From Pseudomonadota bacterium (lineage in GTDB: Bacteria > Desulfobacterota > Desulfobulbia > Desulfobulbales > SURF-16), in the NCBI GenBank assembly GCA_018897105.1, contig JAHILF010000091.1, positions 1 to 64,000 of the forward strand: a stretch of DNA of 64,000 bases. The letters are read 5' to 3'. A program made the position numbers and the translations under genes. Each line of letters opens with the position of its first letter. The first letter of the stretch is position 1. The notes under the pieces were generated by a model. The model did no database searches. It was not told where the DNA came from and was given only the letters and a program-made list of their open reading frames with translations. Positions 1 to 64,000 of this stretch are shown here, one piece after another.

Positions 1-137
1 ACGTCAACAATATGGACGTACTATTTTATAAAAGTTTGGCGTGATGGTTTATTCGTAATTAGCTGCAATAGCGTGGTTAATTCTCAAAGATCGAAACTGA
101 TTCGACGTACGTAAAAATTAAAACTTTTGACTGTCAA

Positions 138-198
138 GATATTAATAGAGTTATCGAGTACTGTATGGCGGTCGAGCGGCTTTTTGCGAGACCGTCAA
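138..198. repeat. Dispersed repeat family, diverged copy 1
   Basis: The core resembles two other copies in the window (40816-40870 and 52589-52643): a CGACAGCCGTACAGTGCATG-like arm beside a TTATC/GATAA palindrome. Here, as in the copy at 52.6 kb, the core is followed by a CTTTTTGCGA..C.TCAA motif (178-198). The match is imperfect but ordered the same way. Function unknown. Confidence 0.5.
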
Positions 199-211
199 AT
201 CTTCTCTCGAA

Positions 212-340
212 TTATTTCAGGGCTGAACCCCTTGAAATCGGTAAAGGGTTGTTTTCCGATATTTCCAGGCAGATCATACCGGCTTGTATGCCGAGTTCCG
301 CAACCAGGTTGGGAAAATTCCCCCTCACTTCATCCGGAGG
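212..340 (-). pseudogene. Possible EAL-domain (c-di-GMP phosphodiesterase) relic
   Basis: Read from about 340 down to the stop at 212-214, one frame gives about 42 residues including an LVAELGIQAGMICLEISE segment. This resembles the part of EAL domains where a glycine-containing turn precedes the conserved LEISE/LEITE strand. No start, no EAL signature triplet and no downstream domain remain. The upstream frames are interrupted by stops. It could be chance similarity, so this is a weak call. Confidence 0.28.
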
Positions 341-501
341 CAATCAGGATGCAGTTATCAAGGTTCATGGCAAGGGTTGTCTGCAGTTCAATGAGACAGC
401 GCGGCATATTTGCGAATCGCCTTTTCCCGGAACAGACACTCAAAATGCGGCAAATTGTTGAGGGACGCCGAAGAGCAGTTGAACAAGCCGCTGCATTTAT
501 A

Positions 502-1233
502 TCATAAGCCCAAACCGGCAAAGGATCTGATCGCCTCTGCCGCGGCCTGCTGTTCCGCCTCCTTTTTACTTCTGGCCGTGCCTCTGGCCAGGATTCTGTC
601 CTGAAAGCGGACCGAGACATGAAATATCTTGGCATGATCCGGCCCCTCCGCTTTTTCCAGCATATAGACCGGGCCTTCATTGTGTTTTTCCTGAATCATT
701 TCCTGCAGCCTGCTCTTGGAGTCAGCCAGGGACATGGCCTCTTTCTTTTCGTCGATATACGGCACCACCAGGGTGTCAACAACCTGGCGGGCCGCCCCAT
801 AGCCCCCATCAAGAAAAACAGCGCCCATCACCGCCTCAAAAGCGCAGGAGAGAATGGATGATTTTTCCCTGCCCTTGGAGGCATCCTCGCCCTTGCCGAG
901 CAGCAGATGCTCCCCCAGGCCGATATCCTTTGCCATGACAGCCAGATGACTTTCCTGCACCAGAGCGGCCCGCAGTCTGGTCAGCTCCCCTTCGCGCAAG
1001 GCAGGGAATCTTGTTATCAGGGCATAGCCCACCGTCAGGTCGAGGACTGCATCACCCAGGAACTCAAGGGTTTCATTGTCGCTCTGCATGTCCTGGCCCT
1101 GTTCAAAGGCGTATGAGGTGTGAATAAAGGCCTTCTGCAACAGGGATATATCCTTGAAAAGATATCCCAGCTTGTTTTCAAACAAAGAGAGCTGATCTCT
1201 ATTTCTTATGAGTAGTGATTCTAATGTCGTCAT
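502..1233 (-). CDS. rnc: Ribonuclease III
   Basis: Double-strand-specific endoribonuclease that processes rRNA precursors and structured RNAs in the cytoplasm. The 243-residue product has the family's usual length. The catalytic RIIID domain carries the signature NETLEFLGDAVL at about residues 53-64, and the second acidic cluster lies near residues 126-135. A double-stranded RNA-binding domain follows at about 165-240, ending in the typical KKEAEQQAAAEA helix. It stands alone here: era or other usual partners are not beside it, and the gene upstream on this strand is cheZ beyond the tRNA. The assignment is secure. Confidence 0.97.
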   Translation of the reverse strand: MTTLESLLIRNRDQLSLFENKLGYLFKDISLLQKAFIHTSYAFEQGQDMQSDNETLEFLGDAVLDLTVGYALITRFPALREGELTRLRAALVQESHLAVMAKDIGLGEHLLLGKGEDASKGREKSSILSCAFEAVMGAVFLDGGYGAARQVVDTLVVPYIDEKKEAMSLADSKSRLQEMIQEKHNEGPVYMLEKAEGPDHAKIFHVSVRFQDRILARGTARSKKEAEQQAAAEAIRSFAGLGL

Positions 1234-1450
1234 ATGATAAAAAAAGGCTGATTCATGTTAAAATGGCATCTGCTGACCCGGCAAGACATCGCCTTGGTGT
1301 CCGATCTGCTGCCGCTTGATCCTGTTGCACCAATTCATCGCGTGGCCGCTATGGGTTTACCTGTCAGAGACTTTTTGCAGCAGAGTCATATTTTCCTTGT
1401 CAAAAAATCGTTCTCTGTTTATTATCTCCGGCTCAACAACCTGCTTGTAT

Positions 1451-1526
1451 GGCGGCGTAGCCAAGTGGCTAAGGCAGTGGTCTGCAAAACCATTATTCAG
1501 CGGTTCAAATCCGCTCGCCGCCTCCA
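1451..1526 (+). tRNA. tRNA-Cys (GCA)
   Basis: A full cloverleaf can be folded by hand. The acceptor stem GGCGGCG (1451-1457) pairs with CGCCGCC (1516-1522). The anticodon stem-loop has loop CTGCAAA with anticodon GCA at 1484-1486. The T-arm has the GTTCAAAT loop. The discriminator is U (1523), as expected for bacterial tRNA-Cys, and CCA (1524-1526) is encoded. A terminator follows directly. Confidence 0.96.
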
Positions 1527-1532
1527 TTTTTT

Positions 1533-1561
1533 AAGGATAACCTCACGGTTATCCTTTTTTT
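1533..1561 (+). terminator. Rho-independent terminator of tRNA-Cys
   Basis: A perfect 10-bp stem AAGGATAACC / GGTTATCCTT with a TCAC loop is followed by a run of T, seven bases after the tRNA CCA end. Confidence 0.93.
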
Positions 1562-1596
1562 ATTTTGCTGCTCAAAGAGCATCCGGCTCAACACAT

Positions 1597-1625
1597 AAAA
1601 AAAATCCGGCCTCAAGAGCCGGATT
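1597..1625 (-). terminator. Rho-independent terminator of cheZ
   Basis: An 8-bp stem AATCCGGC / GCCGGATT with a 7-nt loop lies beside an A-tract at 1597-1604, which becomes a T-run on the minus strand. It is 25 bases past the cheZ stop codon. Confidence 0.9.
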
Positions 1626-1649
1626 CTGCAAAACCGTCCAAGTTTTTTT

Positions 1650-3197
1650 TCAGAACCCCATCTCCTCCAACATCTTATTGACGGTCGACTGATCAAGCAT
1701 GCCGCCGTCCTCACTGGTACCGGAAAGTTTGTTAATATAACTGTCAACGTCATCTTGGGCAAGTTTTTTACTCTCTTCCAGGGTGATATCCTTATTCATT
1801 TCCTTATGTTTCAACTGCGAACCGAAGGAAATCACCAAGGCAATCAGCTGAATCTGGAAATCACTGAGAAGCTTGATGATCTTCATGATCTGCTGCCCGG
1901 AAAGATCCTGAAAACTGAGGGCCTCGGTAATCTTGGAAACATCGCTGCTGATGTTGGCGGCCATGCCGAAGGCATCTTCAATCCGTTTGAATATCTCCCG
2001 CTGATCCTCCAGGGTCATGGTGCTACAACCGGGCGGCAGGCGCATGCCATGGGTTTTCTCCGGCAATGTGCCAAGCACCTCGATTGCCTTGGTCAGTAAT
2101 TCCTTCACCTCGCCTATGCGTGGGTCGGGCGGAACGGCAACTGCCGCCGCCGGCTCAATGGGAGCGGCGCTTGCCACCTCAATCTCTTCAACCGGCGGAA
2201 CCGCCAGGGGAATGGTCTGGTCAAGGAAAATCGAACTCTGGCCGGCGTCCATCTTTTTCAGCAGATTCGCGATTGCCTTATCCTTGCAGGCCTTGAAAAG
2301 TGAGGCAAAAACGTCCGACATGGGGACCGTATAGAAATTATCGCTGTCTGCCTCATATTTGGCTGCCTTGGAGGAAATGGCATCATGGAAAGTATCCAGC
2401 ACGAATATGTCGGCTGCATTGCCCCGGGCTTTGGTAATATGCTCTTTTACCGCTTCATTGGTGCAAAGCTCATAAAGTGTTTGAAAAACCACATCAAGAT
2501 CAAAGAGATAACGCGTTTTCTTCTCCTTTTTCACCTCCGGAGGCGCAGCAGCCGGTCCGCCTTCCTCCTGCATGGCGCTGAGCAGATCAATGGCCTGATT
2601 GATCTGCTGCTGCAGAGCCTCTGTTTCCTCGGTAATCGGGCATCCTGCCTCAGCATCATCAATCGCGGCGGCAGAATCGGTTATGGAGAAGGCAGGATGA
2701 TCCTTCAGGGCAGAGAGCATATTCTTGACATTATCGGTCCCCCCCTGAACATCCTCCACCTTGTCCATAATCTGCATGGCCGCCCGCTCGGTCATCTCGA
2801 CAATATCTTTCAGCTGGTTCTTGGCATCCTCAATTTTATCGCCGGCCTCATCGAGCTCCACCCGTTTTTGCAGACGATCCTCAGCCGGAATATCCATGAT
2901 GGTGACACTGAGACTTTTAGCAAGCTGGCCGATATCCCGGTAGATTTCACTGGAAACATCCCGGTAGAAATCATCCGAACCAGCGGCGGAAAGGCCGGCG
3001 GAGACTGCCGCCATAGCGCTTTCCTCATAAGCGGGAATTGCGTTCTTCTCCTTTTCAACAATCTTTTCCACCACCCTGGTGACTGAACTCTCCTGACCGC
3101 CGAGCACGGTGATGTTATAATTTGCCTCGGGGGTGGGAATTCTGAAAAAACTGGCGCCTATTTCAAGATAAATTTCCGGTTTATTGCTCATAGCCAT
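1650..3197 (-). CDS. cheZ: CheZ-type protein phosphatase with large insertion
   Basis: Dephosphorylates CheY-P to reset flagellar switching. The C-terminal active-site helix shows SFQDLSGQQIMKII (about residues 429-442), matching the CheZ FQDLTGQ motif with the acidic Asp and catalytic Gln kept. The C-terminus MLEEMGF resembles the CheY-binding tail. The first helix of the CheZ hairpin is visible at about residues 130-150 (VEMTERAAMQIMDKVE). Between the two halves lies about 270 residues not found in the about 214-residue enterobacterial protein, including a conserved-looking segment (about 220-330) flanked by Ala/Pro-rich linkers. The gene is 20 nt downstream of the pilZ gene on the same strand and ends at a clear terminator, so the two form an operon. 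Confidence 0.88.
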   Translation of the reverse strand: MAMSNKPEIYLEIGASFFRIPTPEANYNITVLGGQESSVTRVVEKIVEKEKNAIPAYEESAMAAVSAGLSAAGSDDFYRDVSSEIYRDIGQLAKSLSVTIMDIPAEDRLQKRVELDEAGDKIEDAKNQLKDIVEMTERAAMQIMDKVEDVQGGTDNVKNMLSALKDHPAFSITDSAAAIDDAEAGCPITEETEALQQQINQAIDLLSAMQEEGGPAAAPPEVKKEKKTRYLFDLDVVFQTLYELCTNEAVKEHITKARGNAADIFVLDTFHDAISSKAAKYEADSDNFYTVPMSDVFASLFKACKDKAIANLLKKMDAGQSSIFLDQTIPLAVPPVEEIEVASAAPIEPAAAVAVPPDPRIGEVKELLTKAIEVLGTLPEKTHGMRLPPGCSTMTLEDQREIFKRIEDAFGMAANISSDVSKITEALSFQDLSGQQIMKIIKLLSDFQIQLIALVISFGSQLKHKEMNKDITLEESKKLAQDDVDSYINKLSGTSEDGGMLDQSTVNKMLEEMGF

Positions 3198-3217
3198 TTC
3201 CCTGTTGTTCCATATCC

Positions 3218-3589
3218 TTATTGGTCTCTATGCATCCGTGCCGTAAACCTGATCCCTATCTCAAACTGATCCTCCTGAGCTGTTTCTGCGGACCACATCA
3301 CGGCGCCGATGACCAGCATACTGGTGCAGTCACCGCTGTACTGGATGGTAACATTGCCGGAATCATCGATCTGCCATCCTTCAAAATCGAGTTTCATCAA
3401 TAGCTGTTCATTTTTCCTCCACCGCCTTGAGGAGAGAAAACGAAGACCGCCACCGCTGATATCAAGGATCAGCCCCATTTCATCAAGGGTGGCATCGGTC
3501 AAATCATCAATGACCGTATAACGGAAAGCAAACTCCTTTTCCAGCCTGTCATATCTACGCCGTTCCGCGATTATCCCTTCCTCTTTCAC
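3218..3589 (-). CDS. PilZ domain protein
   Basis: Likely c-di-GMP-binding adaptor. The N-terminal ERRRYDR supplies the RxxxR motif and DISGGGLRF supplies the D/NxSxxG motif of PilZ domains. The rest is a single beta-barrel-sized domain of about 123 residues. The start was set at GTG 3589 because GGAGG lies six bases upstream (3596-3600). An ATG at 3628 would add 13 residues but has no comparable ribosome-binding site. It is co-transcribed with cheZ and lies just after motA, so a role in tuning motor or chemotaxis output by c-di-GMP is an inference from position. Confidence 0.86.
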   Translation of the reverse strand: MKEEGIIAERRRYDRLEKEFAFRYTVIDDLTDATLDEMGLILDISGGGLRFLSSRRWRKNEQLLMKLDFEGWQIDDSGNVTIQYSGDCTSMLVIGAVMWSAETAQEDQFEIGIRFTARMHRDQ

Positions 3590-3821
3590 TGTGTTCCTCC
3601 ACTGTTTCGGATTCCATGAGGCAAGCAATCAGAATAATGTTACGAAAATTTCATTTAAAAAATCAAGCAATTACCTATAAATTGCTGGCAAAAATAATCC
3701 CACGGTCAGCTTTTTGCTGCACCAAGGCAAGGACCTTTCGCGCCTAACGTTTTGTTTTCACAACATTATTTGACACACAGAAAAAAAAGGAAAAACAGTA
3801 AAAGATTGGGGGGGCAATCCA

Positions 3822-4664
3822 TCACAAAATATTGCTTTTCTCCTCTCTGTCGCTTGATCGGTCGCTTGGGATTTGGAAGCGTTCCTGAATTCTCTTTAAA
3901 GAAACCAGCTGCACATTGCGGGAGGACGGGGTGACAAAGGAATGCAGTTTACGTTCAAGACTGCGGGGGTCCATCTCGCTTTCGATGGCGATGACGCCTT
4001 CCATGATGATTTTCTGCAGCAGCAACTCGTGGTCGGTTCTCTCCCGGATATTACCGGCAAAGGGCACACAGAAGAAATTGGCCAGAACCACGCCGTAGAG
4101 GGTGGAGGTCAGCGCAATTGGCACGGTGGCGAGAATAACCTTGCTGTCTCCCACGCCGGACAACATGCCGATCAACCCCACCACGCTGCCCACCAGTCCG
4201 AAAGACGGAAACAGCTCGCCCATGGTGCGGATCACCCGTTCGCAGTCCTCCCGGCGCAGTTTGAAAAAATACATCTCGGTATTGAGGATATCGCGAATAA
4301 CCTTGCCCCGATAGCCGTCAACCAGCAGTCCCAGGGCTCGGCGCAGAAAAAGAATACTGGTCTCCTCCTCATCCTCCTGCAGGGAGAGAATCCCCTTGAA
4401 CTTTGATTTCACGGACAGATCCAACAGAATTTCGACAATATCCTCCGGGGTCTTGTTTCTCGTTCGGTACGAGGAAACAAGCACCTTATAGACAATCTTC
4501 AGCCGTTCCAGCCGGTAGGTGATCAGGGTGGCGCCCAAGGTGCCGCCGAACACTACCAGTGCCCCTGACAGATTAAAATACAGAGCCATATTGCCGTGGA
4601 AAAGAAATCCTGTCAGAAAGAGGAGTGAGCAACAGATGAGACCGATGATGTTCTGGTTTTTCAT
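3822..4664 (-). CDS. motA: MotA-family stator / proton channel subunit
   Basis: Inner-membrane stator subunit of a flagellar-type motor. Four hydrophobic segments are visible: two near the N-terminus (about 8-25 and 32-52) and two around 150-210. The latter hold the conserved prolines in the PSFGLVGSVVGLIGML and TVPIALTSTLYGVVLANFF regions. A cytoplasmic loop lies between them, as in MotA. The length of 280 is close to the usual 285-295. Its ATG overlaps the stop of the motB-type gene by four bases (ATGA at 4661-4664), so translation is coupled. The gene order here is B then A, the reverse of the common order. Confidence 0.9.
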   Translation of the reverse strand: MKNQNIIGLICCSLLFLTGFLFHGNMALYFNLSGALVVFGGTLGATLITYRLERLKIVYKVLVSSYRTRNKTPEDIVEILLDLSVKSKFKGILSLQEDEEETSILFLRRALGLLVDGYRGKVIRDILNTEMYFFKLRREDCERVIRTMGELFPSFGLVGSVVGLIGMLSGVGDSKVILATVPIALTSTLYGVVLANFFCVPFAGNIRERTDHELLLQKIIMEGVIAIESEMDPRSLERKLHSFVTPSSRNVQLVSLKRIQERFQIPSDRSSDREEKSNIL

Positions 4665-5572
4665 GGTTCTCCTTCAGCTGCCACGGCAGCGGGTTGTTCT
4701 TTGGTCAGGATGATCTCCACCCTGCGGTTTGCCGCCCTGTGCTCCTGGGTATCGTTGGCTGCCACCGGCTGGGTGGAGGCGTGCCCGGTTACATAAAACC
4801 TGTTCTCGTCAAGATGGGTCTCCTGCATCAGAAAGCGGGCCACCCTGCTTGCCCGGACCAGGGACAACTCCCAGTTGGAGGGAAACTCAGGGGTCTGGAT
4901 CGGCAGGTCATCCGTATGGCCCACCACGTTGATCATATATGGCGTCTGGGCAACCAGGGGAATGATCTTCTTCATGGCCTGCATGGCGCTGCCCTTTATC
5001 TCGGCACTGCCGCTGTCAAAGAGCAGGTCGCCGGTGAGGATGATCCTTACCGTTTTATCCGGCGCGAGATCCACCCTGACAATGTCGCGCATGCTGTCCG
5101 AATCGACAACCAGGCGGCTCAGATCATAGATCCTTGCCAGGCGGTTGTCGGCAGTCTCGCTGAAAGGCTCAACAGGACCCCTGTCAGTCATCCTCGCCTC
5201 GCTGGCGATATCAGGAGAGGGAATTTTTTCGAAAAGTACCTCCCGGTTGGCTAACTGGTAGATATAGAGAACGGCAAAGAGGATGAACATGGTCATCATC
5301 AGATCAGACCAGACCACCGACCAATGGGGGGAGCGCGGCATACGCATTCTTGCAAATGAGGTTTCATCATAAACCCTCATGCCGCTCTCCCATTGCATTT
5401 CTTGCTGGAAGGCGGCAACCCTCCGCCCCCTGGCCTTCTTGTGCCGTATCACCTTGAGAGGCCGAACGCTTCCCTGCGCCTGGTTCTGACCAGGGGCGTC
5501 AGAAACTGTCTCTTCCAGGCGGCTGGTGTTATTTTCTTGCGGCGTATCTGGCTGCCCCGGCTGCTCTGTCAT
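4661..5572 (-). CDS. motB: MotB-family peptidoglycan-anchored stator subunit
   Basis: A cytoplasmic basic N-terminal region of about 85 residues is followed by one membrane helix (about 88-108, WSDLMMTMFILFAVLYIYQ) with the key aspartate of the ion path. A linker and an OmpA-type peptidoglycan-binding domain (about 170-290) follow, showing VVGHTDDLPI and LSLVRASRVARFL plus the terminal NRRVEI. An AAGGAG ribosome-binding site precedes the ATG at 5572. The N-terminal extension is longer than in E. coli MotB. It is translationally coupled to motA. Other OmpA/MotB proteins are possible, but the adjacent MotA makes a stator pair the best reading. Confidence 0.9.
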   Translation of the reverse strand: MTEQPGQPDTPQENNTSRLEETVSDAPGQNQAQGSVRPLKVIRHKKARGRRVAAFQQEMQWESGMRVYDETSFARMRMPRSPHWSVVWSDLMMTMFILFAVLYIYQLANREVLFEKIPSPDIASEARMTDRGPVEPFSETADNRLARIYDLSRLVVDSDSMRDIVRVDLAPDKTVRIILTGDLLFDSGSAEIKGSAMQAMKKIIPLVAQTPYMINVVGHTDDLPIQTPEFPSNWELSLVRASRVARFLMQETHLDENRFYVTGHASTQPVAANDTQEHRAANRRVEIILTKEQPAAVAAEGEP

Positions 5573-5740
5573 CTGTCTCCTTCAAGTTTCCGGCAAAAAA
5601 ATAAAAAATGGTCAATCATACCTATCGGAAATCATTTATATTTTCTCAAATAAAATCTTGCCTGCCGCCAAAAAAATTTAATTCAGGAAGTACTTGATGA
5701 ACTGTTGATAAGTCGGAAAAGACATTGGCTGGCGACGCCC

Positions 5741-6298
5741 CTACTTGATAAACGGCAGCATGGCCTTGAACTCCTCGGTACCGGCCCGATGCAGCAGTTC
5801 ATAAATGATCATTTCCGTGTTGCCCACCGCACCGCCGATCTGCCGGATTCTCGTAAGTCCTGTCTGGTAATTTTTTTCCGCCCTGGAATTGACGGCGTCC
5901 GCCGGAACCCACATGGTATACCCCTCACGCAGGCCACCCAGCACGGTTTGATAGATGCAGATATGGGTTTCCACCCCGCAGACAATCCAGCTGTCAACTT
6001 CGGGGTAGGAGCCAATTTTTGCCAGCGCCGCCTTATTGTCAAAACAGCCGAACTCAAGTTTGTCCAGCGGCAGGATATCACCCATTTCCGCAATGATTTC
6101 CCGCAGCAGCTCGCCGATTCTGGCAGCATACTGGGTGGTGGCGACAATAGGAAGTTTGAGAATCTGCGCCGCCTTGAGCAGCAACACGGTGTTTTTCACC
6201 ACCTCATCTTTTTCAGGTATCACCCGCATCATTCTCTCCTGAATATCGACGACGAGCAGACCGGTACGCGCCGGAACAAGTCTTTTCGTTATTGCCAT
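5741..6298 (-). CDS. Isochorismatase-family cysteine hydrolase
   Basis: A 185-residue single-domain hydrolase. The catalytic triad typical of the family is visible as Asp18 (VVDIQERM), Lys80 (PLDKLEFG) and Cys114 in GVETHICIYQT, including the GVETH cis-peptide segment. It resembles the YcaC/ISOC1-like branch more than true isochorismatases of siderophore pathways, so the substrate is unknown (an amide or N-carbamoyl compound is possible). An AGGAG ribosome-binding site precedes the ATG. It is divergent from asnS and separate from motB by a 168-base gap. Confidence 0.88.
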   Translation of the reverse strand: MAITKRLVPARTGLLVVDIQERMMRVIPEKDEVVKNTVLLLKAAQILKLPIVATTQYAARIGELLREIIAEMGDILPLDKLEFGCFDNKAALAKIGSYPEVDSWIVCGVETHICIYQTVLGGLREGYTMWVPADAVNSRAEKNYQTGLTRIRQIGGAVGNTEMIIYELLHRAGTEEFKAMLPFIK

Positions 6299-6406
6299 TT
6301 TCTATTCTCCTGTATAAAACTGATAAAAATGATTAATATGGGTCTCTGAGTAAACAAAGTACTCGCTAACCCCACACAGATCAAAGAAATTTTATCCTCT
6401 GCCGAC

Positions 6407-7798
<1,392 letters not shown>

Positions 7799-7830
7799 TG
7801 ACCTTTCTCCATATTTTCCATGAGATGACA

Positions 7831-8535
7831 ATGTTTACTGTGACACGTTTCTTCTTCTCTCTGTTTCTGCTATTCCTGTCTACTGCCGTCCCGGGGTCTG
7901 CCTCGGCCGCAGACGACAGCCCGGCCGCCAGCGCGGTCATTGTCGAAGACGCCAATCTGCGCACCAGTCCGACCGACACGTCCAAGATCATCACCCCGCT
8001 ACGCAAAGAAACTAAAGTGCTGGCCAAGGACCGCCAAAAGGAATGGGTCAAGGTGGAGGTGCCGGATCTCGCCGAAACCGGCTGGGTGCACAAATCTCTG
8101 ATCAAAGAAAATCAGGGCCTGCAAGTGGCGCAGACCAATGAAAAAAAGATCATCGAGCCAGGGCCGCAGAAAATTCCCAAGAAAATTTCCAAAAAAGAGA
8201 AACAGCCCAACCGCCCCATGCAGGTCATTGGCGTGATTGATATCCAGCAGGTGGTCAATCAATCACTGCGCGGCCGTGAGGCCAGGGAAAGATTTGAGGA
8301 GATGCGCCGGGCAGGTCAGACCGAGCAGATTGACCGGGTTGAGAAAGAAATGATCAGCCACTTGATAGCCGAAATCCAAACCATTGTGGAAAAATATGCC
8401 ATAAAAAAGGGTTTCACCCAGGTCCTCAATATGAATTCCGGCAGTATTTTCTACAATGACTCAAGCTTTGATATTACCGATGACATCATCAGGGAATATG
8501 ACAGACAGGCTTCACTGCAGCAGCCGGCGCCATGA
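7831..8535 (+). CDS. Secreted SH3-domain protein with OmpH/Skp-like C-terminus
   Basis: A signal peptide (hydrophobic core FFFSLFLLFLS, cleavage after ASA) is followed by a bacterial SH3 domain (about residues 35-95, VEDANLRTSPTDTSKII then TGWVHKSLI). A Lys/Pro-rich linker and a C-terminal alpha-helical stretch (about 140-230, VIGVIDIQQVVNQSLRGRE and EMISHLIAEIQTIVEKYA) follow, reminiscent of the periplasmic chaperone Skp/OmpH family. The start at 7831 gives a canonical signal peptide. An in-frame ATG at 7798 overlaps the asnS stop and is also possible. It likely acts in the periplasm on envelope biogenesis; this is inferred from domains only. Confidence 0.72.
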   Translation: MFTVTRFFFSLFLLFLSTAVPGSASAADDSPAASAVIVEDANLRTSPTDTSKIITPLRKETKVLAKDRQKEWVKVEVPDLAETGWVHKSLIKENQGLQVAQTNEKKIIEPGPQKIPKKISKKEKQPNRPMQVIGVIDIQQVVNQSLRGREARERFEEMRRAGQTEQIDRVEKEMISHLIAEIQTIVEKYAIKKGFTQVLNMNSGSIFYNDSSFDITDDIIREYDRQASLQQPAP

Positions 8536-9503
8536 CCTCCACCCTCATCCTGGCTCCCCTGCGGGGCATCACCGAGGCGTCCTTCCGGGATATCTTCGTC
8601 CGCTTCTTCCCGGGTTTTGACCGGGCCGTGGCCCCCTTTATCTCCACCTTCCAGGGCAGCAGGATAAAACCTGCCAAATTAAAGGATCTGCTACCGGAAA
8701 ACAACAGGCGGCTTCCCGTGGTGCCGCAGATCCTTTCCAAAAATGCCGATCACTTCATTGCCACGGCCCGGCTGCTGGCTGGACTGGGCTACACAGAGGT
8801 CAACTGGAACCTTGGCTGTCCCTACCCCATGGTGGCCAATAAAATGCGAGGCTCAGGCCTGCTGCCTTTTCCCGACAAGATCGAGGCCTTTCTCGACAAA
8901 GTCCACCAGGAACAGCCACTGGCCATCTCCGTTAAAACCCGCTTGGGACGCAGGGATCCCGAGGAGATCTTTGCCCTGCTGCCCGTTTTCAACAGGTTCC
9001 CCTTAAGTGAGGTGATTATCCATCCGCGCACCGGCATACAGATGTATGAAGGTACGGTTGACTTGGACACCTTTGCCCGCTGCACGGAACTCTGCCGCCA
9101 TCCGGTTGTTTATAACGGCGATATCACCAGTTATGCCGTTTATCAAAGGCTGGCAGAACGCTTTCCCTCGGTGGATAGCTGGATGATCGGCCGGGGTGCA
9201 CTGGCTGACCCCTTTCTGGCCGCCCGCATCAAGCACATGACGCTGCCGACAGAACCGCTGCAGACTCTGGCCGCGTTCCATGGGGAACTCCTGGCGTGCT
9301 ACCAGGAAATGCTCTCCGGTCCCTCTCCGGTCCTGGGCCGCATGAAAGGGCTCTGGTTTTATCTGGCTGCCTCTTTTGCCGATGGGCCAAAAATCCTGAA
9401 AAAAATCCAGAAAATGAAAAAACTCGAACCTTATCAGGAATTCACCGGGGAAATCTTCGAGCGCGGCACCTGGCAACCGGATCAACAAGGAGAAACCCGA
9501 TGA
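8532..9503 (+). CDS. dus: tRNA-dihydrouridine synthase family protein
   Basis: FMN-dependent reduction of uridines in tRNA. TIM-barrel flavoprotein with the catalytic Cys96 in NWNLGCPYPMVANKMRGSG, the phosphate-binding HPRTGIQMYEG region (about 165-180) and the NGDI and GRGALADPF motifs of Dus enzymes. The length of 323 fits. Among the bacterial groups it looks closest to DusC-type sequences, but the subclass is not certain. The start overlaps the preceding gene by four bases and the stop overlaps the TraB-type gene (ATGA). Confidence 0.92.
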   Translation: MTSTLILAPLRGITEASFRDIFVRFFPGFDRAVAPFISTFQGSRIKPAKLKDLLPENNRRLPVVPQILSKNADHFIATARLLAGLGYTEVNWNLGCPYPMVANKMRGSGLLPFPDKIEAFLDKVHQEQPLAISVKTRLGRRDPEEIFALLPVFNRFPLSEVIIHPRTGIQMYEGTVDLDTFARCTELCRHPVVYNGDITSYAVYQRLAERFPSVDSWMIGRGALADPFLAARIKHMTLPTEPLQTLAAFHGELLACYQEMLSGPSPVLGRMKGLWFYLAASFADGPKILKKIQKMKKLEPYQEFTGEIFERGTWQPDQQGETR

Positions 9504-10384
9504 GAATATCCCCTCGCCGACTTTTATCCGTCATCAACCTGTGGCTGCTGCTCATCCTGCTTTTCACCACCCCGGTCCAGGCCAAAAATACCCTCTGGCA
9601 GGTGCGCTCCGGCGAGCATACCCTCTATCTGCTGGGCTCACTCCATGTGCTGAAAAAGGGCGATTATCCCCTGCCGCTGCTCATGGAGGAGATATACACT
9701 GCAAGCCGCACCGTTGTTTTTGAAACGGATATGGATGAAATGGATACCCCGGCCATGCAGAAGAAAGTTATCACCTACGGCAGAGTGCCGACCGGCCAGA
9801 CCCTGCAGCAGCAGATCAGCCCCCGCACCTGGCAACTCCTGCAGCAAAAGATGGCTATGCTGAAAATCCCGGTGGAAAAGGTCCGGCAGATGAAACCCTG
9901 GCTCTGCGCTCTGACGCTTACGGTGACGGATCTTGAGAGACTTGGTTTTCTGGCCCAGTACGGCCTTGATGAACATTTTTATGCCATGGCCAAAAAGGAC
10001 AAAAAGAAGATTATCCCCCTGGAGTCGGTGAATTTTCAGCTCAGTCTTTTTTACAGCCAGTCCCGCCAGGAGCAGGAGGAATTTCTCCTGCAGACCTTAA
10101 ACGACCTGCAGATGACCGACGCGTTGTCCGGGGAAATGGAAAACGCCTGGAAAAACGGAGAAGGAGATAAGCTCTACAGCCTTATCGCCAAAAGCTTTGC
10201 CGGTTACCCGAAACAGTACAAGCGACTGGTACTGCAACGTAATAAAAACTGGCTGCCGGTGCTGGAAAAAATCCTACAGCGGGAACCGGTAACCCTGGTG
10301 GTGGTCGGAGCGGGCCATCTGGTGGGCCCGGACAGTGTGGTGGATCTCCTGCGCCGCCGAGGCTATCTCGTGGTGCAGCGCTGA
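9500..10384 (+). CDS. TraB/GumN family protein, exported
   Basis: A signal peptide (LLSVINLWLLLILLFTTPVQA, cut near residue 29) is followed by a TraB/GumN fold. Visible motifs are LYLLGSLHVLKKGDYPLP near the N-terminus (the GSxH motif), VFETDMDEMD (about 73-82) and the C-terminal VVVGAGHLVGPDSVVDLLRRRG (GxxH). This family includes putative metalloproteases with paired GxxH motifs, as in TIKI proteins. Its bacterial function is unsettled. The ATG at 9500 overlaps the dus stop and has GGAG just upstream, so it was preferred to longer in-frame starts inside dus. Confidence 0.88.
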   Translation: MRISPRRLLSVINLWLLLILLFTTPVQAKNTLWQVRSGEHTLYLLGSLHVLKKGDYPLPLLMEEIYTASRTVVFETDMDEMDTPAMQKKVITYGRVPTGQTLQQQISPRTWQLLQQKMAMLKIPVEKVRQMKPWLCALTLTVTDLERLGFLAQYGLDEHFYAMAKKDKKKIIPLESVNFQLSLFYSQSRQEQEEFLLQTLNDLQMTDALSGEMENAWKNGEGDKLYSLIAKSFAGYPKQYKRLVLQRNKNWLPVLEKILQREPVTLVVVGAGHLVGPDSVVDLLRRRGYLVVQR

Positions 10385-10392
10385 GCAGCGCA

Positions 10393-11115
10393 TCACAGGG
10401 CCGTGAAAATCATCATCCCCCCCATTACCACCAGCAGATTGAGAATAATCTTCAGATAGGTTTCCCTTGCCACCTTGCCGTAGCAAAACGATCCAGCCAC
10501 GACCCCCACGAGAACAAAGGCGGCGGACAGGGAAAAATAGCGCAGTACTGCCCGTGTGGTCAGACCGGTCAAGGCATGGGCGCTTGCCATGAAGATGCCG
10601 GTGGTAAAGAAAAATACCGAAAGCGTGGCCTTGATGTCATCCTTGCCCCAACCGGTCAGGGTGGTGTAAATGATGGTGGGCGGCCCGCCGGCACTGAAGG
10701 CGCTGCCGATCACCCCGGTGAAAAACCCGGCGACATAGGGCCAGAAAGGCGCTATTGTTCTTGCCCTTGGCTTAAAAAACATGTTGTACAGGGCATAACT
10801 GATCAGCATCACCCCCAGCAGCATCTTGATCAGATCGCTATCCGCCTCCTTCAAAAAACGCGTTCCCGCATAGATGCCCGGCAGACAACCAATGAGCAGC
10901 GGGCTTATCTTCCGCCAATCCACATGCCTGCGCAGTTGCAATGAGAGGAAGCCGGTGATGATAAGCCCGTTCAGCATGCAGAGCGGCACCGCGGTTTTGG
11001 CATCCATGAAGAGCAGCAGCAGAGGCATGGCAACCAGGGCCGAACCAAAGCCGGATATTCCCTGAGTAAAACCGGCAGCGAAAAAGATGAGAGCGATGAA
11101 ATAGGTGTATGGCAT
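10393..11115 (-). CDS. TSUP family (TauE/SafE-type) membrane exporter
   Basis: About eight hydrophobic segments, with the two-fold repeated TSUP pattern: FAAGFTQGISGFGSALVAMP near the N-terminus and FTGVIGSAFSAGGPPTIIY in the second half. These proteins move sulfite, sulfoacetate or related anions across the inner membrane. The substrate cannot be told from sequence. A sulfur-anion role would suit the inferred sulfur-cycling host. It converges with the TraB gene (8-nt gap). Confidence 0.88.
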   Translation of the reverse strand: MPYTYFIALIFFAAGFTQGISGFGSALVAMPLLLLFMDAKTAVPLCMLNGLIITGFLSLQLRRHVDWRKISPLLIGCLPGIYAGTRFLKEADSDLIKMLLGVMLISYALYNMFFKPRARTIAPFWPYVAGFFTGVIGSAFSAGGPPTIIYTTLTGWGKDDIKATLSVFFFTTGIFMASAHALTGLTTRAVLRYFSLSAAFVLVGVVAGSFCYGKVARETYLKIILNLLVVMGGMMIFTAL

Positions 11116-11348
11116 AACGTATTTTATCCTAAACCTGGAAAATTTTCCTGACGTAAATAATGCTCATATAAAATTGCTGAGCAGCCTCCTCCACACGCAT
11201 GAACCGAAGCAATTTCCGGATTACTGGAAAAAATCCGGGAAAACTGAATTCACAAAGCCCAAAAATATCTTCTTGTAACTGATCCCCTTTTATCACAACA
11301 TAGCGGAACTTTTGAAACAATCAATAATTATTACCAACACTCTGAACT

Positions 11349-11364
11349 TGGCCCACAAATTGCT
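11349..11364 (+). promoter_or_regulatory. Sigma-54 promoter of the PEP-CTERM gene
   Basis: TGGCCCACAAATTGCT fits the sigma-54 consensus TGGCACGNNNNTTGCW with the -24 GG and -12 GC at exact spacing. It lies 50 bases upstream of the ATG at 11415. Sigma-54 promoters are typical of PEP-CTERM/exosortase genes controlled by the PrsK/PrsR system. Confidence 0.85.
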
Positions 11365-11414
11365 AAATTTGAAATACAGGCAAAGCAATTAAATTTTGTC
11401 AAATGGAGATAATT

Positions 11415-11972
11415 ATGAAGAAAGAAATTTTGGCAGGAATAACAGCCGGATTAATTTTGATGGGGACGTCGGGAATTGCGCAGGCGCTCACTATGACGGA
11501 CGTTGTAGCAATTGACAATCTTCTCGCCTTTACAACATTGCCTAATAATGGTGATAGTACTGAATTAGACTGGGTGAATAATACACTGTTGGCCCTTGGG
11601 CTTGGGGACGGGCAGGATTTTATTTTCAAGGAGGATACTGTTGCAGCTAATTGGACACAAATAGATAATACAACAGGTGTTTTTGCTTATGCGACTCTTG
11701 ATGAGCCCGGCTATTTTCTGGTTAAGACTGGAAGTAATTCGGGTAGTTCGTATACAGACTTCTTATTTGAAAACATCGACAGTCTGGATTGGGCTGTGAT
11801 CAGTCTTGAAGAAATGGGCTTTAGTGATAAGAATATTTTGAATATATCGAAGGTAAGTCATATCGATGGGTTCGATGGCACCGCCCCTGTGCCCGAACCT
11901 GCCACCATGCTGCTGTTCGGCACCGGCCTGGCGGGAGTGGCAGGATTTGCCAGAAAGAAATATAAAGCCTAA
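11415..11972 (+). CDS. PEP-CTERM sorting-domain protein
   Basis: Secreted small protein of about 185 residues. A signal peptide (residues 1-25, ending GIAQA) leads into a mature part rich in Asn, Thr, Asp and Ser with no recognised domain. The C-terminus is a textbook exosortase signal: PVPEPATMLLFGTGLAGVAG, then an RKK basic tail. An exosortase would cleave at the PEP motif; no exosortase is in this window. The start at 11415 is set by GGAG six bases upstream; an ATG at 11403 lacks one. It is a single-gene unit with a sigma-54 promoter and a terminator. It likely belongs to extracellular matrix or surface material. Confidence 0.92.
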   Translation: MKKEILAGITAGLILMGTSGIAQALTMTDVVAIDNLLAFTTLPNNGDSTELDWVNNTLLALGLGDGQDFIFKEDTVAANWTQIDNTTGVFAYATLDEPGYFLVKTGSNSGSSYTDFLFENIDSLDWAVISLEEMGFSDKNILNISKVSHIDGFDGTAPVPEPATMLLFGTGLAGVAGFARKKYKA

Positions 11973-12001
11973 GCGCACAACTTACATCTCTGCATAGACA
12001 T

Positions 12002-12032
12002 AAAAAAAGGGGCCTTTACAGCCCCTTTTTTT
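12002..12032. terminator. Bidirectional terminator between PEP-CTERM gene and MCP
   Basis: A GGGGC / GCCCC stem with loop CTTTACA is flanked by an A-tract (12002-12008) and a T-tract (12026-12032), so it can end both the plus-strand gene and the convergent minus-strand MCP gene. Confidence 0.88.
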
Positions 12033-12057
12033 ATGCCCTTTCACCAGCCGGCAAAAA

Positions 12058-13710
12058 TTAAAAATCAGTAAAATCCTCATCATCCAGCGGGATAATCTGC
12101 TCCGGCTTCATCTCTTTTGCCTGCCGGGCCTTGCCCTCCGTCTTCGAATCCTTACAGGAAGGGGCGGACAGGGCATGTCTGCTCTTAACCGGCACTGGTT
12201 CTTTTTCTTTTATGATGTGCCGTGCCCTTTCTTGGGCAATTCGATGGCTCCCTTTGCCCTCTGCCGCATGTCCCACCAGAGCGGTCAAATCAGCAACCAT
12301 GGCTTTCAGCTGTTCAGCTTGGGCATTCATTTCTTCCGATGTGGAGGCGGTTTCCTCGGCATTGGCGGCAACCCGCTGTACCACACTATCCATTTCGGAA
12401 ATCGCCGTGTTCAACTGCTCAATCCCCTGGGCCTGTTCACTGGAGGCACTGGCGATCTCTGCAATCAAATCACCCACCTTTTTGGATATATCAACATTCT
12501 CGGCAAAGGCCTCCTGGGTCAACAAGGTAAGCTTATTGCCATTCTGCACGGCCCTGATGATATCTTCAATCAAGCGGGCCGTATTCTTTGCCGCCTCGGC
12601 CGCTCTCATGGCCAGGTTACGAACCTCATCGGCCACAACGGCGAAGCCCGCCCCGGCCGCACCGGCCCTGGCCGCCTCAACCGCTGCATTAAGGGCCAGC
12701 AGATTGGTCTGAAAGGCTATTTCATCAATGGTTTTGATAATCTTACCCGTCTCCTCGCTTGACTTATTGATCTCAGCTATAGCGGCAGCCATTTCGTCCA
12801 TGTGTCTATTAACCCTGCCCACGATCTCCGAGGCGGTTCCCATCATATTCTTTGCCTCACCGGCATTGTCGGCATTGGCCCTGGTCATGGAAGACAGCTC
12901 TTCAATGGATGCGGATGTCTCTTCAATGGACGCCGCCTGCTCGGAAGCCCCTTCAGCCAATGACTGGCTACCGGCGGCTAATTGAGCAGATCCGGCCCGA
13001 ACTTGGTCGGCGGCAGAGGAGAGCCCTTCGACCATCTCCTTGAGCGGTCTGGTTACGCCGCGGCTCAAGGCCCACACCAGCAGGATGGCAACCACCAGAC
13101 CAGCGCCGCTTGTTGCCACTAATAGGATCACCGTGGAGTGATAGGTCATCCCTGATTTCTCGTGGGCATTTTCAGCCATTTTCAGATTGATGCCGGTAAG
13201 CTGGTCAAGATAATCCCGCATCCCCTCAAACTTCTTCTTTGCCACTCCCAACGAAAGATCAAGGGCTTCCCGCCGCCCTTCCCTGGTATCGGCAAGGCGG
13301 CCGTCAACCACCTTGCGGGATACAACCTTCCACTCCTCCCGCGCCTTTTCAAATTTCGGAATCAGCGCCTTTTCCTCAGGTAAGGAGGCAAGGGCTTTAT
13401 ACTTTTCCCAGCGCTCATCAGCCTGCTTGAGGTTTGTGTTATACTCATCCACCAGGACCTTGAATTCTTCCGACTGGGTATTGGCAAAGATCATGGAGCG
13501 TTCCGCCACAAGCAGCTGCTGCAGGTCCCGGTCCGCCTCGATCAGGTAATCCATGCTGGGCAGATTGACGGCAAAAATCTCTTTGAGGTTGCTATAAATG
13601 ACATTAATGCTCCGGTAACCGACCATGCCGATCACTGCCATGAAGAAAATCATGGCGGAAAAGCTGAGAATAAGCTTTGCCCCTACTTTAAGATCTTTGA
13701 ACCATTTCAC
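12058..13710 (-). CDS. Methyl-accepting chemotaxis protein
   Basis: Transmembrane chemoreceptor of 550 residues. TM1 lies at about 12-32. A periplasmic four-helix-bundle type sensor domain (about 33-185) begins with the NLPSMDYLIEADRDLQQLLVAERS pattern of the 4HB_MCP group. TM2 is at about 190-210, then HAMP, then the coiled-coil signalling domain with the hairpin tip around IDEIAFQTNLLALNAAVEAA (about 325-345). No C-terminal pentapeptide for CheR/CheB is present; the protein ends in DDEDFTDF, common in deltaproteobacterial MCPs. The start is GTG at 13710 with a GGAGG-like site upstream. It lies 76 nt downstream of a periplasmic sensor gene, suggesting the two act together. Confidence 0.93.
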   Translation of the reverse strand: MKWFKDLKVGAKLILSFSAMIFFMAVIGMVGYRSINVIYSNLKEIFAVNLPSMDYLIEADRDLQQLLVAERSMIFANTQSEEFKVLVDEYNTNLKQADERWEKYKALASLPEEKALIPKFEKAREEWKVVSRKVVDGRLADTREGRREALDLSLGVAKKKFEGMRDYLDQLTGINLKMAENAHEKSGMTYHSTVILLVATSGAGLVVAILLVWALSRGVTRPLKEMVEGLSSAADQVRAGSAQLAAGSQSLAEGASEQAASIEETSASIEELSSMTRANADNAGEAKNMMGTASEIVGRVNRHMDEMAAAIAEINKSSEETGKIIKTIDEIAFQTNLLALNAAVEAARAGAAGAGFAVVADEVRNLAMRAAEAAKNTARLIEDIIRAVQNGNKLTLLTQEAFAENVDISKKVGDLIAEIASASSEQAQGIEQLNTAISEMDSVVQRVAANAEETASTSEEMNAQAEQLKAMVADLTALVGHAAEGKGSHRIAQERARHIIKEKEPVPVKSRHALSAPSCKDSKTEGKARQAKEMKPEQIIPLDDEDFTDF

Positions 13711-13786
13711 GCCTGCCCCTCCCCTGTAATTTTACGCCTTGCAAGTCAATACAACTACGCGACAAACCGGCAACAACCACGTTGAT

Positions 13787-14347
13787 TCAGATCTTATCAA
13801 CATCTATGCCAAAGGTTATGGCGCCGATGGCCTTGCCGCCATCCATCACCGGTACGGACACCTGTACCTGGTACGTCTGGGTGCTGTCATCAAACTTGAC
13901 TTCATCGATAAAGATGGCGCCTGCACCACTGGCAAAGGATTTCTGGAATTTGTCCTCATCACCCTGCCAGTAGTCCGAAGTCTTATCGGTCATGACCACA
14001 TTGGCACCTTGGTTGTCCATGACAAAAATTTCCGCATAATACGGGGCGCTCGCCTGAATTTCGCGTATATGTTTGCCGCAGTCAGAATCCATAATAGCCT
14101 TCATGTAGTCGGCAAGGCCGGCGTGTGACCGCCATTGCTTGTCTTTTTCCTGGATCTGGGCCAGGGTTTTTCCCTTGGCGTTTTCATCCTTGACCGCTTG
14201 CACGATAACCGGGTCCGTGCCCAAGAGCGCAAGGGTTGAATTGGCCAGATCAACTACCTGTTGCGGGGCCTTTTCTCCGGCATTGACTGCAATGGCAGCT
14301 GCAAGAAAAAACAGACCGGAAATAACAAACGCCAGTGTCCTTCTCAT
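13787..14347 (-). CDS. Periplasmic PDC/Cache-like sensor protein
   Basis: A signal peptide (RRTLAFVISGLFFLAAAIAVNA) is followed by a single soluble domain of about 160 residues. The pattern (AEIFVMDNQGANVVMTDKT, then WQGDEDKFQKSF, then VQVSVPVMDGGKAIGAITFGI) is that of a PDC/Cache ligand-binding domain. It has no membrane anchor or output domain. The start at ATG 14347 is chosen for GGAGG eight bases upstream and a proper signal peptide; a longer reading to 14464 lacks both. Upstream of and co-directional with the MCP gene, it may bind a ligand and hand the signal to the receptor. Confidence 0.82.
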   Translation of the reverse strand: MRRTLAFVISGLFFLAAAIAVNAGEKAPQQVVDLANSTLALLGTDPVIVQAVKDENAKGKTLAQIQEKDKQWRSHAGLADYMKAIMDSDCGKHIREIQASAPYYAEIFVMDNQGANVVMTDKTSDYWQGDEDKFQKSFASGAGAIFIDEVKFDDSTQTYQVQVSVPVMDGGKAIGAITFGIDVDKI

Positions 14348-14550
14348 CTTTTTTCCCTCCAATATCATTATTAAAAGCTGTTGGGGCCAACCGTTATCGT
14401 AGGCGATCTGTGCTATTAAAAATGTTAGGCCAAGGATTACAGGAAAGTCAATTTTTTTTGGCAAGCTTTATTGAGTACTGAGTGGAGAGTTATTGAAAAA
14501 AAGGTGGAAATAATTAAAAGGCAAGGCGGGGTTTACCAGGGCAAAAAAAT

Positions 14551-15201
14551 CTACTCACCTTTTTTGTGATGAACAATCTTGAGGAAGACAGGCCAAATGA
14601 GCAGGGGAATCAGCACGGCGGCCATGATGCCATAGCCAGGCAAAGAGCGGGAGGAATAACCGATCCAAGAAAATAAAAGGGAGGTAAAAAAGGTGCCCAG
14701 CAGCAGCGAGACAATGAATCTGGCCGGATGCATGCGGGCGATGCCGGCCAGGATCGTCAATACCTCCGGCAGAACCGGCATGATGCGGCTGATGATGATG
14801 GCCATAGCGCCCCATTTGTCAAACAGACGCTGAAAACGATCAAGTTCATCCTCTGAGGCAAGATAACGGCTGCCCTTTCTGCCGAGGATGCGCGCCACCC
14901 CATAACCGATAAAACCCCCTCCGGCTGAACCGATAACACTGAACAAGGTACCGGCAATGACGCCGTAGACATTGCCCAATGCCGCCATGATGCCCGTTGC
15001 CGGAACAGGCAAAATGAGATCACCCATCAGCAGACCGATACCGATGGCCCACCCGTAAGGCTTGATCCGACTGAACCATTCGACGCAGCGCTGCTGACTG
15101 AACAGCAGCTCGAAATCCTGGCCAAAGAGCTGAAACTCAAGGAGAAAAAGAGCAGCCAGCACCAACATGAAAAAGAGCATTTTAAGGATAAGCTTGAGCA
15201 T
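14551..15201 (-). CDS. DedA/VTT-domain (TVP38/TMEM64-like) membrane protein
   Basis: A 216-residue integral membrane protein with about five hydrophobic segments. The VTT/SNARE-associated region has GIIMAALGN-like and GGGFIGYGVARILGR sequences, then the FDKWGAMAIIISRIMPVLPEVLTILAG motif (about 125-150) that is diagnostic. Members are lipid scramblases or flippases of the inner membrane (for example undecaprenyl-phosphate recycling in DedA). The exact substrate here is unknown. It is monocistronic or loosely paired with the inositol-phosphatase gene 56 nt upstream. Confidence 0.85.
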   Translation of the reverse strand: MLKLILKMLFFMLVLAALFLLEFQLFGQDFELLFSQQRCVEWFSRIKPYGWAIGIGLLMGDLILPVPATGIMAALGNVYGVIAGTLFSVIGSAGGGFIGYGVARILGRKGSRYLASEDELDRFQRLFDKWGAMAIIISRIMPVLPEVLTILAGIARMHPARFIVSLLLGTFFTSLLFSWIGYSSRSLPGYGIMAAVLIPLLIWPVFLKIVHHKKGE

Positions 15202-15257
15202 TTTTTTTCTTCACCCTGCTGATCGATGTCAAAGCGGGGAGTGTCGATGGCAATCGG

Positions 15258-16094
15258 CTAAAGATTCATGGAAAATTCCTGCAGAAGAGCCGTCAGCTCA
15301 CCGTGGATCAAGCCGTTTGACGAGGCAAGCTCCGGCACAAAGGGTGAATAGGGGCCACCTCTGAAATCGGTGATCTTACCACCGGCCTCTTCCACCAGCA
15401 GCAGCCCGGCTGCCGTGTCCCATGGTTTGAGTTTAATCTCCCAGAAGCCATCCAGCCTGCCACAGGCCACATAGGCGAGATCCAGGGCCGCGGCCCCGGC
15501 CCTTCTCACCCCCTGAGAGCGGGTGAGAAACTTGCGGAGAGCCGACAGCACCGCATCAGGTTTTTCTCTGACGTCATAGGGAAATCCGGTGGCCAACAGT
15601 GACTTCAGCAGTTCCTCAGTGGAAGACACCTTAATTTTCACTCCGTTCAGCCATGCCCCGCCTCCCTTGCAGGAAAAAAAGAGTTCATCCCGCATGGGCG
15701 CATAGATGACTCCCACCAGACTCTTGCCCTCTTCCGCATAGGCGATGGATACGGCAAACCAGGGAAAGCCATGGGCAAAATTGGTGGTGCCGTCCAGGGG
15801 ATCGATGATCCACACCGGTTCCCGGGGCACTTCACCGTAAACGGCATGGGACTCCTCGGACAGAATCTTAATGGCGGGACATTGCACGGCAAGGATATCA
15901 AGAATGCATTTCTCGGCCGCCACATCGGCTTCCGTCACCAAATCAATCTCACCTTTGTACCGCACCTGGTGGGGCTGATGATACAATTCGGCCAGGATAT
16001 GACCTGCCTTGAGCGCCGCCTGGGTTGCGGTCCGTAAAATTTTCGCCAAGGGATCACTGCCGTACTGTGCCAGACATGCTTCAATTCTTTTCAT
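15258..16094 (-). CDS. suhB: Inositol monophosphatase family protein
   Basis: Mg2+-dependent sugar/inositol phosphatase. The metal-binding motifs are clear: LSEES (about residue 78), the WIIDPLDGTTNFAHGFPWF signature (about 94-112) and the C-terminal KPWDTAAGLLLVEEAGG (about 222-238). The length of 278 is normal. ATG at 16094 was preferred; a GTG at 16145 would add 17 residues with no clear ribosome-binding site. In several bacteria this family also influences rRNA transcription (SuhB). The symbol is given on family grounds and is less certain than the fold. Confidence 0.9.
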   Translation of the reverse strand: MKRIEACLAQYGSDPLAKILRTATQAALKAGHILAELYHQPHQVRYKGEIDLVTEADVAAEKCILDILAVQCPAIKILSEESHAVYGEVPREPVWIIDPLDGTTNFAHGFPWFAVSIAYAEEGKSLVGVIYAPMRDELFFSCKGGGAWLNGVKIKVSSTEELLKSLLATGFPYDVREKPDAVLSALRKFLTRSQGVRRAGAAALDLAYVACGRLDGFWEIKLKPWDTAAGLLLVEEAGGKITDFRGGPYSPFVPELASSNGLIHGELTALLQEFSMNL

Positions 16095-16375
16095 AATGTC
16101 CCGTTTCAATCTCTTCGGTTCTTTAATAATTGGGATCAGAGACACGCACCATCACCGGATTGATTAACATGACTGTACTGTGCTCCGTATTTTTCGGCAA
16201 TACTGAATGGCTTAGCGGAAATGTAAAACCTGTGATTACTGCGCGCGGGAAAAAAGGTCAACGGGGAGATAAGGCATCCAGGCATTTTTCTGAGCCTTGG
16301 ATCAGCACAACAGCAACAACCAGAGGAGGGAATTGCGGTTGCTGCCATTGTGCATGAAGACGGAAATACTACGAA

Positions 16376-17140
16376 TCAGATCTTCGGGCTCGGCACGTTA
16401 TCGCCATGGCATTCCATACAGTTATTCTGGGCGGTAATACCATACTCTTTTGACTGGGAACCATTCTCCATCTCGAAATTGCCGTCAGCCCATTTATTGA
16501 GCAGGGTAACAGTGTGGAAAGCCACATCCGCAGCCACCCGGGCGCACCTGTCTTTTCTTTCAGCGCTGGCCAGGCTCACACCCTCTTTCTTCATCCATTT
16601 ACCTACGGAGACATGGCATAAAGGTGAATCCGAGGCATTCACCTGCTTAATGGTAGCCTTGGGATTAGCCGGCATAAAAATCGGCAGTTGGGTATCCCCA
16701 TACCAGGCAATGACGTCATTAAGAACCTCCTCACCCTTTTTTCCGGCGGCAAAGCTTGTCGCAATACCCGCGCCCATCAGGGTGCCGCATAAAGTTCCCC
16801 AGCCCACCGTTCCCCCATGGCCAAAGATAAAGGCCTCTACAGGCAGATTGTTGTAGGGGCCGCCGATCTGCTCTCGCAGCTGATCAATGATGGAGCTGGC
16901 CACCGCATAACAGCAATAATTTTTATACCAGTTCTCATAAGCGATCGCTGCGGTCTTGGCAGGATCCAGTTTTCGGTATCCCCATGGGGTGGGGGGGGGA
17001 GTCGTGGTGGCTGCGGCTGGCGTAACCAGTTCCGCTGCACCGACAGATAAAATGGCAGCACCAACCGCAACCTTACCGGCCCCGATAAGCATTTCCCTTC
17101 TTGACACTCCTTTTTTTTGATCCTGGCCACATCCACTCAT
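16376..17140 (-). CDS. Split-Soret cytochrome c-like protein, Tat-exported
   Basis: A Tat signal with SRREMLIGAGK (about 11-21) and a hydrophobic stretch is followed by a TTPPPTP linker. The mature part has the spaced cysteine pattern of the C_GCAxxG_C_C/split-Soret group: NYCCYAVASSIIDQL, GWGTLCGTLMGAGIATSFAAG, then SPLCHVSV, KDRC, and one heme motif CMECH near the C-terminus. The split-Soret cytochrome of Desulfovibrio is a dimer with one heme per subunit. The function is unknown, possibly Fe-S/heme redox in the periplasm. The start at 17140 is set by GGAG ten bases upstream and by the Tat motif. Confidence 0.82.
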   Translation of the reverse strand: MSGCGQDQKKGVSRREMLIGAGKVAVGAAILSVGAAELVTPAAATTTPPPTPWGYRKLDPAKTAAIAYENWYKNYCCYAVASSIIDQLREQIGGPYNNLPVEAFIFGHGGTVGWGTLCGTLMGAGIATSFAAGKKGEEVLNDVIAWYGDTQLPIFMPANPKATIKQVNASDSPLCHVSVGKWMKKEGVSLASAERKDRCARVAADVAFHTVTLLNKWADGNFEMENGSQSKEYGITAQNNCMECHGDNVPSPKI

Positions 17141-17562
17141 AATGCGCTTTCTCCTTTTTTGTTGTGATGTTTTATCGATTTTGAGTAAAGCCTTTCCCTT
17201 CTCACTTGCTCCTCTACCGAACCATGTTTTCGGATAGACCCCTATTGTCTCATGTCTGAAAAAACCGGAAGGCCTGTGCCACATTGTGGATACATAATAA
17301 TACCACACCGTAGTATAAGTGTGAATTTGGCAAAATGTCGCAACAGGGTTATTTTTCCCGAAGACCACTTCAAAATTGTCATCAGGGTGCCTTGAATTAA
17401 TTTCTATGGAACCTATCCCGGTGCATGCCAAAAAGGTTACCCTTTTTTCCGATCCATATCAGCCCTGCATCGACAGCCAGTCCGCAGTTCTCGGTTGTTT
17501 TTTCAGCATGATGTTTTTCCATGTTTCGATGTATACATAAAAACATAACGCTATTCAAGACT

Positions 17563-17583
17563 TTTCCCTATGTTATAGGGAAA
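17563..17583. promoter_or_regulatory. Operator-like palindrome TTTCCCTAT-N3-ATAGGGAAA
   Basis: Perfect 9-bp arms around a 3-base centre in the hemerythrin/split-Soret intergenic region. There is no T-run characteristic of a terminator in either direction beyond A/T-rich flanks, so a protein-binding site is more likely. The regulator is unknown. Confidence 0.5.
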
Positions 17584-17617
17584 TTTTATTTAAACTTCTT
17601 GAAAAACTATTAATCTT

Positions 17618-17633
17618 TTGCGTAATCACGCAA
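17618..17633. promoter_or_regulatory. Operator-like palindrome TTGCGT-N4-ACGCAA
   Basis: Perfect 6-bp arms with a 4-base spacer, the geometry of CRP/FNR-superfamily sites. In Desulfobacterota such regulators (for example HcpR) respond to redox or nitric oxide stress, which would suit the flanking hemerythrin. The half-site differs from the classical TTGAT, so the regulator cannot be named. Confidence 0.45.
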
Positions 17634-17703
17634 GTTTATTTGGAAATTTCAAACAACATGACCTCGGTATATTTTGTCGTGATACTCGAGTTGCAGTTTG
17701 CGA

Positions 17704-17817
17704 AGAGTGCCTAAAGTACTTAAAATACCTAAAGTACTTGAAGTTGCGGTACTTTCTGATCAGGCAACTCCTCTAATTTTTAACACTTTAAGTACTTCAA
17801 GTATTTCAGGCACTCAA
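17704..17817. repeat. Inverted repeat of AAGTACTT/CTAAAGTAC units
   Basis: The left arm (17704-17744, AGAGTGCCTAAAGTACTT then further CTAAAGTACTT copies) is mirrored by the right arm (17782-17817, ACTTTAAGTACTTCAAG then TTCAGGCACTC). It could form a long imperfect cruciform. Similar tracts of this short unit occur beside mobile or small orphan genes in environmental bacteria; here there is no gene inside. Confidence 0.6.
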
Positions 17818-17981
17818 GCTTGTAACAGACCAGAATCCTGAGTGGCGAATAAGTTATTAAAATTACGTCATGACATCAGGAGCTCTGTAAATAGATCCCT
17901 GTTGGTCATTCATGAAAAAATAGCTTATACTGAAACCAGGGGAAAACGGAAAACATCATACCAAGATAAAAGGAGATGCCG

Positions 17982-18410
17982 ATGGGGAAAATCGTATGGA
18001 GCAAAGATTACAGCGTACAATCTGAATACCTTGATCACCAGCATCAGAACCTTATTAACATCCTAAATGATTTTAATCAGGCCATCGCCAGGGGAGAGGG
18101 CAAAAAGTCGGCTTACACTATCTTAAACAGGCTCGTCCAATATACGGAAGAACACTTTCGGGATGAAGAAAAACTGATGGAAATTGCACGATTTCCCGCC
18201 GAGCAGTTACATGCCCACATGAAAGAACATGAAAAACTCACGGAAGAAATCTTTCGTCACGGGGAAAACTGGAGCAGTTACGGCAAGGAGGCCCTGCCGG
18301 AAATCGGTCTGTTCCTGAAAGAATGGCTCATGGAGCATATCCTCACATCGGATATGAAATACAGTAAATATGTCGCCAACGTTGACGACACATTCCTTTC
18401 CGTCAAATAG
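17982..18410 (+). CDS. Bacteriohemerythrin
   Basis: Single-domain non-heme di-iron O2-binding protein, 142 residues. The metal ligands follow the family order: His in EYLDHQHQNLINIL, HFRDEEKLM (H and E), HAHMKEHEKL (two His) and a final HxxxxD in MEHILTSDMKYSKY. It likely buffers or senses oxygen in the cytoplasm of this presumed anaerobe. The start at ATG 17982 is chosen because AGGAG lies six bases before it; an ATG two codons earlier overlaps that site. It is a single-gene unit with a long regulatory upstream region. Confidence 0.93.
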   Translation: MGKIVWSKDYSVQSEYLDHQHQNLINILNDFNQAIARGEGKKSAYTILNRLVQYTEEHFRDEEKLMEIARFPAEQLHAHMKEHEKLTEEIFRHGENWSSYGKEALPEIGLFLKEWLMEHILTSDMKYSKYVANVDDTFLSVK

Positions 18411-18443
18411 AGAATCAAATCACTCGCCCCGTTTATGACGTTG

Positions 18444-19430
18444 TCAGTTTTCTGCGGCCGGCTCGTCCAGCGGAATCGGCAGGCCGGGGCACTGCACCAC
18501 GTAGTCGATCTCCGGCGATACCCACTCGTTCCATTCCTTGCTGCTTATGTTGCGGATGAGTTTCTTGCAAAGTTCTTCCGGCCAAGTCTTGGGGGCTCGC
18601 CACAGCCGCAGGGTAGAGTCCGAACTGCCGGAGACGATGAGCGTGCAGTCCGGGCTGTCCCGTCCGAACCGCCGGAGACGAGGTAGCTACCGTCTGGACT
18701 CAAGGCAACTGTAGAGACCGATGCGTTAGATTTACTAAATTTGCGTAGGTCCCGAAACTGCAAGAGCCCGCTCAGCACACACCCCTCCACCTCGGGGACA
18801 GGCGCAATGCGCTGTGCCGCCAATATTGCAACAGGGCACGATCATCGCCTCCACTACGCTACGCATGCCGCGCAAGGCATCCAGGCCGCCGAGGATCTGG
18901 GCATCGCGTCCGAAAAGATCGCCGCGTCATTTTCCTCCAGAACGGACAGGCCGCGATAGGGCGGGCGCTGGGGGTCCTCGGCAGGCGGCCACTGAAAATG
19001 GCGTGCATCGAGACCTGCATTGTCCAGCCAAATGTGCAAGCTGTCGAGCCCCTTGGCGAGGAAATCAATCTGCTGAGTCTGTCCTTCGTACGTAAAATTA
19101 AAAGCGGACGCAAGGCCATCGCCCACCAAATGGCAAAACTGCCATTTGGTGGGCAGTTCGCTGATCTCCACCGGCTTGAGAACGGCGCCGAAGATTCGTT
19201 TGTTGAGGCTTTTGGCGAGCAGAAACTCGGCCAGGCACCACTTGGATTTCGCCCAGGCGGGCGTGACGACAAACACCACCGCTTCGCAACGGTCCGCCGC
19301 ACGCCGCCAGATCGCACTGGGGATCGATGTCCAAAAAAACATCATCCCAGCCGTTGACGCAAAGCCACTCCTTGAGCGCAAAGGCCTCAAGTTCATCAAT
19401 GCTGGAGTGACTGAGAAAGATGCGTGACAT
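18444..19430 (-). pseudogene. Collapsed TIR-nSTAND-WD40 gene
   Basis: The N-terminus reads MSRIFLSHSSIDELEAFALK and VFLDIDP, a TIR domain, then shifts frame with loss of about 20 nt. TIR sequence resumes (CEAVVFVVTPAWAKSKWCLAE, with the WCxxE glutamate). A linker leads to PPYRGLSVLEENDAAIF, the usual entry to an nSTAND1 ATPase. A missing T breaks the frame there; the next frame gives GRDAQILGGLDALRG. The ATPase core and most WD40 repeats are gone. What remains is one repeat (VSTVALSPDGSYLVSGGSDG), another frameshift, then the classic tail STLRLWRAPKTWPEELC to the stop at 18444. Intact relatives are 3-5 kb. The gene is dead unless the TIR stub is expressed. Confidence 0.86.
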
Positions 19431-19433
19431 GGC

Positions 19434-19523
19434 TCACCTAAGCTTTCGAATATCGATCCATGATACTCTCCCCATCCTGCACTTCACTTTGTTGTCCATG
19501 TCCTCCGTTCCCCCAGGCCCGTC
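19434..19523 (-). pseudogene. C-terminal scar of a second DUF4071/SLOG-type gene
   Basis: Immediately after the CHAT gene stop, one frame reads DGPGGTEDMDNKVKCRMGRV then SWIDIRKLR and a stop. It aligns almost without gaps to the C-terminus of the intact gene at 28814-30802 (DGPGGTAHMYNEVKRRTGRV then YWLDTGNL). The DNA is also recognisably similar. It ends three bases before the ATG of the TIR relic, so its GGTGA may have served as that gene's ribosome-binding site. It shows that a TIR-like/DUF4071/SLOG gene once preceded the TIR-nSTAND gene. Confidence 0.85.
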
Positions 19524-19527
19524 GGCT

Positions 19528-22500
19528 TCAACCTTTAGGTTTCGATGGTGGCGTCGGGGTTGCGGCTGTGGATGTCGTGGCCGGCTCTCCCGTCAGTCCT
19601 TGCAGGATGGCTTTGATCGTTTTGATAGTGCCGCCATCACCACCAAGCCTTTCCAGCATCTTCTGAATAAACTTCAGCTGACTCACCACCGAGTTCTGTT
19701 CGCGCGGTGTAGCTTGGATGGTGGTAAACACCTCGCGGTAACTGGCGATTATGGTATCAACGGCATCGGCTTTCAGCTCACCCCGCAGCAGACGACGCGC
19801 AATGTCGGCATCGGGTAAGGCGACGGCATCCCACAAGTTGCGCGAGATGGCGTAACGCTCGACGGCCGCCGCTTCGCAGCGCGACAACCACGACTCGGCA
19901 TCGGGCAGCTCGTGACCCAATAGCGCCTCGATAGTGATCCAATTAACGGCGTGGTAGGGATCAAGCCGGCCGCGCTGGTCACCTGTTTTGGCCGCCTTTT
20001 TGTAATAGACCGCGCTCTGCGTCAGGGCCTCGAGCAAGGGTTCGCGCTCGGTATTGACCTGTGCCAGGCGCTTGTAAGCGCTGCCCAGCAGGGCCAGTCG
20101 CTCACGGGTCTTGCCAAGCGCAATGAGGTGCTGGAGGCGATCAATGGCATTTCCGATTAATTTGGGATCCTTCTGTTTCTCCCCTAACCGTGCCTCGAGG
20201 TTGGCAAGTTGTTCCGCGGCAGTGATGTTTACACCACTGTCCTCTTCATCCGCGGCCAGAGCACGCTGGTAATAGTCGATAGCGCTTTTGAATTCACCCA
20301 GATCGCTGTAGGCCCGGGCAAATCTGTACAGCACTGCCCCGCGGGTTTGCCACGTGGCCGGGCAGTCCTTTTGCAGCGCCAAAAGTTTTTCCATCAAGAC
20401 CTCTTTCCGCTGCTTGAACTCATCTGTCGCTGTATCTGCAAGGTCTTGTGTCTCAATCCTTATCGAACCCAAATCATAGAGAACTTCCTCCATCGCCGCA
20501 TATTGTCTGTCCTCAGGCCCAGTGCCGACATCCTCCGCGGCGTTGAGGCGGAAATTGGGGTCGCCGTATGCTTGGTAAGCACCCCAGGTGTTGCTGTCGC
20601 GGTACTGCGTCCAGGTTTTCTCGCGCGCCTTTTGCAACGCCTCGCCGAAGGTCGCGCCATTGAGCATAGCGGTGTAAAAGACCTTGGCGAACCAGTTCGC
20701 CGCATCGTCTCGCACGGCCCAGCCGGCGGCGACCACAGCGCGCACCCCCATCTCGATGAGTTCGCGCGACAGGCTGGCGGCGAGCTTATTGTAAGCGACC
20801 GAGCTCGTATCCTTGGCCTCGGGTCCCATTTGCGCCAAATAGCAGCAGTTGAGGAAGACCAGATCAGGGACATGGCGCATCTGCGCGACCTCAACCGCGG
20901 TGAGATACAAGCCGCCTTCCAGCACCATGCCGCTGCGCGCCGGGCGATCCGCCATAGTTGAGGCCTCGTAGTAGCCGTGCCCAGCCAGGTGCAGGATGCG
21001 GTAGGGTTGGGCAAAAAGCCGGTTAAATACGTCAAGGGCGTTAGGCCTCTCGGGGTTGTATTCCACTGTATAACCCTTGTTTGCCAGTAAATCGTTAACA
21101 AGCCGCGCCTCGGCGCGTGCACCCGGCAACGCGGGAATTGTGTCTGACGTGACGGGATCGCCGACGACATAGGCCCACTTGGAGGTGGCGGCGCGAATCT
21201 GGGTGCGATAATGCCCCGTTCTCAATTGACGTACGAAGCCGAGTTTCACGCATAGCGGCTCACCGCCATCCACCATCAGTTCCCAGGGATAGTTGGCGGT
21301 CTCGGCATCGACCTCGATCACCAGCCGCGTGAGCTGCCCGATGCTGTCCTTGAGCTCGTTGGGCAGCAGCAGTTCGCACAGGGTGCGGGCTGTTCCCAGC
21401 CGGAACCGGGTATCTCGTATCGAGAGTTGCACAAACTTGTCGATGAGTTCGGGTTGACGTTGCTGCACCCTCACTTCAGTACGGGCCCGGTCCGCGATGG
21501 CGACATAGAGCAAGGCGCAATGCGGCTCATTGCGGCTGTCGTTGTCAGTGAAGGCACAGTCCAGCACGGCGCGCCAAATCCCCTCATCCAGCCGGCTGAC
21601 ATCGGAGAGACTGGCCTTGAGATGCTCGGCAATCGCTTTGGGCAACATGGGCAAGCGCGTCGTTGTTTGTGGGACGGATATGGCAGTCACCGCCCAGCGG
21701 CGCCACTGTTCTGCTGTGGGCATCTGCGAACGCCGTATGCGGCCGTTGCGGCCGATGACCAGCTCTGGATCAACATCGATGCGCGCCTCCAATGCCTCAG
21801 CGATAGCGGGTGCGAGCTTGCGCGCCGCGTGCGCGGCTTGCGTGGCCACGTCGATGAACAGCTCGATGATTTCGAACCGGTTGATGCGCACCGGGATGTG
21901 GGCCCTGTCAAGCTCCACGTTTGCCTGAGCAAGCGCGCGCATCATAGCAGTGACTGAGTCCTCCACTGTAATGGCGGCCGCCGAATTGGCGCCGATCAGT
22001 AGTGCGCTCAAGCCGATCTCTTGCGCTTGGTACGCGCCCGCTGCGCGAGACATGCCATGATAAGTTTGCAGCGCGTATTGCAGCGCCCCTTCACGCACGG
22101 CATTTGCCAGTGTTCCTGTACCAAGATCACCCATCCGCCCGAGACCGATCACTACAGCACCGCGCGGAATACCCAGGCGCGTTTCCAACTCGCTCGTCTG
22201 GCCCCGCACGATAGCGGTTGTCCCCGGCGCCCCGGGATAGATGCCAAGCTGATAACGTTGCGACAGGGCGCAGTCGAGTTGGCGGTCCAGGTGAGCCTCG
22301 GCAGCGATGATGGTATCGCCGAGGTAATGGCCTACCATGACCGGGTAACTGGCATAGCGCAGATCGCCATGCACCACGCAAACCTTGAGGCTTACCGGTA
22401 CGCGCCGCCGGTAGGCCCGAACCGGTTTGCCCATGAATCCGGCGATGAGTTCGCTGCGCGTAGGATACAACAGCGGCTGCGGCGCGTAGGGCAAGCTCTT

Positions 22501-25140
22501 GATCTCACCGCGTGCCAGACTGGGAGGCATGGTCGGCAAGGCCGTGGTCTTGCCTTGTTCGAGCAGCTCGACCAGCGCCGGGAACGCCGGTTTGTGATCG
22601 GCCAGTTCACCATGTTCGGCCGCCATGTACCACGTTGCCACGCCGGGAAGTTTGCCCGCCTCGTGCGTGACGCGCCCATCGCCTGCATCGGTTGATGACA
22701 GCATAATACGGCCATGCTCGTCGATGTGCGCGCCACAAGGGGTCATGGCTGCGCTGCCCGCCACATAGACCACGCGGTCGGCATGAGCAATGTCCGCCGG
22801 CAATTCAGCCACGGCACTCTGTGCATTGGCCAACAACTCGGCCGCAGGCAGGGCGCCGCAATTTTCATTGGCTTTTTTGAGCTCTTGCCATGCGGTATCG
22901 GTGTACCAATTGAAGCTTGGCTCCTTGCTCTCCTGCTGAGGCAGCAGCTCCAGCGCTCCCGGGAAACCACTGATGATGTCCATAACACGCTGGAGGTCAT
23001 GTCCCGGATCGAGCAATGCAAGCCGGCGCACCGTGTTCGCGGCCCCGAGCAAGGTCTCGACCATGGCATGGGTACCGCGATTCGGTGTACCCAGCATGAC
23101 AAATCGGCTGCCCGGCCGAGCGCAGACCTGCTCCCATAAATCCCCATGGTCAGCAATGAAACGGCGCACCACCAGACCGCCCATACCGTGTGCGATGAAT
23201 CGCACCGGCTGGGAAGTACGCTTGAGCACCTTGCCGACCTCTTTACCCAACCCGGCGGCAGCCTCGCGGATGGACTTGCGCCAATCGTAGGCAAAGGGTA
23301 ACACCTCATGGGTGTCGGCAAGGTACTTACAGAGACTGTCATAGTACTCACCCAGCAATCCGGTGGCCTTGATGTTGCCGTCATGAATGTCCTTGATCTT
23401 CCCTAACCCGCCAAGTTTCAAATCCTGGTAATCCAGCCAGATGCTGTCTTTGCCACGCTTTAGCTGCGACCCCATGAACCCCGGCAACACGAACACCACC
23501 GGTTGCTGCATGCCCGAGCGCTTCTGTAAGGCCGGCAGCATGGGTACCGGCTCAATATGCTCCCGATCGAACGCCATAAATCCCTTCGGAGGTTGCCCGG
23601 CAGTTGCAAGCAACCACTGTGTGACCGCGATACGGGTACGTGTATTTTGAAAATAGTTGAAGTGGCTGACGTCAGCGCCCTGGTCGAAGGCGTAATATTC
23701 CTGCTCCCGCTGCGCACCGTAGAACATCGAATCGTTGTTGACCACAAGATCATTATCGCGCTGCTCATAGATGAAGCGGTCGGTGATGAACACGGCGATG
23801 CGTCTAAACCAATTACCTCCCTCGATATCTCCGGCGATGATCCCCAGTTCACCCTTTGCCTGAGTGGCCGCGTTCAACAAGCATACTAATGGAGATTCCG
23901 GCATCATCACCTCTATTCCAGGAATCAGGGCTGGGTCGGTGCGTTTTTTCGCCACTTCCAAGGTGATGCGTTTGATGACGTGATAGATCGGTGATTGGCC
24001 GATGCCCGGAATGTAGCCGATGAGATTGGTCAACAGCGAAAGAAACTCGTCAGTGTTGTCCGAGGCAAGCAAGGTGCCGCGCGCCGGGCACGCCACCCGC
24101 ACGATACGCATCACATGTAGACGCTTCTGTCGTAGCAGATCCCGCAGGCGTTTGAGCTGTTGCCTATCGTGTCTGTCGGCCACCTCAAGCTCAGCTTTCT
24201 GGCGCCGAAAACGCTCGATGCGCGCATCATCCAAATCGGACTCATTGAGACACAGCAGATCACCCACCTGGCCGCCGCGCGAGTGGGTGACCAAATAGAG
24301 TTGCGTTCCTTCCGGCAAGCACTCGACAAGGGGGATGACGTTGTCGATGGGACTCTCGCTCATCGTGCGGTGTTCGAAGGCATAAATATTTTCGCCGAAG
24401 GTCGCCCGCAGTGTGCGCCATTCCTGACTGGCGTCACGCTCGCAAAAGGCCCCGAAGCTGCCGAGGGTACGCGAGGCCGTGCCGTGGATGAACACCAGGA
24501 TGGGCTTGTCCTTGGGCAAATCGTTCGCGGTCAGTGGTGTAGCCTTGCCGAGGTCCAGCGGCGTGTCGGCGTCCACCGAGGCCCAGCGATAGAGACCGGG
24601 GTCGGGCGTAAGTCGTTTCTCGATCAAATACATCAGCAGCTTGGCGGTGGCCCAAGCGCCGGCCTGCTCCACCTGACCGAGACCCAAGTTTTTGGCACAC
24701 TCCAGCCAACTCTTGGGATCATGCAATTGTTCGGTGATATCGTCGGTCTTCAGGCGCAGCACGCGTAGCGCACCGGCGATCCATTCTTTTACACCGCGCT
24801 CCGCAAGGCTGGGCCCCGGAATGCCGCCGAGTTCCAGACCGCGATCGGAGATGGCCTCGGGATGCCAGAGCGCCACACGCTCCTGATAACGCTGGGCCGA
24901 GGTCCACAACGTCATTCCACCCTCGACCTCGATCTCGAGGATATCATCGTCCTCCACCTCGATTGTTCGCGACGCACCCTTGACCGCCGCCCTTGCGGGC
25001 TGGGAGAGGTCAAAAGCATGCACCACTTCAATATTGTCCAGCAGGTCCGTAACCGGTGGTTGCTCCGCTGCTCCCCGCATCCGCGCCCGACAAGGCTCCA
25101 GCCCCTCTTCCCGCCCCGGTATAATGAGTTGGATAGCCAT
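19528..25140 (-). CDS. Giant alpha/beta-hydrolase (x2) - CHAT protease - TPR protein
   Basis: 1870 residues. An N-terminal region of about 190 residues is followed by a first alpha/beta-hydrolase domain (about 210-480; FIHGTASRTLGSFG, nucleophile elbow VTHSRGGQVGD near 287). A second LCAT/lipase-like domain (about 555-860; VFVLPGFMGSQL) has the elbow AHGMGGLVVRR near 650, where Ser is replaced by Gly. A middle domain (about 905-1060; VVHGDLRYASYPVMVGHYLG, GRMGDLGTGTLA) resembles regions found before CHAT domains. The CHAT caspase-like protease (about 1270-1550) has catalytic His in HLAGHGYYE (about 1385) and Cys in FLNCCYLAQMG (about 1432). TPR-like helices run to about 1830. The start has GGGAGG upstream. 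It likely acts as effector/protease with the caspase and STAND genes. Confidence 0.88.
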   Translation of the reverse strand: MAIQLIIPGREEGLEPCRARMRGAAEQPPVTDLLDNIEVVHAFDLSQPARAAVKGASRTIEVEDDDILEIEVEGGMTLWTSAQRYQERVALWHPEAISDRGLELGGIPGPSLAERGVKEWIAGALRVLRLKTDDITEQLHDPKSWLECAKNLGLGQVEQAGAWATAKLLMYLIEKRLTPDPGLYRWASVDADTPLDLGKATPLTANDLPKDKPILVFIHGTASRTLGSFGAFCERDASQEWRTLRATFGENIYAFEHRTMSESPIDNVIPLVECLPEGTQLYLVTHSRGGQVGDLLCLNESDLDDARIERFRRQKAELEVADRHDRQQLKRLRDLLRQKRLHVMRIVRVACPARGTLLASDNTDEFLSLLTNLIGYIPGIGQSPIYHVIKRITLEVAKKRTDPALIPGIEVMMPESPLVCLLNAATQAKGELGIIAGDIEGGNWFRRIAVFITDRFIYEQRDNDLVVNNDSMFYGAQREQEYYAFDQGADVSHFNYFQNTRTRIAVTQWLLATAGQPPKGFMAFDREHIEPVPMLPALQKRSGMQQPVVFVLPGFMGSQLKRGKDSIWLDYQDLKLGGLGKIKDIHDGNIKATGLLGEYYDSLCKYLADTHEVLPFAYDWRKSIREAAAGLGKEVGKVLKRTSQPVRFIAHGMGGLVVRRFIADHGDLWEQVCARPGSRFVMLGTPNRGTHAMVETLLGAANTVRRLALLDPGHDLQRVMDIISGFPGALELLPQQESKEPSFNWYTDTAWQELKKANENCGALPAAELLANAQSAVAELPADIAHADRVVYVAGSAAMTPCGAHIDEHGRIMLSSTDAGDGRVTHEAGKLPGVATWYMAAEHGELADHKPAFPALVELLEQGKTTALPTMPPSLARGEIKSLPYAPQPLLYPTRSELIAGFMGKPVRAYRRRVPVSLKVCVVHGDLRYASYPVMVGHYLGDTIIAAEAHLDRQLDCALSQRYQLGIYPGAPGTTAIVRGQTSELETRLGIPRGAVVIGLGRMGDLGTGTLANAVREGALQYALQTYHGMSRAAGAYQAQEIGLSALLIGANSAAAITVEDSVTAMMRALAQANVELDRAHIPVRINRFEIIELFIDVATQAAHAARKLAPAIAEALEARIDVDPELVIGRNGRIRRSQMPTAEQWRRWAVTAISVPQTTTRLPMLPKAIAEHLKASLSDVSRLDEGIWRAVLDCAFTDNDSRNEPHCALLYVAIADRARTEVRVQQRQPELIDKFVQLSIRDTRFRLGTARTLCELLLPNELKDSIGQLTRLVIEVDAETANYPWELMVDGGEPLCVKLGFVRQLRTGHYRTQIRAATSKWAYVVGDPVTSDTIPALPGARAEARLVNDLLANKGYTVEYNPERPNALDVFNRLFAQPYRILHLAGHGYYEASTMADRPARSGMVLEGGLYLTAVEVAQMRHVPDLVFLNCCYLAQMGPEAKDTSSVAYNKLAASLSRELIEMGVRAVVAAGWAVRDDAANWFAKVFYTAMLNGATFGEALQKAREKTWTQYRDSNTWGAYQAYGDPNFRLNAAEDVGTGPEDRQYAAMEEVLYDLGSIRIETQDLADTATDEFKQRKEVLMEKLLALQKDCPATWQTRGAVLYRFARAYSDLGEFKSAIDYYQRALAADEEDSGVNITAAEQLANLEARLGEKQKDPKLIGNAIDRLQHLIALGKTRERLALLGSAYKRLAQVNTEREPLLEALTQSAVYYKKAAKTGDQRGRLDPYHAVNWITIEALLGHELPDAESWLSRCEAAAVERYAISRNLWDAVALPDADIARRLLRGELKADAVDTIIASYREVFTTIQATPREQNSVVSQLKFIQKMLERLGGDGGTIKTIKAILQGLTGEPATTSTAATPTPPSKPKG

Positions 25141-25229
25141 GGTGTTCCCTCCCTTTCCGTGTATCAGACCGATTGTTGTTGTGCCCCTTCTCTTCCCTCA
25201 CCGCTGCCCAGCCGGCTTTCGATCATCGG

Positions 25230-26075
25230 TTAAGGCAACGGCGAGAGAAACATCCGGTCGAACTGCTCCTTGCGCCCTTCGAGTTGCGGCGCCTGGTCGT
25301 AATCGCCCTGCTTGAGGTTGGCCAGTGTCTTGCGGTGCAGGTCGCGATAGCTGATCTCTCCCTTCGCTTCGGTAAGCGCTGCGACAAGATGGTAGGTCAA
25401 CGCGCCATTGTAACTGTCGCAGATATAGGCGTCGGCCGAGGTCTGGGTATCGCGGCAACCGGTGATGAGCAGCTCCGGGATGTCGGCCTCCACCACATCG
25501 CTCTTCCTGCGCCGCGCCCGCGGGGAAGCACGCAGTTCGCTGCGCAGCTTGCCCCGCAGTTTGCGCCCGGACTCCTCGGCCATCATGTCCCAGGGGTTGG
25601 GCAGGTAACGGGGGATCATCGGCGCATCCGGCGGCAGCAGTGCACGGGTGTTGGTGCCGGAGTGGCAACAGTCCATGATGACGGTCAGACTCACGCCCAC
25701 GCGCAGCTTGTCGAAGGTCGCCCGCAGCCAGTCATCCCTGAGCGGGTCCTTCCAGTCAAGATTCGTCGGGCAGAGGATCTCGTCACGATTGTCGGCCTCG
25801 TCGCCATCATCGTCCGGCACGTTGGCGCCGTGACCGGAGTAATGCACCAGCAACACATCACCCGCGCGCCCCTTGCTCACCAAATTGCGGATGGCCGCCT
25901 GCATCGCCTTCTTGGTCGCGGCAAAATCGGTAAGCACGGCGATGTCACCCGCCTTGAATCCGTAATCCCTGGTGAGCACACCCTGCATATTCTTGACGTC
26001 GTTAACACAACCCCGCAGGTCTGCGCCGGGGATCCTGTAGCGGTTGATGCCGATTAACACTGCGCGTTTGGTCAT
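25230..26075 (-). CDS. Caspase-family (metacaspase-like, C14) peptidase
   Basis: A 281-residue single-domain cysteine protease. It begins MTKRAVLIGINRY as in metacaspases. The catalytic dyad is His82 in HYSGHGA and Cys137 in MDCCHSG. An acidic loop DDDGDEADNRDE follows the His and could bind calcium. The second half carries the p10-like part with LLITGCRDTQTSADAY and GALTYHLVAALTE. There is no signal peptide, so it acts in the cytoplasm. An AGGAG site precedes the ATG. It sits 89 nt before the CHAT gene and 52 nt after the TIR-NB-ARC gene, so it is probably an executioner or processing protease of the same operon. Confidence 0.92.
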   Translation of the reverse strand: MTKRAVLIGINRYRIPGADLRGCVNDVKNMQGVLTRDYGFKAGDIAVLTDFAATKKAMQAAIRNLVSKGRAGDVLLVHYSGHGANVPDDDGDEADNRDEILCPTNLDWKDPLRDDWLRATFDKLRVGVSLTVIMDCCHSGTNTRALLPPDAPMIPRYLPNPWDMMAEESGRKLRGKLRSELRASPRARRRKSDVVEADIPELLITGCRDTQTSADAYICDSYNGALTYHLVAALTEAKGEISYRDLHRKTLANLKQGDYDQAPQLEGRKEQFDRMFLSPLP

Positions 26076-26127
26076 GGCTTACTCCTTGTTTTATATGTCG
26101 TGGCTAAATACTTTTTTAATGCAGATT

Positions 26128-28765
26128 TTAGGTTGCTGCGCTACCCTCCGCCAAAAAATTGTTCAAGCGATCTCGTATTTTGCGTTGATCTGAGCTTAGA
26201 GTCTCGGGAGCGATATCCATCAGCCAGGCGAGGTATTCTTGCATTACTATCTTCGCTTGGTCCTGCAGACCCTCTTGCGCCAAAATTTTGAGTAAGCTCC
26301 ACGCAGTATTCATCGTTGCCGTGTGATGTTGGCCCAATACCCGACAGCGCCTCACCAGTGCTTGCTTAAACAGTTCGCGAGCAGCCCCAAATTCACCGCT
26401 GCTCGCGAGGAAGCCCGCGAGGTTATTCATACTCCTCAGTGTTTCGGGGTGGTCCTCACCCAGTACCCGCTGACGCACCGTTAACACCTGTTCCTGAAGT
26501 TTGCACGCAGCAGAAAACTCCTTTAGATAAGCAAAGGTTACTGCGAGGTTATTCATATAACCCAGAGTGTCAGGGTGCTCGTCGCCCAGCACCCTCTTGC
26601 TCAAAGACAGCAGGTCCTCCTGCAATTGGAGTGTAGCTGAAAAATCGCCCAATTCAGCAAGTGTTAATGCGAGGTTGTTCGTAACCGTCAGTGTACAAGG
26701 ATGATCCGATCCAAAGACTCGGCGGTATCCCGCCAACGCTTGCGCATGTAATGCCTTTGCAGTGGTGAGTACCCCCATCTCCCGCATAGTTTCCCCAAGG
26801 TTATTCATATCCCTCAGGGTGTCCAAGTGCTCATCGCCCAGCACCCGCCGACTCACTGCCAGCACCTCCTCCTGCAGGAGACGCGCGCCATTTAAATCGC
26901 CCAAGGCCCGCAGGGTGGCCGCGAGGTTGTTCATGATCGTCAGGGTGTCCGGGTGCTCATCGCCCTGCACCCGCCGACGCATCGCCAGCACCTGTTCCTG
27001 CAGAGTGCGCGCGGCGGCATACGCCCCGCGCACGTAGTCATAATGAGCAATCCAAGCGCAAAGCATGCCAGTCGCCAGATCGTCATCCATGCCCACGACA
27101 AGGAAGCGGGCATGGATGATCCAGTTCACCAGCGTTGCGTGGTGGCGGATATCGTCGGCCTGCCCGGCAAGCTCGGCCGTAAGCGCCTGCACGGCCGCGG
27201 CACGCAGGGCTGCACTGCGCTCGGGGTGAACAGCGCGGAAACGCATTGTGCGCGTGACCAGGATATGGACGGTCACCGAGAAATCGGCAACCCCGGTATC
27301 CTCGGCCAGGGACTGCTCCCGGGCCTGGTGCAGGGCGAGGTCGGCGCGGTCTTGCGCATCTGAGTCGTTAATGCCGTCGGCAGCCGCCAATACCCGCGCG
27401 ACCAGACGTCTGGAAATGGGCGCGACGGCCAGCACGGCAGCCAGGCGCAGAAAGTCACGCGTCGTTTCGTTTACGTTATCGATGCTCTGCAGCAGCGTGA
27501 CGGCAATGCTGGCCTCGTGGCCGTTGGGTAACTGCCCGGCGAAACGGCGCGCCAAATCCAGGGCATCCGTATCCGGCTTGTGGAGATCGGCGAGAAACTC
27601 CGGATACGGTTTACCCTTGAGACGCGCGGCGGCCACATCCACCGCCAGGGCGTGACGCCCCAGGGCGGTGAGAATGCCGTCCACCGCGGCGGCCTCGGCG
27701 TCACTGACGGGCGGTCGTTGTTGGGTGAGCAAGCTGCGCGCTTCGGGCTCTGCCAGCACGCCCACATCCACCATACCACCCAATGCCTCGTACTCATGGC
27801 TGCGGCTGGTGAGCAGGGTCTTGCCGAGGGGATGGGGGGCGTACCAGCTTTGCAGATCCTGCATCGGCACATCCGCCGGCACGTCATCGATCACCCAGAG
27901 GAAGGGCTGGTTCTGGCGTGCAAAATGGGTATGCAACTCGCCTTCGATCTGGACCAGGCTCTTGTTTTTGATCTCCATGCCCAGCCAGGCGGCAAGGTTA
28001 CGCCACTGCTGCTCCCGCTGCTGGGTGAGCGCACCGGTGGAGGCGGTCGCGCCACTCTCAGCCGCCGTGCGCGCACTGAGCCAGAACACGCCGCCGGGAT
28101 AAGCGGTGCCGTAACGCAAAGCGTATTCCTCGGCCAGCAGGGACTTGCCCATGCCCCCGCCACCCACGAGCTGCGCCAGGGCCGTGCCCTGTCGGAGCTG
28201 GCCGATGACAGTCTGGCCGCGCCAGAGTGCGTCATGTATCTGCCACATATGACGCAACCGCCCCACGAAACGCGCCGAACCGGTGGGCGTGTTGGGAAAC
28301 CAGGAGGGGGTGACAAGCGGCCGGATGTCGCCGAGGGCGCCTGTCACTTCCCGCACCTGGGCCGCGATGCGCGTGGCGAGCTTGTCATAACTGGCTTGAT
28401 CATCCATGGCCGGGGCGCTGAGGTAATGCTGATCCCTCAGGCAGGGCGATGTGATCAGGCTTGGTTTCCGGATTGACGATGAGCACCCGCCGGCGCGGAT
28501 CACCAATATGCTGCGCGGCGAGGTAGGCGATGGTGAGTTCCCATTGACAGGGGCGGGAAAGCGGATAGACAGAAGAATACCATGCCAGAACCGCCTTGCT
28601 CTGCGCCAGGCATTCAGTGATCGTGGCTGTGACGGCGGCAAAGTCTTCGATCTCGCTCTCGTCGATCCACACCTTAAGTCCCAAGCCACGCAAGCGATCC
28701 GCTAGCGGACGCACATGCTGGGCATCCAGGCGCCGGTAACTTATGAACAGGTCATACGGAGGCAT
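26128..28765 (-). pseudogene. TIR - NB-ARC - TPR (NLR-like) gene split by one frameshift
   Basis: From ATG 28765 a TIR domain reads PPYDLFISYRRLDAQHV with the NADase-type glutamate Glu76 in CQWELTIAYLAA. Around 28440 the frame changes by one: the first frame stops at 28400 while the next continues DQHYLSAPAMDDQASYDKL and runs to 26128. The second part has a P-loop (VGGGGMGKSLLAEEY), a Walker B-like FLWVIDDVP and TSRSHEY, all of an NB-ARC STAND ATPase. Winged-helix-like sequence and about seven 42-residue kinesin-light-chain-type TPRs (EQVLAMRRRVQGDEHPDTL pattern) follow. Both halves look well conserved, so the lesion is recent, a sequencing indel, or programmed frameshifting. Functionally it would be the ligand sensor of the island. 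Confidence 0.82.
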
Positions 28766-28813
28766 GCGTGTGTTTTTTCAGTGCTCGTTTTTACTTGGTA
28801 GTGACAAGGCTCA

Positions 28814-30802
28814 CTAAAGATTTCCAGTGTCGAGCCAATAGACTCTCCCGGTCCTGCGCTTCACTTCGTTGTACATATGCGCCGTCCCCCCAGGCCCATC
28901 GCCGCCTTCGCCATTCCATAGGCAGACGAAGCGCACCTTGTCCACGCCGCAGGCAAGCGCGGTGTAGAGCAGCCAAAGATTGCAGCGCTCGTAAGGGTAG
29001 CCTGGTTCGGCCTGCGGCGGCGGCTCACCCAGCTCTTCCGGTGCGGAACGAATGGGAGCGGCGAGTTTGGCCTTCGCATCGAGGTAGCGCTGGCGCCAGA
29101 ACTCACAACCACGCACCACGGATTTGTCGATGAAATCCGGTTCGCGAAACGGCTGCAGCCAGTGCACTTTCACGCCCCGCTGCTGGCAGGCCTCGGTGAA
29201 CAACAGGTCGCCACCGCAGGCGCCCTGGGTAAGAGCGAGATCGTCCGGGCCGGCGCCGAGCTGGTCCAGCGCTTCGGCAATCTTCTGCGCGGCGATGGGT
29301 TCTTTCCTGGCGGGGAAGCGTGGTGGGATACGACCAGGCACGTCGATCATGTGGCCGCTGAACAGAAACACCTGGCGCGGTTGCCAGCGGTCCACGGGCT
29401 GGGTGAGTTTTTGCAGTGCACGATCAAAGGTGGCGAGGCCGGTATCGACGTTTTCCGGTTGAAAACCCAGATCCTTGAGCAATTGCAGTTGCGCCCGGCT
29501 GGAACTGAGCGCGAACCAGTCCTTGTCGTTCTTGGCGATGGCCTCCTTGTAGGCGGCCTTGACGGTATCCGGCGTGCCGACCAGCACTTCAAGATCGCCG
29601 ATGGTCGCGAGGGACCAGAAGCGTTGATGCTCGTCAGGCTCGCACTCCGCGGCGAACCTGACCGCGCCGGCCATGGCGGCCATCTCGCGGTCGTAGCGCG
29701 TGTCGTGGGTGAGGAGGTGGCGGTGCAAGTGCATCAGGGTGAGCGCATTGATGCCGGAGTAGTAGTGGCCGGGGTTGTGCCGATAGCCCTTGGCGTAGCT
29801 GTCGATCGCGGCGCGCAGCAGGACATCTTCGTAGGCCGCTTCATCCCGCATTTCTTCGGGCGTTTTATCGGGCTGGCGCCAGGCGGCGGTCCACGCATCT
29901 TTATCTACACGGCCCAGCAACGCCCAGGTTTCCGGGTCGTTAGGGTGGTTTTTTAATATGTTGCGGTAATGCTCACGCGCACGGTCCAAGGTATGGACTG
30001 GATCGCCGTCCGCACCCAAGCGCTGCAGACAGATGCCCTTCTCGCGAAGACCTTTCAGGTTGCCCGGGTCGATCGCCAATCCGCATTCGAGTTGTTCCAG
30101 CGCAAAGTCGAAGCGCTCGGCCTTGCGCAAAGCCTCACCCGCTCTGATCCAAGCCTCTGAGCGGAACGCGGCCACCGGGGCTTCGTCCACGAGCACCAGC
30201 ACATCACCGATATGCCCCGCCTTGCGCGCCAAGATAATGCGATCTTCCCAGGCATCGTGCTGCGCCCAGAACTCACGCACCTCGCCGATACGAAGAGATT
30301 TCCAGTCCGGCTCCTGCAAATTAGGCATCAACTGATACACCGGGCTTACCTTGCGTCCGTGCCAAGACTCCAGCGTTGCCTTGGCCATTTCGGTTAGATG
30401 GAGTTTGTCGTTTTCCAGCGTGGTGGGATCCGGCCCCCCGGCTCTGATGCTGTAGCGCAACTTGCGATCGGTATAGAGATCGAAGGCGGTTGCCACTCTC
30501 CCGCCGCTGATCAGCACTACACCACGGGCACGCAGTGCATGGCGTACACCCAGTTCGTACCAGACATTGGGGTTGTCGAGGGTGAGATCGGCCAGCACCA
30601 AATCGGCGATCAGCAACTCCTGGAACATGTCGGTGCGAATGTCGCCGGCGCGCTCTTCTTCGTCCGCGCGAAAGACGTCCAGACCTGCTGATTCAAGTGC
30701 TGGCTTGATCAGTTCGGTATAGACACGATTGAAATCGATATCGTTGCCCTGGCGATCCTTCTTTACACCGAAAGGCATGGCGACAAAGGCGTGCAGTTTC
30801 AT
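28814..30802 (-). CDS. TIR-like/deoxyribosyltransferase-fold - DUF4071 (TRAFs-binding) - SLOG-like protein
   Basis: 662 residues, first gene of the island operon. The N-terminal domain (1-115: HAFVAMPFG, DMFQELLIADLVLADLTLDN, then Glu83 in NPNVWYELGVRHAL) has the nucleoside 2-deoxyribosyltransferase/TIR-like pattern, with the Glu where such folds act on N-glycosidic bonds. The centre (about 175-460) is helical TPR-like sequence of the DUF4071 or MAP3K TRAFs-binding type. The C-terminus (about 475-660: FLFSGHMIDVPGR, TQGACGGDLLFTEACQQRGV) looks like a SLOG/Rossmann nucleotide-binding domain; that last call is by pattern only. The start at 30802 was taken for AAGGTG upstream. It might sense or degrade a nucleotide such as NAD+. 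Confidence 0.78.
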   Translation of the reverse strand: MKLHAFVAMPFGVKKDRQGNDIDFNRVYTELIKPALESAGLDVFRADEEERAGDIRTDMFQELLIADLVLADLTLDNPNVWYELGVRHALRARGVVLISGGRVATAFDLYTDRKLRYSIRAGGPDPTTLENDKLHLTEMAKATLESWHGRKVSPVYQLMPNLQEPDWKSLRIGEVREFWAQHDAWEDRIILARKAGHIGDVLVLVDEAPVAAFRSEAWIRAGEALRKAERFDFALEQLECGLAIDPGNLKGLREKGICLQRLGADGDPVHTLDRAREHYRNILKNHPNDPETWALLGRVDKDAWTAAWRQPDKTPEEMRDEAAYEDVLLRAAIDSYAKGYRHNPGHYYSGINALTLMHLHRHLLTHDTRYDREMAAMAGAVRFAAECEPDEHQRFWSLATIGDLEVLVGTPDTVKAAYKEAIAKNDKDWFALSSSRAQLQLLKDLGFQPENVDTGLATFDRALQKLTQPVDRWQPRQVFLFSGHMIDVPGRIPPRFPARKEPIAAQKIAEALDQLGAGPDDLALTQGACGGDLLFTEACQQRGVKVHWLQPFREPDFIDKSVVRGCEFWRQRYLDAKAKLAAPIRSAPEELGEPPPQAEPGYPYERCNLWLLYTALACGVDKVRFVCLWNGEGGDGPGGTAHMYNEVKRRTGRVYWLDTGNL

Positions 30803-31348
30803 ACACTCACCTTTTCTTTCCCTTAACCACCCCATGCACTGGTTCAGGCCTATCTCAACCGGGCCAATGGCATTACGGCAATCCGGGCGACGTTAACCAA
30901 AAGAACAAACGTTTGCAAACCAAAAGGTCCCATACCTCATCTAGCGTCAAAATTGACCATGTCTGCCGCTATCCTAACAATCTCGTACAATGAGATTCGT
31001 GTTGTGTAAATAGGGTAAATTGTCGCACCTCTGCGTTGAAGACTGGATTCCGCATGTATCCAAAAAAGACGATAATAGGTTGTGGTTATTGTATTAATAC
31101 CTTAAAGAAATTATAAAAAAAGTGAATACTCCCCCGGATGCATGAATTTGATGGGCGGCTTACACGCAGATCCGTTAATCAAGGCTCTTGAGGTTCTTTT
31201 CGGTGATGTGGAATGAGACAGGGCATAACAACTTTTGAGCATCAAAGCGCAAAACGCCTTTTGCCGGAATGAGAATTTCATTCCAGCAGATATTATGCCT
31301 TATTCTGCCACATCACCAGGCCACAAATATCATATCGAATTGAGCCGT
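30803..31348. other. Intergenic region upstream of the island operon
   Basis: About 545 bases with no credible gene. It holds a 10-bp perfect palindrome CAAACGTTTG (30907-30916) and a small hairpin AATCTC-N7-GAGATT (30978-30996), both candidates for operators of the minus-strand island operon. I could not find a convincing -35/-10 pair. The composition drops to AT-rich past about 30950, marking the island edge. Confidence 0.45.
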
Positions 31349-31765
31349 TCAGCGGATATGACAAAGTTTGCAGAGATAAGTGCCCTTGTCCTCAACCACC
31401 GTATGATAGGCAATGTTGTTGGCCACGTCATGGCAGGAGACACAGGTTATCTTGTCGTCCTCCAGTTTGATAAGCCCCTTCTTTCTGAGTTCCTTGATGG
31501 GGATATATTCCTTTTCTTTGCCGCGGGGCGGATATTTCTTGGCAATCGGATGGGAGGTTTCCGGATCGATCGAGCAATTTTTCGAGCAACGGCTGTTGGA
31601 CTCACCTTCCTCTCCGTAATGACAGTCAATACATTTTTGGGCATCCTCGGATTCAACCAGGAATTTATAATGGACCACCTGCCTGGCATGCAGCGGATAC
31701 GCACCCATCAGCACCAGACCTGCCATTATCAGTATCATGGCAAATTTCCTGCCGGAACTTATCAT
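31349..31765 (-). CDS. Triheme c-type cytochrome, periplasmic
   Basis: A signal peptide (FAMILIMAGLVLMGAYPLHA) is followed by about 115 mature residues with three CXXCH heme sites: CIDCH, CVSCH and CKLCH (the last four residues from the C-terminus). An extra CSKNC pair is present but lacks the His. It is a small periplasmic electron carrier. The start at 31765 has GGAGGG upstream and gives a clean signal peptide; the longer reading to 31855 does not. No partner dehydrogenase is adjacent; the next gene is an RND pump. Confidence 0.87.
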   Translation of the reverse strand: MISSGRKFAMILIMAGLVLMGAYPLHARQVVHYKFLVESEDAQKCIDCHYGEEGESNSRCSKNCSIDPETSHPIAKKYPPRGKEKEYIPIKELRKKGLIKLEDDKITCVSCHDVANNIAYHTVVEDKGTYLCKLCHIR

Positions 31766-31974
31766 TTCAGTCCCTCCTTTCATGTCATTTTGCAATCTGC
31801 AAACAGTTTCATTATCAGTGACGTAAACTTTATGACCTGCAGTATCATGGAGCATACTTATACGTTACCATATCTCATTGCCGCTTGCATACTCAGGCGC
31901 AATTAAAAAGTTAGGAGTCCAAGGAAACAGGCCCCGATTTTTCCCACTTACCTCTTCATGCTGACTCAAAAATT

Positions 31975-34900
31975 TCACTTATCCGTTTCTTCTTCGTCCG
32001 CCAGCGGGCACTTACGGTTTTGGAAAAATTCGAAATAGAGCAGAGGCACGGCAACCAGCGTCAGGGCGGTGGCCGCCACCGCGCCGAACATCATGGCAAT
32101 GGCCAATCCCTGGAAGATCGGATCAAATATCATGACAAACGAGCCCACCACCACCGCCAGGGCCGTCAGCACAATGGGCCGCAGTCGCACCGCACCGGCC
32201 GTGATCAGGGCAGTACGCAACGAGCCGCTGCTCAGCCACTCCATCTGGACAAAATCCACCAGCAGCACGGAGTTGCGGACAATAATACCGGACAGGGCGA
32301 TAAAGCCGATCATGGAGGTGGCGGTGAAAAAGGCGCCGAACAGCCAGTGCCCCGGCAGAATGCCCACCAGGGTCAGGGGAATGGGGGCCATGATTACGAG
32401 GGGGGTGACAAAGCTGCGGAACCAGGCCACCACCAGGATATAGATCAACACCAGCACCGCGGCAAAGGCCATGCCCAGATCACGGAATACCTCATAGGTA
32501 ATCTGCCATTCACCATCCCACTTCATGGCGTACTTGGTCTCCAGCCATGGCTGCTCGGCTGAATACTGCTGCAGTTCATAGCCCTCCTTCAGGGGGATCT
32601 GCGCTACCCGGTCCTTCATCTCCAGGATGGCGTAAACCGGACTTTCTATGGCCCCTGCCACATCACCGATGACATAGGTGACCCTTTTCAGATTCTTATG
32701 ATAAATGGTCTTATTTTCCACGCCCTGGCTGATGCGCACCAATGCGGCAAGAGGAATAAGGGAACCATCGGCGGCCGGCACGGTCACCTCCTGCAAAGCC
32801 GCAATGCCTGCCCGCTCAGGCAGCGAGGCGCGCAGCATCAGCTCAACCGGTTCCTTCTCATTTTCATAATGCACCAGGCCTGCCGGGGTGCCATTAAGCG
32901 CCATACGCAGACTCTGGGCAACCAGCGTCGTGCTGATGCCATGGTATGCCGCCTTTTCCTTGTCCACGGCAAAGGTGAATTTGGTCTGATCATCCTCCAC
33001 GAACCAGTCCACATCAACCACCCCGTCGGTGGTCTCGAAAATGTTTCTGATCTCTCTGGCTATCTCAACCTGCCCCGCTGTATCCGGTCCATAGACCTCG
33101 GCCACCAAGGTACTGAGCACCGGCGGACCAGGGGGAATTTCCACCACCTTGATGCGGGCACCATAACGGTCGCCGATCTCCTTGAGCGGGGGGCGCAGCC
33201 TTTTGGCCAAATCATGGCTCTGCATTTTCCGCTGGCCCTTGCCGACGAAATTGACCTGAATATCCGCCACGTTGCTGCCCTGACGTAGAAAATAATGGCG
33301 CACCAGACCGTTGAAGTTGTAAGGCGCGGCTGTGCCGACGTAGGTCTGAAAATCAGTCACCTCCGGCACGGTCTGCAGATAGTCGCCCAGCTCCCGCGCC
33401 AGGGCGGCGGTTCTCTCCAGGCTCACCCCTTCCCGCATATCGATGATAACCTGCACTTCGCTCTTATTGTCAAAAGGCAGCATCTTGACGGTTACGCCCT
33501 TAAAGGGCACCAGCAGTATGGACAGAAAAAGAAGGACGGCGACAATGACCAGCATGAGCACTCTTTTGCCGCGGTGATCGAGCAGCGGACCGAGTATCCG
33601 CTCATACAGATCATGCAGACGGCTGGTTTCCTGTTCCCCCGGCGCATCGCTTTTCACATTCTTCAGCACCTTGTAACTGAGCCAGGGGCTGACGATAAAG
33701 GCCACCAGCAGGGAAAAAAGCATGGCAGCCGAAGCGCCCACCGGGATGGGCCGCATATAGGGTCCCATAAGTCCCCGCACAAAGGCCATGGGTAGCAGGG
33801 CAAAGATGACGGCAAAGGTTGCCAGAATCGTGGGGCTTCCCACCTCATCAACCGCCTGTACGGCGGTGCGCGTGCTGACACCGTGCAGCTTGAAATGGCG
33901 GTGGATATTCTCCACCACCACGATGGCATCATCCACCAGAATACCGATGGAGAAAATCAGGGCGAACAGAGTGACCCTGTTTAACGTATAACCGTAGAGA
34001 TAGTTGATCAGCAGGGTAAGAGCCAGGGTCACGGGAACCGCCACGGCCACCACCAGTGACTCGCGCCAGCCCAGGGTGAGGGCCATGAGGATGATTACCG
34101 AGATGGTGGCGATGAGCATATGATCCAGCAGCTCATTTGACTTCTCTTTAGCTGTCTCGCCGTAATTGCGGGTAACCGTCACCTGGATATCGCTGGGCAG
34201 GATGCCGCCGCGCAGCTTGTCGATCTTCGCCAGCGCCTCGCTGGCCACCGTACTGGCGTTTGCCCCTTTTTTCTTGGATATGGCGATGGTCACCGCCTCC
34301 CGGGGAGCGGCAAGCGACGGCATATTCTTGTCAGCCGCCGCCGGGCCGCTGTTCATGAACACATAATCAGCAGGCTCCTCCGGCCCGTCAAAAAGATCGG
34401 CCACCTCCCGCAGGTAGATGGGTTTGCCGTCCGCCACCGCAACCACCACCCGGCCCACCTCTTCAATATTTGCCAGAAAGCCCCCGGTTTCAACCAGGAA
34501 CTCTTCATTGTTTGACGGGAATGCGCCGGAAGGGAGCACGAAATTGGCCTGCTGCAGGGTCTGTATGATCTGCACGGCCGGGATGTGGTAGGCCCTGAGC
34601 CGGGCCGGGTCAAGGTTGACCCGCACCTGTCGTTTTTGTCCGCCGATCACAGAGAACTCCGAGACATTCATGTCCTTCTTCAGTTCGTCGGCCACCTCCA
34701 CGGCTACGCGCCGCAGTTCATAGCCGGAATACTGCCCCTTTTCATTCCACAGGGTCAGGGTCAGGATCGGCACATCGTCAATGGATTTGGGCTTGACCAG
34801 GGGCTGGGACACCCCGGCGGGAATCCGGTCATAATGGGACATGAGCTTGGTGTGCAGGTTAACGAGACTCTTCTCCATGTCCTCGCCCACATAGAAGCGG

Positions 34901-35196
34901 ACAATGGTCAGGTTCATGCCGGGCTTGACAATGGAATAGATATATTCCACTCCCTTGATCTCCCATAGAAACTTCTCCATGGGCTTGGTGACGCGCTCTT
35001 CCACCTCCTTGGCCGTTGCCCCGGGATAGGTGACAATGACATCTATCATGGGCACGACAATCTGCGGCTCCTCTTCCCGGGAGGTAACGAGCAAGGCAAA
35101 AACGCCGAGCAGCAGGGAGGCGAGCACGATGAGCGGCGTCAGCTTTGATTTGATGAACGCCTTGGCGATGACGCCGGAAATGCCGATATCTTTCAT
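31975..35196 (-). CDS. RND efflux transporter, permease subunit
   Basis: Proton-driven inner-membrane pump, 1073 residues, AcrB/HAE-1 group. TM1 is near the N-terminus ([20 protein letters not shown]), followed by the porter domain starting [21 protein letters not shown] multi-helix block lies at about 340-560 with [16 protein letters not shown] (the paired Asp of TM4) and a second at about 880-1050 with [13 protein letters not shown]. Translation is coupled to the adaptor gene (ATGA overlap at 35193-35196). The substrate is unknown. It differs from typical CzcA metal pumps but cannot be assigned finely by eye. Confidence 0.93.
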
Positions 35197-36317
35197 TGCC
35201 CTTTATCCCCTTGCAGCAGACCTCCGTCCACCGCCCTGTCCACGCCGCCGGTTATCACTTTTTCACCCGGCTGCAGCCCGGCAAGGATCTCCTTTTTATC
35301 GCCGTACACTTTGCCCAGACGAACAAGACGATAAGTGATGACATTGTTGCCGTCCACGGTATACACCCCGTTTAACTGCCCTTTTTCGACAATAATCTCC
35401 ATGGGCAGCAGGATGGTAGAGCGCTTGCCCACCGGAATGCGCACATTGGCATACATGCCGCTTTGCAACCCCGGTCCCGCAACATCTATCTTGACCAGGA
35501 AATTGCGCGTTCTGGGGTCAACCGCGGGCACCACGTCGGAGATCTTGCCGGAAAGCTCCTTGCCGGTTGCCGGGATGGTGACAACAACCGGCAGCCCCGG
35601 GGCAAGGCGGTCCACCAGGGTTTCGTTCACCCCGATCTCCAGCCGGAAAGAGGAGTTGTCTTCAATGATAAACAGCGGCACACCCGGCATGGCCATGGTA
35701 CCCAGTTCGATCTGCTTGGTTTTCACCACACCGTCAACCGGCGAGGTTACCCGGGTAAAATCCTGATACACCTTGGCTTCCGCCAGACCTGCCCGAGCCC
35801 TTTTCACCATCTCCCCAAAGCGCTCATATTCAAGTTCAGCCACCTTCATGCGGGTCTCAGCCTCGTCCAATTCCTGCCTGGTCAGTGCCTTGCCGTCGAA
35901 AAGATTTTTGAAGCGGCCATAGGTGGTCTGGGCCAGCTCTTTCTGTTTCGCGGCTGCGGCCACACCGCTTTCCGCCTCGGCCAGGGCGGCCTGGGCACCA
36001 TTGATCTTCTGTCTGACATCCCGGTCATCCAAGGTAAGCAGAAGCTGTCCGGCTTTGACCGCGTCTCCTTCCTTGACCTGGAGCATGGTCACGGTGCCCA
36101 TCATGCGCGCCGCCACCACACTTTCGGTTTTCGCCTTAAACGTGGCCGAAGACTCGTAATATTCATCAACGGCTGCGGCGACGACCTCTCCAGTCTGCAC
36201 TCCGGACACCACCGGTCGTTTGACCTCGGCGGTTCCCGGACCTATTTTGTCCTGGCAACCGGCCGACAACAAGGACAAAACCGCAACGACCAACACCTTG
36301 ACTATTTTTCCTTTCAT
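35193..36317 (-). CDS. RND efflux periplasmic adaptor (membrane fusion protein)
   Basis: 374 residues. A lipoprotein-like or N-terminal hydrophobic signal ([14 protein letters not shown]) has a lipobox-type cysteine. It is followed by the first half-lipoyl motif ([27 protein letters not shown]), an alpha-hairpin (about 95-170), the second half-lipoyl ([17 protein letters not shown]) and a beta-barrel with [10 protein letters not shown]. It bridges the RND pump to TolC. ATG 36317 has GGGAG eight bases upstream; the extra TTG codon before it is ignored. It sits in the middle of a three-gene operon. Confidence 0.92.
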
Positions 36318-36332
36318 CAATATTACTCCCTG

Positions 36333-37679
36333 TTATTGGGTGTCAACTTGCAAATCATGCAGAATGGTCCCGCTTTCATAGCTGAGAGTGGCCTTGACCA
36401 GTTCGTGATCATTTTCCCTGGCAACGACCATGGCCCGGGCATGGTCAAGGGCCACCTGGGCATCGAGCAGATCAATCAGCGGCGACAATAAATTTTCATA
36501 GCGGACCTGCACCAGGCGTTGCCCTTCCTCGGTCATGAGCAGAGCCGACTGGGCCAGTTCGAGATTTTTCCTGGTTTCCTCAACCGACCGGTATGCCTCA
36601 TAAACCTTGAACTCCACCGCCTTTGTCAGACCCTGCAGATACTGCTCCGTCTCGGAAATCTGATGTTTGGCCTTTATCCGCTCGTATTCTCTTTTGGTGC
36701 CGTCAAAGAGCTGCCAGCGCAGCACGGCGGCCACCAGCCAGCTTTCCCCTTCGGAGCCGAGGGGTACATTATGGTCGTTCAGCATATAGGAGCCGGCCAG
36801 CCCGACGGTGGGCAGATAGCCGGCACTGGCCAAGGCCAGGTTTTTCCTGGCGTTTTCACGCTGCCCCTCCAAAGCCTTCACGTCCTCCCTCTGCAGGCTG
36901 GCCTGGTTGTAATAGTCCATTTCCATGAGCGGCAGATCCACCTGCTCCTGCCCCGCATCCACCGAATCATCCAGGCCGAGAAGCAGCCCCAGACCCTTCT
37001 TGGCCACATCATGATTTTTCTGGGCGCTCACCAGTTTCTGCTCCGCCTCGGCCAGGGCGGTGCGTGTCCGGAGGATATCGGAGTAGAGGCCAAGCCCGTT
37101 GTTAAACCGCAGCTCGCTCAACCTGACGTGCTCCCTGGCGTCATCAACCCCTTTTTCCGTAACATCCACATATTCCCGGCTGGTCCGCACCATGAGAAAG
37201 GTTTTGACCACTTCAAGCGCAATCTCTTCCTTTTTACGCAGATACTGCATACTTTCTATCTCATGCTGTTTCTTTGCCATATCCAGACCAATACTCGCCT
37301 GTCTGACAAAAAGCGGCTGTTCGATGGAAAACATGGTCTGGAAGTCGTTGATCGCATCGGGATTATTAAGGGAGTCGATAGCGAAATCCTGGGCGGTGAA
37401 GCGCTCCTGATTAAGCTTTGACATGAAGGAATAGGTTGGATTGGCGGTGCGCTGGAACTTTTCTTCGATGACTACAGAGGGCAGCAGGGAACTTCTGGCA
37501 ATGCCGATATCAGCCCGACTGGCCTCAAGCTGACTTTGACGGCCTTTCAGCTCATGATTGTTGGTAAAGCTTGCCAGAATGGCTTCCCGTAGACTGATGC
37601 TTTTCTCGATGCCGCTGGCAGGCGGAAGAAATGTTGCGTTCAAGCAAACAGCGACCAACAAAAAAATAACAGCTTTCAT
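36333..37679 (-). CDS. TolC-family outer-membrane efflux protein
   Basis: 448 residues: a signal peptide (KAVIFLLVAVCLNATF) and two OEP repeats rich in long helices, for example ISLREAILASFTNNHELKGRQSQLEASRADIG near the N-terminus and GEGDSWLVAAVLRWQLFDG-type beta strands in the second half. It makes the outer-membrane duct of the tripartite pump. The start at 37679 was preferred over 37727 for GGAGAG upstream and the signal peptide. It is the first gene of the operon, 15 nt before the adaptor. No regulator lies next to it; the nearest MarR gene is 15 kb away. Confidence 0.9.
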   Translation of the reverse strand: MKAVIFLLVAVCLNATFLPPASGIEKSISLREAILASFTNNHELKGRQSQLEASRADIGIARSSLLPSVVIEEKFQRTANPTYSFMSKLNQERFTAQDFAIDSLNNPDAINDFQTMFSIEQPLFVRQASIGLDMAKKQHEIESMQYLRKKEEIALEVVKTFLMVRTSREYVDVTEKGVDDAREHVRLSELRFNNGLGLYSDILRTRTALAEAEQKLVSAQKNHDVAKKGLGLLLGLDDSVDAGQEQVDLPLMEMDYYNQASLQREDVKALEGQRENARKNLALASAGYLPTVGLAGSYMLNDHNVPLGSEGESWLVAAVLRWQLFDGTKREYERIKAKHQISETEQYLQGLTKAVEFKVYEAYRSVEETRKNLELAQSALLMTEEGQRLVQVRYENLLSPLIDLLDAQVALDHARAMVVARENDHELVKATLSYESGTILHDLQVDTQ

Positions 37680-37929
37680 TCTCACTCTCTCCGGAATTGC
37701 CGTGAGGAACAGGGAACGGTCAATCACCGCCCCTTCATCCGTGCGGTCACATCAGCTGATAGATATTTGAATAAATGAGACAAATATGCAATAATCAGTA
37801 CTTTACATTTTCCGAACCATGCAGTCATCATGATTATACAAGAAATGTTTTTCTGCAAACGCCAATTTCGTCCGCATCGGAAACTCAGACCATGATGCAT
37901 GGTGCAATCTAATACCTGGATAACGAAAA

Positions 37930-39009
37930 ATGCAAAACAAATCCATATTTCTGTTATGTTGTTTTCTTAATTTTTTCTGCTCCTCCGTCATGGCAGGCGA
38001 AAAACAGAATCCCGGCGGCAAACTCATTGTCGGCATCAAGGAGACGCCTCCCTTTTCCTTGAAGGGAACGGACGGACACTGGCAGGGTATCAGCATCGAC
38101 CTCTGGGAGTCCATTGCCGCAGAACTCGGTTTATCCTATGAATACCGGGAACTGCCGCTGCAGGGCATTCTCGACGGCCTGCGCGATCACAGTCTGGATG
38201 TGGGCTTCTCTGCCCTTACCATCACCGCAGAGAGGGAAAAACTCCTTGACTTCACCCACCCCTTTTATACCACCGGTTTGGGAATCGCGACAAAAAAGGG
38301 GGAAAGTGAAGGCCTGTTCGCCTTTGTCAAACGATTCCTGTCTCTGAACTTTCTCAAAGCTGTCTTCTCCCTTGCCGTGCTTGTCGGTGCCGTGGGCCTG
38401 CTGATCTGGCTCCTGGAAAAGGACAAAAACAGGGAACAGTTCGGGGGCACACCGGCGAAAGGTCTCGGTGCGGCCTTCTGGTGGTCTGCCGTTACCATGA
38501 CCACCGTTGGTTATGGCGACAAGGCGCCAAAAACCCCGGGGGGAAGAATCATTGCCACCATCTGGATGTTTATGGCGATTATTGTCATTTCAAGTTTCAC
38601 CGCCGCCATCACCTCTTCTCTGACCATTTCCAACCTGCAGTCACTGGTCAAGGGTCCTGAAGACCTTCCCCGGGTGCGGGTGGGCACCATGGCCTCCTCA
38701 ACAAGTTCCGCTTACCTTGATCAAAGGCACATCAGCTACCAGACCTTTCCCAACGCCGCGGCCGGCCTGCAAGCCCTGGCCGCCGGCAATATCGAGGCCC
38801 TGGTCTACGACGCTCCCACCCTGCGTTACCTGGTGAAAAATGAGTATGACAACGAACTGATGGTCCTGAAACAAATCTTGCAGACCCAGCAGTACGGCAT
38901 CGGTGTTCCCAGCGGCAGCCCACTCCGGGAGCAGATAAACCGTGTCCTGCTGACACAACTGGATCAACAGCAATGGCATGATCTTCTTTTTAACTATCTG
39001 GGGCAATAG
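37930..39009 (+). CDS. GluR0-like ligand-gated potassium channel
   Basis: 359 residues. A signal peptide (1-22) is followed by the first lobe of a periplasmic amino-acid-binding domain (about 30-125; IKETPPFSLKGTDGHWQGIS, then ALTITAEREKLLDFTHPFY with the ligand-binding Arg102). Next come TM1 (about 143-161), a re-entrant pore loop with the K+ filter TVGYGD at 192-197, and TM2 (about 207-230) ending SFTAAITSSLTI, comparable to the SYTANLAAFLT motif of glutamate receptors. The second lobe of the binding domain runs from about 235 to 355. This is the exact architecture of prokaryotic ionotropic glutamate receptors. The ligand is unknown. The MscS-type gene starts 26 nt downstream. Confidence 0.93.
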   Translation: MQNKSIFLLCCFLNFFCSSVMAGEKQNPGGKLIVGIKETPPFSLKGTDGHWQGISIDLWESIAAELGLSYEYRELPLQGILDGLRDHSLDVGFSALTITAEREKLLDFTHPFYTTGLGIATKKGESEGLFAFVKRFLSLNFLKAVFSLAVLVGAVGLLIWLLEKDKNREQFGGTPAKGLGAAFWWSAVTMTTVGYGDKAPKTPGGRIIATIWMFMAIIVISSFTAAITSSLTISNLQSLVKGPEDLPRVRVGTMASSTSSAYLDQRHISYQTFPNAAAGLQALAAGNIEALVYDAPTLRYLVKNEYDNELMVLKQILQTQQYGIGVPSGSPLREQINRVLLTQLDQQQWHDLLFNYLGQ

Positions 39010-39035
39010 CCCTTTCATCAACATGGGGGAAAAGA

Positions 39036-39668
39036 GTGAACAACCTTATTTCCGAAAAATATGCTGACATCGGCCTCGTTGTTTTAAGCATCCTGCTGGT
39101 CATTGTGCTGGGTTTTTTTATCTATTTCTTTCTGAAACGGAGTCTGAAAATCCTTCTTGCCAAAAATACGGTCAATGAGACTTTTTACCTGATGGCTAAA
39201 AATGTTCTCAAATGGCTGATCTTTCTCTCCGTGTTCATTATCATTCTCCAGCAAATCGGCATCAAGCTCAACTCAATTTTCGCCGTGCTGCTGACCCTGG
39301 CCGGCATGGTTGCCATCGGCTTTATCGCCGTCTGGAGCATTCTCAGCAACCTGTCCTGCGCCCTGTTTCTCATCCTTTTCAATATGTTTCAGATTGGCGA
39401 TGAGATAGAGATCATGGAGACGGTGGGCGGCCCTGGTATGAAAGGCAGGGTGCACGATTTCAATGTCATGTTCACTTCACTGGTAGAGGATGCAGTTGAC
39501 GGCAACGAGGGTTTCGTCACCCAGATTCCCAATAATATTTTTTTCCAGAAGACCATCCGCAGGAAAAAAGGGAGTAAGACCGTGAATCTTGGCCAGCACC
39601 TGCTCAGCAAACCGGTGTTTCAGCTGAAGAAACCGGACAGTTCACCAGACAAAGCAGCTCCCCGCTGA
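39036..39668 (+). CDS. MscS-family mechanosensitive channel, short
   Basis: 210 residues with three hydrophobic segments (about 11-33, 52-72, 78-115). The last is the MscS pore helix region, followed by the beta domain (QIGDEIEIMETVGGPGMKGRVHDFN, then QIPNNIFFQKTIRRKKG). It lacks the large C-terminal alpha/beta vestibule of E. coli MscS (286 aa) and ends in a Lys/Pro tail. The start is GTG 39036, with GGGGGAAAAGA before it. It is probably co-transcribed with the GluR0-like channel, so the pair may couple ligand and tension signals; this is an inference. Confidence 0.87.
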   Translation: MNNLISEKYADIGLVVLSILLVIVLGFFIYFFLKRSLKILLAKNTVNETFYLMAKNVLKWLIFLSVFIIILQQIGIKLNSIFAVLLTLAGMVAIGFIAVWSILSNLSCALFLILFNMFQIGDEIEIMETVGGPGMKGRVHDFNVMFTSLVEDAVDGNEGFVTQIPNNIFFQKTIRRKKGSKTVNLGQHLLSKPVFQLKKPDSSPDKAAPR

Positions 39669-39860
39669 CCCTGTTGCCGTTCCTGCCGCACCAGGGGGAT
39701 CATTTCTGGCAGGTTAGTGAAAAAGGCGGAAGGCATTGCAATTTTAAGGGTATTATGCGGTAAAAGTTTGTAAAGGCATATGTGATGCTTTTCAATTCGA
39801 ACCTGACATGAGCGACTCAACAGAAACCACTACAAAAACATTATCGGCAAGGAGACAACC

Positions 39861-40550
39861 ATGATCCCATTTAAGAATTTCTTCTGGCAAACCCTGACAG
39901 GTGCGGTGCTGGTCTTCTCTTTCTGCATAGGGGTTGCCGGTCAGGCCGAGGCCCAGACGGGGCAGCAGGCGGACCGCATCGAAAGAATTGCCGTGATGCC
40001 CTTTCTGCTGGGCGGCAGTGATGCCATCAAGGAACATAAGCTGGAGAAAAGCCTTGACTGCCAGCTGCGCGGCCTCTGCACTCTCATGGATGACCTGCAG
40101 TCGGACGCCGGCCAGATCCTGACCGACATCTTCCAGCAGGAACTGAAAAAAACCTATGGTGACAACGTTGTGCCCGCCGCCCAGGTACAAGCTGCCTATA
40201 ATAGTTTGACAGAAAAACAGAACAGAACCCCCAGGGAACTCGCCATGGAACTTGGCAAAGAGCTGCGAGCCGATCATGTCATGGTCGGCCTGGTCTGGCG
40301 CTACAAACAAAGGGAGGGCAGCTCCATGTCCGTGCAGTCCCCGGCCTCTGTGGCCTTTTCCGCTTATGTCGTCAAGGTGGCCGACGGCGCCCTGACCTGG
40401 AAAGCAAACTTTGACAAGACCCAGTCATCCTTATCCGAAAATCTCTTTGATGCGCCCATGTTTCTCAAACAGGGGATGAAATGGCTGACCGCCGAGGAGC
40501 TTGCCTCCTATGGTGCGGGAAAGATGCTCAAGGGGCTTGCTGACAAATAA
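39861..40550 (+). CDS. Exported protein with CsgG/TolB-N-like start, function unknown
   Basis: 229 residues. A signal peptide (residues 1-30, TLTGAVLVFSFCIGVAGQAEA) is followed by a mature domain that opens RIERIAVMPFLLGG and later shows LGKELRADHVMVGLVWRYKQREG and AYVVKVADGALTWKANFD. This pattern of an AVMPF strand, an ADHVM strand and a late VADG turn is shared by CsgG/LpoB-type and related periplasmic proteins of one alpha/beta domain. No lipobox is evident. AAGGAG precedes the ATG. It lies downstream of the two channel genes after a 192-nt gap. I do not recognise a specific family. Confidence 0.7.
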   Translation: MIPFKNFFWQTLTGAVLVFSFCIGVAGQAEAQTGQQADRIERIAVMPFLLGGSDAIKEHKLEKSLDCQLRGLCTLMDDLQSDAGQILTDIFQQELKKTYGDNVVPAAQVQAAYNSLTEKQNRTPRELAMELGKELRADHVMVGLVWRYKQREGSSMSVQSPASVAFSAYVVKVADGALTWKANFDKTQSSLSENLFDAPMFLKQGMKWLTAEELASYGAGKMLKGLADK

Positions 40551-40915
40551 AGCTGTTTGTCGGTTATTTCTCTTTTCAGCTAGCTTTACTGACCTGGTTA
40601 CGTTGAAATATCAGGGGATTTTTTTCCCATCGGTGGTATGACAGATCTGGATATTATCCATAATGGGTAAATATCGGCTAGAAACAGTTGCTGCTCATAA
40701 ATATCGTTTGGCAATTCCTTTCATAAGTGATAATTGTCGATAAATCATATAATTGCAGATGGTCTGGCAAAATTAATGTTTCGTATTTATTGTCCTTGAG
40801 GGCAAAACACCGGCACCGAATTTTCGTGACGATAAATCAGTAATTTATCATGCACTGTACGGCTGTCGAATTTTACAATACCGATGTCAACTGTAAAGAC
40901 AGGAATACAGTATAT
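40551..40915. other. Intergenic region before the type I restriction remnant
   Basis: AT-rich, no credible gene. Its 3' part (40816-40870) is a copy of the dispersed palindromic repeat and marks the left edge of the hsd region. Confidence 0.5.
40816..40870. repeat. Dispersed repeat family, copy 2
   Basis: Nearly identical, in inverted orientation, to 52589-52643: CGAATTTTCGTGACGATAAA, a central TTTATC/GATAAA palindrome, then TGCACTGTACGGCTGTCGAA. It is also related to 138-198. It abuts the start of hsdM. Confidence 0.82.
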
Positions 40916-42484
40916 ATGGCTGGAAACAACGAACTGGAAAAAACCCTGTGGGCGGCGGCGGACAAGCTCCGTTCCAGCATGGACGCCGCAGAGTACAAAC
41001 ATATTGTCCTTGGTCTGATCTTTCTGAAATACATCTCGGATGCCTTTCAAGATCTGCACGAAAAGCTCAAGGCGGGCGCAGGGGAGTTTGCAGGGGCCGA
41101 TCCTGAGGATGCCGACGAGTACCTGGCCCACAACATTTTCTTCGTGCCGGAAAAGGCCCGTTGGCAGTTTCTGCAGGACCATGCCAAGCAACCGGAGATC
41201 GGCAAGTGGCTCGACGAGGCCATGGACGCCATCGAGAAGATCAACCCCTCGCTCAAGGGGGTGCTGCCCAAGATCTACGCCGACCCGGAACTGAACAAGC
41301 AGCGCCTGGGCGAACTCATCGACCTGATCGGCACCATTGGCTTCAACCAGAGTGGCCACCAGGCCAAGGATCTGCTGGGGCGGGTCTATGAATATTTTCT
41401 TGGCCAGTTTGCCGATGCCGAAGGAAAGAAAGGAGGCCAGTTCTGGACTCCGCAAAGCATCGTCAAGGTGTTGGTCGCCATGCTCGAACCTTACCACGGT
41501 CGGATCTATGACGGTTGCTGCGGCAGCGGCGGCATGTTCGTGCAGAGCGAACGCTTTGTGGAGGAGCACCAGGGCAACATCAAGGATCTTTCCATTTACG
41601 GTCAGGAATCCAACCCCACCACCCTGCGTCTGGCCAAGATGAATCTGGCCATTCGCGGCATCGATGCAAAAATCGAGTTGGGAGATACCTTTTTAAACGA
41701 TAAACACAAAGACCTGAAGGCCGACTTCATTCTCGCCAATCCGCCCTTCAACGTAAGCGACTGGAGCGGCGAACACCTGCGTGACGACCATCGCTGGAAA
41801 TACGGGCCGCCTCCACCGCCTATCGGCAACGCCAACTATGCCTGGTTGCAGCACTTCGCCCATAAGCTCAGCCCCAGCGGCACGGCCGGGATCGTGCTGG
41901 CCAACGGCAGCATGAACTCCAACACCGGCGGCGAGGGCGAGATCAGGAAAAACATGATCGAGGCCGGGCTGATCGACTGCATGGTGGCCCTGCCTGCTCA
42001 GCTCTTTTACAATACCATGATCCCCGCCTGCCTGTGGTTTCTGGCCCGCAACAAAACCAACGGCAAATTCCGCAAACGTTCGTGTGAGATCCTCTTTATC
42101 GACGCCCGCAAGCTCGGCTCCATGATCAACCGCCGCAACAGGGAGTTTTCGGACGACGACATCGCCCTGATCACCGGCACCTACCACGCCTGGCGAAATG
42201 TCGGACCGGGTTCCGTAGGGGCGGGTTTGGAACCCGCCCCTACGACGACATACCGTGACATCCCTGGTTTCTGCAAGTCGGCCACCCTTGAAGAGGTGCG
42301 GAAGAACAACCATGTTCTCATGCCGGGCCGCTATGTCGGCACCGAGGCGGAGGAGGACGACGGCATCCCCTTTGATGAAAAGATGAAGACCCTCACCGCC
42401 AAACTGGCGGAGCAGTTTACCAGGGGCAGAGAGCTGGAGAATACCATTCGCGAGAACCTGAAGAGGATCGGCTATGAGTTCTGA
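40916..42484 (+). CDS. hsdM: Type I restriction-modification DNA methyltransferase subunit
   Basis: N6-adenine methyltransferase, 522 residues. The N-terminal helical HsdM domain begins [23 protein letters not shown]-binding motif I is GCCGSGGMF (about 199-207) and the catalytic motif IV is NPPFN (about 274-278). The C-terminal end [16 protein letters not shown].. resembles the HsdS-contact region. A 15-18-residue in-frame insertion near 430-445 ([13 protein letters not shown]) comes from a palindromic repeat. ATG 40916 matches the usual HsdM start; an upstream ATG at 40850 falls in the dispersed repeat. No hsdS is present, so it is probably inactive as a complex or depends on a specificity subunit elsewhere. 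Confidence 0.9.
42215..42243. repeat. REP-like palindrome inside hsdM
   Basis: GTAGGGGCGGGTT - TGG - AACCCGCCCCTAC: perfect 13-bp arms and a 3-base loop. It sits in frame in hsdM and adds residues absent from usual HsdM proteins between YHAWR and [22 protein letters not shown]-type palindromes are common intergenic REP elements, rarely coding. Confidence 0.85.
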
Positions 42485-42505
42485 TGCGAACGTGTTGGGG
42501 GACTG

Positions 42506-43300
42506 ATGAAAAAGGAGAATAACATTAAAGGAAACCCCGTGGATGTCCGTAAGACAAGGGGCTCTGCAAAACCCGAAGTGATAATGCCCGTGCCGGCCAG
42601 TCTCCTGGAGATGCCCGAAGGATATGCGGACTTTTTTTCGGAGTTGAAGGAACGTATCGCCTGCAATCGCATCAAGGCCGTGTTATCTGCCAATTCGGCC
42701 ATGGTGCTCATGTATTGGGATATTGGCCAAGCCATCCTTGGCCGCCAACAGAAGGAAGGTTGGGGAGCCAAGGTCATTGACCGGCTCTCGCATGACCTGA
42801 AAAAGGCTTTCCCGGACATGACCGGATTTTCACCCCGAAATCTGAAATACATGCGTAAATTCGCAGAATCGTGGCCCGAACGACCAATCGTGCAAGAGGC
42901 CCTTGCACAAATCACCTGGTACCATAACCTGGCACTGTTGGAGAAAGTAGACGATTCGAATACCCGATTGTGGTACGCAAAGAAAACATTGGAAAATGGT
43001 TGGAGTCGCAACATCCTGGCAATCCAGATTGAAACCCGTCTACACGAGCGGCAGGGTAAGGCGATCAACAATTTTCAAGTCGCTTTACCACCGGCTGATT
43101 CGGACATGGCCGCCCAGATTTTCAAAGATCCTTACGTCTTTGACTTTCTTGGTACTGACGACCCGCGTCGCGAGGCAGAACTGGAGCAGAAACTGATCGA
43201 TCATATCCAGCAGTTCCTGCTGGAGCTTGGCCAGGATCGAGCTTTCCCAGACAGACAAGCAGGTGCTGGACGAGCGGGTGGAAGAGGTCACCGAGGGTGA
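42506..43300 (+). pseudogene. DUF1016/YhcG-type gene truncated at the hsdR junction
   Basis: The product begins as a DUF1016 N-terminal (winged-helix-like) protein: LKERIACNRIKAVLSANSAM, YWDIGQAIL, DRLSHDLKKAFPDMTGFSPRN and ITWYHNLALLEKV, then the linker KDPYVFDFLGTDDPRREAEL to about LLELGQ at 43223. The PD-(D/E)XK nuclease domain should follow but is missing. The next 25 codons (DRAFPDRQAGAGRAGGRGHR) are an out-of-frame reading of hsdR. These proteins often sit inside type I loci. The nuclease-less product is unlikely to work. Confidence 0.85.
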
Positions 43301-44930
43301 CGAGCTGACCGAGCGGCAGAAGTGTTTTGCCCGCTGGACCGGCAAGGAGGCGGTGGTGGGCAGTGAGGGGCGCTTGCAGCAGGTGGCAGGCGATCTGGTC
43401 CACCATTTTGAACAGCGGCTCGCGGCGGCGGACGGCAAGGGGATGATCGTCTGCATGAGCCGCCGGATCTGTGTCGAACTGCATGCCCAGATCATCAAAC
43501 TGCGGCCGCACTGGCATGACGCCGATGACGACCAGGGCACGATCAAGGTTATCATGACCAGCTCGGCCAGTGATCCACTTTCCTGACAGGAGCATATCCG
43601 CAACAAGCCGCGCCGCAAGGCCATCGGCGACCGGCTGAAGGACCCGAAAGATCCGTTGCGGCTGGTGATTGTCCGGGATATGTGGCTGACCGGCTTTGAT
43701 GCCCCCTGTCTGCATACGCTTTACATCGACAAACCGATGAACGGCCACAATCTCATGCAGGCCATTGCCAGGGTCAACCGGGTATTCGGTGACAAGGAAG
43801 GCGGCTTGATTGTCGATTACATCGGCATTGCCCAGGACCTGAAAAACGCCCTGGCCGTTTACACCGAAAGCAAGGGCAAAGGCCGGCTGGCCTACGATCA
43901 GGAAGAGGCCGTGGCCAGGATGCTCACGCTTTACGAAATCGTCGGCGATATGTTCGGCACCTTCGACTATCACCGCTACTTCGCCCTGGAGCCGAAGGCC
44001 AAACTCAATTTCATTCTGGATGCCGCAAACTTCATCGCTGCCCTGACGGATGAGCAGGACCGGAAGATGGTACGCAACGGCAAGGAGCGATTCAAGGAAA
44101 ACGTTGTCAAGCTGCAGAAGGCGTTCGGTCTCTCCGTCCCTCACCCCAAGGCCCTGACGATCAGGGATGACCTGGCTTTCTTTCAGGCGATCAAGTCCCG
44201 TTTCGCCAAATTTGACGAGCAGGGTAAGGCCCGCACCGATGAAGAGATTGAAACCGCCATCCGCCAGATAGTCAACGACGCCATCATTTCCCGGGATGTG
44301 ATCGATGTCTTTGATGCCGCCGGCATCAGGAAACCGGATATCTCTATCCTTTCGGATGAGTTTTTGTCCGAGATTCAGGGCATGGAGCGGAAAAATCTTG
44401 CCCTGGAACTGCTGAAACGCCTCTTGAACGATGAAATCAAGAACCGGGCGAAAACGAACCTGATCCAGGGCCGAAAGTTTTCCGAGATGCTGGCCGATGC
44501 CGTCAAACGTTACCAGAACGGTCTGATCGATTCAGCGAAAATCATCGAGGAACTGATTCAGCTTGCCCGAGATATCAAGGAAGCCGACAAGCGCGGCGAG
44601 AAACTGAATCTGCGAGTGGATGAACTCGCCTTTTACGATGCCTTGGCGGACAACCCCATCGCGGAAGCGATACTTGGCAACCAGATCCTGAAACAAATTG
44701 CCCATGAATTGGTTGAGAGCGTCAGAAGAAACACCTCCATCGATTGGCAGTTGAAGGAGAGCGTGCAGGCAAAGCTGCGGGTCCTAGTGAAACGAATCCT
44801 CAGAAAATACAAATACCCGCCGGATGACCCGAACACCGGGGAATATACCGCCTCGGTCAACAAGGTGCTTGATCAGGCAGAGTTGCTGGCGGATTTCTGG
44901 ACAAAAGATGAAAATGACACGAGAGGCTAA
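43227..44930 (+). pseudogene. hsdR: 3' half of type I restriction gene hsdR, with nonsense codon
   Basis: From the junction at about 43225 the frame reads ARIELSQTDKQVLDERVEEV and continues as the C-terminal half of HsdR. The DEAD-box motor end ([37 protein letters not shown], a motif V-like region; [20 protein letters not shown], motif VI) is followed by the helical C-terminal domain to 44930. A TGA at 43584-43586 replaces what should be Trp in DPLS-W-QEHIRNK. The N-terminal nuclease and first RecA domain are missing. The restriction subunit is thus destroyed by a deletion and a point mutation. Confidence 0.88.
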
Positions 44931-44971
44931 TAAGGCGCTACAAGGATTGCCAGCCATGACAGGTGAAACTG

Positions 44972-45409
44972 ATGGTGGAAGGTAAAAAGAAGGATAGTCT
45001 GCTATCCCAGATCTTAGTAGCGGTGGCAATCGCCCTTCTCGCAGGCGGCACAGCCCCCTGGTGGTGGAGCGAACTCAAGGATGTCTTCCGCATGAGAACA
45101 GGAGAAAGTCCTACAACTGCCGTGGAGAGGCCTCCAACCGAACCGCCGGTGGAATCCCTCAGACGCGCCTTAGAGGACTATGAGGCGGTGCATGCACTCT
45201 ATGGCCAGTCCAGACCGGTCGATAACTGTGTTGAAATTCGTGACATCGTTGAGCACATCCGGCTCTATGTCGGCAACGAACGGCTCGTCCCGGAGAGCTT
45301 TCGTTATACGGTCAAATATCCGGCACCGAAGTCTGTGCCAACAATTTCAGACCTGGCGATAGACCGGATCACCCGGATAAAAAACATAAAATCTCAATGT
45401 TTTGATTAG
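44972..45409 (+). CDS. Small membrane-anchored protein, function unknown
   Basis: 145 residues. A basic N-terminus (EGKKKDS) and one hydrophobic helix (about 11-28, QILVAVAIALLAGGTAPWWW) are followed by a Pro/Thr/Glu-rich linker and about 80 residues with a helical start (LRRALEDYEAVHALYGQS) and VEIRDIVEHIRLYVGNER. No family was recognised. The start ATG 44972 has AGGTG six bases upstream. It follows the hsdR remnant by 41 nt, so it may be a hitch-hiker of the restriction island. The codon pattern looks like a real gene. Confidence 0.6.
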   Translation: MVEGKKKDSLLSQILVAVAIALLAGGTAPWWWSELKDVFRMRTGESPTTAVERPPTEPPVESLRRALEDYEAVHALYGQSRPVDNCVEIRDIVEHIRLYVGNERLVPESFRYTVKYPAPKSVPTISDLAIDRITRIKNIKSQCFD

Positions 45410-45521
45410 CCTTGCGGATGTCGTGCTGGAAATTTTTAAAACTTCGCACTATGCTTGTCCTACATAAAACGCAAATCCTAGGGCAACACCTTCATCCAGC
45501 AGAGAAAGGAGAAAAACCGCA

Positions 45522-47144
45522 ATGACCGACGAGCTTTTCCATTCGATTTTTCCGCGTCCTGATATGGTGCCTGCTGCCTATGCCATCCCCCTCCCTCTGC
45601 AACAGGGCCGCTATCTGTGCGATGGTGAAATCAGGACATGGGACGGTCCGCACCAGGATGTGCTGTCGCCTGTATGTGAAGTAATCCTTGATACCGTGCA
45701 GCCGAAACGCATCGGCAGCTACCCCTTGCTCAGCGAGGAGCAGGCTCTGGAGGCGCTTGATGCGGCCTGCCGGGCCTATGATCACGGCCGGGGGGCATGG
45801 CCGACCATGGGCGTTGAAGACAGAATCAGACATATGGAGGCATTTGCCTTTCGGATGCAGGAGCAGCGGGAGAATGTTGTCAAACTCCTGATGTGGGAAA
45901 TCGGCAAGAGCCTGCCTGATTCTGAGAAGGAATTCGACCGGACCATCGAATATATACGGGACACCATCGATGCCCTGAAAGATCTTGATCGCGTCTCGTC
46001 CCGTTTTGTCATCGAACAGGGCGTCATCGGCCAGATACGCCGTGGACCGCTGGGTGTGGTGCTGTGCATGGGGCCGTTCAACTATCCCTTAAATGAAACC
46101 TTCACCACCCTGATCCCCGCCCTTATCATGGGCAACGCGGTGATCTTCAAGCCGCCCAAACTGGGGGTCTTGCTGCACCAGCCGCTGCTTGAGGCATTCC
46201 GGGATTCCTTTCCCAGGGGTGTTATCAACACGATCAACGGAGAGGGACAAAAGGTCATTGGCCCCCTGATGAAATCCGGCAGAATCGATGTACTGGCCTT
46301 CATCGGCAGCAGTCGGGTTGCCGACACTTTGAAAAAGCAGCACCCGAGGCCCCATCGCCTGCGTGGCGTCCTGGGACTCGAGGCCAAGAACGCAGCAATC
46401 ATTCTCCAGGATGCCGACCTGGATCATGCGGTGCGCGAATGCGTTTTGGGGTCATTGTCGTATAACGGCCAAAGGTGTACGGCCCTGAAGATGCTTTTTG
46501 TGCATGAAAAGATTGCCGATGCCTTCATTGCCAAATTCAGCCAGGCCGTTGATGCGCTGCAGGTCGGCATGCCGTGGGACGACAAGGTGCAGATTACGCC
46601 CCTGCCCGAACCGAACAAGACCGGGTATCTGACGGAGTTGATTGATGACGCCCGCAGCAAGGGGGCAAAGGTGGTCAATCAAAAGGGCGGCAGAGTGCAC
46701 CACACCATCATGAGTCCGGCTGTTGTCTATCCGGTTGGACCTGGCATGAGACTCTATACCGAGGAGCAGTTCGGGCCTGTGGTGCCCATCGCGGCGTTTG
46801 CCGATATCGAAGAACCCATGAATTATGTGACAAACTCCGACTACGGACAGCAGGTCAGCCTGTTCGGCACTGATCCGGAGATCATTGCCGACCTCATCGA
46901 TCCCCTGGTCAACCAGGTCTGCCGGGTCAACATCAACAGCCAGTGCCAGCGCGGGCCTGACACCTTTCCCTTCACCGGCAGAAAGGATTCCGCCGAGGGC
47001 ACCCTGTCCGTGTCCGATGCCCTGCGGGCCTTCACCATACGGACCCTTGTCGCAGCCAAGGAAACCGATGCCAACCGACGAATCATTAAGTCAATCATCA
47101 CTGAGAGAAGATCCCGGTTTCTGTCAACGGATTTTATCTTTTGA
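45522..47144 (+). CDS. gapN: NADP-dependent non-phosphorylating glyceraldehyde-3-phosphate dehydrogenase (GapN-type)
   Basis: Aldehyde dehydrogenase superfamily, 540 residues. It would oxidise glyceraldehyde-3-phosphate straight to 3-phosphoglycerate, giving NADPH and bypassing ATP formation. Visible features are the cofactor-binding strand GVVLCMGPFNYPLNETFTTL, the general-base glutamate in LGLEAKNAAI (about 285) and the catalytic cysteine in YNGQRCTALKM (about 319). The C-terminal NSQCQRGPDTFPFTGRKDSA is typical of GapN-like enzymes. An N-terminal extension of about 40 residues is also usual in these. AAAGGAG precedes the ATG. It is a single-gene unit. Other phosphorylated-aldehyde substrates are possible. 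Confidence 0.87.
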   Translation: MTDELFHSIFPRPDMVPAAYAIPLPLQQGRYLCDGEIRTWDGPHQDVLSPVCEVILDTVQPKRIGSYPLLSEEQALEALDAACRAYDHGRGAWPTMGVEDRIRHMEAFAFRMQEQRENVVKLLMWEIGKSLPDSEKEFDRTIEYIRDTIDALKDLDRVSSRFVIEQGVIGQIRRGPLGVVLCMGPFNYPLNETFTTLIPALIMGNAVIFKPPKLGVLLHQPLLEAFRDSFPRGVINTINGEGQKVIGPLMKSGRIDVLAFIGSSRVADTLKKQHPRPHRLRGVLGLEAKNAAIILQDADLDHAVRECVLGSLSYNGQRCTALKMLFVHEKIADAFIAKFSQAVDALQVGMPWDDKVQITPLPEPNKTGYLTELIDDARSKGAKVVNQKGGRVHHTIMSPAVVYPVGPGMRLYTEEQFGPVVPIAAFADIEEPMNYVTNSDYGQQVSLFGTDPEIIADLIDPLVNQVCRVNINSQCQRGPDTFPFTGRKDSAEGTLSVSDALRAFTIRTLVAAKETDANRRIIKSIITERRSRFLSTDFIF

Positions 47145-47541
47145 TATGAACGATTTTGCTGTGCCGAGTTGAGCTGTAAGACTTGGGTTTACGAGCAACA
47201 GCAAATCACATTGTCGTAGTGCTGCTCCGAGAAAGCAGGGGGCAGGAAGCGGCCAAAGCGGTCTTTGACCGATGCCAAATTCTCGCCGCCATACGTGAAA
47301 GGGAGAGTGTGACGCCAAACCGTTCAAGCAGGCTGAAAATTGTCCCATTGACAACAAGCTTGATGGTTTTTACTGCCTAAAAATAAGTCAAAATGAGGAA
47401 TTCTCTTGGGCTCCTCACTTTATCGATGTTACTGCAACCGAATAATGGAACCGCCCCTTCACATGCTACCCTTTTAAACGATCGCTCTTCTGTATCGCTG
47501 AGAGAACTTTTACCTTCTGCTTACCGTGAAAATACCCTGGG
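47145..47541. other. Non-coding stretch between gapN and the IS110 remnant
   Basis: No credible gene. The 47180-47370 part has a patchwork look, with an uninterrupted minus-strand reading, but no recognised protein. It may be the decayed flank of the mobile element next to it. Confidence 0.35.
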
Positions 47542-47832
47542 TCATTGAGCGTAGTTCTCCTTACTTCCCTCGAACATGAATGTTTCGAGATCAGCGGCCT
47601 CCAAAGACCGGTATATACTTTTCCAGTAAATGCCGGTACTCTCCAATACCACCATTTTAACCTCGTGCTTTTTCAGCCATCGGCAAAGTTGGTGGCGGTT
47701 TTTACGAAATGTCCCAAAACTTTCGGTTATTTCTGCAATGCTGCCATCATCCTGCTCTGCCTGTATAGTAGCCACTACAAGCATTTTGTGAACATCCAGA
47801 CCGGCACACCTCTTGACGATTGGATTGATCAT
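47542..47832 (-). pseudogene. IS110-family transposase, N-terminal fragment
   Basis: From ATG 47832 (GGAGG upstream) the product reads INPIVKRCAGLDVHKMLVVA, the start of the RuvC-like DEDD transposase domain of IS110. It continues FRKNRHQLCRWLKKHEVKMVV and LESTGIYWKSIYRSLEAADLE, then leaves the family pattern and stops at 47542. About 97 of roughly 330-400 residues remain; the catalytic C-terminus is lost. Upstream non-coding sequence to about 47940 looks like the element's left end. Confidence 0.88.
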
Positions 47833-48301
47833 GGCAAACTCCTCCTTGCCCAGTTGTTGTAGCAAAAAGGAGTGGGGCGGGATTTACGGGTGGCCATACG
47901 CCAAAATAGACGTTGGTCTTTTTACCGTGCGTCCAATGCAAGCAATCTGCATGGAAAAGTCGGGGGTACGTGCCGTAAGTCCGGGTACGTTTAGCCCTCT
48001 CCTCTGGGTGGTACCACTATAAGTTAGTTATTCGACCAGCTTGCCCCACTCCACGTTTCTTGCTGCAATATTATACACAGAGAATAGATTTTCATGCTTT
48101 GGGGTGACCAATTACCGGTCATTTGTGTTTAGCGGTTATACCAGCACTTTCAACCTGTTCCGATTCAGTGACAGGATCAGATTGATTGGAAATCACACAG
48201 CAGAAGCCCCCCAGATGAGATCCGGACAGAGGACAAGGATTTTTTTTTACTTGCCAAATACCGAGTTCTAACTATAATCTTTTTTATCATGTGAGGTAAA
48301 A
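47833..48301. other. IS110 left flank and promoter region of the cytochrome genes
   Basis: No gene seen. The first about 100 bases (to about 47940) probably belong to the IS110 remnant. The rest is AT-rich upstream sequence of the heptaheme cytochrome gene at 48302, which has GAGGT before its ATG. Confidence 0.4.
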
Positions 48302-49864
48302 ATGAAAATTTCTCCCCTTCTCTCACGCGCTGCCTTCTTTCTCGCGACGCTGGCTCTGCCGCAAACAGGCCAGACCAGTAATATCATTCATCTCACCCAT
48401 TTTTCCGGGATTAAAGGAAATATGGGGCTTCTCTGCACTGACTGCCACAAACCCACTTTCGCTGATGACGCTGCTGTGAAGCTTTTGCTCGACAGGACAA
48501 CCTGTGAGAAATGCCATAGCCCTGATGGCGCCTTTGACGGCATGGATGATCCGGACATCGGCGCCTGGAACCCGGCAAACTGGCCAACCTCTACCGGTGA
48601 ATCGAAAATTTTTGATGCTGATGGGCATCTGCGGTCCGGCAAGGAAAAATGGTGCCTTGGCTGCCACGACGACGGCACCTCGGTTGCCCGGGGTGTGCCG
48701 GCGCCCAATATTGCCGGCCAGTCGATGTCCGGGGACTGGCAGAGCCCGGCTGCCGTTCTCGACAGCGGCTTTGCCGGTGCTGAAAATCTGGCTGATGATG
48801 ACCTTGAGACGGGAACCACCGACAGCTGGGGCAAGGAGTTGCTCTTTGATCTGGGCAGCAGTACGGAAGTGTCCCATATCAGACTGTACACGGGCTTTGA
48901 CAGCGTCTATAACTGGAAGGTCTACGGCAGCAACGATCTGGAGAACTGGACCAGGATTTTCTACGGTCAGGGGATCATGTTTGCCGAACCGGTCTGGAGT
49001 ATTCCTGCCGGAGAGGGCTGGCAAGAGGCCAGGCTGGATGTTTTCGACCGATTCCAATACATCAAGCTGGTCAAAATCAGTCCCTATCCCATGTCGCTTA
49101 ATGCCATTCGGGAATTCCAGTTCAAGCAGGATCTGCAGTACGGCTATCTGACCACCGGCCACAAATTTAGCTGCGATCATTGCCACGACACGGCAAGCAT
49201 CCATATTGACGGGGTCTCACAATCTTACCGTTCCCAGCTCAACAACTATACCGAGGGCTACCGGCTGGCCAATGTGTCCATGGACTCCCAAATCATCCCA
49301 GCTCTCGAGATTCCCCGAACCGGTTGCAACAGCGGAGAATATCCCCGCACGGATAATGACTTCGCCCTCTGTTTTACCTGCCACGACAAACAAATCCTCT
49401 TAGGAGATGTATACGGCGCGGGCGGCTTTCTGCAGTATCCCCTGCAGACCTTTTTCAGGAACGATGACCATCTTGACAGCCATGGTTATGTCAGCAATGA
49501 ACACCTGCGCCATCTGCGGGGAAGAGGCTATTGCGGCAACGCCAATGACTGGGATTCCGACTGGGACGGCCTTCCCGATTCGCCCCAGAGTTGTCCGGCA
49601 TGCCATAATGTCCATGGTTCGCCGAATCCGGTTATGACCAGACACGGTGAACTGGCCAGCACACCAGGCACCACGGACAAAGTTCCCATGATCAACCTGC
49701 AGTATAGCAATGCAGATGGTGTTATTGATCCAAACCTCAAAAATACCGGGGAGAGCATCGGCGGCCGGTTGCAATTTTTCGCACCGGGCTCGGGCACACC
49801 TGAAAAAAATAACACTTGCAACATGTGCCACGGAGATCAGATAATATATTATCGCACTCCGTGA
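48302..49864 (+). CDS. Heptaheme c-type cytochrome with discoidin-like domain
   Basis: 520 residues with a signal peptide (SPLLSRAAFFLATLALPQTGQ). Seven CXXCH heme sites are counted: CTDCH, CEKCH, CLGCH, then after a long gap CDHCH, CFTCH, CPACH and CNMCH. The gap (about 150-285) is a non-heme beta domain with ENLADDDLETGTTDSWGKEL, FDLGSSTEVSHIRLYTG and YNWKVYGSNDLENWTRI, the pattern of F5/8 type C (discoidin) domains that bind sugars or surfaces. It is probably exported to the periplasm or cell surface for electron transfer to a bound partner. An 88-nt gap separates it from a second heptaheme gene in the same orientation. Confidence 0.86.
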   Translation: MKISPLLSRAAFFLATLALPQTGQTSNIIHLTHFSGIKGNMGLLCTDCHKPTFADDAAVKLLLDRTTCEKCHSPDGAFDGMDDPDIGAWNPANWPTSTGESKIFDADGHLRSGKEKWCLGCHDDGTSVARGVPAPNIAGQSMSGDWQSPAAVLDSGFAGAENLADDDLETGTTDSWGKELLFDLGSSTEVSHIRLYTGFDSVYNWKVYGSNDLENWTRIFYGQGIMFAEPVWSIPAGEGWQEARLDVFDRFQYIKLVKISPYPMSLNAIREFQFKQDLQYGYLTTGHKFSCDHCHDTASIHIDGVSQSYRSQLNNYTEGYRLANVSMDSQIIPALEIPRTGCNSGEYPRTDNDFALCFTCHDKQILLGDVYGAGGFLQYPLQTFFRNDDHLDSHGYVSNEHLRHLRGRGYCGNANDWDSDWDGLPDSPQSCPACHNVHGSPNPVMTRHGELASTPGTTDKVPMINLQYSNADGVIDPNLKNTGESIGGRLQFFAPGSGTPEKNNTCNMCHGDQIIYYRTP

Positions 49865-49952
49865 GCTTTTTACCGCCGGCGGTTGGACAAAGTTTGGAAA
49901 CACGGATTTCCATGCTCAGTTTACTTTCAACCGCACCATGAGGGGGGTTGCC

Positions 49953-51209
49953 ATGAAAGTTGAGATAAAGGCAGGAACCTGCAGAGACACAGCTCAATGT
50001 TTTTTTGTTCTCTTTTTTTTCTGCAGCGTCCTCATACCCTTTCCGGCTGCAGCCGGGCCTTATACACTATCCATCCATGGCAGTGGATCAAACGGTGTGC
50101 ACCGCAGCAGTATAACCGGTTACTCCGTCGGCAACTGCAGTCATTGCCATGAACAGCATGCCAGTATTGACGGCGAGGAGCCGTCCCCGATGGCCGGCAG
50201 CGCCTCCGCCTTTACCCTGTTCAGTGACAATTTTAATGATACCGCCCAGACCGGCCCTTACGCCATGGAGGACAATTTCTGTTTTTATTGCCATATCGCC
50301 ACCGGCGGGGTACAGAGCGGCGGCGGCATCACCAACTATCAGTTCTGTATCACCTTTGGCGGCTATACCGTAAACTCCGCAACAGATGTCATGGGGGCCT
50401 TCAATTTGAGCTCATACCATAACCTCTATGATATCCAGACCTTTGCCGAAAGCAAATTCACCTTTTTCAAGCCAACTTCCAACCCCTGCGTGGCCTGTCA
50501 TAACCCCCATCTGGTGAAAAACCACAAGGATAACCCGACGGATTCCGCCTATACCACCATCTCCAGACCCACTGACCATGGCGAGCTGTGGGGGGATGAC
50601 GCCAATGAACGGATGAGCAACTACACATCATATCGCCCCCCGTATTATTACGGTTCAACCACCTCCTACGAACCAGGGGGAGTAGCCCTGCACGACGGCT
50701 CACAGACAACGGATTACAATGCCTTCTGTCTCGACTGTCATCAATACGAGGTGCCGGTATCCACCTCGGGGTTGAACTCCATGAATCCCACTACGACATC
50801 CGGACATCTTACCGCCATTGACTGGAGTTCCGCGGGGGACATGCATGGGGAGCGGCCGAGATTGTTCGACGTCGGCGGCGGGGCGAGCAGCTGTACCGGT
50901 ACGATCATTGCCCCATATAATGCCGCACCTGTCAAGAGTAACTATGTCCTCTCCTGCCTGGACTGCCATGATCCCCACGGCAGCGTCCTGGCATCGGGCG
51001 GCAGAACTTCAACATATCTGATGCGCAAGGAGATAAATAACAACAAAGTTGACGGTTGCGGACCGGGTGTTCAGAATTTTTGTGAGAGCGAGTTCTGCTA
51101 CAGCTGTCACACCAACAGTCATGCCGGCGCCCAGGGCTGTTTTACCTGCCACTATCATGGAGGGAAAAACATCAACTGTTCGGGCCCGTGGACCGGCCCT
51201 AATTTTTAA
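49953..51209 (+). CDS. Heptaheme c-type cytochrome
   Basis: 418 residues. A signal peptide (FFVLFFFCSVLIPFPAAA) is followed by seven CXXCH sites: CSHCH, CFYCH, CVACH, CLDCH, CLDCH, CYSCH and CFTCH. Several are followed by the NPH/DPHGS pattern of doubled CXXCH-type cytochromes. The C-terminal end is Cys/His-rich and the spacing between hemes 3 and 4 is long, with Tyr- and Ser-rich sequence. The start at 49953 was chosen because a GGGGGG purine tract lies before it; a start at 49938 is also in frame. It likely works with the preceding cytochrome in extracytoplasmic electron transfer. Confidence 0.86.
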   Translation: MKVEIKAGTCRDTAQCFFVLFFFCSVLIPFPAAAGPYTLSIHGSGSNGVHRSSITGYSVGNCSHCHEQHASIDGEEPSPMAGSASAFTLFSDNFNDTAQTGPYAMEDNFCFYCHIATGGVQSGGGITNYQFCITFGGYTVNSATDVMGAFNLSSYHNLYDIQTFAESKFTFFKPTSNPCVACHNPHLVKNHKDNPTDSAYTTISRPTDHGELWGDDANERMSNYTSYRPPYYYGSTTSYEPGGVALHDGSQTTDYNAFCLDCHQYEVPVSTSGLNSMNPTTTSGHLTAIDWSSAGDMHGERPRLFDVGGGASSCTGTIIAPYNAAPVKSNYVLSCLDCHDPHGSVLASGGRTSTYLMRKEINNNKVDGCGPGVQNFCESEFCYSCHTNSHAGAQGCFTCHYHGGKNINCSGPWTGPNF

Positions 51210-51261
51210 TAGCTAAGGGGGAATACTTTAATCGGTATTGCCCGGATCATGCCAACCGGGC

Positions 51262-51990
51262 TCACCTGCGTACCGTTGATCTTTTCGTGATGGGTGTTCT
51301 TACCCTGGTAGAGTTGGTTGATCCGGCTTTTGTCCCGGGCTCATAACTTCGTTTTGTTTTGCGGACAGCGGTTTTCGGCGCCGGTCTTGACCTGTTCATC
51401 GGCGGGGTGAAAGCAACGCGCTCTTTATCCGGTGTATAGAGTTTTTTCTCAAACTGACTGCCGCCTTTCTCAAAAACAAGAGCCCCGGGTGAGATGCTAA
51501 CCACCAGGTAACCGCTGACCGTCTCCCCTTCCTCAACAATCCTGGATGACCATTTTGCTGAAGGCGGCCGTCTGGCGTTTGTCACCCGGGCCCGAGCCCC
51601 TCTGTTTATCGGCATTGTGGCAACCGGATAACGAATCAGCCCTTTGCGCATGTTGCCGCTGATCAGCGACCCGGCATAGCGGGCTTCATCCACATCAATG
51701 GAAATCGTATCATCTCCTGCCATATCTTCCTGGGTTTCAGCGGATTGGATCTTTCGTTCCTGATTGAAAAGATACCCTTCACTCAGATCAGGCAGCCTGG
51801 CGGGCAATGATGGATAAAATCGTATTTCTTTTGCCAGGGGCGGGAGAGAATGCTCTTTCTGCCGATTTGCCGCCCCGGGTTGAAAAGAGAGGTCCCTGTT
51901 CTGCAGACTCTCGACAATAGTGAAGGAGAAAAAGATAAACGAGAGGAAAAGGGCGATACTCAGTATTATTTTCCAGACAACTGTTTGCAT
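51262..51990 (-). CDS. Single-pass membrane protein of unknown function
   Basis: 242 residues. One N-terminal membrane helix (about 7-27, KIILSIALFLSFIFFSFTIV) acts as signal anchor, followed by a low-complexity periplasmic part. The middle (about 110-180, LISGNMRKGLIRYPVATMP, then VVSISPGALVFEKGGSQFEKKL) vaguely recalls the homology region of GspC-type proteins that reads out as short beta strands. The C-terminus is very basic (KRSTVRR). No family can be assigned. It lies 93 nt downstream of the SH3 gene and is probably in one unit with it. Confidence 0.62.
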   Translation of the reverse strand: MQTVVWKIILSIALFLSFIFFSFTIVESLQNRDLSFQPGAANRQKEHSLPPLAKEIRFYPSLPARLPDLSEGYLFNQERKIQSAETQEDMAGDDTISIDVDEARYAGSLISGNMRKGLIRYPVATMPINRGARARVTNARRPPSAKWSSRIVEEGETVSGYLVVSISPGALVFEKGGSQFEKKLYTPDKERVAFTPPMNRSRPAPKTAVRKTKRSYEPGTKAGSTNSTRVRTPITKRSTVRR

Positions 51991-52083
51991 GACGTTCCTG
52001 ACTGCCGGGACCGCAAAAGCTCAACACCTGCTTCCATTGCTATTTACCCGGACAGCATAAAGGTTTGCGGCAGATTCTTTCAT

Positions 52084-52527
52084 CTACCATCCCCAGAGCA
52101 ACCTGCGGGCCACCCATCCTGTTGTGCCGCTTTCGTGTTTGATCTTGACCCAATATTTGCTGCGTTCAAGGGTGCGAAAAACCACCCCGTAACGGGCCTG
52201 CCCCGTGATCTTATATTTCTTGCCCGGCCCGCTGCGGATATTGACCAGTTTTGTCTTCACAATCATATGCGGGGTCGGTCTGGTCAGCGAGGCGTAAACC
52301 CAGCCCACATCATTCTCGAAATCCCTGACCTGGAGCCACTGTCCCCGGGATTTGACCACCTGCAGGGGAAAACCCCTCCCCAGGACCCATTTGATCTCGT
52401 TTTTCAGGGAGGGACCTGAGCGCAGATGCACCTCATCCTTGGCAATACTGACCATTTTTGCCGCACCGGTAACCGGTATCAGGGCAAACAACAGGCTCAA
52501 CAGCAATATTCGACATCTTCCGGACAT
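52084..52527 (-). CDS. Secreted protein with two bacterial SH3 domains
   Basis: 147 residues. A signal peptide (ILLLSLLFALIPVTGAA) is followed by two SH3b repeats: EVHLRSGPSLKNEIKWVLGRG with VGWVYASL, and LVNIRSGPGKKYKITGQARYG with TGWVARRLLW. Such domains bind peptidoglycan stems or proteins in the periplasm. No catalytic domain is present. It is the first gene of a two-gene unit with the membrane protein downstream. No clear ribosome-binding site precedes the ATG. A dispersed-repeat copy lies 61 nt upstream. Confidence 0.82.
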   Translation of the reverse strand: MSGRCRILLLSLLFALIPVTGAAKMVSIAKDEVHLRSGPSLKNEIKWVLGRGFPLQVVKSRGQWLQVRDFENDVGWVYASLTRPTPHMIVKTKLVNIRSGPGKKYKITGQARYGVVFRTLERSKYWVKIKHESGTTGWVARRLLWGW

Positions 52528-52588
52528 TTTTTCTATTTGGTTTGAATTTGACTGTCTCGTATTTATGCCCCTTGCGGGTGAAAACCCT

Positions 52589-52643
52589 TTCGACAGCCGT
52601 ACAGTGCATGATAACTCATTGATTTATCGTCACGAAAATTCGG
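52589..52643. repeat. Dispersed repeat family, copy 3
   Basis: An inverted near-copy of 40816-40870 (TTCGACAGCCGTACAGTGCATG, split by a GATAA/TTATC palindrome, then CGTCACGAAAATTCGG). It is followed at 52650-52670 by GACTTTTTGCGAAGCCATCAA, a tail shared with the copy at 138-198. Confidence 0.85.
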
Positions 52644-52720
52644 CGTTAGGACTTTTTGCGAAGCCATCAAGTTTCTTCCTGCGTCAAAAAGCCGGTTAAG
52701 TCATGACTGTCAAGAAAAGC

Positions 52721-53242
52721 CTACTCCGCTTCCGTAATAGGAATCATGCCGGCCTCTGTATCTTTGACCTTCAGAGCGGCAACCAGCTGCACGAGCCCGG
52801 AATCAAGATCCGCCAGGGCATTATCCGGCAGGCGCAACAACACATCGGCCAGGGCGCCCTGGGCGGGCCGGGGGGCCTTGGCCAGCAATGCCGCGCCGCT
52901 ATCCGTCAGAAACAGCCTGACCACTCTCTGGTCGCTGCCGTTGCGGTCCCGGTAGATCAATCCCCTCTGCTGCAGTTTGTCCAGCATATTGCTGCTGGTG
53001 GACTGGTGAATGGACAGAACATTTGCCAGGCGTGATACGGTCAAGCCGGGCTCATTGTATAATTCCCAGAGCATCCAGAGCTGGGCGCTGCTCACCCCTG
53101 ACTCTTTCTCCACCCAGCGGGAATAGGTCTGCGTCGATCTGAAGATAATGCGAAGATTTTTCAGAACCGCCTGAAAGAGAACACGACGCGGTTCATCGTC
53201 CTGCTCCTGCGCAACCTGCTGCGCCTGGTCCATAACAGCCAT
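52721..53242 (-). CDS. MarR-family transcriptional regulator
   Basis: 173 residues, winged helix-turn-helix dimer. The DNA-binding core reads SSAQLWMLWELYNEPGLTVSRLANVL then IHQSTSSNMLDKLQQRGLIYR, and the wing DRNGSDQRVVRLFLTDSG (about 65-125). The N-terminal helices serve dimerisation. MarR proteins often repress efflux or stress genes and respond to small aromatic ligands. Here it is divergent from the MscK-like channel gene with about 450 bases between, which may be its target. GGAGG lies ten bases before ATG 53242; further in-frame ATGs sit on either side. Confidence 0.9.
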   Translation of the reverse strand: MAVMDQAQQVAQEQDDEPRRVLFQAVLKNLRIIFRSTQTYSRWVEKESGVSSAQLWMLWELYNEPGLTVSRLANVLSIHQSTSSNMLDKLQQRGLIYRDRNGSDQRVVRLFLTDSGAALLAKAPRPAQGALADVLLRLPDNALADLDSGLVQLVAALKVKDTEAGMIPITEAE

Positions 53243-53690
53243 AACATTCTTTCCTCCAACTGGACGCATACATATTTAGACAAATTATATTTATACAATA
53301 ACATATTGCGAAAACATTTCAACCCGTCGTCCGGATATAATCGGGGCAAAACCGCTTTCGCTTCAGCTCTTCCTGTCTCCAGCCAAAGAACGTTTTTTTT
53401 GCCATATCCTGAAAGACGGGAACATGGTAAGATAGGAGGCGATTTCCCTGCCCCTGTGCACAATGCAGGAAATCACCTGACAAATATAAAGCCGGCAACC
53501 TTCTGCCGGGATTCGCCGAAAAGTCGGGTCCGGCACCATTTTTGCTTTTTCCCCAACCATTTTCGCCACAATCGCGTTATATAAAAAGGGCGCGGGGAAT
53601 ATTCCGCCGGCCCATTTGACAAAAACATTTGCCATCACCGCCATGTCATCAAATCAGATAAAGGGTTTTCCTTTGCCCTGCAGAGCATTC
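53243..53690. other. Divergent promoter region (marR / MscK-like gene)
   Basis: No credible gene. It is AT-rich near 53270-53310 (probable marR promoter). No palindrome strong enough to call as a MarR operator was found. Confidence 0.4.
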
Positions 53691-56024
53691 ATGCTGAAAA
53701 AATTTCTTTTCACCATCCTGTTTTTTACAGTGTCGGTGTTGGTGTTTGCCGACGCATTTTCCTGTCAACCCCTCTGGGCTGCTGAACCCGCAGTCACGGA
53801 AAAAAATCCTGAAAGCGAGGTGCAGGCCGCACCCCAGAGCGATATCGAAGAAAAGCTGAAAAAAATCCAACAGCTGTTGGCAGACAGCAGAGCAGAAAAA
53901 CCAGAGGACCTCGCCCTGCAGCTGGGTATCCCGGTGGAGAAGTTCCAGGAAAAAACCGCTGTTCTGCAGGAAATCGAGGCCGCCTACCAGCGGCAGCTCA
54001 CCGCCCTGGCCAAACAGTCTTCCCTGGCCCAGGAGCAGAAAAACCTGAAGGAGCAGATCGAGTCCCAGCAGGGAGTTCTCGTATCACAGCTGCCGCCTTA
54101 CTCCCTCAGCACCTATGACCAGTATCTTGATCAACTGGAAAAAGCCCAGCAAAGGGAAAAATCGGCAACCGAAACCCTGCAGATCGACAAGAAAAACCTG
54201 GAAGATGCCCATGACGATGTGAACGCAGCTGCCCAGCAGGTGCGGCTCTTGGCGGAAAAAGGCGGCAACGATGGGAATAAAGCCGATTCCTCTGCCCAGG
54301 ACATGCATCTCACCATTGCCAAACTGGAAAATGAGCTGGCCCAGGCAACCCTGGATCTCAATCGCTATATTTTTGACAACACCAAATTTGCTCAGCAGAT
54401 CGCCCAACTGCAGAAAAAAATGATCCAGCAGCAGGTTGACTGGGTCAAATCCCATCTTGCCTATGATGAACAGGACCTGCAGGCAAGGCTGAAACTTCTT
54501 GATGGCCTCAGGCAGAAACTCAAATCGCTCATGACCTCCCTGGCCACTGAGCAACAGGGGGCAGAGGATGCCTGGCTCAAGGCGCAGCAGGAATACAGCG
54601 ACACCTCCATTGATGATGAACTGAAAAAAGAACGAAGCAAATCCTGGCTGGATGCCCGGCAGGCCTGGCGGGATACCTATCAGCAGGTGCTGGAGCAAAC
54701 TGAAAATTCGCTACGGCTCATCTCGCTCAGCGAAGACACATGGCAACGGCGCTATAAGATAATCAAGGGAGATGCAGGTCTCGATGAATTTGCCAGCTGG
54801 GAGAAGGAAACCACGGAATCCCTCCAAAACGTTGAGAGACTCATTGCCATAGCGCAAAATTCCCAGAGCAACCTGCAAACCCAGATCGTCTCCGTGAAGA
54901 TACAGCTCACCAAACAGGGGATGGATCCTGTTGTCGCCAAAAACCTGAACACCATGCTGGAGGCGCTCGATAAACTGTTGGAACGGACGGTTGAATATCT
55001 GTCCAGACTGCAAACCATGTCCCGTTTCCAAACCCGTTTTCTCGCGGAAATCAACGCAAGGCAGCAAGGCATCAAGCTGACCGATGTCCTGCGGGGACTG
55101 AGCGCCAATTTCTTTAAAGTGCTTGACTATGAGCTCTGGGTCATTGACGATAAAGCCGTCACGGTCAGAAAGGCCGTGGTCGCCCTGATGATTCTCCTCA
55201 TCGGTCTGCTGCTGGCCAAATACATCTCCCACTTCACCACCAACCGCATCCTGTTGCGCACCAAGCTCAACGAAAGCGATCGGGCGATTTTTGACCGCAT
55301 CCTCTACTTTCTGATGCTGGTGCTGATCGTGCTTTTTGCCCTGCACACGGTCAATATCCCCCTCACCGCCCTGACCTTTTTGGGCGGCGCCTTTGCCATC
55401 GGCGTAGGCTTCGGCACCCAGAATCTGCTGAATAATTTCATCAGCGGCTTTATTCTCATGCTGGAACGCCCAGTCAAAATCGGCGACACCATTGAGTTTG
55501 AAAACACCATCGGCACTGTCGAGGAAATCGGCATCCGCTGCACCCGCATACGCACGGCCAGCAATGTCCACATCCTGGTTCCCAACAGCAGCCTGCTGGA
55601 AAAAAATATCGTCAACTGGACCCTGTCGGACCATATAATCCGCTGCCAGGTCCGGGTGGGCGTTGCCTATGGCTCAAATGTCCGGGAGGTGTCAAAGCTG
55701 CTTTACAAGGCGGTTGCCGAACATGATAAGATCCTGAAAAAACCGGAACCGATTGTCATCTTCAACGATTTCGGCGACAGCGCCCTGATATTTGACATTT
55801 ATTACTGGATACGGATTGGCGACACCCGCATGGAAAAATTTATCATCGAGAGTAATGTGCGCTTTCTCATCGAAAAACATTTCCGTGAGGGCGACATCAG
55901 CATCCCCTTTCCCCAGCGGGATATCCATCTTGACACCACCCAGCCGCTCAATTTAAGAATTTTCCAGGACAGCGGCGATCCGCAAGCCAAAAAAGGAGTT
56001 GACGCCCATGAGCAACAACCTTAA
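53691..56024 (+). CDS. MscK/KefA-like mechanosensitive channel with long periplasmic coiled coil
   Basis: 777 residues. A signal peptide (KKFLFTILFFTVSVLVFADAFS) is followed by about 430 residues of periplasmic, Gln/Glu/Lys-rich coiled coil (heptads evident around 60-320). A cluster of membrane helices (about 490-600) contains the MscS-type pore helix (LTALTFLGGAFAIGVGFGTQNLLNNFI). The MscS beta and alpha/beta domains follow (ERPVKIGDTIEFENTIGTVEEI, VPNSSLLEKNIVNWTLSD). It releases solutes during osmotic downshock. It overlaps nothing; OMPLA begins 52 nt later in the same direction, so the two may be a membrane-stress unit. Confidence 0.9.
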   Translation: MLKKFLFTILFFTVSVLVFADAFSCQPLWAAEPAVTEKNPESEVQAAPQSDIEEKLKKIQQLLADSRAEKPEDLALQLGIPVEKFQEKTAVLQEIEAAYQRQLTALAKQSSLAQEQKNLKEQIESQQGVLVSQLPPYSLSTYDQYLDQLEKAQQREKSATETLQIDKKNLEDAHDDVNAAAQQVRLLAEKGGNDGNKADSSAQDMHLTIAKLENELAQATLDLNRYIFDNTKFAQQIAQLQKKMIQQQVDWVKSHLAYDEQDLQARLKLLDGLRQKLKSLMTSLATEQQGAEDAWLKAQQEYSDTSIDDELKKERSKSWLDARQAWRDTYQQVLEQTENSLRLISLSEDTWQRRYKIIKGDAGLDEFASWEKETTESLQNVERLIAIAQNSQSNLQTQIVSVKIQLTKQGMDPVVAKNLNTMLEALDKLLERTVEYLSRLQTMSRFQTRFLAEINARQQGIKLTDVLRGLSANFFKVLDYELWVIDDKAVTVRKAVVALMILLIGLLLAKYISHFTTNRILLRTKLNESDRAIFDRILYFLMLVLIVLFALHTVNIPLTALTFLGGAFAIGVGFGTQNLLNNFISGFILMLERPVKIGDTIEFENTIGTVEEIGIRCTRIRTASNVHILVPNSSLLEKNIVNWTLSDHIIRCQVRVGVAYGSNVREVSKLLYKAVAEHDKILKKPEPIVIFNDFGDSALIFDIYYWIRIGDTRMEKFIIESNVRFLIEKHFREGDISIPFPQRDIHLDTTQPLNLRIFQDSGDPQAKKGVDAHEQQP

Positions 56025-56075
56025 TGGAGCCTGTTGCGGCATACCCCGGTGCAACCTCACCCGGTCCGCAAGGCC

Positions 56076-57155
56076 ATGAAAAAAATCCTCGCCTTCACCC
56101 CTGCGGCCCTGCTGCTAGCGCACCTCGCGGCCACAGCCACCTGGGCTGCCGGAGATTTCACCAGTTACGAAGAGTGCCTGGTGGAGACCATGAAAACGGC
56201 GGCTGATTCCATGACCGTCAGCCAGGTGAAGCAGGCATGCGGCCCGTATCTCATGCCTGAACTCGCGACAGAAGCCTCTAACGAAGTGGCCCCTGAGGAG
56301 GAAGCTCCGGCTTTGGACCAAGAGCAAATGGAGGAATTGCCTGCCGTAACCCGTCGGGTCACCTATGAGTCACAAAACCAGGGAAACCTCTTCAACATCA
56401 TCCCGCACAAGCCCAATTATATCCTGCTGGCCAGCTACAACGACCATCTGAGCGGCGAGGGCCTGCAACTCGATGACAGCGAGCTTGACCACACTGAGGT
56501 TAAATTTCAGCTGAGCTTCAAGGTGCCCCTGACCAAGAATCTGTTTGGCTATGAAAATGGCCGGATTTTTGCCGCCTACACCATGAAGTCATTCTGGCAG
56601 GCGTACAACGGAGGCATTTCAAGCCCCTTTCGCGAGACCAACCATGAGCCGGAAATCTTTGTTTCCCTGAAAAGCGACCGGGATATTTTCGGCCTCAACA
56701 ACCCGTACATCCTGGCAGGCCTCTCGCACCAGTCAAATGGACGTAGCGGCGACCGGTCGCGCAGCTGGAACCGAGCCTATCTTGACTTTATTTTCCAACG
56801 GGGCGACTTTGCCCTGAGCATCAAACCCTGGTACCGATTGCCCGAGGGTAGCAAATCCTACCTGGGTGATCCGGGTGGTGACGATAATCCCGATATCTCC
56901 GCCTATATGGGTTATGGCGAACTGACCGGCGGCTGGTCCAAATACGGCCATACCCTGAGCATCATGCTCCGCAACAATCTGCGCAGCAGCCACAACCGCG
57001 GCGCGGTCGAGTTCGGCTGGAGCTTTCCCCTGGGAGACGAGATGCCGCTGAAAGGCTATATTCAGTATTTCAACGGCTACGGCGAATCACTCATCGACTA
57101 CAACCACTCGGTCAACCGTATCGGTGTTGGTTTGCTGCTGACCGACTGGCTCTAG
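56076..57155 (+). CDS. pldA: Outer-membrane phospholipase A (OMPLA)
   Basis: 359 residues. A signal peptide (ILAFTPAALLLAHLAATATWA) is followed by an N-terminal segment of about 100 residues and a 12-strand barrel. The active-site loop LSHQSNGRSGDRSRSWNRAY (about 217-236) has the His-x-Ser of OMPLA, and the Asn that completes the triad is in the same strand pair. The barrel ends in NRIGVGLLLTDWL with an aromatic-type terminal motif. The enzyme hydrolyses phospholipids that flip to the outer leaflet and needs calcium and dimerisation. The context with MscK-like and transporter genes suggests envelope maintenance. Confidence 0.9.
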   Translation: MKKILAFTPAALLLAHLAATATWAAGDFTSYEECLVETMKTAADSMTVSQVKQACGPYLMPELATEASNEVAPEEEAPALDQEQMEELPAVTRRVTYESQNQGNLFNIIPHKPNYILLASYNDHLSGEGLQLDDSELDHTEVKFQLSFKVPLTKNLFGYENGRIFAAYTMKSFWQAYNGGISSPFRETNHEPEIFVSLKSDRDIFGLNNPYILAGLSHQSNGRSGDRSRSWNRAYLDFIFQRGDFALSIKPWYRLPEGSKSYLGDPGGDDNPDISAYMGYGELTGGWSKYGHTLSIMLRNNLRSSHNRGAVEFGWSFPLGDEMPLKGYIQYFNGYGESLIDYNHSVNRIGVGLLLTDWL

Positions 57156-57178
57156 ATTTTCGCCTGCAAAGGGAAACC

Positions 57179-58408
57179 ATGCCCTCGCCCGCTGTCATCA
57201 TCTTCCTGATCACCTATGTGGGCGTCGCCCTGGGCCGCATCCCCGGCCTGACCCTTGACCGGACCGGCATTGCCCTGCTTGGGGCAATCGGCATGATAAT
57301 CAGCGGGACAGTGCCGCTGCCATCCGCCCTGGCGGCCATCGATCTGCCCACCATCGTCCTGCTCTACGCCCTGATGATTCTCTCGGCCCAGCTCCGGCTC
57401 GGCGGCTTTTATACCTGGGTCGCGGGGAAAAGCACCGCCCTGCTTGACCGGCCCCGGCGGTTCCTGCTCATCAGCATGCTGTTTGCCGCCCTGCTCTCCG
57501 CCCTGCTGGCCAATGATATCATCTGCCTGGCCTTCACTCCGGTGCTGACCATGGCGCTCCTCCGGGCCGGACTCAACCCCCTGCCGTTTCTACTGGGCCT
57601 TGCCGCGGCAAGCAATATCGGTTCGGCGGCCACCATCATCGGCAATCCCCAGAATATGCTCATCGGCCAGATCGGCCGATTGCCCTTTGATCATTTCCTC
57701 TACTGGTGCGGACCGCCCGCGCTCATCGCCCTGGCCGGTTCCTATCTCATCATCTGCGCCATCTATCGCAACCGCTTTAGCGCAGCCGTCAGACCCCAGC
57801 CCGCCACCCCGCCGCCGGACTGGCCGCTCTTCAACCTGTGGCAGACCACCAAAGGGCTCTTGGCCGCCTTTGTGCTGCTTGCCCTCTTTTTCACCTCAAT
57901 TCCCAGGGAGCTCTCGGCCATCGCCGTGGCAGGCTTTCTGCTCTGCAGCAGGAAAATGCGCTCCCGGCAGATGATGGAGCTGGTGGACTGGCACCTCATC
58001 ACCCTGTTCTGCGCCCTCTTTATCGTGGTACAGGGCATTGTTGTCGAAGATGTTCCCGGCCGCATCATCGCGGCCATCGGCAGCCGGGGTTTTGATCTCA
58101 CCGGCCTCACCAACCTGGCCGCGGTTTCCACCATCATGAGCAACCTGGTCAGCAACGTGCCGGCCGTCATGCTGCTCATCCGTTTTCTCGACCCGGCCCA
58201 GCCGCTGCAATGGTACGTGCTGGCCCTGTCAAGCACCTTTGCCGGCAACCTGATTGTCATCGGCAGCATCGCCAACCTCATTGTCATTGAACAGGCGAAA
58301 AAACTCGACGTTGTGATCACCTTCCGGGAGCACGCCCGCACCGGGGTGCCGGTGACGCTCTTTTCCCTGCTGGTCCTTGCCCTCTACGCCATGTTTTTCA
58401 CAGGCTGA
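57179..58408 (+). CDS. ArsB/NhaD-type ion transporter (SLC13-like permease)
   Basis: 409 residues, about ten to eleven membrane helices. The repeated half-domains of the ion-transporter superfamily are visible: LLANDIICLAFTPVL with ASNIGSAATIIGNPQNMLIG in the first half, and NLVSNVPAVMLL with SSTFAGNLIVIGSIANLIV in the second. These Asn-rich re-entrant hairpins form the substrate site. Members carry arsenite, sodium/protons or dicarboxylates; the substrate is undetermined. It starts 23 nt after OMPLA and is likely in the same transcription unit. Confidence 0.87.
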   Translation: MPSPAVIIFLITYVGVALGRIPGLTLDRTGIALLGAIGMIISGTVPLPSALAAIDLPTIVLLYALMILSAQLRLGGFYTWVAGKSTALLDRPRRFLLISMLFAALLSALLANDIICLAFTPVLTMALLRAGLNPLPFLLGLAAASNIGSAATIIGNPQNMLIGQIGRLPFDHFLYWCGPPALIALAGSYLIICAIYRNRFSAAVRPQPATPPPDWPLFNLWQTTKGLLAAFVLLALFFTSIPRELSAIAVAGFLLCSRKMRSRQMMELVDWHLITLFCALFIVVQGIVVEDVPGRIIAAIGSRGFDLTGLTNLAAVSTIMSNLVSNVPAVMLLIRFLDPAQPLQWYVLALSSTFAGNLIVIGSIANLIVIEQAKKLDVVITFREHARTGVPVTLFSLLVLALYAMFFTG

Positions 58409-58520
58409 TATTGCTGAAAAATCGGCAAAATATTTACAGTTTGCATTTGACGCTTCCTCAGAAAAACATTACAAATCAAGGAGCTACCCCTATTAACAGA
58501 ACAATAGAGGGAGAATATTT

Positions 58521-58712
58521 TTGCATATTCATTTCCGGCTGCCCACTTGGTCTGATTCAGAGGCGGATGGCCGGTGGGAAGTGGTGCGTGATCAACTTTT
58601 CATGTCAGAGGGAAACGGCGCCATGGAACCCGTGGATCTGATCATCAAGTTCAACTCCAACGGGTCCCCTATTCTGGAGGCAGAGGGCAAAGAATATTGC
58701 CGATGCGACTAA
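58521..58712 (+). CDS. Small protein with TTG start, function unknown
   Basis: A 63-residue frame from TTG 58521, with AGGGAG (58508-58513) seven bases upstream. The sequence (HIHFRLPTWSDSEADGRWEV, then EPVDLIIKFNSNGSPILE) looks protein-like, with a mixed charge pattern and a C-terminal CRC. No family recognised. It is short, so chance remains possible. Confidence 0.35.
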   Translation: MHIHFRLPTWSDSEADGRWEVVRDQLFMSEGNGAMEPVDLIIKFNSNGSPILEAEGKEYCRCD

Positions 58713-58744
58713 TCCTTACCCTTGTTTAGCATGTCATTCCGCGG

Positions 58745-58811
58745 TAGGAGCGGGCCATGCCCGCGACCTTTGTTGCGAAAACACCGCTATCGCGGGCATG
58801 GCCCGCTCCTA
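58745..58811. repeat. Long REP-like palindrome
   Basis: Perfect 22-bp arms: TAGGAGCGGGCCATGCCCGC plus GA on the left, and its complement at 58790-58811. The loop is 23 bases. Partial outer pairing GCGG/CCGC extends it. It is a different family from the palindrome in hsdM but of the same kind (GC-rich, intergenic, REP/BIME-like). Confidence 0.85.
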
Positions 58812-58884
58812 CACCGCGAGACTTTCACAGCAGCGAAGCGGCGTAATCGTTTGCCGCTTTCGTCAATTTTGAAGGTTAAAGCCG

Positions 58885-59199
58885 TTATTTCACTTCACCC
58901 ATGATTTTTATAATGATTTCCTGAGGTTTCACAAATTTATCCCCTCTTCCCGCTTCACGATATGGAAAAAATCACAGCTGACACAACCTTTTACTTTATC
59001 TGCAAAAGAACCATGGACCTGGCCGCCACACAGTGGTCCTGCCACCGCCCAGCAGGCTCTTCCGCCATTTATCCCGTCATTCACACCCTATGGGTGATAA
59101 AAGAGTAAGCGACAGGACATTCACCTAATTCAGCGACCTTATCCCCACCGGGTTGACGTCCACACTCAAAAAAAATTCCCACCAGTTCCGTTTTGCCAT
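58885..59199 (-). pseudogene. Two-CW-domain protein gene, frameshifted
   Basis: From ATG 59199 the product reads MAKRNWWEFF, then after a shift in a T-run ECGRQPGGDKVAELGECPVA. After a second shift it reads NDGINGGRACWAVAGPLCGG followed by QVHGSFADKVKGCVSCDFFH and IVKREEG. These are the successive motifs of two-CW-domain proteins (CWEFxxCGREPGG and CWAxAGxxCGG), with the first CW Cys changed to Trp. One more shift may restore GDKFVKPQEIIIKIMGEVK to the stop at 58885. Family members are small Cys-rich proteins common in anaerobic Desulfobacterota and Geobacter relatives. Confidence 0.85.
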
Positions 59200-59672
59200 T
59201 AGTAATCCACCATTTTGATGAAATAAGGGTTCATTGTTTGTTTATCGAATCTCTGCGGGCTATTATCCCCTGAAACTGCCTCTGGATTCCGGATCAAGTC
59301 CGGCATGACGGATAGCATGCTGGTTTTTTTCATTTTTTTTTTACAAGATCCGCCAACCAGCGCAAGGCACGCATTTTTTAAGATTACTGATCATCTCTTC
59401 TTAAGGAAAACAAGGCGACTATTCCCAGGTACGACTGAGACCTTTCCGTGAAGGACATACCGCTGGCGAAGGACGAAACCACTTTATCCGGTTCCGCATC
59501 GTCAGTATGTTTTCTCCTTTCCGACAATCCAGCGGAGATATTTCCTTTACAATCGCAAACTGCTTTCAAAATTGTGTCAATGCGCTCAAAGGTCCTTCGT
59601 CACTCAGTAATCGCAGCAGTGGGCAATTTTTCAAAGTTCCCATAAAGAGAAATATCTGCCAACATTTTTCAA
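59200..59672. other. Decayed intergenic region with an interspersed hairpin repeat
   Basis: No credible gene. It contains CTGGATTCCGGATCAAGTCC then GGCATGACGG at 59282-59311, a short hairpin repeat of a type widespread in proteobacterial intergenic DNA. The 59384-59570 part could encode a 61-residue minus-strand peptide, but nothing supports it. Confidence 0.45.
59282..59311. repeat. Interspersed hairpin repeat (TCCGGATCAAGTCCGG type)
   Basis: The imperfect stem CCGGA/TCCGG around TCAAG, with GGATTCC and GGCATGACGG flanks, matches a motif commonly scattered between genes in proteobacteria. Only one copy was seen in the window. Confidence 0.5.
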
Positions 59673-62600
59673 TCACTGGCAATCAATCCTGCCATATTCT
59701 CCAGCCAACCCGACAAGCTCCGCCGGTGATAGAGCGGCCTCGGCATTGACAAATGTTGCAAGATCACCGCCGTCTACATCTCCGTCACCGTTATCATCGT
59801 ACAGGCAGGGACAGGAGGGTTGTGGAGAAAAGGACATGCCGTCAACCCACATGGTGAAGCTGTCTCCCCAGACATCCGCGTGAATCTCCACATACTGAAT
59901 AAGCGCGAGATCCGGTGTGCCATGCACCGTGCGCCGCCAGCCGTTCATGGTGTCAGGAGCGGCATCCAGAGGAATCTGATAGGACTGCCAGTCACTCCTG
60001 GCCTCATTAAGCAAATCCTGAGGATTGCCGTCCATGAAATACTGATACTCAAAGTAGTTATTTTCCGCATCCTTCAGGCGTATCCAGGGAGAGCCGCTCT
60101 GGAAGCCTAACTCCGTTTCCGCCAGGAAACTGATGTTCAGGAAATCGACATGGGAGAGATCCCACATTGCCGTAAATGTTCTGGGATAGGTGGCTGCCGT
60201 ATCAAATCCTCCATTGGTGGTGAATTTGAGAGAAGATGTACCGACAAGTGAGATAACAGTATCATCCTGCACTGCAGCGCTTGCCCCTTGAGCCCAGGCT
60301 GCCCAGTCGGTACTGTTTGCTTCAGTCAGTTCAGCAGGCGGACAGTACTGGGGAATCCCGCCAATATTGAGCTGACGCTCAAAAACAACGCTCTCGGTCT
60401 CCCCACGAAACCAGCGACTGTTGACCTCACTGATATCAAGCCAGCAGTAATCAACCCCGCCGTTATACTCCACCCGGAAATGCAGAACACCATTGGTCCC
60501 CACCACGGCCAGATAGCCGAAAGGATTCTGTTTCAATTCGTCGCCTGTGCCGATAATCGGCGCCATCGACGTGTCTATTGCCACATTGGGCAGGAGAAAT
60601 TCACCGTTAACGTCAGTGGTGCCCTGGGCTTTTATCTGGTCGGTTATGACCTTTCCCAAACCAGGTCGCTCGCAATACTGGTACATCTTCACTGTTGCCC
60701 CGGCAAGTGGCTGTCCATTCAAATCCAGGACGCGCAGGCTGATGTTCTCCGGCATATTGTACATATACTGGCCATAATATCCATGGGCCTGGTAGAGCCA
60801 ATGCTCCATGGCAAGACCGCTCTGCTCCGCCAGATAGGGGTTGCAGCTGTGCATCAGGCCGCTTGAGCCGGAATAGCCCTGCCCCGACACGTCATTTTTA
60901 TCGGCAGGAACATCAAGCTGGTAAAGGTCGATGAGGCCGAGCTGGTGTCCCATCTCATGCAGATAGCCATAATCGACATCCTCATCGGCACGATAATAAC
61001 CGGAGTGCCGATACGACGTTTCACCTGCGGGAAAACGGAAGGGAAAGACGGCAAAGGGCAACCGGTCGATCGTCGGGTCGGGATCAGTATCTTTTATGAC
61101 CTCGAGTACATCGAAATGCATCCGCTTATTGGTACCGGCAGCGGCAAATATTTCATTGAAACGGGCCATATTATGGTGCATCCAGTCAATGAAATCATCG
61201 GTCACGGCCAGAGGATATGCAGGGGTATCGATTTCACGGAAATCTTCCAGATACGACTGATCAATATAGGTGAGAAACGGCACGGAAAGACTGTGGATAG
61301 CAAGGACGTTGTTGCCGGCCCGGCTGTCTGTTTCATTAATGCTGAAGAGGATTTCATGATCCTGTCCGTCCCAGGCGAGGATATAAGTCAGTGTGTAAAC
61401 GGCACAGGGATCGAGGTTTACCAGAGGCGATGACTGCTGGACAAGGCTGCCGTCAAGCTTCCAACTGTGGGCCAGGGTACCGCTCCAGGTGTTGCTGCCT
61501 CGATTGCGGATGGTGGCGGTATAGGTGACAGAATCACCGATTGCCGGCCAGCGCGGGGTTTCAGATGTCTGCCCGGCCCCGAGACTGGTGGCGGCGGAAA
61601 AAGTATAGGGGCCGAAACCGCCAGGTTCGGTCACCTCGTAATAGGTGTAATTCGGAGCATAACGGGGGTATCGCGGTGTTCTCGAAATGTTGACGACCTG
61701 CAGATCCGTTTCGTCAAAAGGGGTACGGGGGCCCGCAGACGTAACATCCTTCATCTCGGAGCCGCTAACGGTGCGCGAAGTGACCGCATAGTAATAGCTC
61801 ACCCCATTGACTGCCGTGTCGTCAACAAAGGTGCTTGTCCCTATATCGGCAACAGTGCCCACAGGCGTCATGGCTTCGACGCTGTTGAAATCCGCCTCGG
61901 CACGATAAACGGCATAATCAGCAAAAATACCGGAAGGGTCGGAGAGCGGCTGCCAGGAGAGCGCCACGGCACTGTTGAGGGCCTTGGCCATCAGTCCCTG
62001 AGGGGGATAGAGCTTGCCGCTCGCCTCACTTGTCAAATCAAGGGCGCAGAACAGATTTTCTACATTCTGACTTGGCGTGTCGATGTCGCCGTTAGAAACA
62101 TACCAGATAGTGCGTAGCGGCAGATAAAGGCGGCCATCATCACTGATGGTGGCGCTGGCCTTGGCATTGCCGTCCGGATCGACCTGCAGGGTATCAAGCA
62201 GAGTGGCCTGGCTGCCGTCATCACGCAGGGCATAGTAGGTATCACCGTCATTATTTCCCACCACGATGATATTGTTTTTGGTAACGATGGGCGAGGAGGA
62301 ATCATTCTCCCAGCCCCTGCTTGCAGTGGCATAGATCCATTTGAGCGAACCGTCGACCGTGTTAACGGCATAGAGTACACCGTCTCCTTCCTGGGAATTG
62401 GTCTGGAAATAATACGTGCTGCCGTCAAAACTCAGACAGCCCGTGGACATGGCCCGCTGCCGATTGTTGCTGCCGTCGACATAGTCGTATAACTGCAGTG
62501 CCGGCCCGGTCCACAGAGGCGCGCCATTCTTGTCCAGTCCGATGATATAGATATCATTATCCCCGCCCGGCACATAAATATTGCCGTTTACCGGATCCAC

Positions 62601-63977
62601 CGTCGCATTGGCCTCAACAATGGCCGGAATATCAATGCTCCATATTTCCGCACCTGTGCTTCCATCCCAGGCCTTTATCTTTTTTGATCTGCCGCCGCTG
62701 ATCACCGACAGGGTGTCGTTGTTTCGGTAGAGGGCAGGATCGTTATAGCAGGAGGAAATGGAGCTGCCTGCGCTCCAACTCTGAAAAAGACTTGTACCGC
62801 TGTCCGTTCCTCCATATGCCCTGTCACTCCAGCGATGCAGAAATATGCGGCCATCCGGAGCGATTGTCGGTGAATCCATGCTCAGATTCTGCGGGTTGGT
62901 ATCCGCCCCATTGTGCCAGTAACTTGATGGACCGACAAGCGGATTAAAGGCCATAAAGGGCCCGACGGTACTGTCATTGGTGACATATATGACAGTACCG
63001 TCATTGGCGAATCCGGGGGTTATGGCACCGATTCCTTCACCGCCGGAGGGGTTGCCCGCCCAGAAAAGAGCACCTGTTTGACGGTCCATACCCTGAACTC
63101 CCTTTGGCCAGTGATATCCGCCTGCGATAATATCGGCCCCATCCGGTCCGGCGCCTTGGAAAAAAGACATTGAAGTACTGCTGAAACCTCCGGTGCCGGG
63201 GCTGCCCGGCGAAGGTTTCTGCCAGAAAAAGAAATTAAAGAATGTATCATTCTGGCGCTCGGCCGGAACGGTATAGTAGGCGCGCCCGGTGTTATACATG
63301 TCGCGCTGCTTCATCTGCCAGTTGCCGCTGGAAACAGGGAAAGACCCTTCCAGCAACAGGCTTGGAGAATAGGAAGAGTTTTCCATGGCCCCCAGGTTGA
63401 CCCAATGATGATTGTCTGTGGCGACAAAGGTGTTACCGACAAAAGCAGGGTACTGACCAGACAACCTAATGCTAAAGCCGACCAGATCATCACTGCGCCG
63501 GTTGACCGAATCCGTGATATCCACTTCCACCCACTGCCCAACCAGGTAGTCAGTCTCACTCCCGTCAGGGACCTCAAAACTAAAAACATTGGCCAGACTA
63601 TCTCCGGCCGTGAAATCTCCTGCGCTGATGGGACCTGCACCATCATAAATAAAGGTGTCCAGGCTCACCGCCTGAAAATTCCTGACTTCAGCAACATAGT
63701 ACCGAAAAGAAACCCGGCTGAATTGCATGCCATGATAATCTGCAAGATCAAAACGAATAAGAAATCGCCCTTCATCTTCGTTACCCTCGTCAAATTTCAC
63801 CAAAGGCCACCATTGCCCGTCAGGCAGGAGCGTTGTCGCGGTGGAGACATAGTTCTGGATGACTTCTCTGTCTTCCGCCGGATAAAGGGTATCGGAAGCA
63901 TGACAGATGGTGGTCAAAAAGAGGACAAAAAGGACGGTTGCCGGCAGGAAATTACGGAACTTCAGTGCGATCTTCAT
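59673..63977 (-). CDS. Secreted multidomain protein: beta-propeller, metalloprotease, dockerin
   Basis: 1434 residues. A signal peptide (residues 1-27, NFLPATVLFVLFLTTICHA) is followed by a DNRLRE-like beta domain (about 30-230, LVKFDEGNEDEGRFLIRFDL) and a PQQ-type beta-propeller (about 240-640) with repeats such as VDPVNGNIYVPGGDND and LYAVNTVDGSLKWIYA. Then come a fibronectin III domain (about 660-750) and a CARDB-like domain (about 800-890). A zinc metallopeptidase region has HEMGHQLGLIDLYQ (about 1005-1018) and a downstream GLMHS Met-turn candidate. A carboxypeptidase-regulatory-like Ig fold and a carbohydrate-binding-like domain follow. The end (DDNGDGDVDGGDLATF, about 1394-1409) is a dockerin/EF-hand calcium loop. 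GAGGAG precedes the ATG. It is probably cell-surface or extracellular, acting on protein/glycan material. Confidence 0.85.
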   Translation of the reverse strand: MKIALKFRNFLPATVLFVLFLTTICHASDTLYPAEDREVIQNYVSTATTLLPDGQWWPLVKFDEGNEDEGRFLIRFDLADYHGMQFSRVSFRYYVAEVRNFQAVSLDTFIYDGAGPISAGDFTAGDSLANVFSFEVPDGSETDYLVGQWVEVDITDSVNRRSDDLVGFSIRLSGQYPAFVGNTFVATDNHHWVNLGAMENSSYSPSLLLEGSFPVSSGNWQMKQRDMYNTGRAYYTVPAERQNDTFFNFFFWQKPSPGSPGTGGFSSTSMSFFQGAGPDGADIIAGGYHWPKGVQGMDRQTGALFWAGNPSGGEGIGAITPGFANDGTVIYVTNDSTVGPFMAFNPLVGPSSYWHNGADTNPQNLSMDSPTIAPDGRIFLHRWSDRAYGGTDSGTSLFQSWSAGSSISSCYNDPALYRNNDTLSVISGGRSKKIKAWDGSTGAEIWSIDIPAIVEANATVDPVNGNIYVPGGDNDIYIIGLDKNGAPLWTGPALQLYDYVDGSNNRQRAMSTGCLSFDGSTYYFQTNSQEGDGVLYAVNTVDGSLKWIYATASRGWENDSSSPIVTKNNIIVVGNNDGDTYYALRDDGSQATLLDTLQVDPDGNAKASATISDDGRLYLPLRTIWYVSNGDIDTPSQNVENLFCALDLTSEASGKLYPPQGLMAKALNSAVALSWQPLSDPSGIFADYAVYRAEADFNSVEAMTPVGTVADIGTSTFVDDTAVNGVSYYYAVTSRTVSGSEMKDVTSAGPRTPFDETDLQVVNISRTPRYPRYAPNYTYYEVTEPGGFGPYTFSAATSLGAGQTSETPRWPAIGDSVTYTATIRNRGSNTWSGTLAHSWKLDGSLVQQSSPLVNLDPCAVYTLTYILAWDGQDHEILFSINETDSRAGNNVLAIHSLSVPFLTYIDQSYLEDFREIDTPAYPLAVTDDFIDWMHHNMARFNEIFAAAGTNKRMHFDVLEVIKDTDPDPTIDRLPFAVFPFRFPAGETSYRHSGYYRADEDVDYGYLHEMGHQLGLIDLYQLDVPADKNDVSGQGYSGSSGLMHSCNPYLAEQSGLAMEHWLYQAHGYYGQYMYNMPENISLRVLDLNGQPLAGATVKMYQYCERPGLGKVITDQIKAQGTTDVNGEFLLPNVAIDTSMAPIIGTGDELKQNPFGYLAVVGTNGVLHFRVEYNGGVDYCWLDISEVNSRWFRGETESVVFERQLNIGGIPQYCPPAELTEANSTDWAAWAQGASAAVQDDTVISLVGTSSLKFTTNGGFDTAATYPRTFTAMWDLSHVDFLNISFLAETELGFQSGSPWIRLKDAENNYFEYQYFMDGNPQDLLNEARSDWQSYQIPLDAAPDTMNGWRRTVHGTPDLALIQYVEIHADVWGDSFTMWVDGMSFSPQPSCPCLYDDNGDGDVDGGDLATFVNAEAALSPAELVGLAGEYGRIDCQ

Positions 63978-64000
63978 TTTTTATCATCTCCTCATTTTTT

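Follow-up and report, generated by a model that had tools for sequence, protein, structure and literature searches.

Several bacterial systems join protein folds of the kinds found at the locus described here. TPR-CHAT (Csx29) of Craspase is a CHAT protease with TPRs. TPR-S conflict systems, reportedly set out by Burroughs and Aravind in 2020, are said to combine the TPR-S domain with deoxyribosyltransferase/TIR-like and SLOG domains, and NAD-derived signalling was predicted for them. According to the accessible part of PMC12847820, messengers made by TIR proteins switch on macro-domain and caspase-like effectors: type II Thoeris contains the macro-domain protein ThsA, and type IV Thoeris contains a TIR together with a caspase-like protease that senses the TIR-made N7-cADPR. 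The accessible parts of three other reports describe VMAP systems, in which caspases have a neighbouring alpha/beta-hydrolase gene (PMC7159879); canu, in which a caspase activates a gated pro-nuclease of the MBL fold (PMC12799240); and components of the ASK signalosome that have been traced to bacterial conflict systems (PMC8195603).

A stretch of 64,000 nucleotides (the window) carries an operon that resembles each of these in part. Its genes lie on the minus strand in the order gene 1 (a TIR-like/TPR-S/SLOG protein), gene 2 (a TIR ORF followed by a STAND-TPR part), gene 3 (a C14 metacaspase), and gene 4 (a giant hydrolase-CHAT protein). Like the reported TPR-S conflict systems, gene 1 joins TPR-S to deoxyribosyltransferase/TIR-like and SLOG domains. 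Relative to TPR-CHAT/Csx29, the giant has its TPR C-terminal to CHAT and has hydrolases fused to it, and no CRISPR partner was seen among the genes scanned. As in type IV Thoeris, a TIR and a caspase-fold protease are encoded together in one operon, although here the TIR ORF is cut from the STAND part by a frame change; unlike type IV, the TIR here is part of a STAND-TPR receptor family, and there are two caspase-fold proteases, the likely effector being the giant with its hydrolases, macro-like domain, and TPR-S. The macro-like fold in a possible effector of a TIR signal recalls type II Thoeris; however, this domain is nearest to aminopeptidase N-domains and is embedded in a hydrolase-CHAT protein. 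Canu likewise places a gene for a caspase-family protease beside one for an effector enzyme; here, though, the partner is the hydrolase-CHAT giant rather than an MBL-fold nuclease, and Pfam scans of the operon genes contained no MBL-fold family. Finally, the locus shares a caspase with an alpha/beta-hydrolase with the VMAP/MoxR-vWA ternary systems, but no MoxR or vWA family came up when the operon genes and their near flanks were scanned with Pfam.

The four genes of the operon

ORF coordinates confirm four genes on one strand with short spacers, as the sequence-only reading had it: 48 nt between genes 1 and 2 (28766-28813), 52 nt between gene 2 and the C14 gene (26076-26127), and 89 nt between the C14 gene and the giant (25141-25229). 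That reading had carried the operon down to position 18444. The fourth gene ends at 19528, and positions 18440-19430, also on the minus strand, are a decayed gene of the TIR-WD40 type, which three-frame translation finds spread over several frames (TIR_2, 0.0005; the WD40 pieces were recognised by eye only).

Gene 1 occupies positions 28814 to 30802 (ORF 28814-30835, with a conserved start at 30802). Of the TIR-like-DUF4071-SLOG architecture proposed for it, the DUF4071 part is borne out by Pfam, which matches TPR-S (PF20308, 2e-16) and, overlapping it, MAP3K_TRAF_bd (5e-7), which we take to be DUF4071; the TIR-like and SLOG parts have no convincing match in Pfam and are instead recognised by predicted-structure comparison. 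The AF2 model (pLDDT 89) contains a deoxyribosyltransferase/TIR-like domain (residues 1-148, about 30359-30802), an ASK1-like TPR-S region found by Pfam, profile, and structure comparison (residues 181-471, about 29390-30262), and a YpsA-like SLOG domain (residues 475-662, about 28817-29380). When Foldseek's own matches, chiefly TPR proteins among the first 50 listed for the whole protein, were re-ranked with VIA-align, the model aligned with ASK1 (Z 15.9), YpsA (Z 15.6), and DNPH1 (Z 13.4). The central region of ASK1 (5ulm) stands in the first row for the TPR part, over 260 residues, with Rap proteins tied with it within one Z unit (RapI 15.4, Rap 15.1); a comparison with 8qgy aligned 389 residues at an rmsd of 10.2. 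The sequence profile also reaches 5ulm (6.9e-8), many generic TPR chains scoring better, and a Pfam scan of the operon found no kinase domain in gene 1. In the enzyme domain, the Glu of an ELG motif aligns structurally with a Glu of DNPH1/Rcl. Profiles of the N-terminal and SLOG domains gave weak matches (best 0.064) or nothing relevant against PDB sequences, and the SLOG family YAcAr matches three of seven gene 1 relatives (best 0.00018) and is absent from the window protein; assignment of these two domains therefore relies on fold comparison and on YAcAr in the relatives. Similarly, gene 1 and the giant showed no significant similarity in BLASTP, so it is Pfam that identifies TPR-S (PF20308) as common to both.

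Gene 2 had been read as a single TIR-NB-ARC-TPR protein. Its TIR and TPR parts stand: a TIR ORF of 121 aa (28400-28765; TIR_2, 3.7e-14) precedes a STAND (NB-ARC-like) and TPR part (26128-28450, in an ORF that runs to 28689), recognised from TPR_10 (1e-66) and TPR_12 in Pfam, from NCBIfam FxSxx_TPR (7.4e-80, 269.5 bits, below the cut-off of 300 bits), and from a paralogue. NB-ARC itself falls below the Pfam cut-off (0.0056; 16.4 bits against 23.5), with a P-loop, GGGGMGKS, visible in the translation. The single frame does not stand. The TIR and STAND frames differ, meeting near 28436-28442, so that the window contains no one protein with a TIR, a P-loop NTPase, and repeats. The paralogue in the same genome (C80) is an intact 951-aa TIR-STAND fusion, uninterrupted at the break point and 76-77% identical to gene 2 on both sides of it; tblastn with this protein places the frame switch at 28434-28444, and a homologue in another genome (G198), likewise continuous, switches in the same stretch. 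Because the gene is frame-broken, or mis-assembled, the TIR-STAND sensor may be non-working in the source genome. Matches of the window TIR to defence models are weak (ThsB in PADLOC, 7.6e-5 and 0.0042; type III ThcB4 in NCBIfam, 0.00054, far below cut-off); the TIR of a paralogous cluster in the same genome (C74) matches ThsB of PADLOC at 4.8e-21. A further copy (C105) is also broken, and its TIR-STAND adjoins gene-1-like ORFs.

Gene 3 (25230-26075) was correctly recognised as a C14 metacaspase: it matches Peptidase_C14 (5e-32), has the His/Cys dyad (SGHG...DCCHSG), and resembles the metacaspase-4 and -1 structures in profile comparison (6e-32 to 9e-31). The His and Cys of both motifs are kept in all 40 C14 proteins that adjoin giants. 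The PADLOC 'caspase' model PDLC02987 matches residues 5-197 (2.6e-22) through only positions 5-135 of its 453, and NCBIfam caspase_w_EACC1 matches below cut-off.

Gene 4 (19528-25140) encodes the giant, of 1870 aa. Both proposed hydrolases and the CHAT protease are present. Hydrolase 1 (DUF7379; 23581-24528, 1.5e-30) has the proposed triad S287-D464-H493, in which Ser is kept in 82 of 85 aligned giants (one Cys, two gaps) and Asp and His in all 85. Hydrolase 2 (22531-23523) resembles LCAT (Pfam, 1.8e-6) and group XV PLA2 (4x90, 1.4e-5), but the catalytic Ser assumed for it is Gly652 here; 81 of the 85 giants have Ser at this nucleophile position, and the window giant is one of the four with Gly. 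The CHAT domain (20560-21393, 6e-34) contains H1388 and C1432/C1433, and the His and both Cys are kept in 85/85. For hydrolase 1 and CHAT, the catalytic positions are conserved beyond chance (82-85 of 85). Two further domains had been overlooked. The first, macro/M17-N-like (21766-22392, about residues 917-1125), was identified by profile (PDB 3jru, 0.0047), AF2 (pLDDT 88), and Foldseek (leucyl aminopeptidase, 2.5e-6; macroH2A, 3.1e-5); ADP-ribose binders match it no better than aminopeptidase N-domains do, and Pfam reports M17_N in the C74 giant paralogue (4e-5) and not in the window giant. The second is TPR-S (19930-20292, 4.8e-13), found at E 0.01 or better in 71 of the 83 giant C-termini scanned, two of the 85 being too short. 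With a frame break in its TIR-STAND gene and no nucleophile in hydrolase 2, the window operon may have lost part of its activity.

Neighbours of the giant across genomes

Neighbourhoods were compared at 85 giant loci, the window included; because the fetched relatives are the best 80 of at least 423, close kin are over-represented, and one locus (L018), which duplicates the record of another (L068), was excluded. C14, C11, TIR, and gene 1 proteins were counted among ORFs of 90 aa or more using our own iterative HMMs (E 1e-6). A C14 gene lies immediately upstream on the same strand at 40/85 loci, or 27/67 after clustering the giants at 70% identity, and only one locus of the 85 has a second C14 elsewhere in its flanks. 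Pfam scores 38 of 61 upstream ORFs as C14 (the 61 exclude L018 and 24 loci in which no ORF was found). Gene-1-like modules are nearby at 17/85 loci, a TIR is within 5 kb at 22/85, and 26/85 have none of the partners tested. From these counts it follows that the metacaspase and the giant are a genuine unit, for which gene 1 is a frequent partner and TIR-STAND an optional one. Giants also occur without C14: of the 49 loci whose sequence extends at least 9 kb on both sides, 20 have none adjacent. At these 49 loci, the density of TIR ORFs rises only about twofold close to the giant compared with farther away (8 within 2.5 kb, 11 beyond), and the TIR was rejected as a general core part of the system. 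An 849-aa ORF in one genome (G362), considered as a component, was dropped; Pfam finds no domain in it, and its sequence looks like that of a shadow frame.

Thus, the idea of a conserved system survives with C14 plus the giant as its core, but the four-gene set put forward for it does not. All four classes occur within about 5 kb at 4/85 loci (the window, L024, L025, and L028), counting any TIR ORF as 'TIR' and any module as 'gene 1' (L024 has the SLOG part only). Recurrent co-localisation of at least three of the four classes, which had been proposed as support for a system, is seen at 17/85 loci.

The rarity of the full set is what would be expected if gene 1, TIR-STAND, and the C14-giant pair were unrelated immune genes gathered by chance in an island and decaying here, as the frameshift in gene 2, the destroyed TIR-WD40 gene downstream, and the broken C105 copy might also suggest. 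Nevertheless, the spacers are short and regular on a single strand, the order gene 1, C14, giant is repeated at L077 and L096, and TIR-STAND adjoins a giant in C74 (where a TIR-NACHT-TPR gene lies 57 nt upstream of the giant) and L074 and gene-1-like ORFs in C105; we therefore regard a chance gathering as very improbable.

The counts bear differently on a simpler, canu-like arrangement, in which C14 alone would activate the giant by cleavage, with gene 1 and TIR-STAND as separate island neighbours and no nucleotide messenger. C14 far exceeds every other partner in frequency and is the sole one among those tested at 28/85 loci, a C11 clostripain takes its place at 2/85, and canu provides a precedent for a caspase-activated pro-enzyme, as far as the accessible part of PMC12799240 goes. 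However, the giants carry their own TPR-S and macro-like domains, which suggests a ligand, and gene-1-like modules co-occur with giants far above chance: in phylum samples, of five genomes that encode a full giant, four contain a match to part of gene 1 (hypergeometric p 1.8e-7, or 8e-6 without the window genome, kinship and genome size being ignored). On balance, activation by C14 alone seems unlikely.

Spread, and probable exchange and mobility

On a quick tree of the giants (450 randomly drawn columns), the presence of C14 changes at least 10 times on starred branches and a minimum of 13 times in all once 8 loci with less than 1.2 kb of upstream sequence are set aside; the pairing has therefore been gained or lost often. 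One C14 subtype is common to eight loci (support 96/90), and placing the giants of these loci and their nearest kin in one clade is rejected (p-AU 0.0003; quick tree, 500 randomly drawn columns). At L059, L062, and L085, the C14 is 73-75% identical to that of the window and the giant 37%. Given these two observations, C14-giant pairs seem, from sequence comparison, to have been re-formed by exchange. The C14 tree does not reject one clade for the five C14 of the window clade (p 0.326) and fixes neither the order within the eight nor the direction of exchange; constant co-descent of C14 and giant is not supported by the two trees.

The window operon was probably acquired horizontally. GC is 57-63% in the operon region and 49-55% across nearly all of the remaining window; positions 33001-36000, outside the operon, reach 57.7%. 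Pfam scans of the nearby flanks show ordinary chromosomal genes. The giant family is patchily distributed over nine phyla among the matches listed. Eight copies are on plasmids, and one of these adjoins genes for type I restriction-modification and transposases. Two plasmid copies were inspected, one of which lies among sugar-transport genes. No giant was found in phage records at E 1e-10.

The ordinary flanks, the lack of a phage-borne giant at that threshold, and the first-row, though tied, match of gene 1 to the ASK1 central region would fit a stress- or redox-responsive pathway of cell death or lipid signalling, analogous to the ASK signalosome, in which phages are not the target. The patchy spread, the plasmid copies (one with restriction-modification and transposase neighbours), the raised GC, and the neighbouring TIR and STAND genes, which are usual for mobile conflict systems, argue against this reading, and we consider it decidedly unlikely. 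As the pair recurs in several bacterial phyla, the operon probably serves in cell death or in defence against phages.

A proposed pathway and its significance

The reading we prefer, and to which we give roughly even chances, is of a horizontally mobile module for immunity or regulated cell death, with C14 and the giant as core and gene 1 and TIR-STAND-TPR as accessories, acting as follows. The STAND receptor, as sensor, or another trigger would detect invasion. The TIR, the enzyme domain of gene 1, or both would then release the base from NAD+ or a nucleotide, and the product would be bound by the TPR-S domains, the macro-like domain, or both. Ligand binding would activate CHAT, and the C14 protease would cut the giant or other proteins. 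The proteases and hydrolases would thus be the effectors, the lipase-like hydrolase attacking the cell's own lipids such that growth stops, or the cell dies, before phage release. The signal, the trigger, the order of steps, the substrate, and phage as the target are given here as we infer them.

A more specific form of this pathway, which we advance tentatively and think rather less than likely, is a bacterial ASK-like signalosome. In this form, gene 1 would be a scaffold that relays a TIR- or NAD-derived messenger to the TPR-S/macro receptor of the giant, and CHAT in cis and C14 in trans would together switch on a cell-destroying lipase. No two-protease, messenger-gated, lipolytic death pathway is described in the accessible parts of the related literature compared. 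In the catalogues searched, the C14-giant pair did not turn up as a system, and the giant matches no model in PADLOC or NCBIfam. Likewise, no paper describing the giant or its pairing with C14 was recognised in a literature search, which is weak evidence of absence with most subscription papers outside its reach.

The analysis turns a widespread CHAT family that has no PADLOC or NCBIfam model into a concrete two-gene unit of metacaspase and giant. It also offers a possible role for prokaryotic metacaspases, for which the neighbouring giant is a candidate substrate. If the proposal is confirmed, TIR/NAD signalling, caspase-fold proteolysis, and lipid hydrolysis would be connected within a single bacterial pathway, and the TPR scaffold of the animal apoptosis kinase ASK1 would gain a bacterial counterpart.

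The operon, its setting and its receptor genes

All genes of the operon lie on the minus strand. Gene 1 (28814-30802) matches Pfam TPR-S and MAP3K_TRAF_bd, the latter formerly named DUF4071. It is followed by gene 2, in which a TIR ORF (28400-28765; TIR_2) precedes a STAND-TPR frame that runs down to 26128 (Pfam TPRs), by a C14 metacaspase (gene 3, 25230-26075; C14), and by a giant protein of 1870 aa (gene 4, 19528-25140; DUF7379, LCAT, CHAT and TPR-S). Re-measured on the window, the spacers are the 48, 52 and 89 nt of the sequence-only reading, whose genes and most of whose domains also stood. Its description of gene 2 as a single TIR-STAND frame did not: two different frames meet near 28436-28442. 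The GC content is 57-63% across the operon (3-kb bins, 18001 to 30000) versus 49-55% in the other bins of the window, with 33001-36000 (57.7%) as the sole other high-GC bin. Since the operon stands out in this way amid chemotaxis, hemerythrin and efflux genes, it is probably an acquired island.

A paralogue of gene 2 on contig C80 of the same genome (951 aa) and a homologue in another genome, G198 (929 aa), are both continuous TIR-STAND proteins, which argues that gene 2 of the window is frameshifted or the assembly wrong at that point; the C80 paralogue is 76-77% identical on either side of the break. At the C80 locus (L115, 3231-7999), the gene after this intact TIR-STAND fusion encodes a 565-aa relative of U575, a G025 protein whose relatives also lie downstream of some giants. 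Contig C105 (L117, 712-4710) carries another broken receptor copy, a TIR-STAND gene in two ORFs that share one frame; judging by the coordinates, this points to an in-frame stop. A gene-1-like gene, itself split over two ORFs, lies directly after it. Fragments of a TIR protein, together with what by eye are fragments of a WD40 protein spread over several frames, occupy 18440-19430 downstream of the giant. Thus, given these fragments, the gene 2 frame break and the C105 split, several immune-receptor genes of the source genome look broken.

Domains and conserved residues

The predicted model of gene 1 (pLDDT 89.2) was split into three parts by re-comparison of Foldseek's own matches. Residues 1-148 resemble DNPH1, deoxyribosyltransferases, MilB and the RUN1 TIR (Z 12.3-13.4); residues 181-471 resemble the ASK1 central regulatory region in the first row (Z 15.9, 260 residues), with which Rap proteins tie (Z 15.1-15.4); and residues 475-662 resemble YpsA (Z 15.6), a SLOG protein. 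The gene 1 sequence profile reaches ASK1 at 6.9e-8, ranking under many designed and natural TPR chains, and the Pfam TPR-S and MAP3K_TRAF_bd matches are the more specific evidence. An ELG motif in the enzyme domain, invariant in 10/10 relatives and preceded by Tyr in nine, aligns with the YELG of Rcl, whose Glu is catalytic.

In an alignment of 85 giants, the proposed Ser, Asp and His of hydrolase 1 are kept in 82, 85 and 85 sequences, and the CHAT His and both Cys in all 85. The Ser of hydrolase 2, a domain similar to group XV phospholipase A2 and LCAT, is present in 81; Gly replaces it in the giants of the window, L028, L040 and L050. For residues 885-1200, a structure predicted with 78 sequences (pLDDT 87.9) has leucyl aminopeptidases and macro domains, some ADP-ribose-bound, as its top PDB matches. 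TPR-S is present in 71/83 giant C-termini.

Distribution and partners of the giant

A scan of genome contigs confirmed at least 423 giant relatives, the best 80 of which were examined. Together with own-genome and phylum-sample loci, and one duplicate dropped, these give 85 loci (67 clusters at 70% identity) labelled with 9 phyla. Within the window's phylum sample, 6/395 genomes have matches, five of them full giants. No giant was found in phage records at E 1e-10. Relatives occur on eight plasmids, two of which were inspected: on an Azotobacter plasmid (L120, NZ_CP066312.1) the giant adjoins type I restriction-modification, Fic, recombinase and transposase genes, and on the second, from Paracoccus yeei (L121), it lies amid sugar-transport genes. 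On the latter plasmid, a 1094-aa gene (2256-5540) lies 37 nt upstream of the giant; its sole match is a solute-binding protein (3.2e-6), and it could be a sensor. Azotobacter chroococcum (L088) has a tandem pair of giants with a TIR protein in between.

The sequence-only reading had proposed a four-gene defence or cell-death system. The metacaspase and the giant hold up as a unit, and gene 1 and the TIR-STAND gene appear optional. C14 lies immediately upstream on the same strand at 40/85 loci (27/67 clusters; 40/77 loci having at least 1.2 kb upstream) and C11 at two; run on 61 upstream ORFs, Pfam gives 38 C14, three TIR_2 and two C11. Gene-1-like modules occur within 5.5 kb of the giant at 17/85 loci and TIR within 5 kb at 22/85, while 26/85 are without any tested partner. 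Where both flanks reach at least 9 kb (49 loci), the counts are C14 29, TIR 10 and gene-1-like 12. Part of gene 1 is matched in 7/390 phylum genomes, four of which also have a giant (G352 has the SLOG part only, and in G362 the two are at least ~17 kb apart); uncorrected for kinship or genome size, the probability of this overlap by chance is 1.8e-7, and it rises to 8e-6 when the window genome is excluded.

The source genome has a second giant (C74, L006, 7544-17124), which shares 35% identity with that of the window over the alignment. A TIR-NACHT-TPR gene ends 57 nt before this giant, and the two are closely preceded by a Bax1-I family gene. Contig C164 (L008, 6013-9831) encodes a 1272-aa protein with TIR, CHAT, NB-ARC and TPR. 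Among 57 downstream ORFs, Pfam identifies ten TIR_2 and six Peptidase_M15_3. The latter are taken to be the ~220-290-aa genes that, at L077, L086, L087, L090, L096 and L100, stand between the giant and a U575-like protein of ~520 aa, an arrangement that appears to be an extended variant of the locus. Five of these six loci also have C14, and three (L077, L090, L096) have full gene 1. By eye, the U575-like proteins look membrane-spanning.

Apparent exchange of the protease and a possible mechanism

A quickly built tree of the giants requires at least 10 changes of the C14 label on starred branches and 14 in all (13 when the eight loci with less than 1.2 kb of upstream sequence are omitted). The C14 proteins of the window and of seven further loci group together with support (96/90); inside this group, a single clade of the five window-clade C14 is not rejected (p 0.326). 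However, when the giants of these eight loci are tested along with their closest kin from the two clades, a single clade is rejected (p-AU 0.0003). Thus, this subtype of the protease has seemingly passed from one giant to another only distantly related to it, which is what a functional pair with exchangeable parts would be expected to show.

The operon holds candidate signal makers, receivers and executors. The TIR and/or the gene 1 enzyme domain may be the source of a messenger, the TPR-S and macro-like domains would receive it, and CHAT, C14 and the hydrolases would be the executors. In Thoeris, TIR messengers switch on macro-domain and caspase-like effectors (PMC12847820); in VMAP systems, caspases are accompanied by an alpha/beta-hydrolase gene (PMC7159879); and in canu, a partner enzyme is activated by a caspase (PMC12799240). 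That the genes are present and conserved is established; each later step is one that we infer, and the most economical reading would be a messenger-gated, protease-switched lipase.

Follow-up and report, generated by a model that had tools for sequence, protein, structure and literature searches.

In the 64,000-nt stretch of contig JAHILF010000091.1 analysed here (the window), the 90 bases between a CHAT gene and a TIR relic are a genuine fossil, an ordinary gene remnant; they are homologous to the 3′ end of the DUF4071/TPR-S family, but do not form a complete DRHyd, TPR-S and SLOG gene. The best explanation, which we regard as probable, is that this stump is left from an operon made up of a DUF4071 sensor and exchangeable effectors, and that a rearrangement joined it to CHAT. 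The stump would be the non-functional 3′ end of a sensor gene once placed directly before a TIR-nSTAND1-WD40 gene (TIR1), to which the parent gene was probably translationally coupled. The rearrangement would have deleted the first ~645 codons or moved them elsewhere, bringing the stump to the stop codon of the complete CHAT gene. The homology, the collinearity with intact operons, the decay and the turnover of partners are documented below, and the exact rearrangement is what we infer.

The stump and its neighbours in the window

As the initial annotation had claimed, positions 19434-19523 correspond to the C-terminus of the intact DUF4071 gene of the window, P0001, and the DNA is similar as well. 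An ungapped alignment of 19523..19434 with 28900..28811 (both on the minus strand) gave 70 identical positions out of 90 (77.8%; E 1.9e-16 within the window). The pairwise comparison with shuffled sequence that had been proposed as a check revealed a real match, with a local score of 78 against 14.9 ± 2.2 (maximum 25) for 2000 dinucleotide shuffles, none of which reached the stump score. The reading frame is retained (DGPGGTEDMDNKVKCRMGRVSWIDIRKLR followed by the stop, vs. DGPGGTAHMYNEVKRRTGRVYWLDTGNL and the stop at the intact DUF4071 end), and the stump was matched by a profile of the last 66 DUF4071 residues (E 2.8e-9 among the collected loci) and by a 35-position tail profile (E 4e-10 in the whole-genome search). 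By its position in the P0001 model, the stump corresponds to the helix and strand with which the SLOG domain ends. Homology begins at 19524, next to the CHAT stop (19528-19530), and reaches ~10 nt beyond the stump TGA (19434-19436), to 19424 in the stump and 28801 in the intact gene; the ATG of the TIR1 relic lies at 19430, 3 nt past the stump stop. Between CHAT and TIR1 no further DUF4071 profile matches were found, the missing ~645 codons being without trace there, and neither the stump region nor P0001 had a match in PLSDB plasmids.

Table 1. Features of the minus-strand cluster in the window, in the order P0001, TIR2, caspase, lipase-CHAT-TPR-S, stump and TIR1 relic, with the possible TIR1 trace behind P0001.
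Feature	Coordinates	Strand	Evidence
Intact DUF4071 gene P0001, 673 aa	28814..30835	(-)	Pfam TPR-S 2e-16, MAP3K_TRAF_bd 5e-7
Possible TIR1-start remnant behind P0001	28801..28810	(-)	GCCTTGTCAC vs. relic GCCATGTCAC, 9/10 identical
TIR-NB-ARC-TPR gene (TIR2)	26128..28764	(-)	TIR_2 at 4e-14; TPR models match in another frame
Caspase-like peptidase (C14), 281 aa	25230..26075	(-)	Pfam Peptidase_C14 5e-32; PADLOC caspase 2.6e-22
Lipase-like + CHAT + TPR-S protein, 1870 aa	19528..25140	(-)	Pfam CHAT 6e-34, DUF7379, LCAT, TPR-S
DUF4071 3′-end stump	19434..19523	(-)	29 C-terminal codons plus stop; DNA 78% identical to the 3′ end of P0001
TIR-nSTAND1-WD40 relic (TIR1)	18444..19430	(-)	TIR 58-77% aa identity to L045/L055; tblastn E 3e-64

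The genes on the two sides of the stump differ in their state. When aligned with homologues, the C-terminus of the CHAT protein is complete and extends beyond the end of most of them, which rules out that CHAT was cut by the junction; a complete CHAT gene adjoins the stump through a rearrangement, in line with the proposal that recombination had placed it there. In the TIR1 relic, the TIR domain is spread over two frames (19430-19302 and 19309-18911), the STAND domain and most WD40 repeats are gone, and a WD40-type C-terminus is left at 18647-18447. A near-perfect inverted repeat, CCCACCAAATGGCA / TGCCATTTGGTGGG, was seen inside this relic at 19121-19154.

The first reading had also placed both DUF4071 ends within 50 nt of a TIR-STAND gene. 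The distances hold, being 3 nt for the stump and 49 nt from the P0001 stop at 28814 to the TIR2 ATG, but the two genes represent different families, TIR-nSTAND1-WD40 (TIR1) and TIR-NB-ARC-TPR (TIR2). TIR2 is frameshifted near 28.41 kb (28400-28420), between its TIR and NB-ARC parts, which may be a sequencing error or a real inactivation; its paralogue on another contig of the same genome (C80) is intact.

Intact and broken DUF4071-TIR1 junctions elsewhere

We collected 80 loci with P0001 as query. The predicted gene pair, with DUF4071 directly before TIR-nSTAND-WD40, was indeed present intact in three of them, a full TIR-nSTAND1-WD40 gene following DUF4071 after a 4-nt spacer in L045 and L028 and after 35 nt in L055. 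L045 and the window are collinear at the DNA level through the stump, the stop, the spacer and the TIR start, with the junction intact in L045 (GGGTAATACCATGTCACGCATCTTCCTCAGCCACTCC); the TIR-nSTAND1-WD40 protein of L045 (P0003, 1388 aa) matched nSTAND1 at 2.7e-69 and also WD40. In the window the order is the same, with a spacing of 3 nt, but neither gene of the pair is intact: the stump is truncated, TIR1 is frameshifted and its STAND domain is lost. A patatin gene follows two of the three intact pairs, and no patatin relic was seen behind the WD40 relic of the window, at the place where L045 and L055 have patatin. In L076 (73 codons) and L023 (short and interrupted), an intact DUF4071 gene is likewise followed by a remnant of the TIR1 start. 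In L076 (9984-11050) the intact DUF4071 gene and the 73 TIR1 codons are followed by WD40 fragments, the TIR-STAND partner decaying there also.

Searches of the family and the class found no genome with the locus as it was before the rearrangement. DNA of the window locus had no match in the 21 other genomes of the family, and P0003 had none in 258 genomes of the class at E 1e-60, a weak negative, with none in the window's genome either at this cut-off. Among viral contigs P0003 had no relative and P0001 one weak, N-terminal relative.

The DUF4071 tail profile was run over 80 genomes and found about one tail per genome, the exceptions being the window stump, C80, L022, G258, G643 and G658. A second full-length DUF4071 copy, or a diverged or close homologue, was present in three of the 80 (G258, G643, G658). 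Two candidates for further stumps were rejected, G258:C27 as a partly masked diverged relative and G643:C129 as a diverged relative of nearly full length. The window's genome carries on contig C80, in this order, a DUF4071 relic, in which codons ~545-573 are joined to ~644-673, then ~33 TIR1 codons and an intact TIR-NB-ARC-TPR gene. This last gene has the leader AACGAGCAC in common with the window TIR2, and the TIR domains of the two are 76% identical. Together, the C80 relic and the window stump indicate that this genome once had at least two DUF4071-TIR1 junctions, both broken now. A third, behind the intact P0001, is weakly hinted at by the short TIR1-like sequence there (Table 1), which is contiguous with the DUF4071 tail homology and weak alone; only its last seven bases were weighed (6/7, weak), because GTGAGCC also occurs behind L084. 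The relics on C80 and the intact TIR-NB-ARC-TPR gene lie in a predicted defence cluster (L127; 1372-8200, minus strand), which also holds a 565-aa protein, a DUF4231/SLATT protein and a TIR-like protein.

In L022, an independent stump decayed by indels (~16675-16766, plus strand) lies directly before a DUF4062 gene and ~6.7 kb behind the intact DUF4071 gene of that locus. L022 is a sister lineage of P0001; the two form one clade with L007 (support 97), with three different neighbours.

The three stumps (window, C80 and L022) start within ~15-20 nt of one another. That of the window starts at codon 645-646, inside the 30-nt stretch where G is most frequent in the whole gene (0.60 at codon 641, against a mean of 0.31), the C80 deletion ends at ~codon 644 and the L022 stump starts at ~codon 643-649. 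This clustering is only suggestive, because detection favours the last 35 codons. The G-rich codons of the glycine loop could be a recurrent seam at which effector cassettes are exchanged behind the sensor and 3′-end stumps are left, a suggestion that we regard as doubtful; if true, it would help explain how one sensor works with many effectors. In a literature search, we found no papers describing TPR-S or DUF4071 stumps, or stumps left by partner exchange.

Decay of the stump and origin of the junction

Differences between the stump and the intact tail fall on codon positions 1, 2 and 3 in the ratio 6/4/8. The third-position share is therefore 0.44, at the 2.4th percentile of 736 functional tail pairs of similar divergence (0.63 ± 0.10), with selection only weakly measured over so short a stretch. 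Nine of the 13 polarisable changes are on the stump side, and conserved residues have been changed there (H653D, E657K, T662M). From the low third-position share and the excess of changes on the stump, most of the divergence followed the loss of coding function. With the stump-branch changes added back, we estimate an identity of roughly 90% between the parent tail and the intact one. In the 76 other loci, the tail closest to the stump has 24 differences over 84 positions, and the parent gene cannot be placed on the tree because only 84 nucleotides are informative. Over 176 codons the TIR1 relic lacks any in-frame stop (P ~0.09 at the 13% decay estimated from the stump); stump and relic may thus have died at different times, the relic later.

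That the DUF4071/TIR-STAND pair had existed twice, as first proposed, does not follow from the two loci of the window, whose TIR-STAND families differ; strong evidence for a second DUF4071-TIR1 junction comes instead from C80, and the ~10-nt remnant behind the intact gene is further but weak evidence. A duplicated or laterally acquired DUF4071-TIR1 pair may have come to adjoin another operon, with the opposite genes of the two then lost, a course of events to which we give slightly less than an even chance. It agrees with C80, where the genome is seen to have held more than one such junction, with a parent tail that was ~90% identical to the intact one when the nearest of 76 other loci shows 24/84 differences, and with the second full-length copies or close homologues in 3/80 genomes. 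It requires more events than a split, however, leaves the missing 645 codons without a trace between CHAT and TIR1, and has to accommodate that, in the window, the TIR-STAND genes which follow the two DUF4071 ends are of different families.

Both fragments of the window are accounted for nearly as well by one operon, a DUF4071-TIR1 pair split by an insert of ~9.3 kb that carries TIR2, the caspase gene and CHAT; here ~100 bp across the junction would have been duplicated, the left copy completing DUF4071 and the right one forming the stump before TIR1, and no second full DUF4071 gene would ever have stood at the stump site. We lean modestly against this course, which, like the preceding one, is a sub-case of the best explanation. 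The fragments complement each other, the left one holding the whole of DUF4071 with no more than ~3 TIR1 codons and the right one 29 DUF4071 codons with the rest of TIR1, and they overlap at 19524-19424 / 28901-28801. CHAT, which lies at the inner edge, is a complete gene, the low third-position share suggests that the two ends parted about when one turned non-coding, and 77 of the 80 searched genomes are without a second full-length DUF4071 tail. Yet the TIR1 trace behind P0001 is short, with only 6/7 bases specific once GTGAGCC is seen to recur behind another family member; none of the insert's genes (TIR2, caspase, CHAT) was recognised as an integrase or transposase; and C80, as a further DUF4071-TIR1 junction in the genome, shows that duplicated pairs did exist.

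The stump could also have been retained because translation of the next gene is still initiated through it, and not be a fossil only. It ends in AGG TGA (last codon and stop), which looks like a Shine-Dalgarno site 3 nt ahead of the ATG, and many DUF4071 family members end in GGTGA or GGTAA; but the TIR gene is broken, leaving little to start, and ~10 of the 90 stump bases at most could serve, which makes this function quite unlikely. Chance similarity, or convergence on a glycine-rich motif, is suggested by a common stretch that starts in the G-rich glycine loop, but it is ruled out by the dinucleotide shuffles and has a negligible probability given also E 2e-16, a gapless alignment of 101 bp and the expected gene order and spacing.

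The predicted sensor and its exchangeable effectors

Under the preferred explanation, the stump would belong to an operon with a constant DUF4071 sensor, behind which effectors are gained, lost and replaced. For the window and 77 loci, we counted which genes lie downstream of DUF4071 (within 7.5 kb in each locus, 10.5 kb in the window). Of these, 39 have patatin, 18 caspase, 15 CHAT, seven the TIR1 type and three SIR2-TIR, often several of them consecutively. Mapped on the DUF4071 tree, the neighbour labels show 29 changes, between the minimum of 7 and the shuffled mean of 41, and neighbours are therefore partly inherited, yet often exchanged. The suggestion that DUF4071 and TIR-STAND form the functional unit was thus too narrow, patatin being the commonest partner; the unit appears to be built on one unchanging sensor, with a DRHyd fold, an ASK1-like TPR-S and a YpsA-like SLOG, while its effectors can be exchanged.

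The AlphaFold model of P0001 (pLDDT 84, pTM 0.81) was compared with known structures by VIA-align. Its N-terminal domain resembles MilB, DNPH1 and nucleoside deoxyribosyltransferases, with Z 11.8 to MilB, and the C-terminal domain is a YpsA-like SLOG (Z 16.0). The TPR part matched the ASK1 regulatory region (5ulm, Z 15.0 over 259 residues; 8qgy, Z 14.2); TPR stretches readily give high Z, and these ASK1 matches exceed the other TPR ones. TPR-S was recognised as PF20308 at 2e-16, above the gathering score, along with PF13281 at 5e-7, and P0001 had no match in PADLOC and NCBIfam. E94 sits in an invariant WYE motif, at the position of the catalytic Glu in deoxyribosyltransferases.

From its domains and neighbours, the system is predicted to act in anti-phage defence. 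P0001 would make or read an NAD+-derived signal and then trigger the effectors, which would damage the membrane, proteins or NAD+, killing or arresting the infected cell. TPR-S systems were reportedly predicted by Burroughs and Aravind (J Bacteriol, 2020; cited in PMC8195603) as bacterial relatives of the ASK signalosome. The window resembles these systems (PF20308) in the TPR-S domain, in the TIR, CHAT and caspase genes nearby and in the ASK1-like middle of P0001, but differs from them in its three-domain DRHyd-TPR-S-SLOG sensor with strongly varying partners. Parts of the ASK signalosome have been traced back to bacterial conflict systems (PMC8195603), and TIR, DRHyd and SLOG domains make or read NAD+-derived immune signals, the signal of Thoeris being read by SLOG (PMC9503650). 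Thoeris (TIR ThsB and SLOG ThsA), where SLOG reads a TIR-made NAD+ derivative, is the closest tested precedent (PMC9503650), and on the side of the window P0001 has its YpsA-like C-terminal SLOG. In contrast to Thoeris, PADLOC found no ThsA (SIR2-SLOG) match among the ten proteins scanned, and for the TIR genes the ThsB models gave weak matches, none better than 5e-5. Patatin, as the most frequent partner of DUF4071, was recognised by PADLOC phospholipase models at 8.5e-42, like the patatin phospholipase effectors of CBASS, but the gene ahead of the patatin is DUF4071.

As a single relic the stump changes little, the system being of a known kind. It is physical evidence that a predicted ASK1-like TPR-S immune sensor changes its effectors by local rearrangement, and it points to testable candidates for phage defence, namely the DUF4071-TIR-nSTAND1-WD40 pairs (L045, L055, L028) and the DUF4071-patatin pairs. 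A HsdM-type N6 DNA methylase gene of a type I restriction-modification system lies ~10 kb from the cluster, at 40850-42484 on the plus strand.
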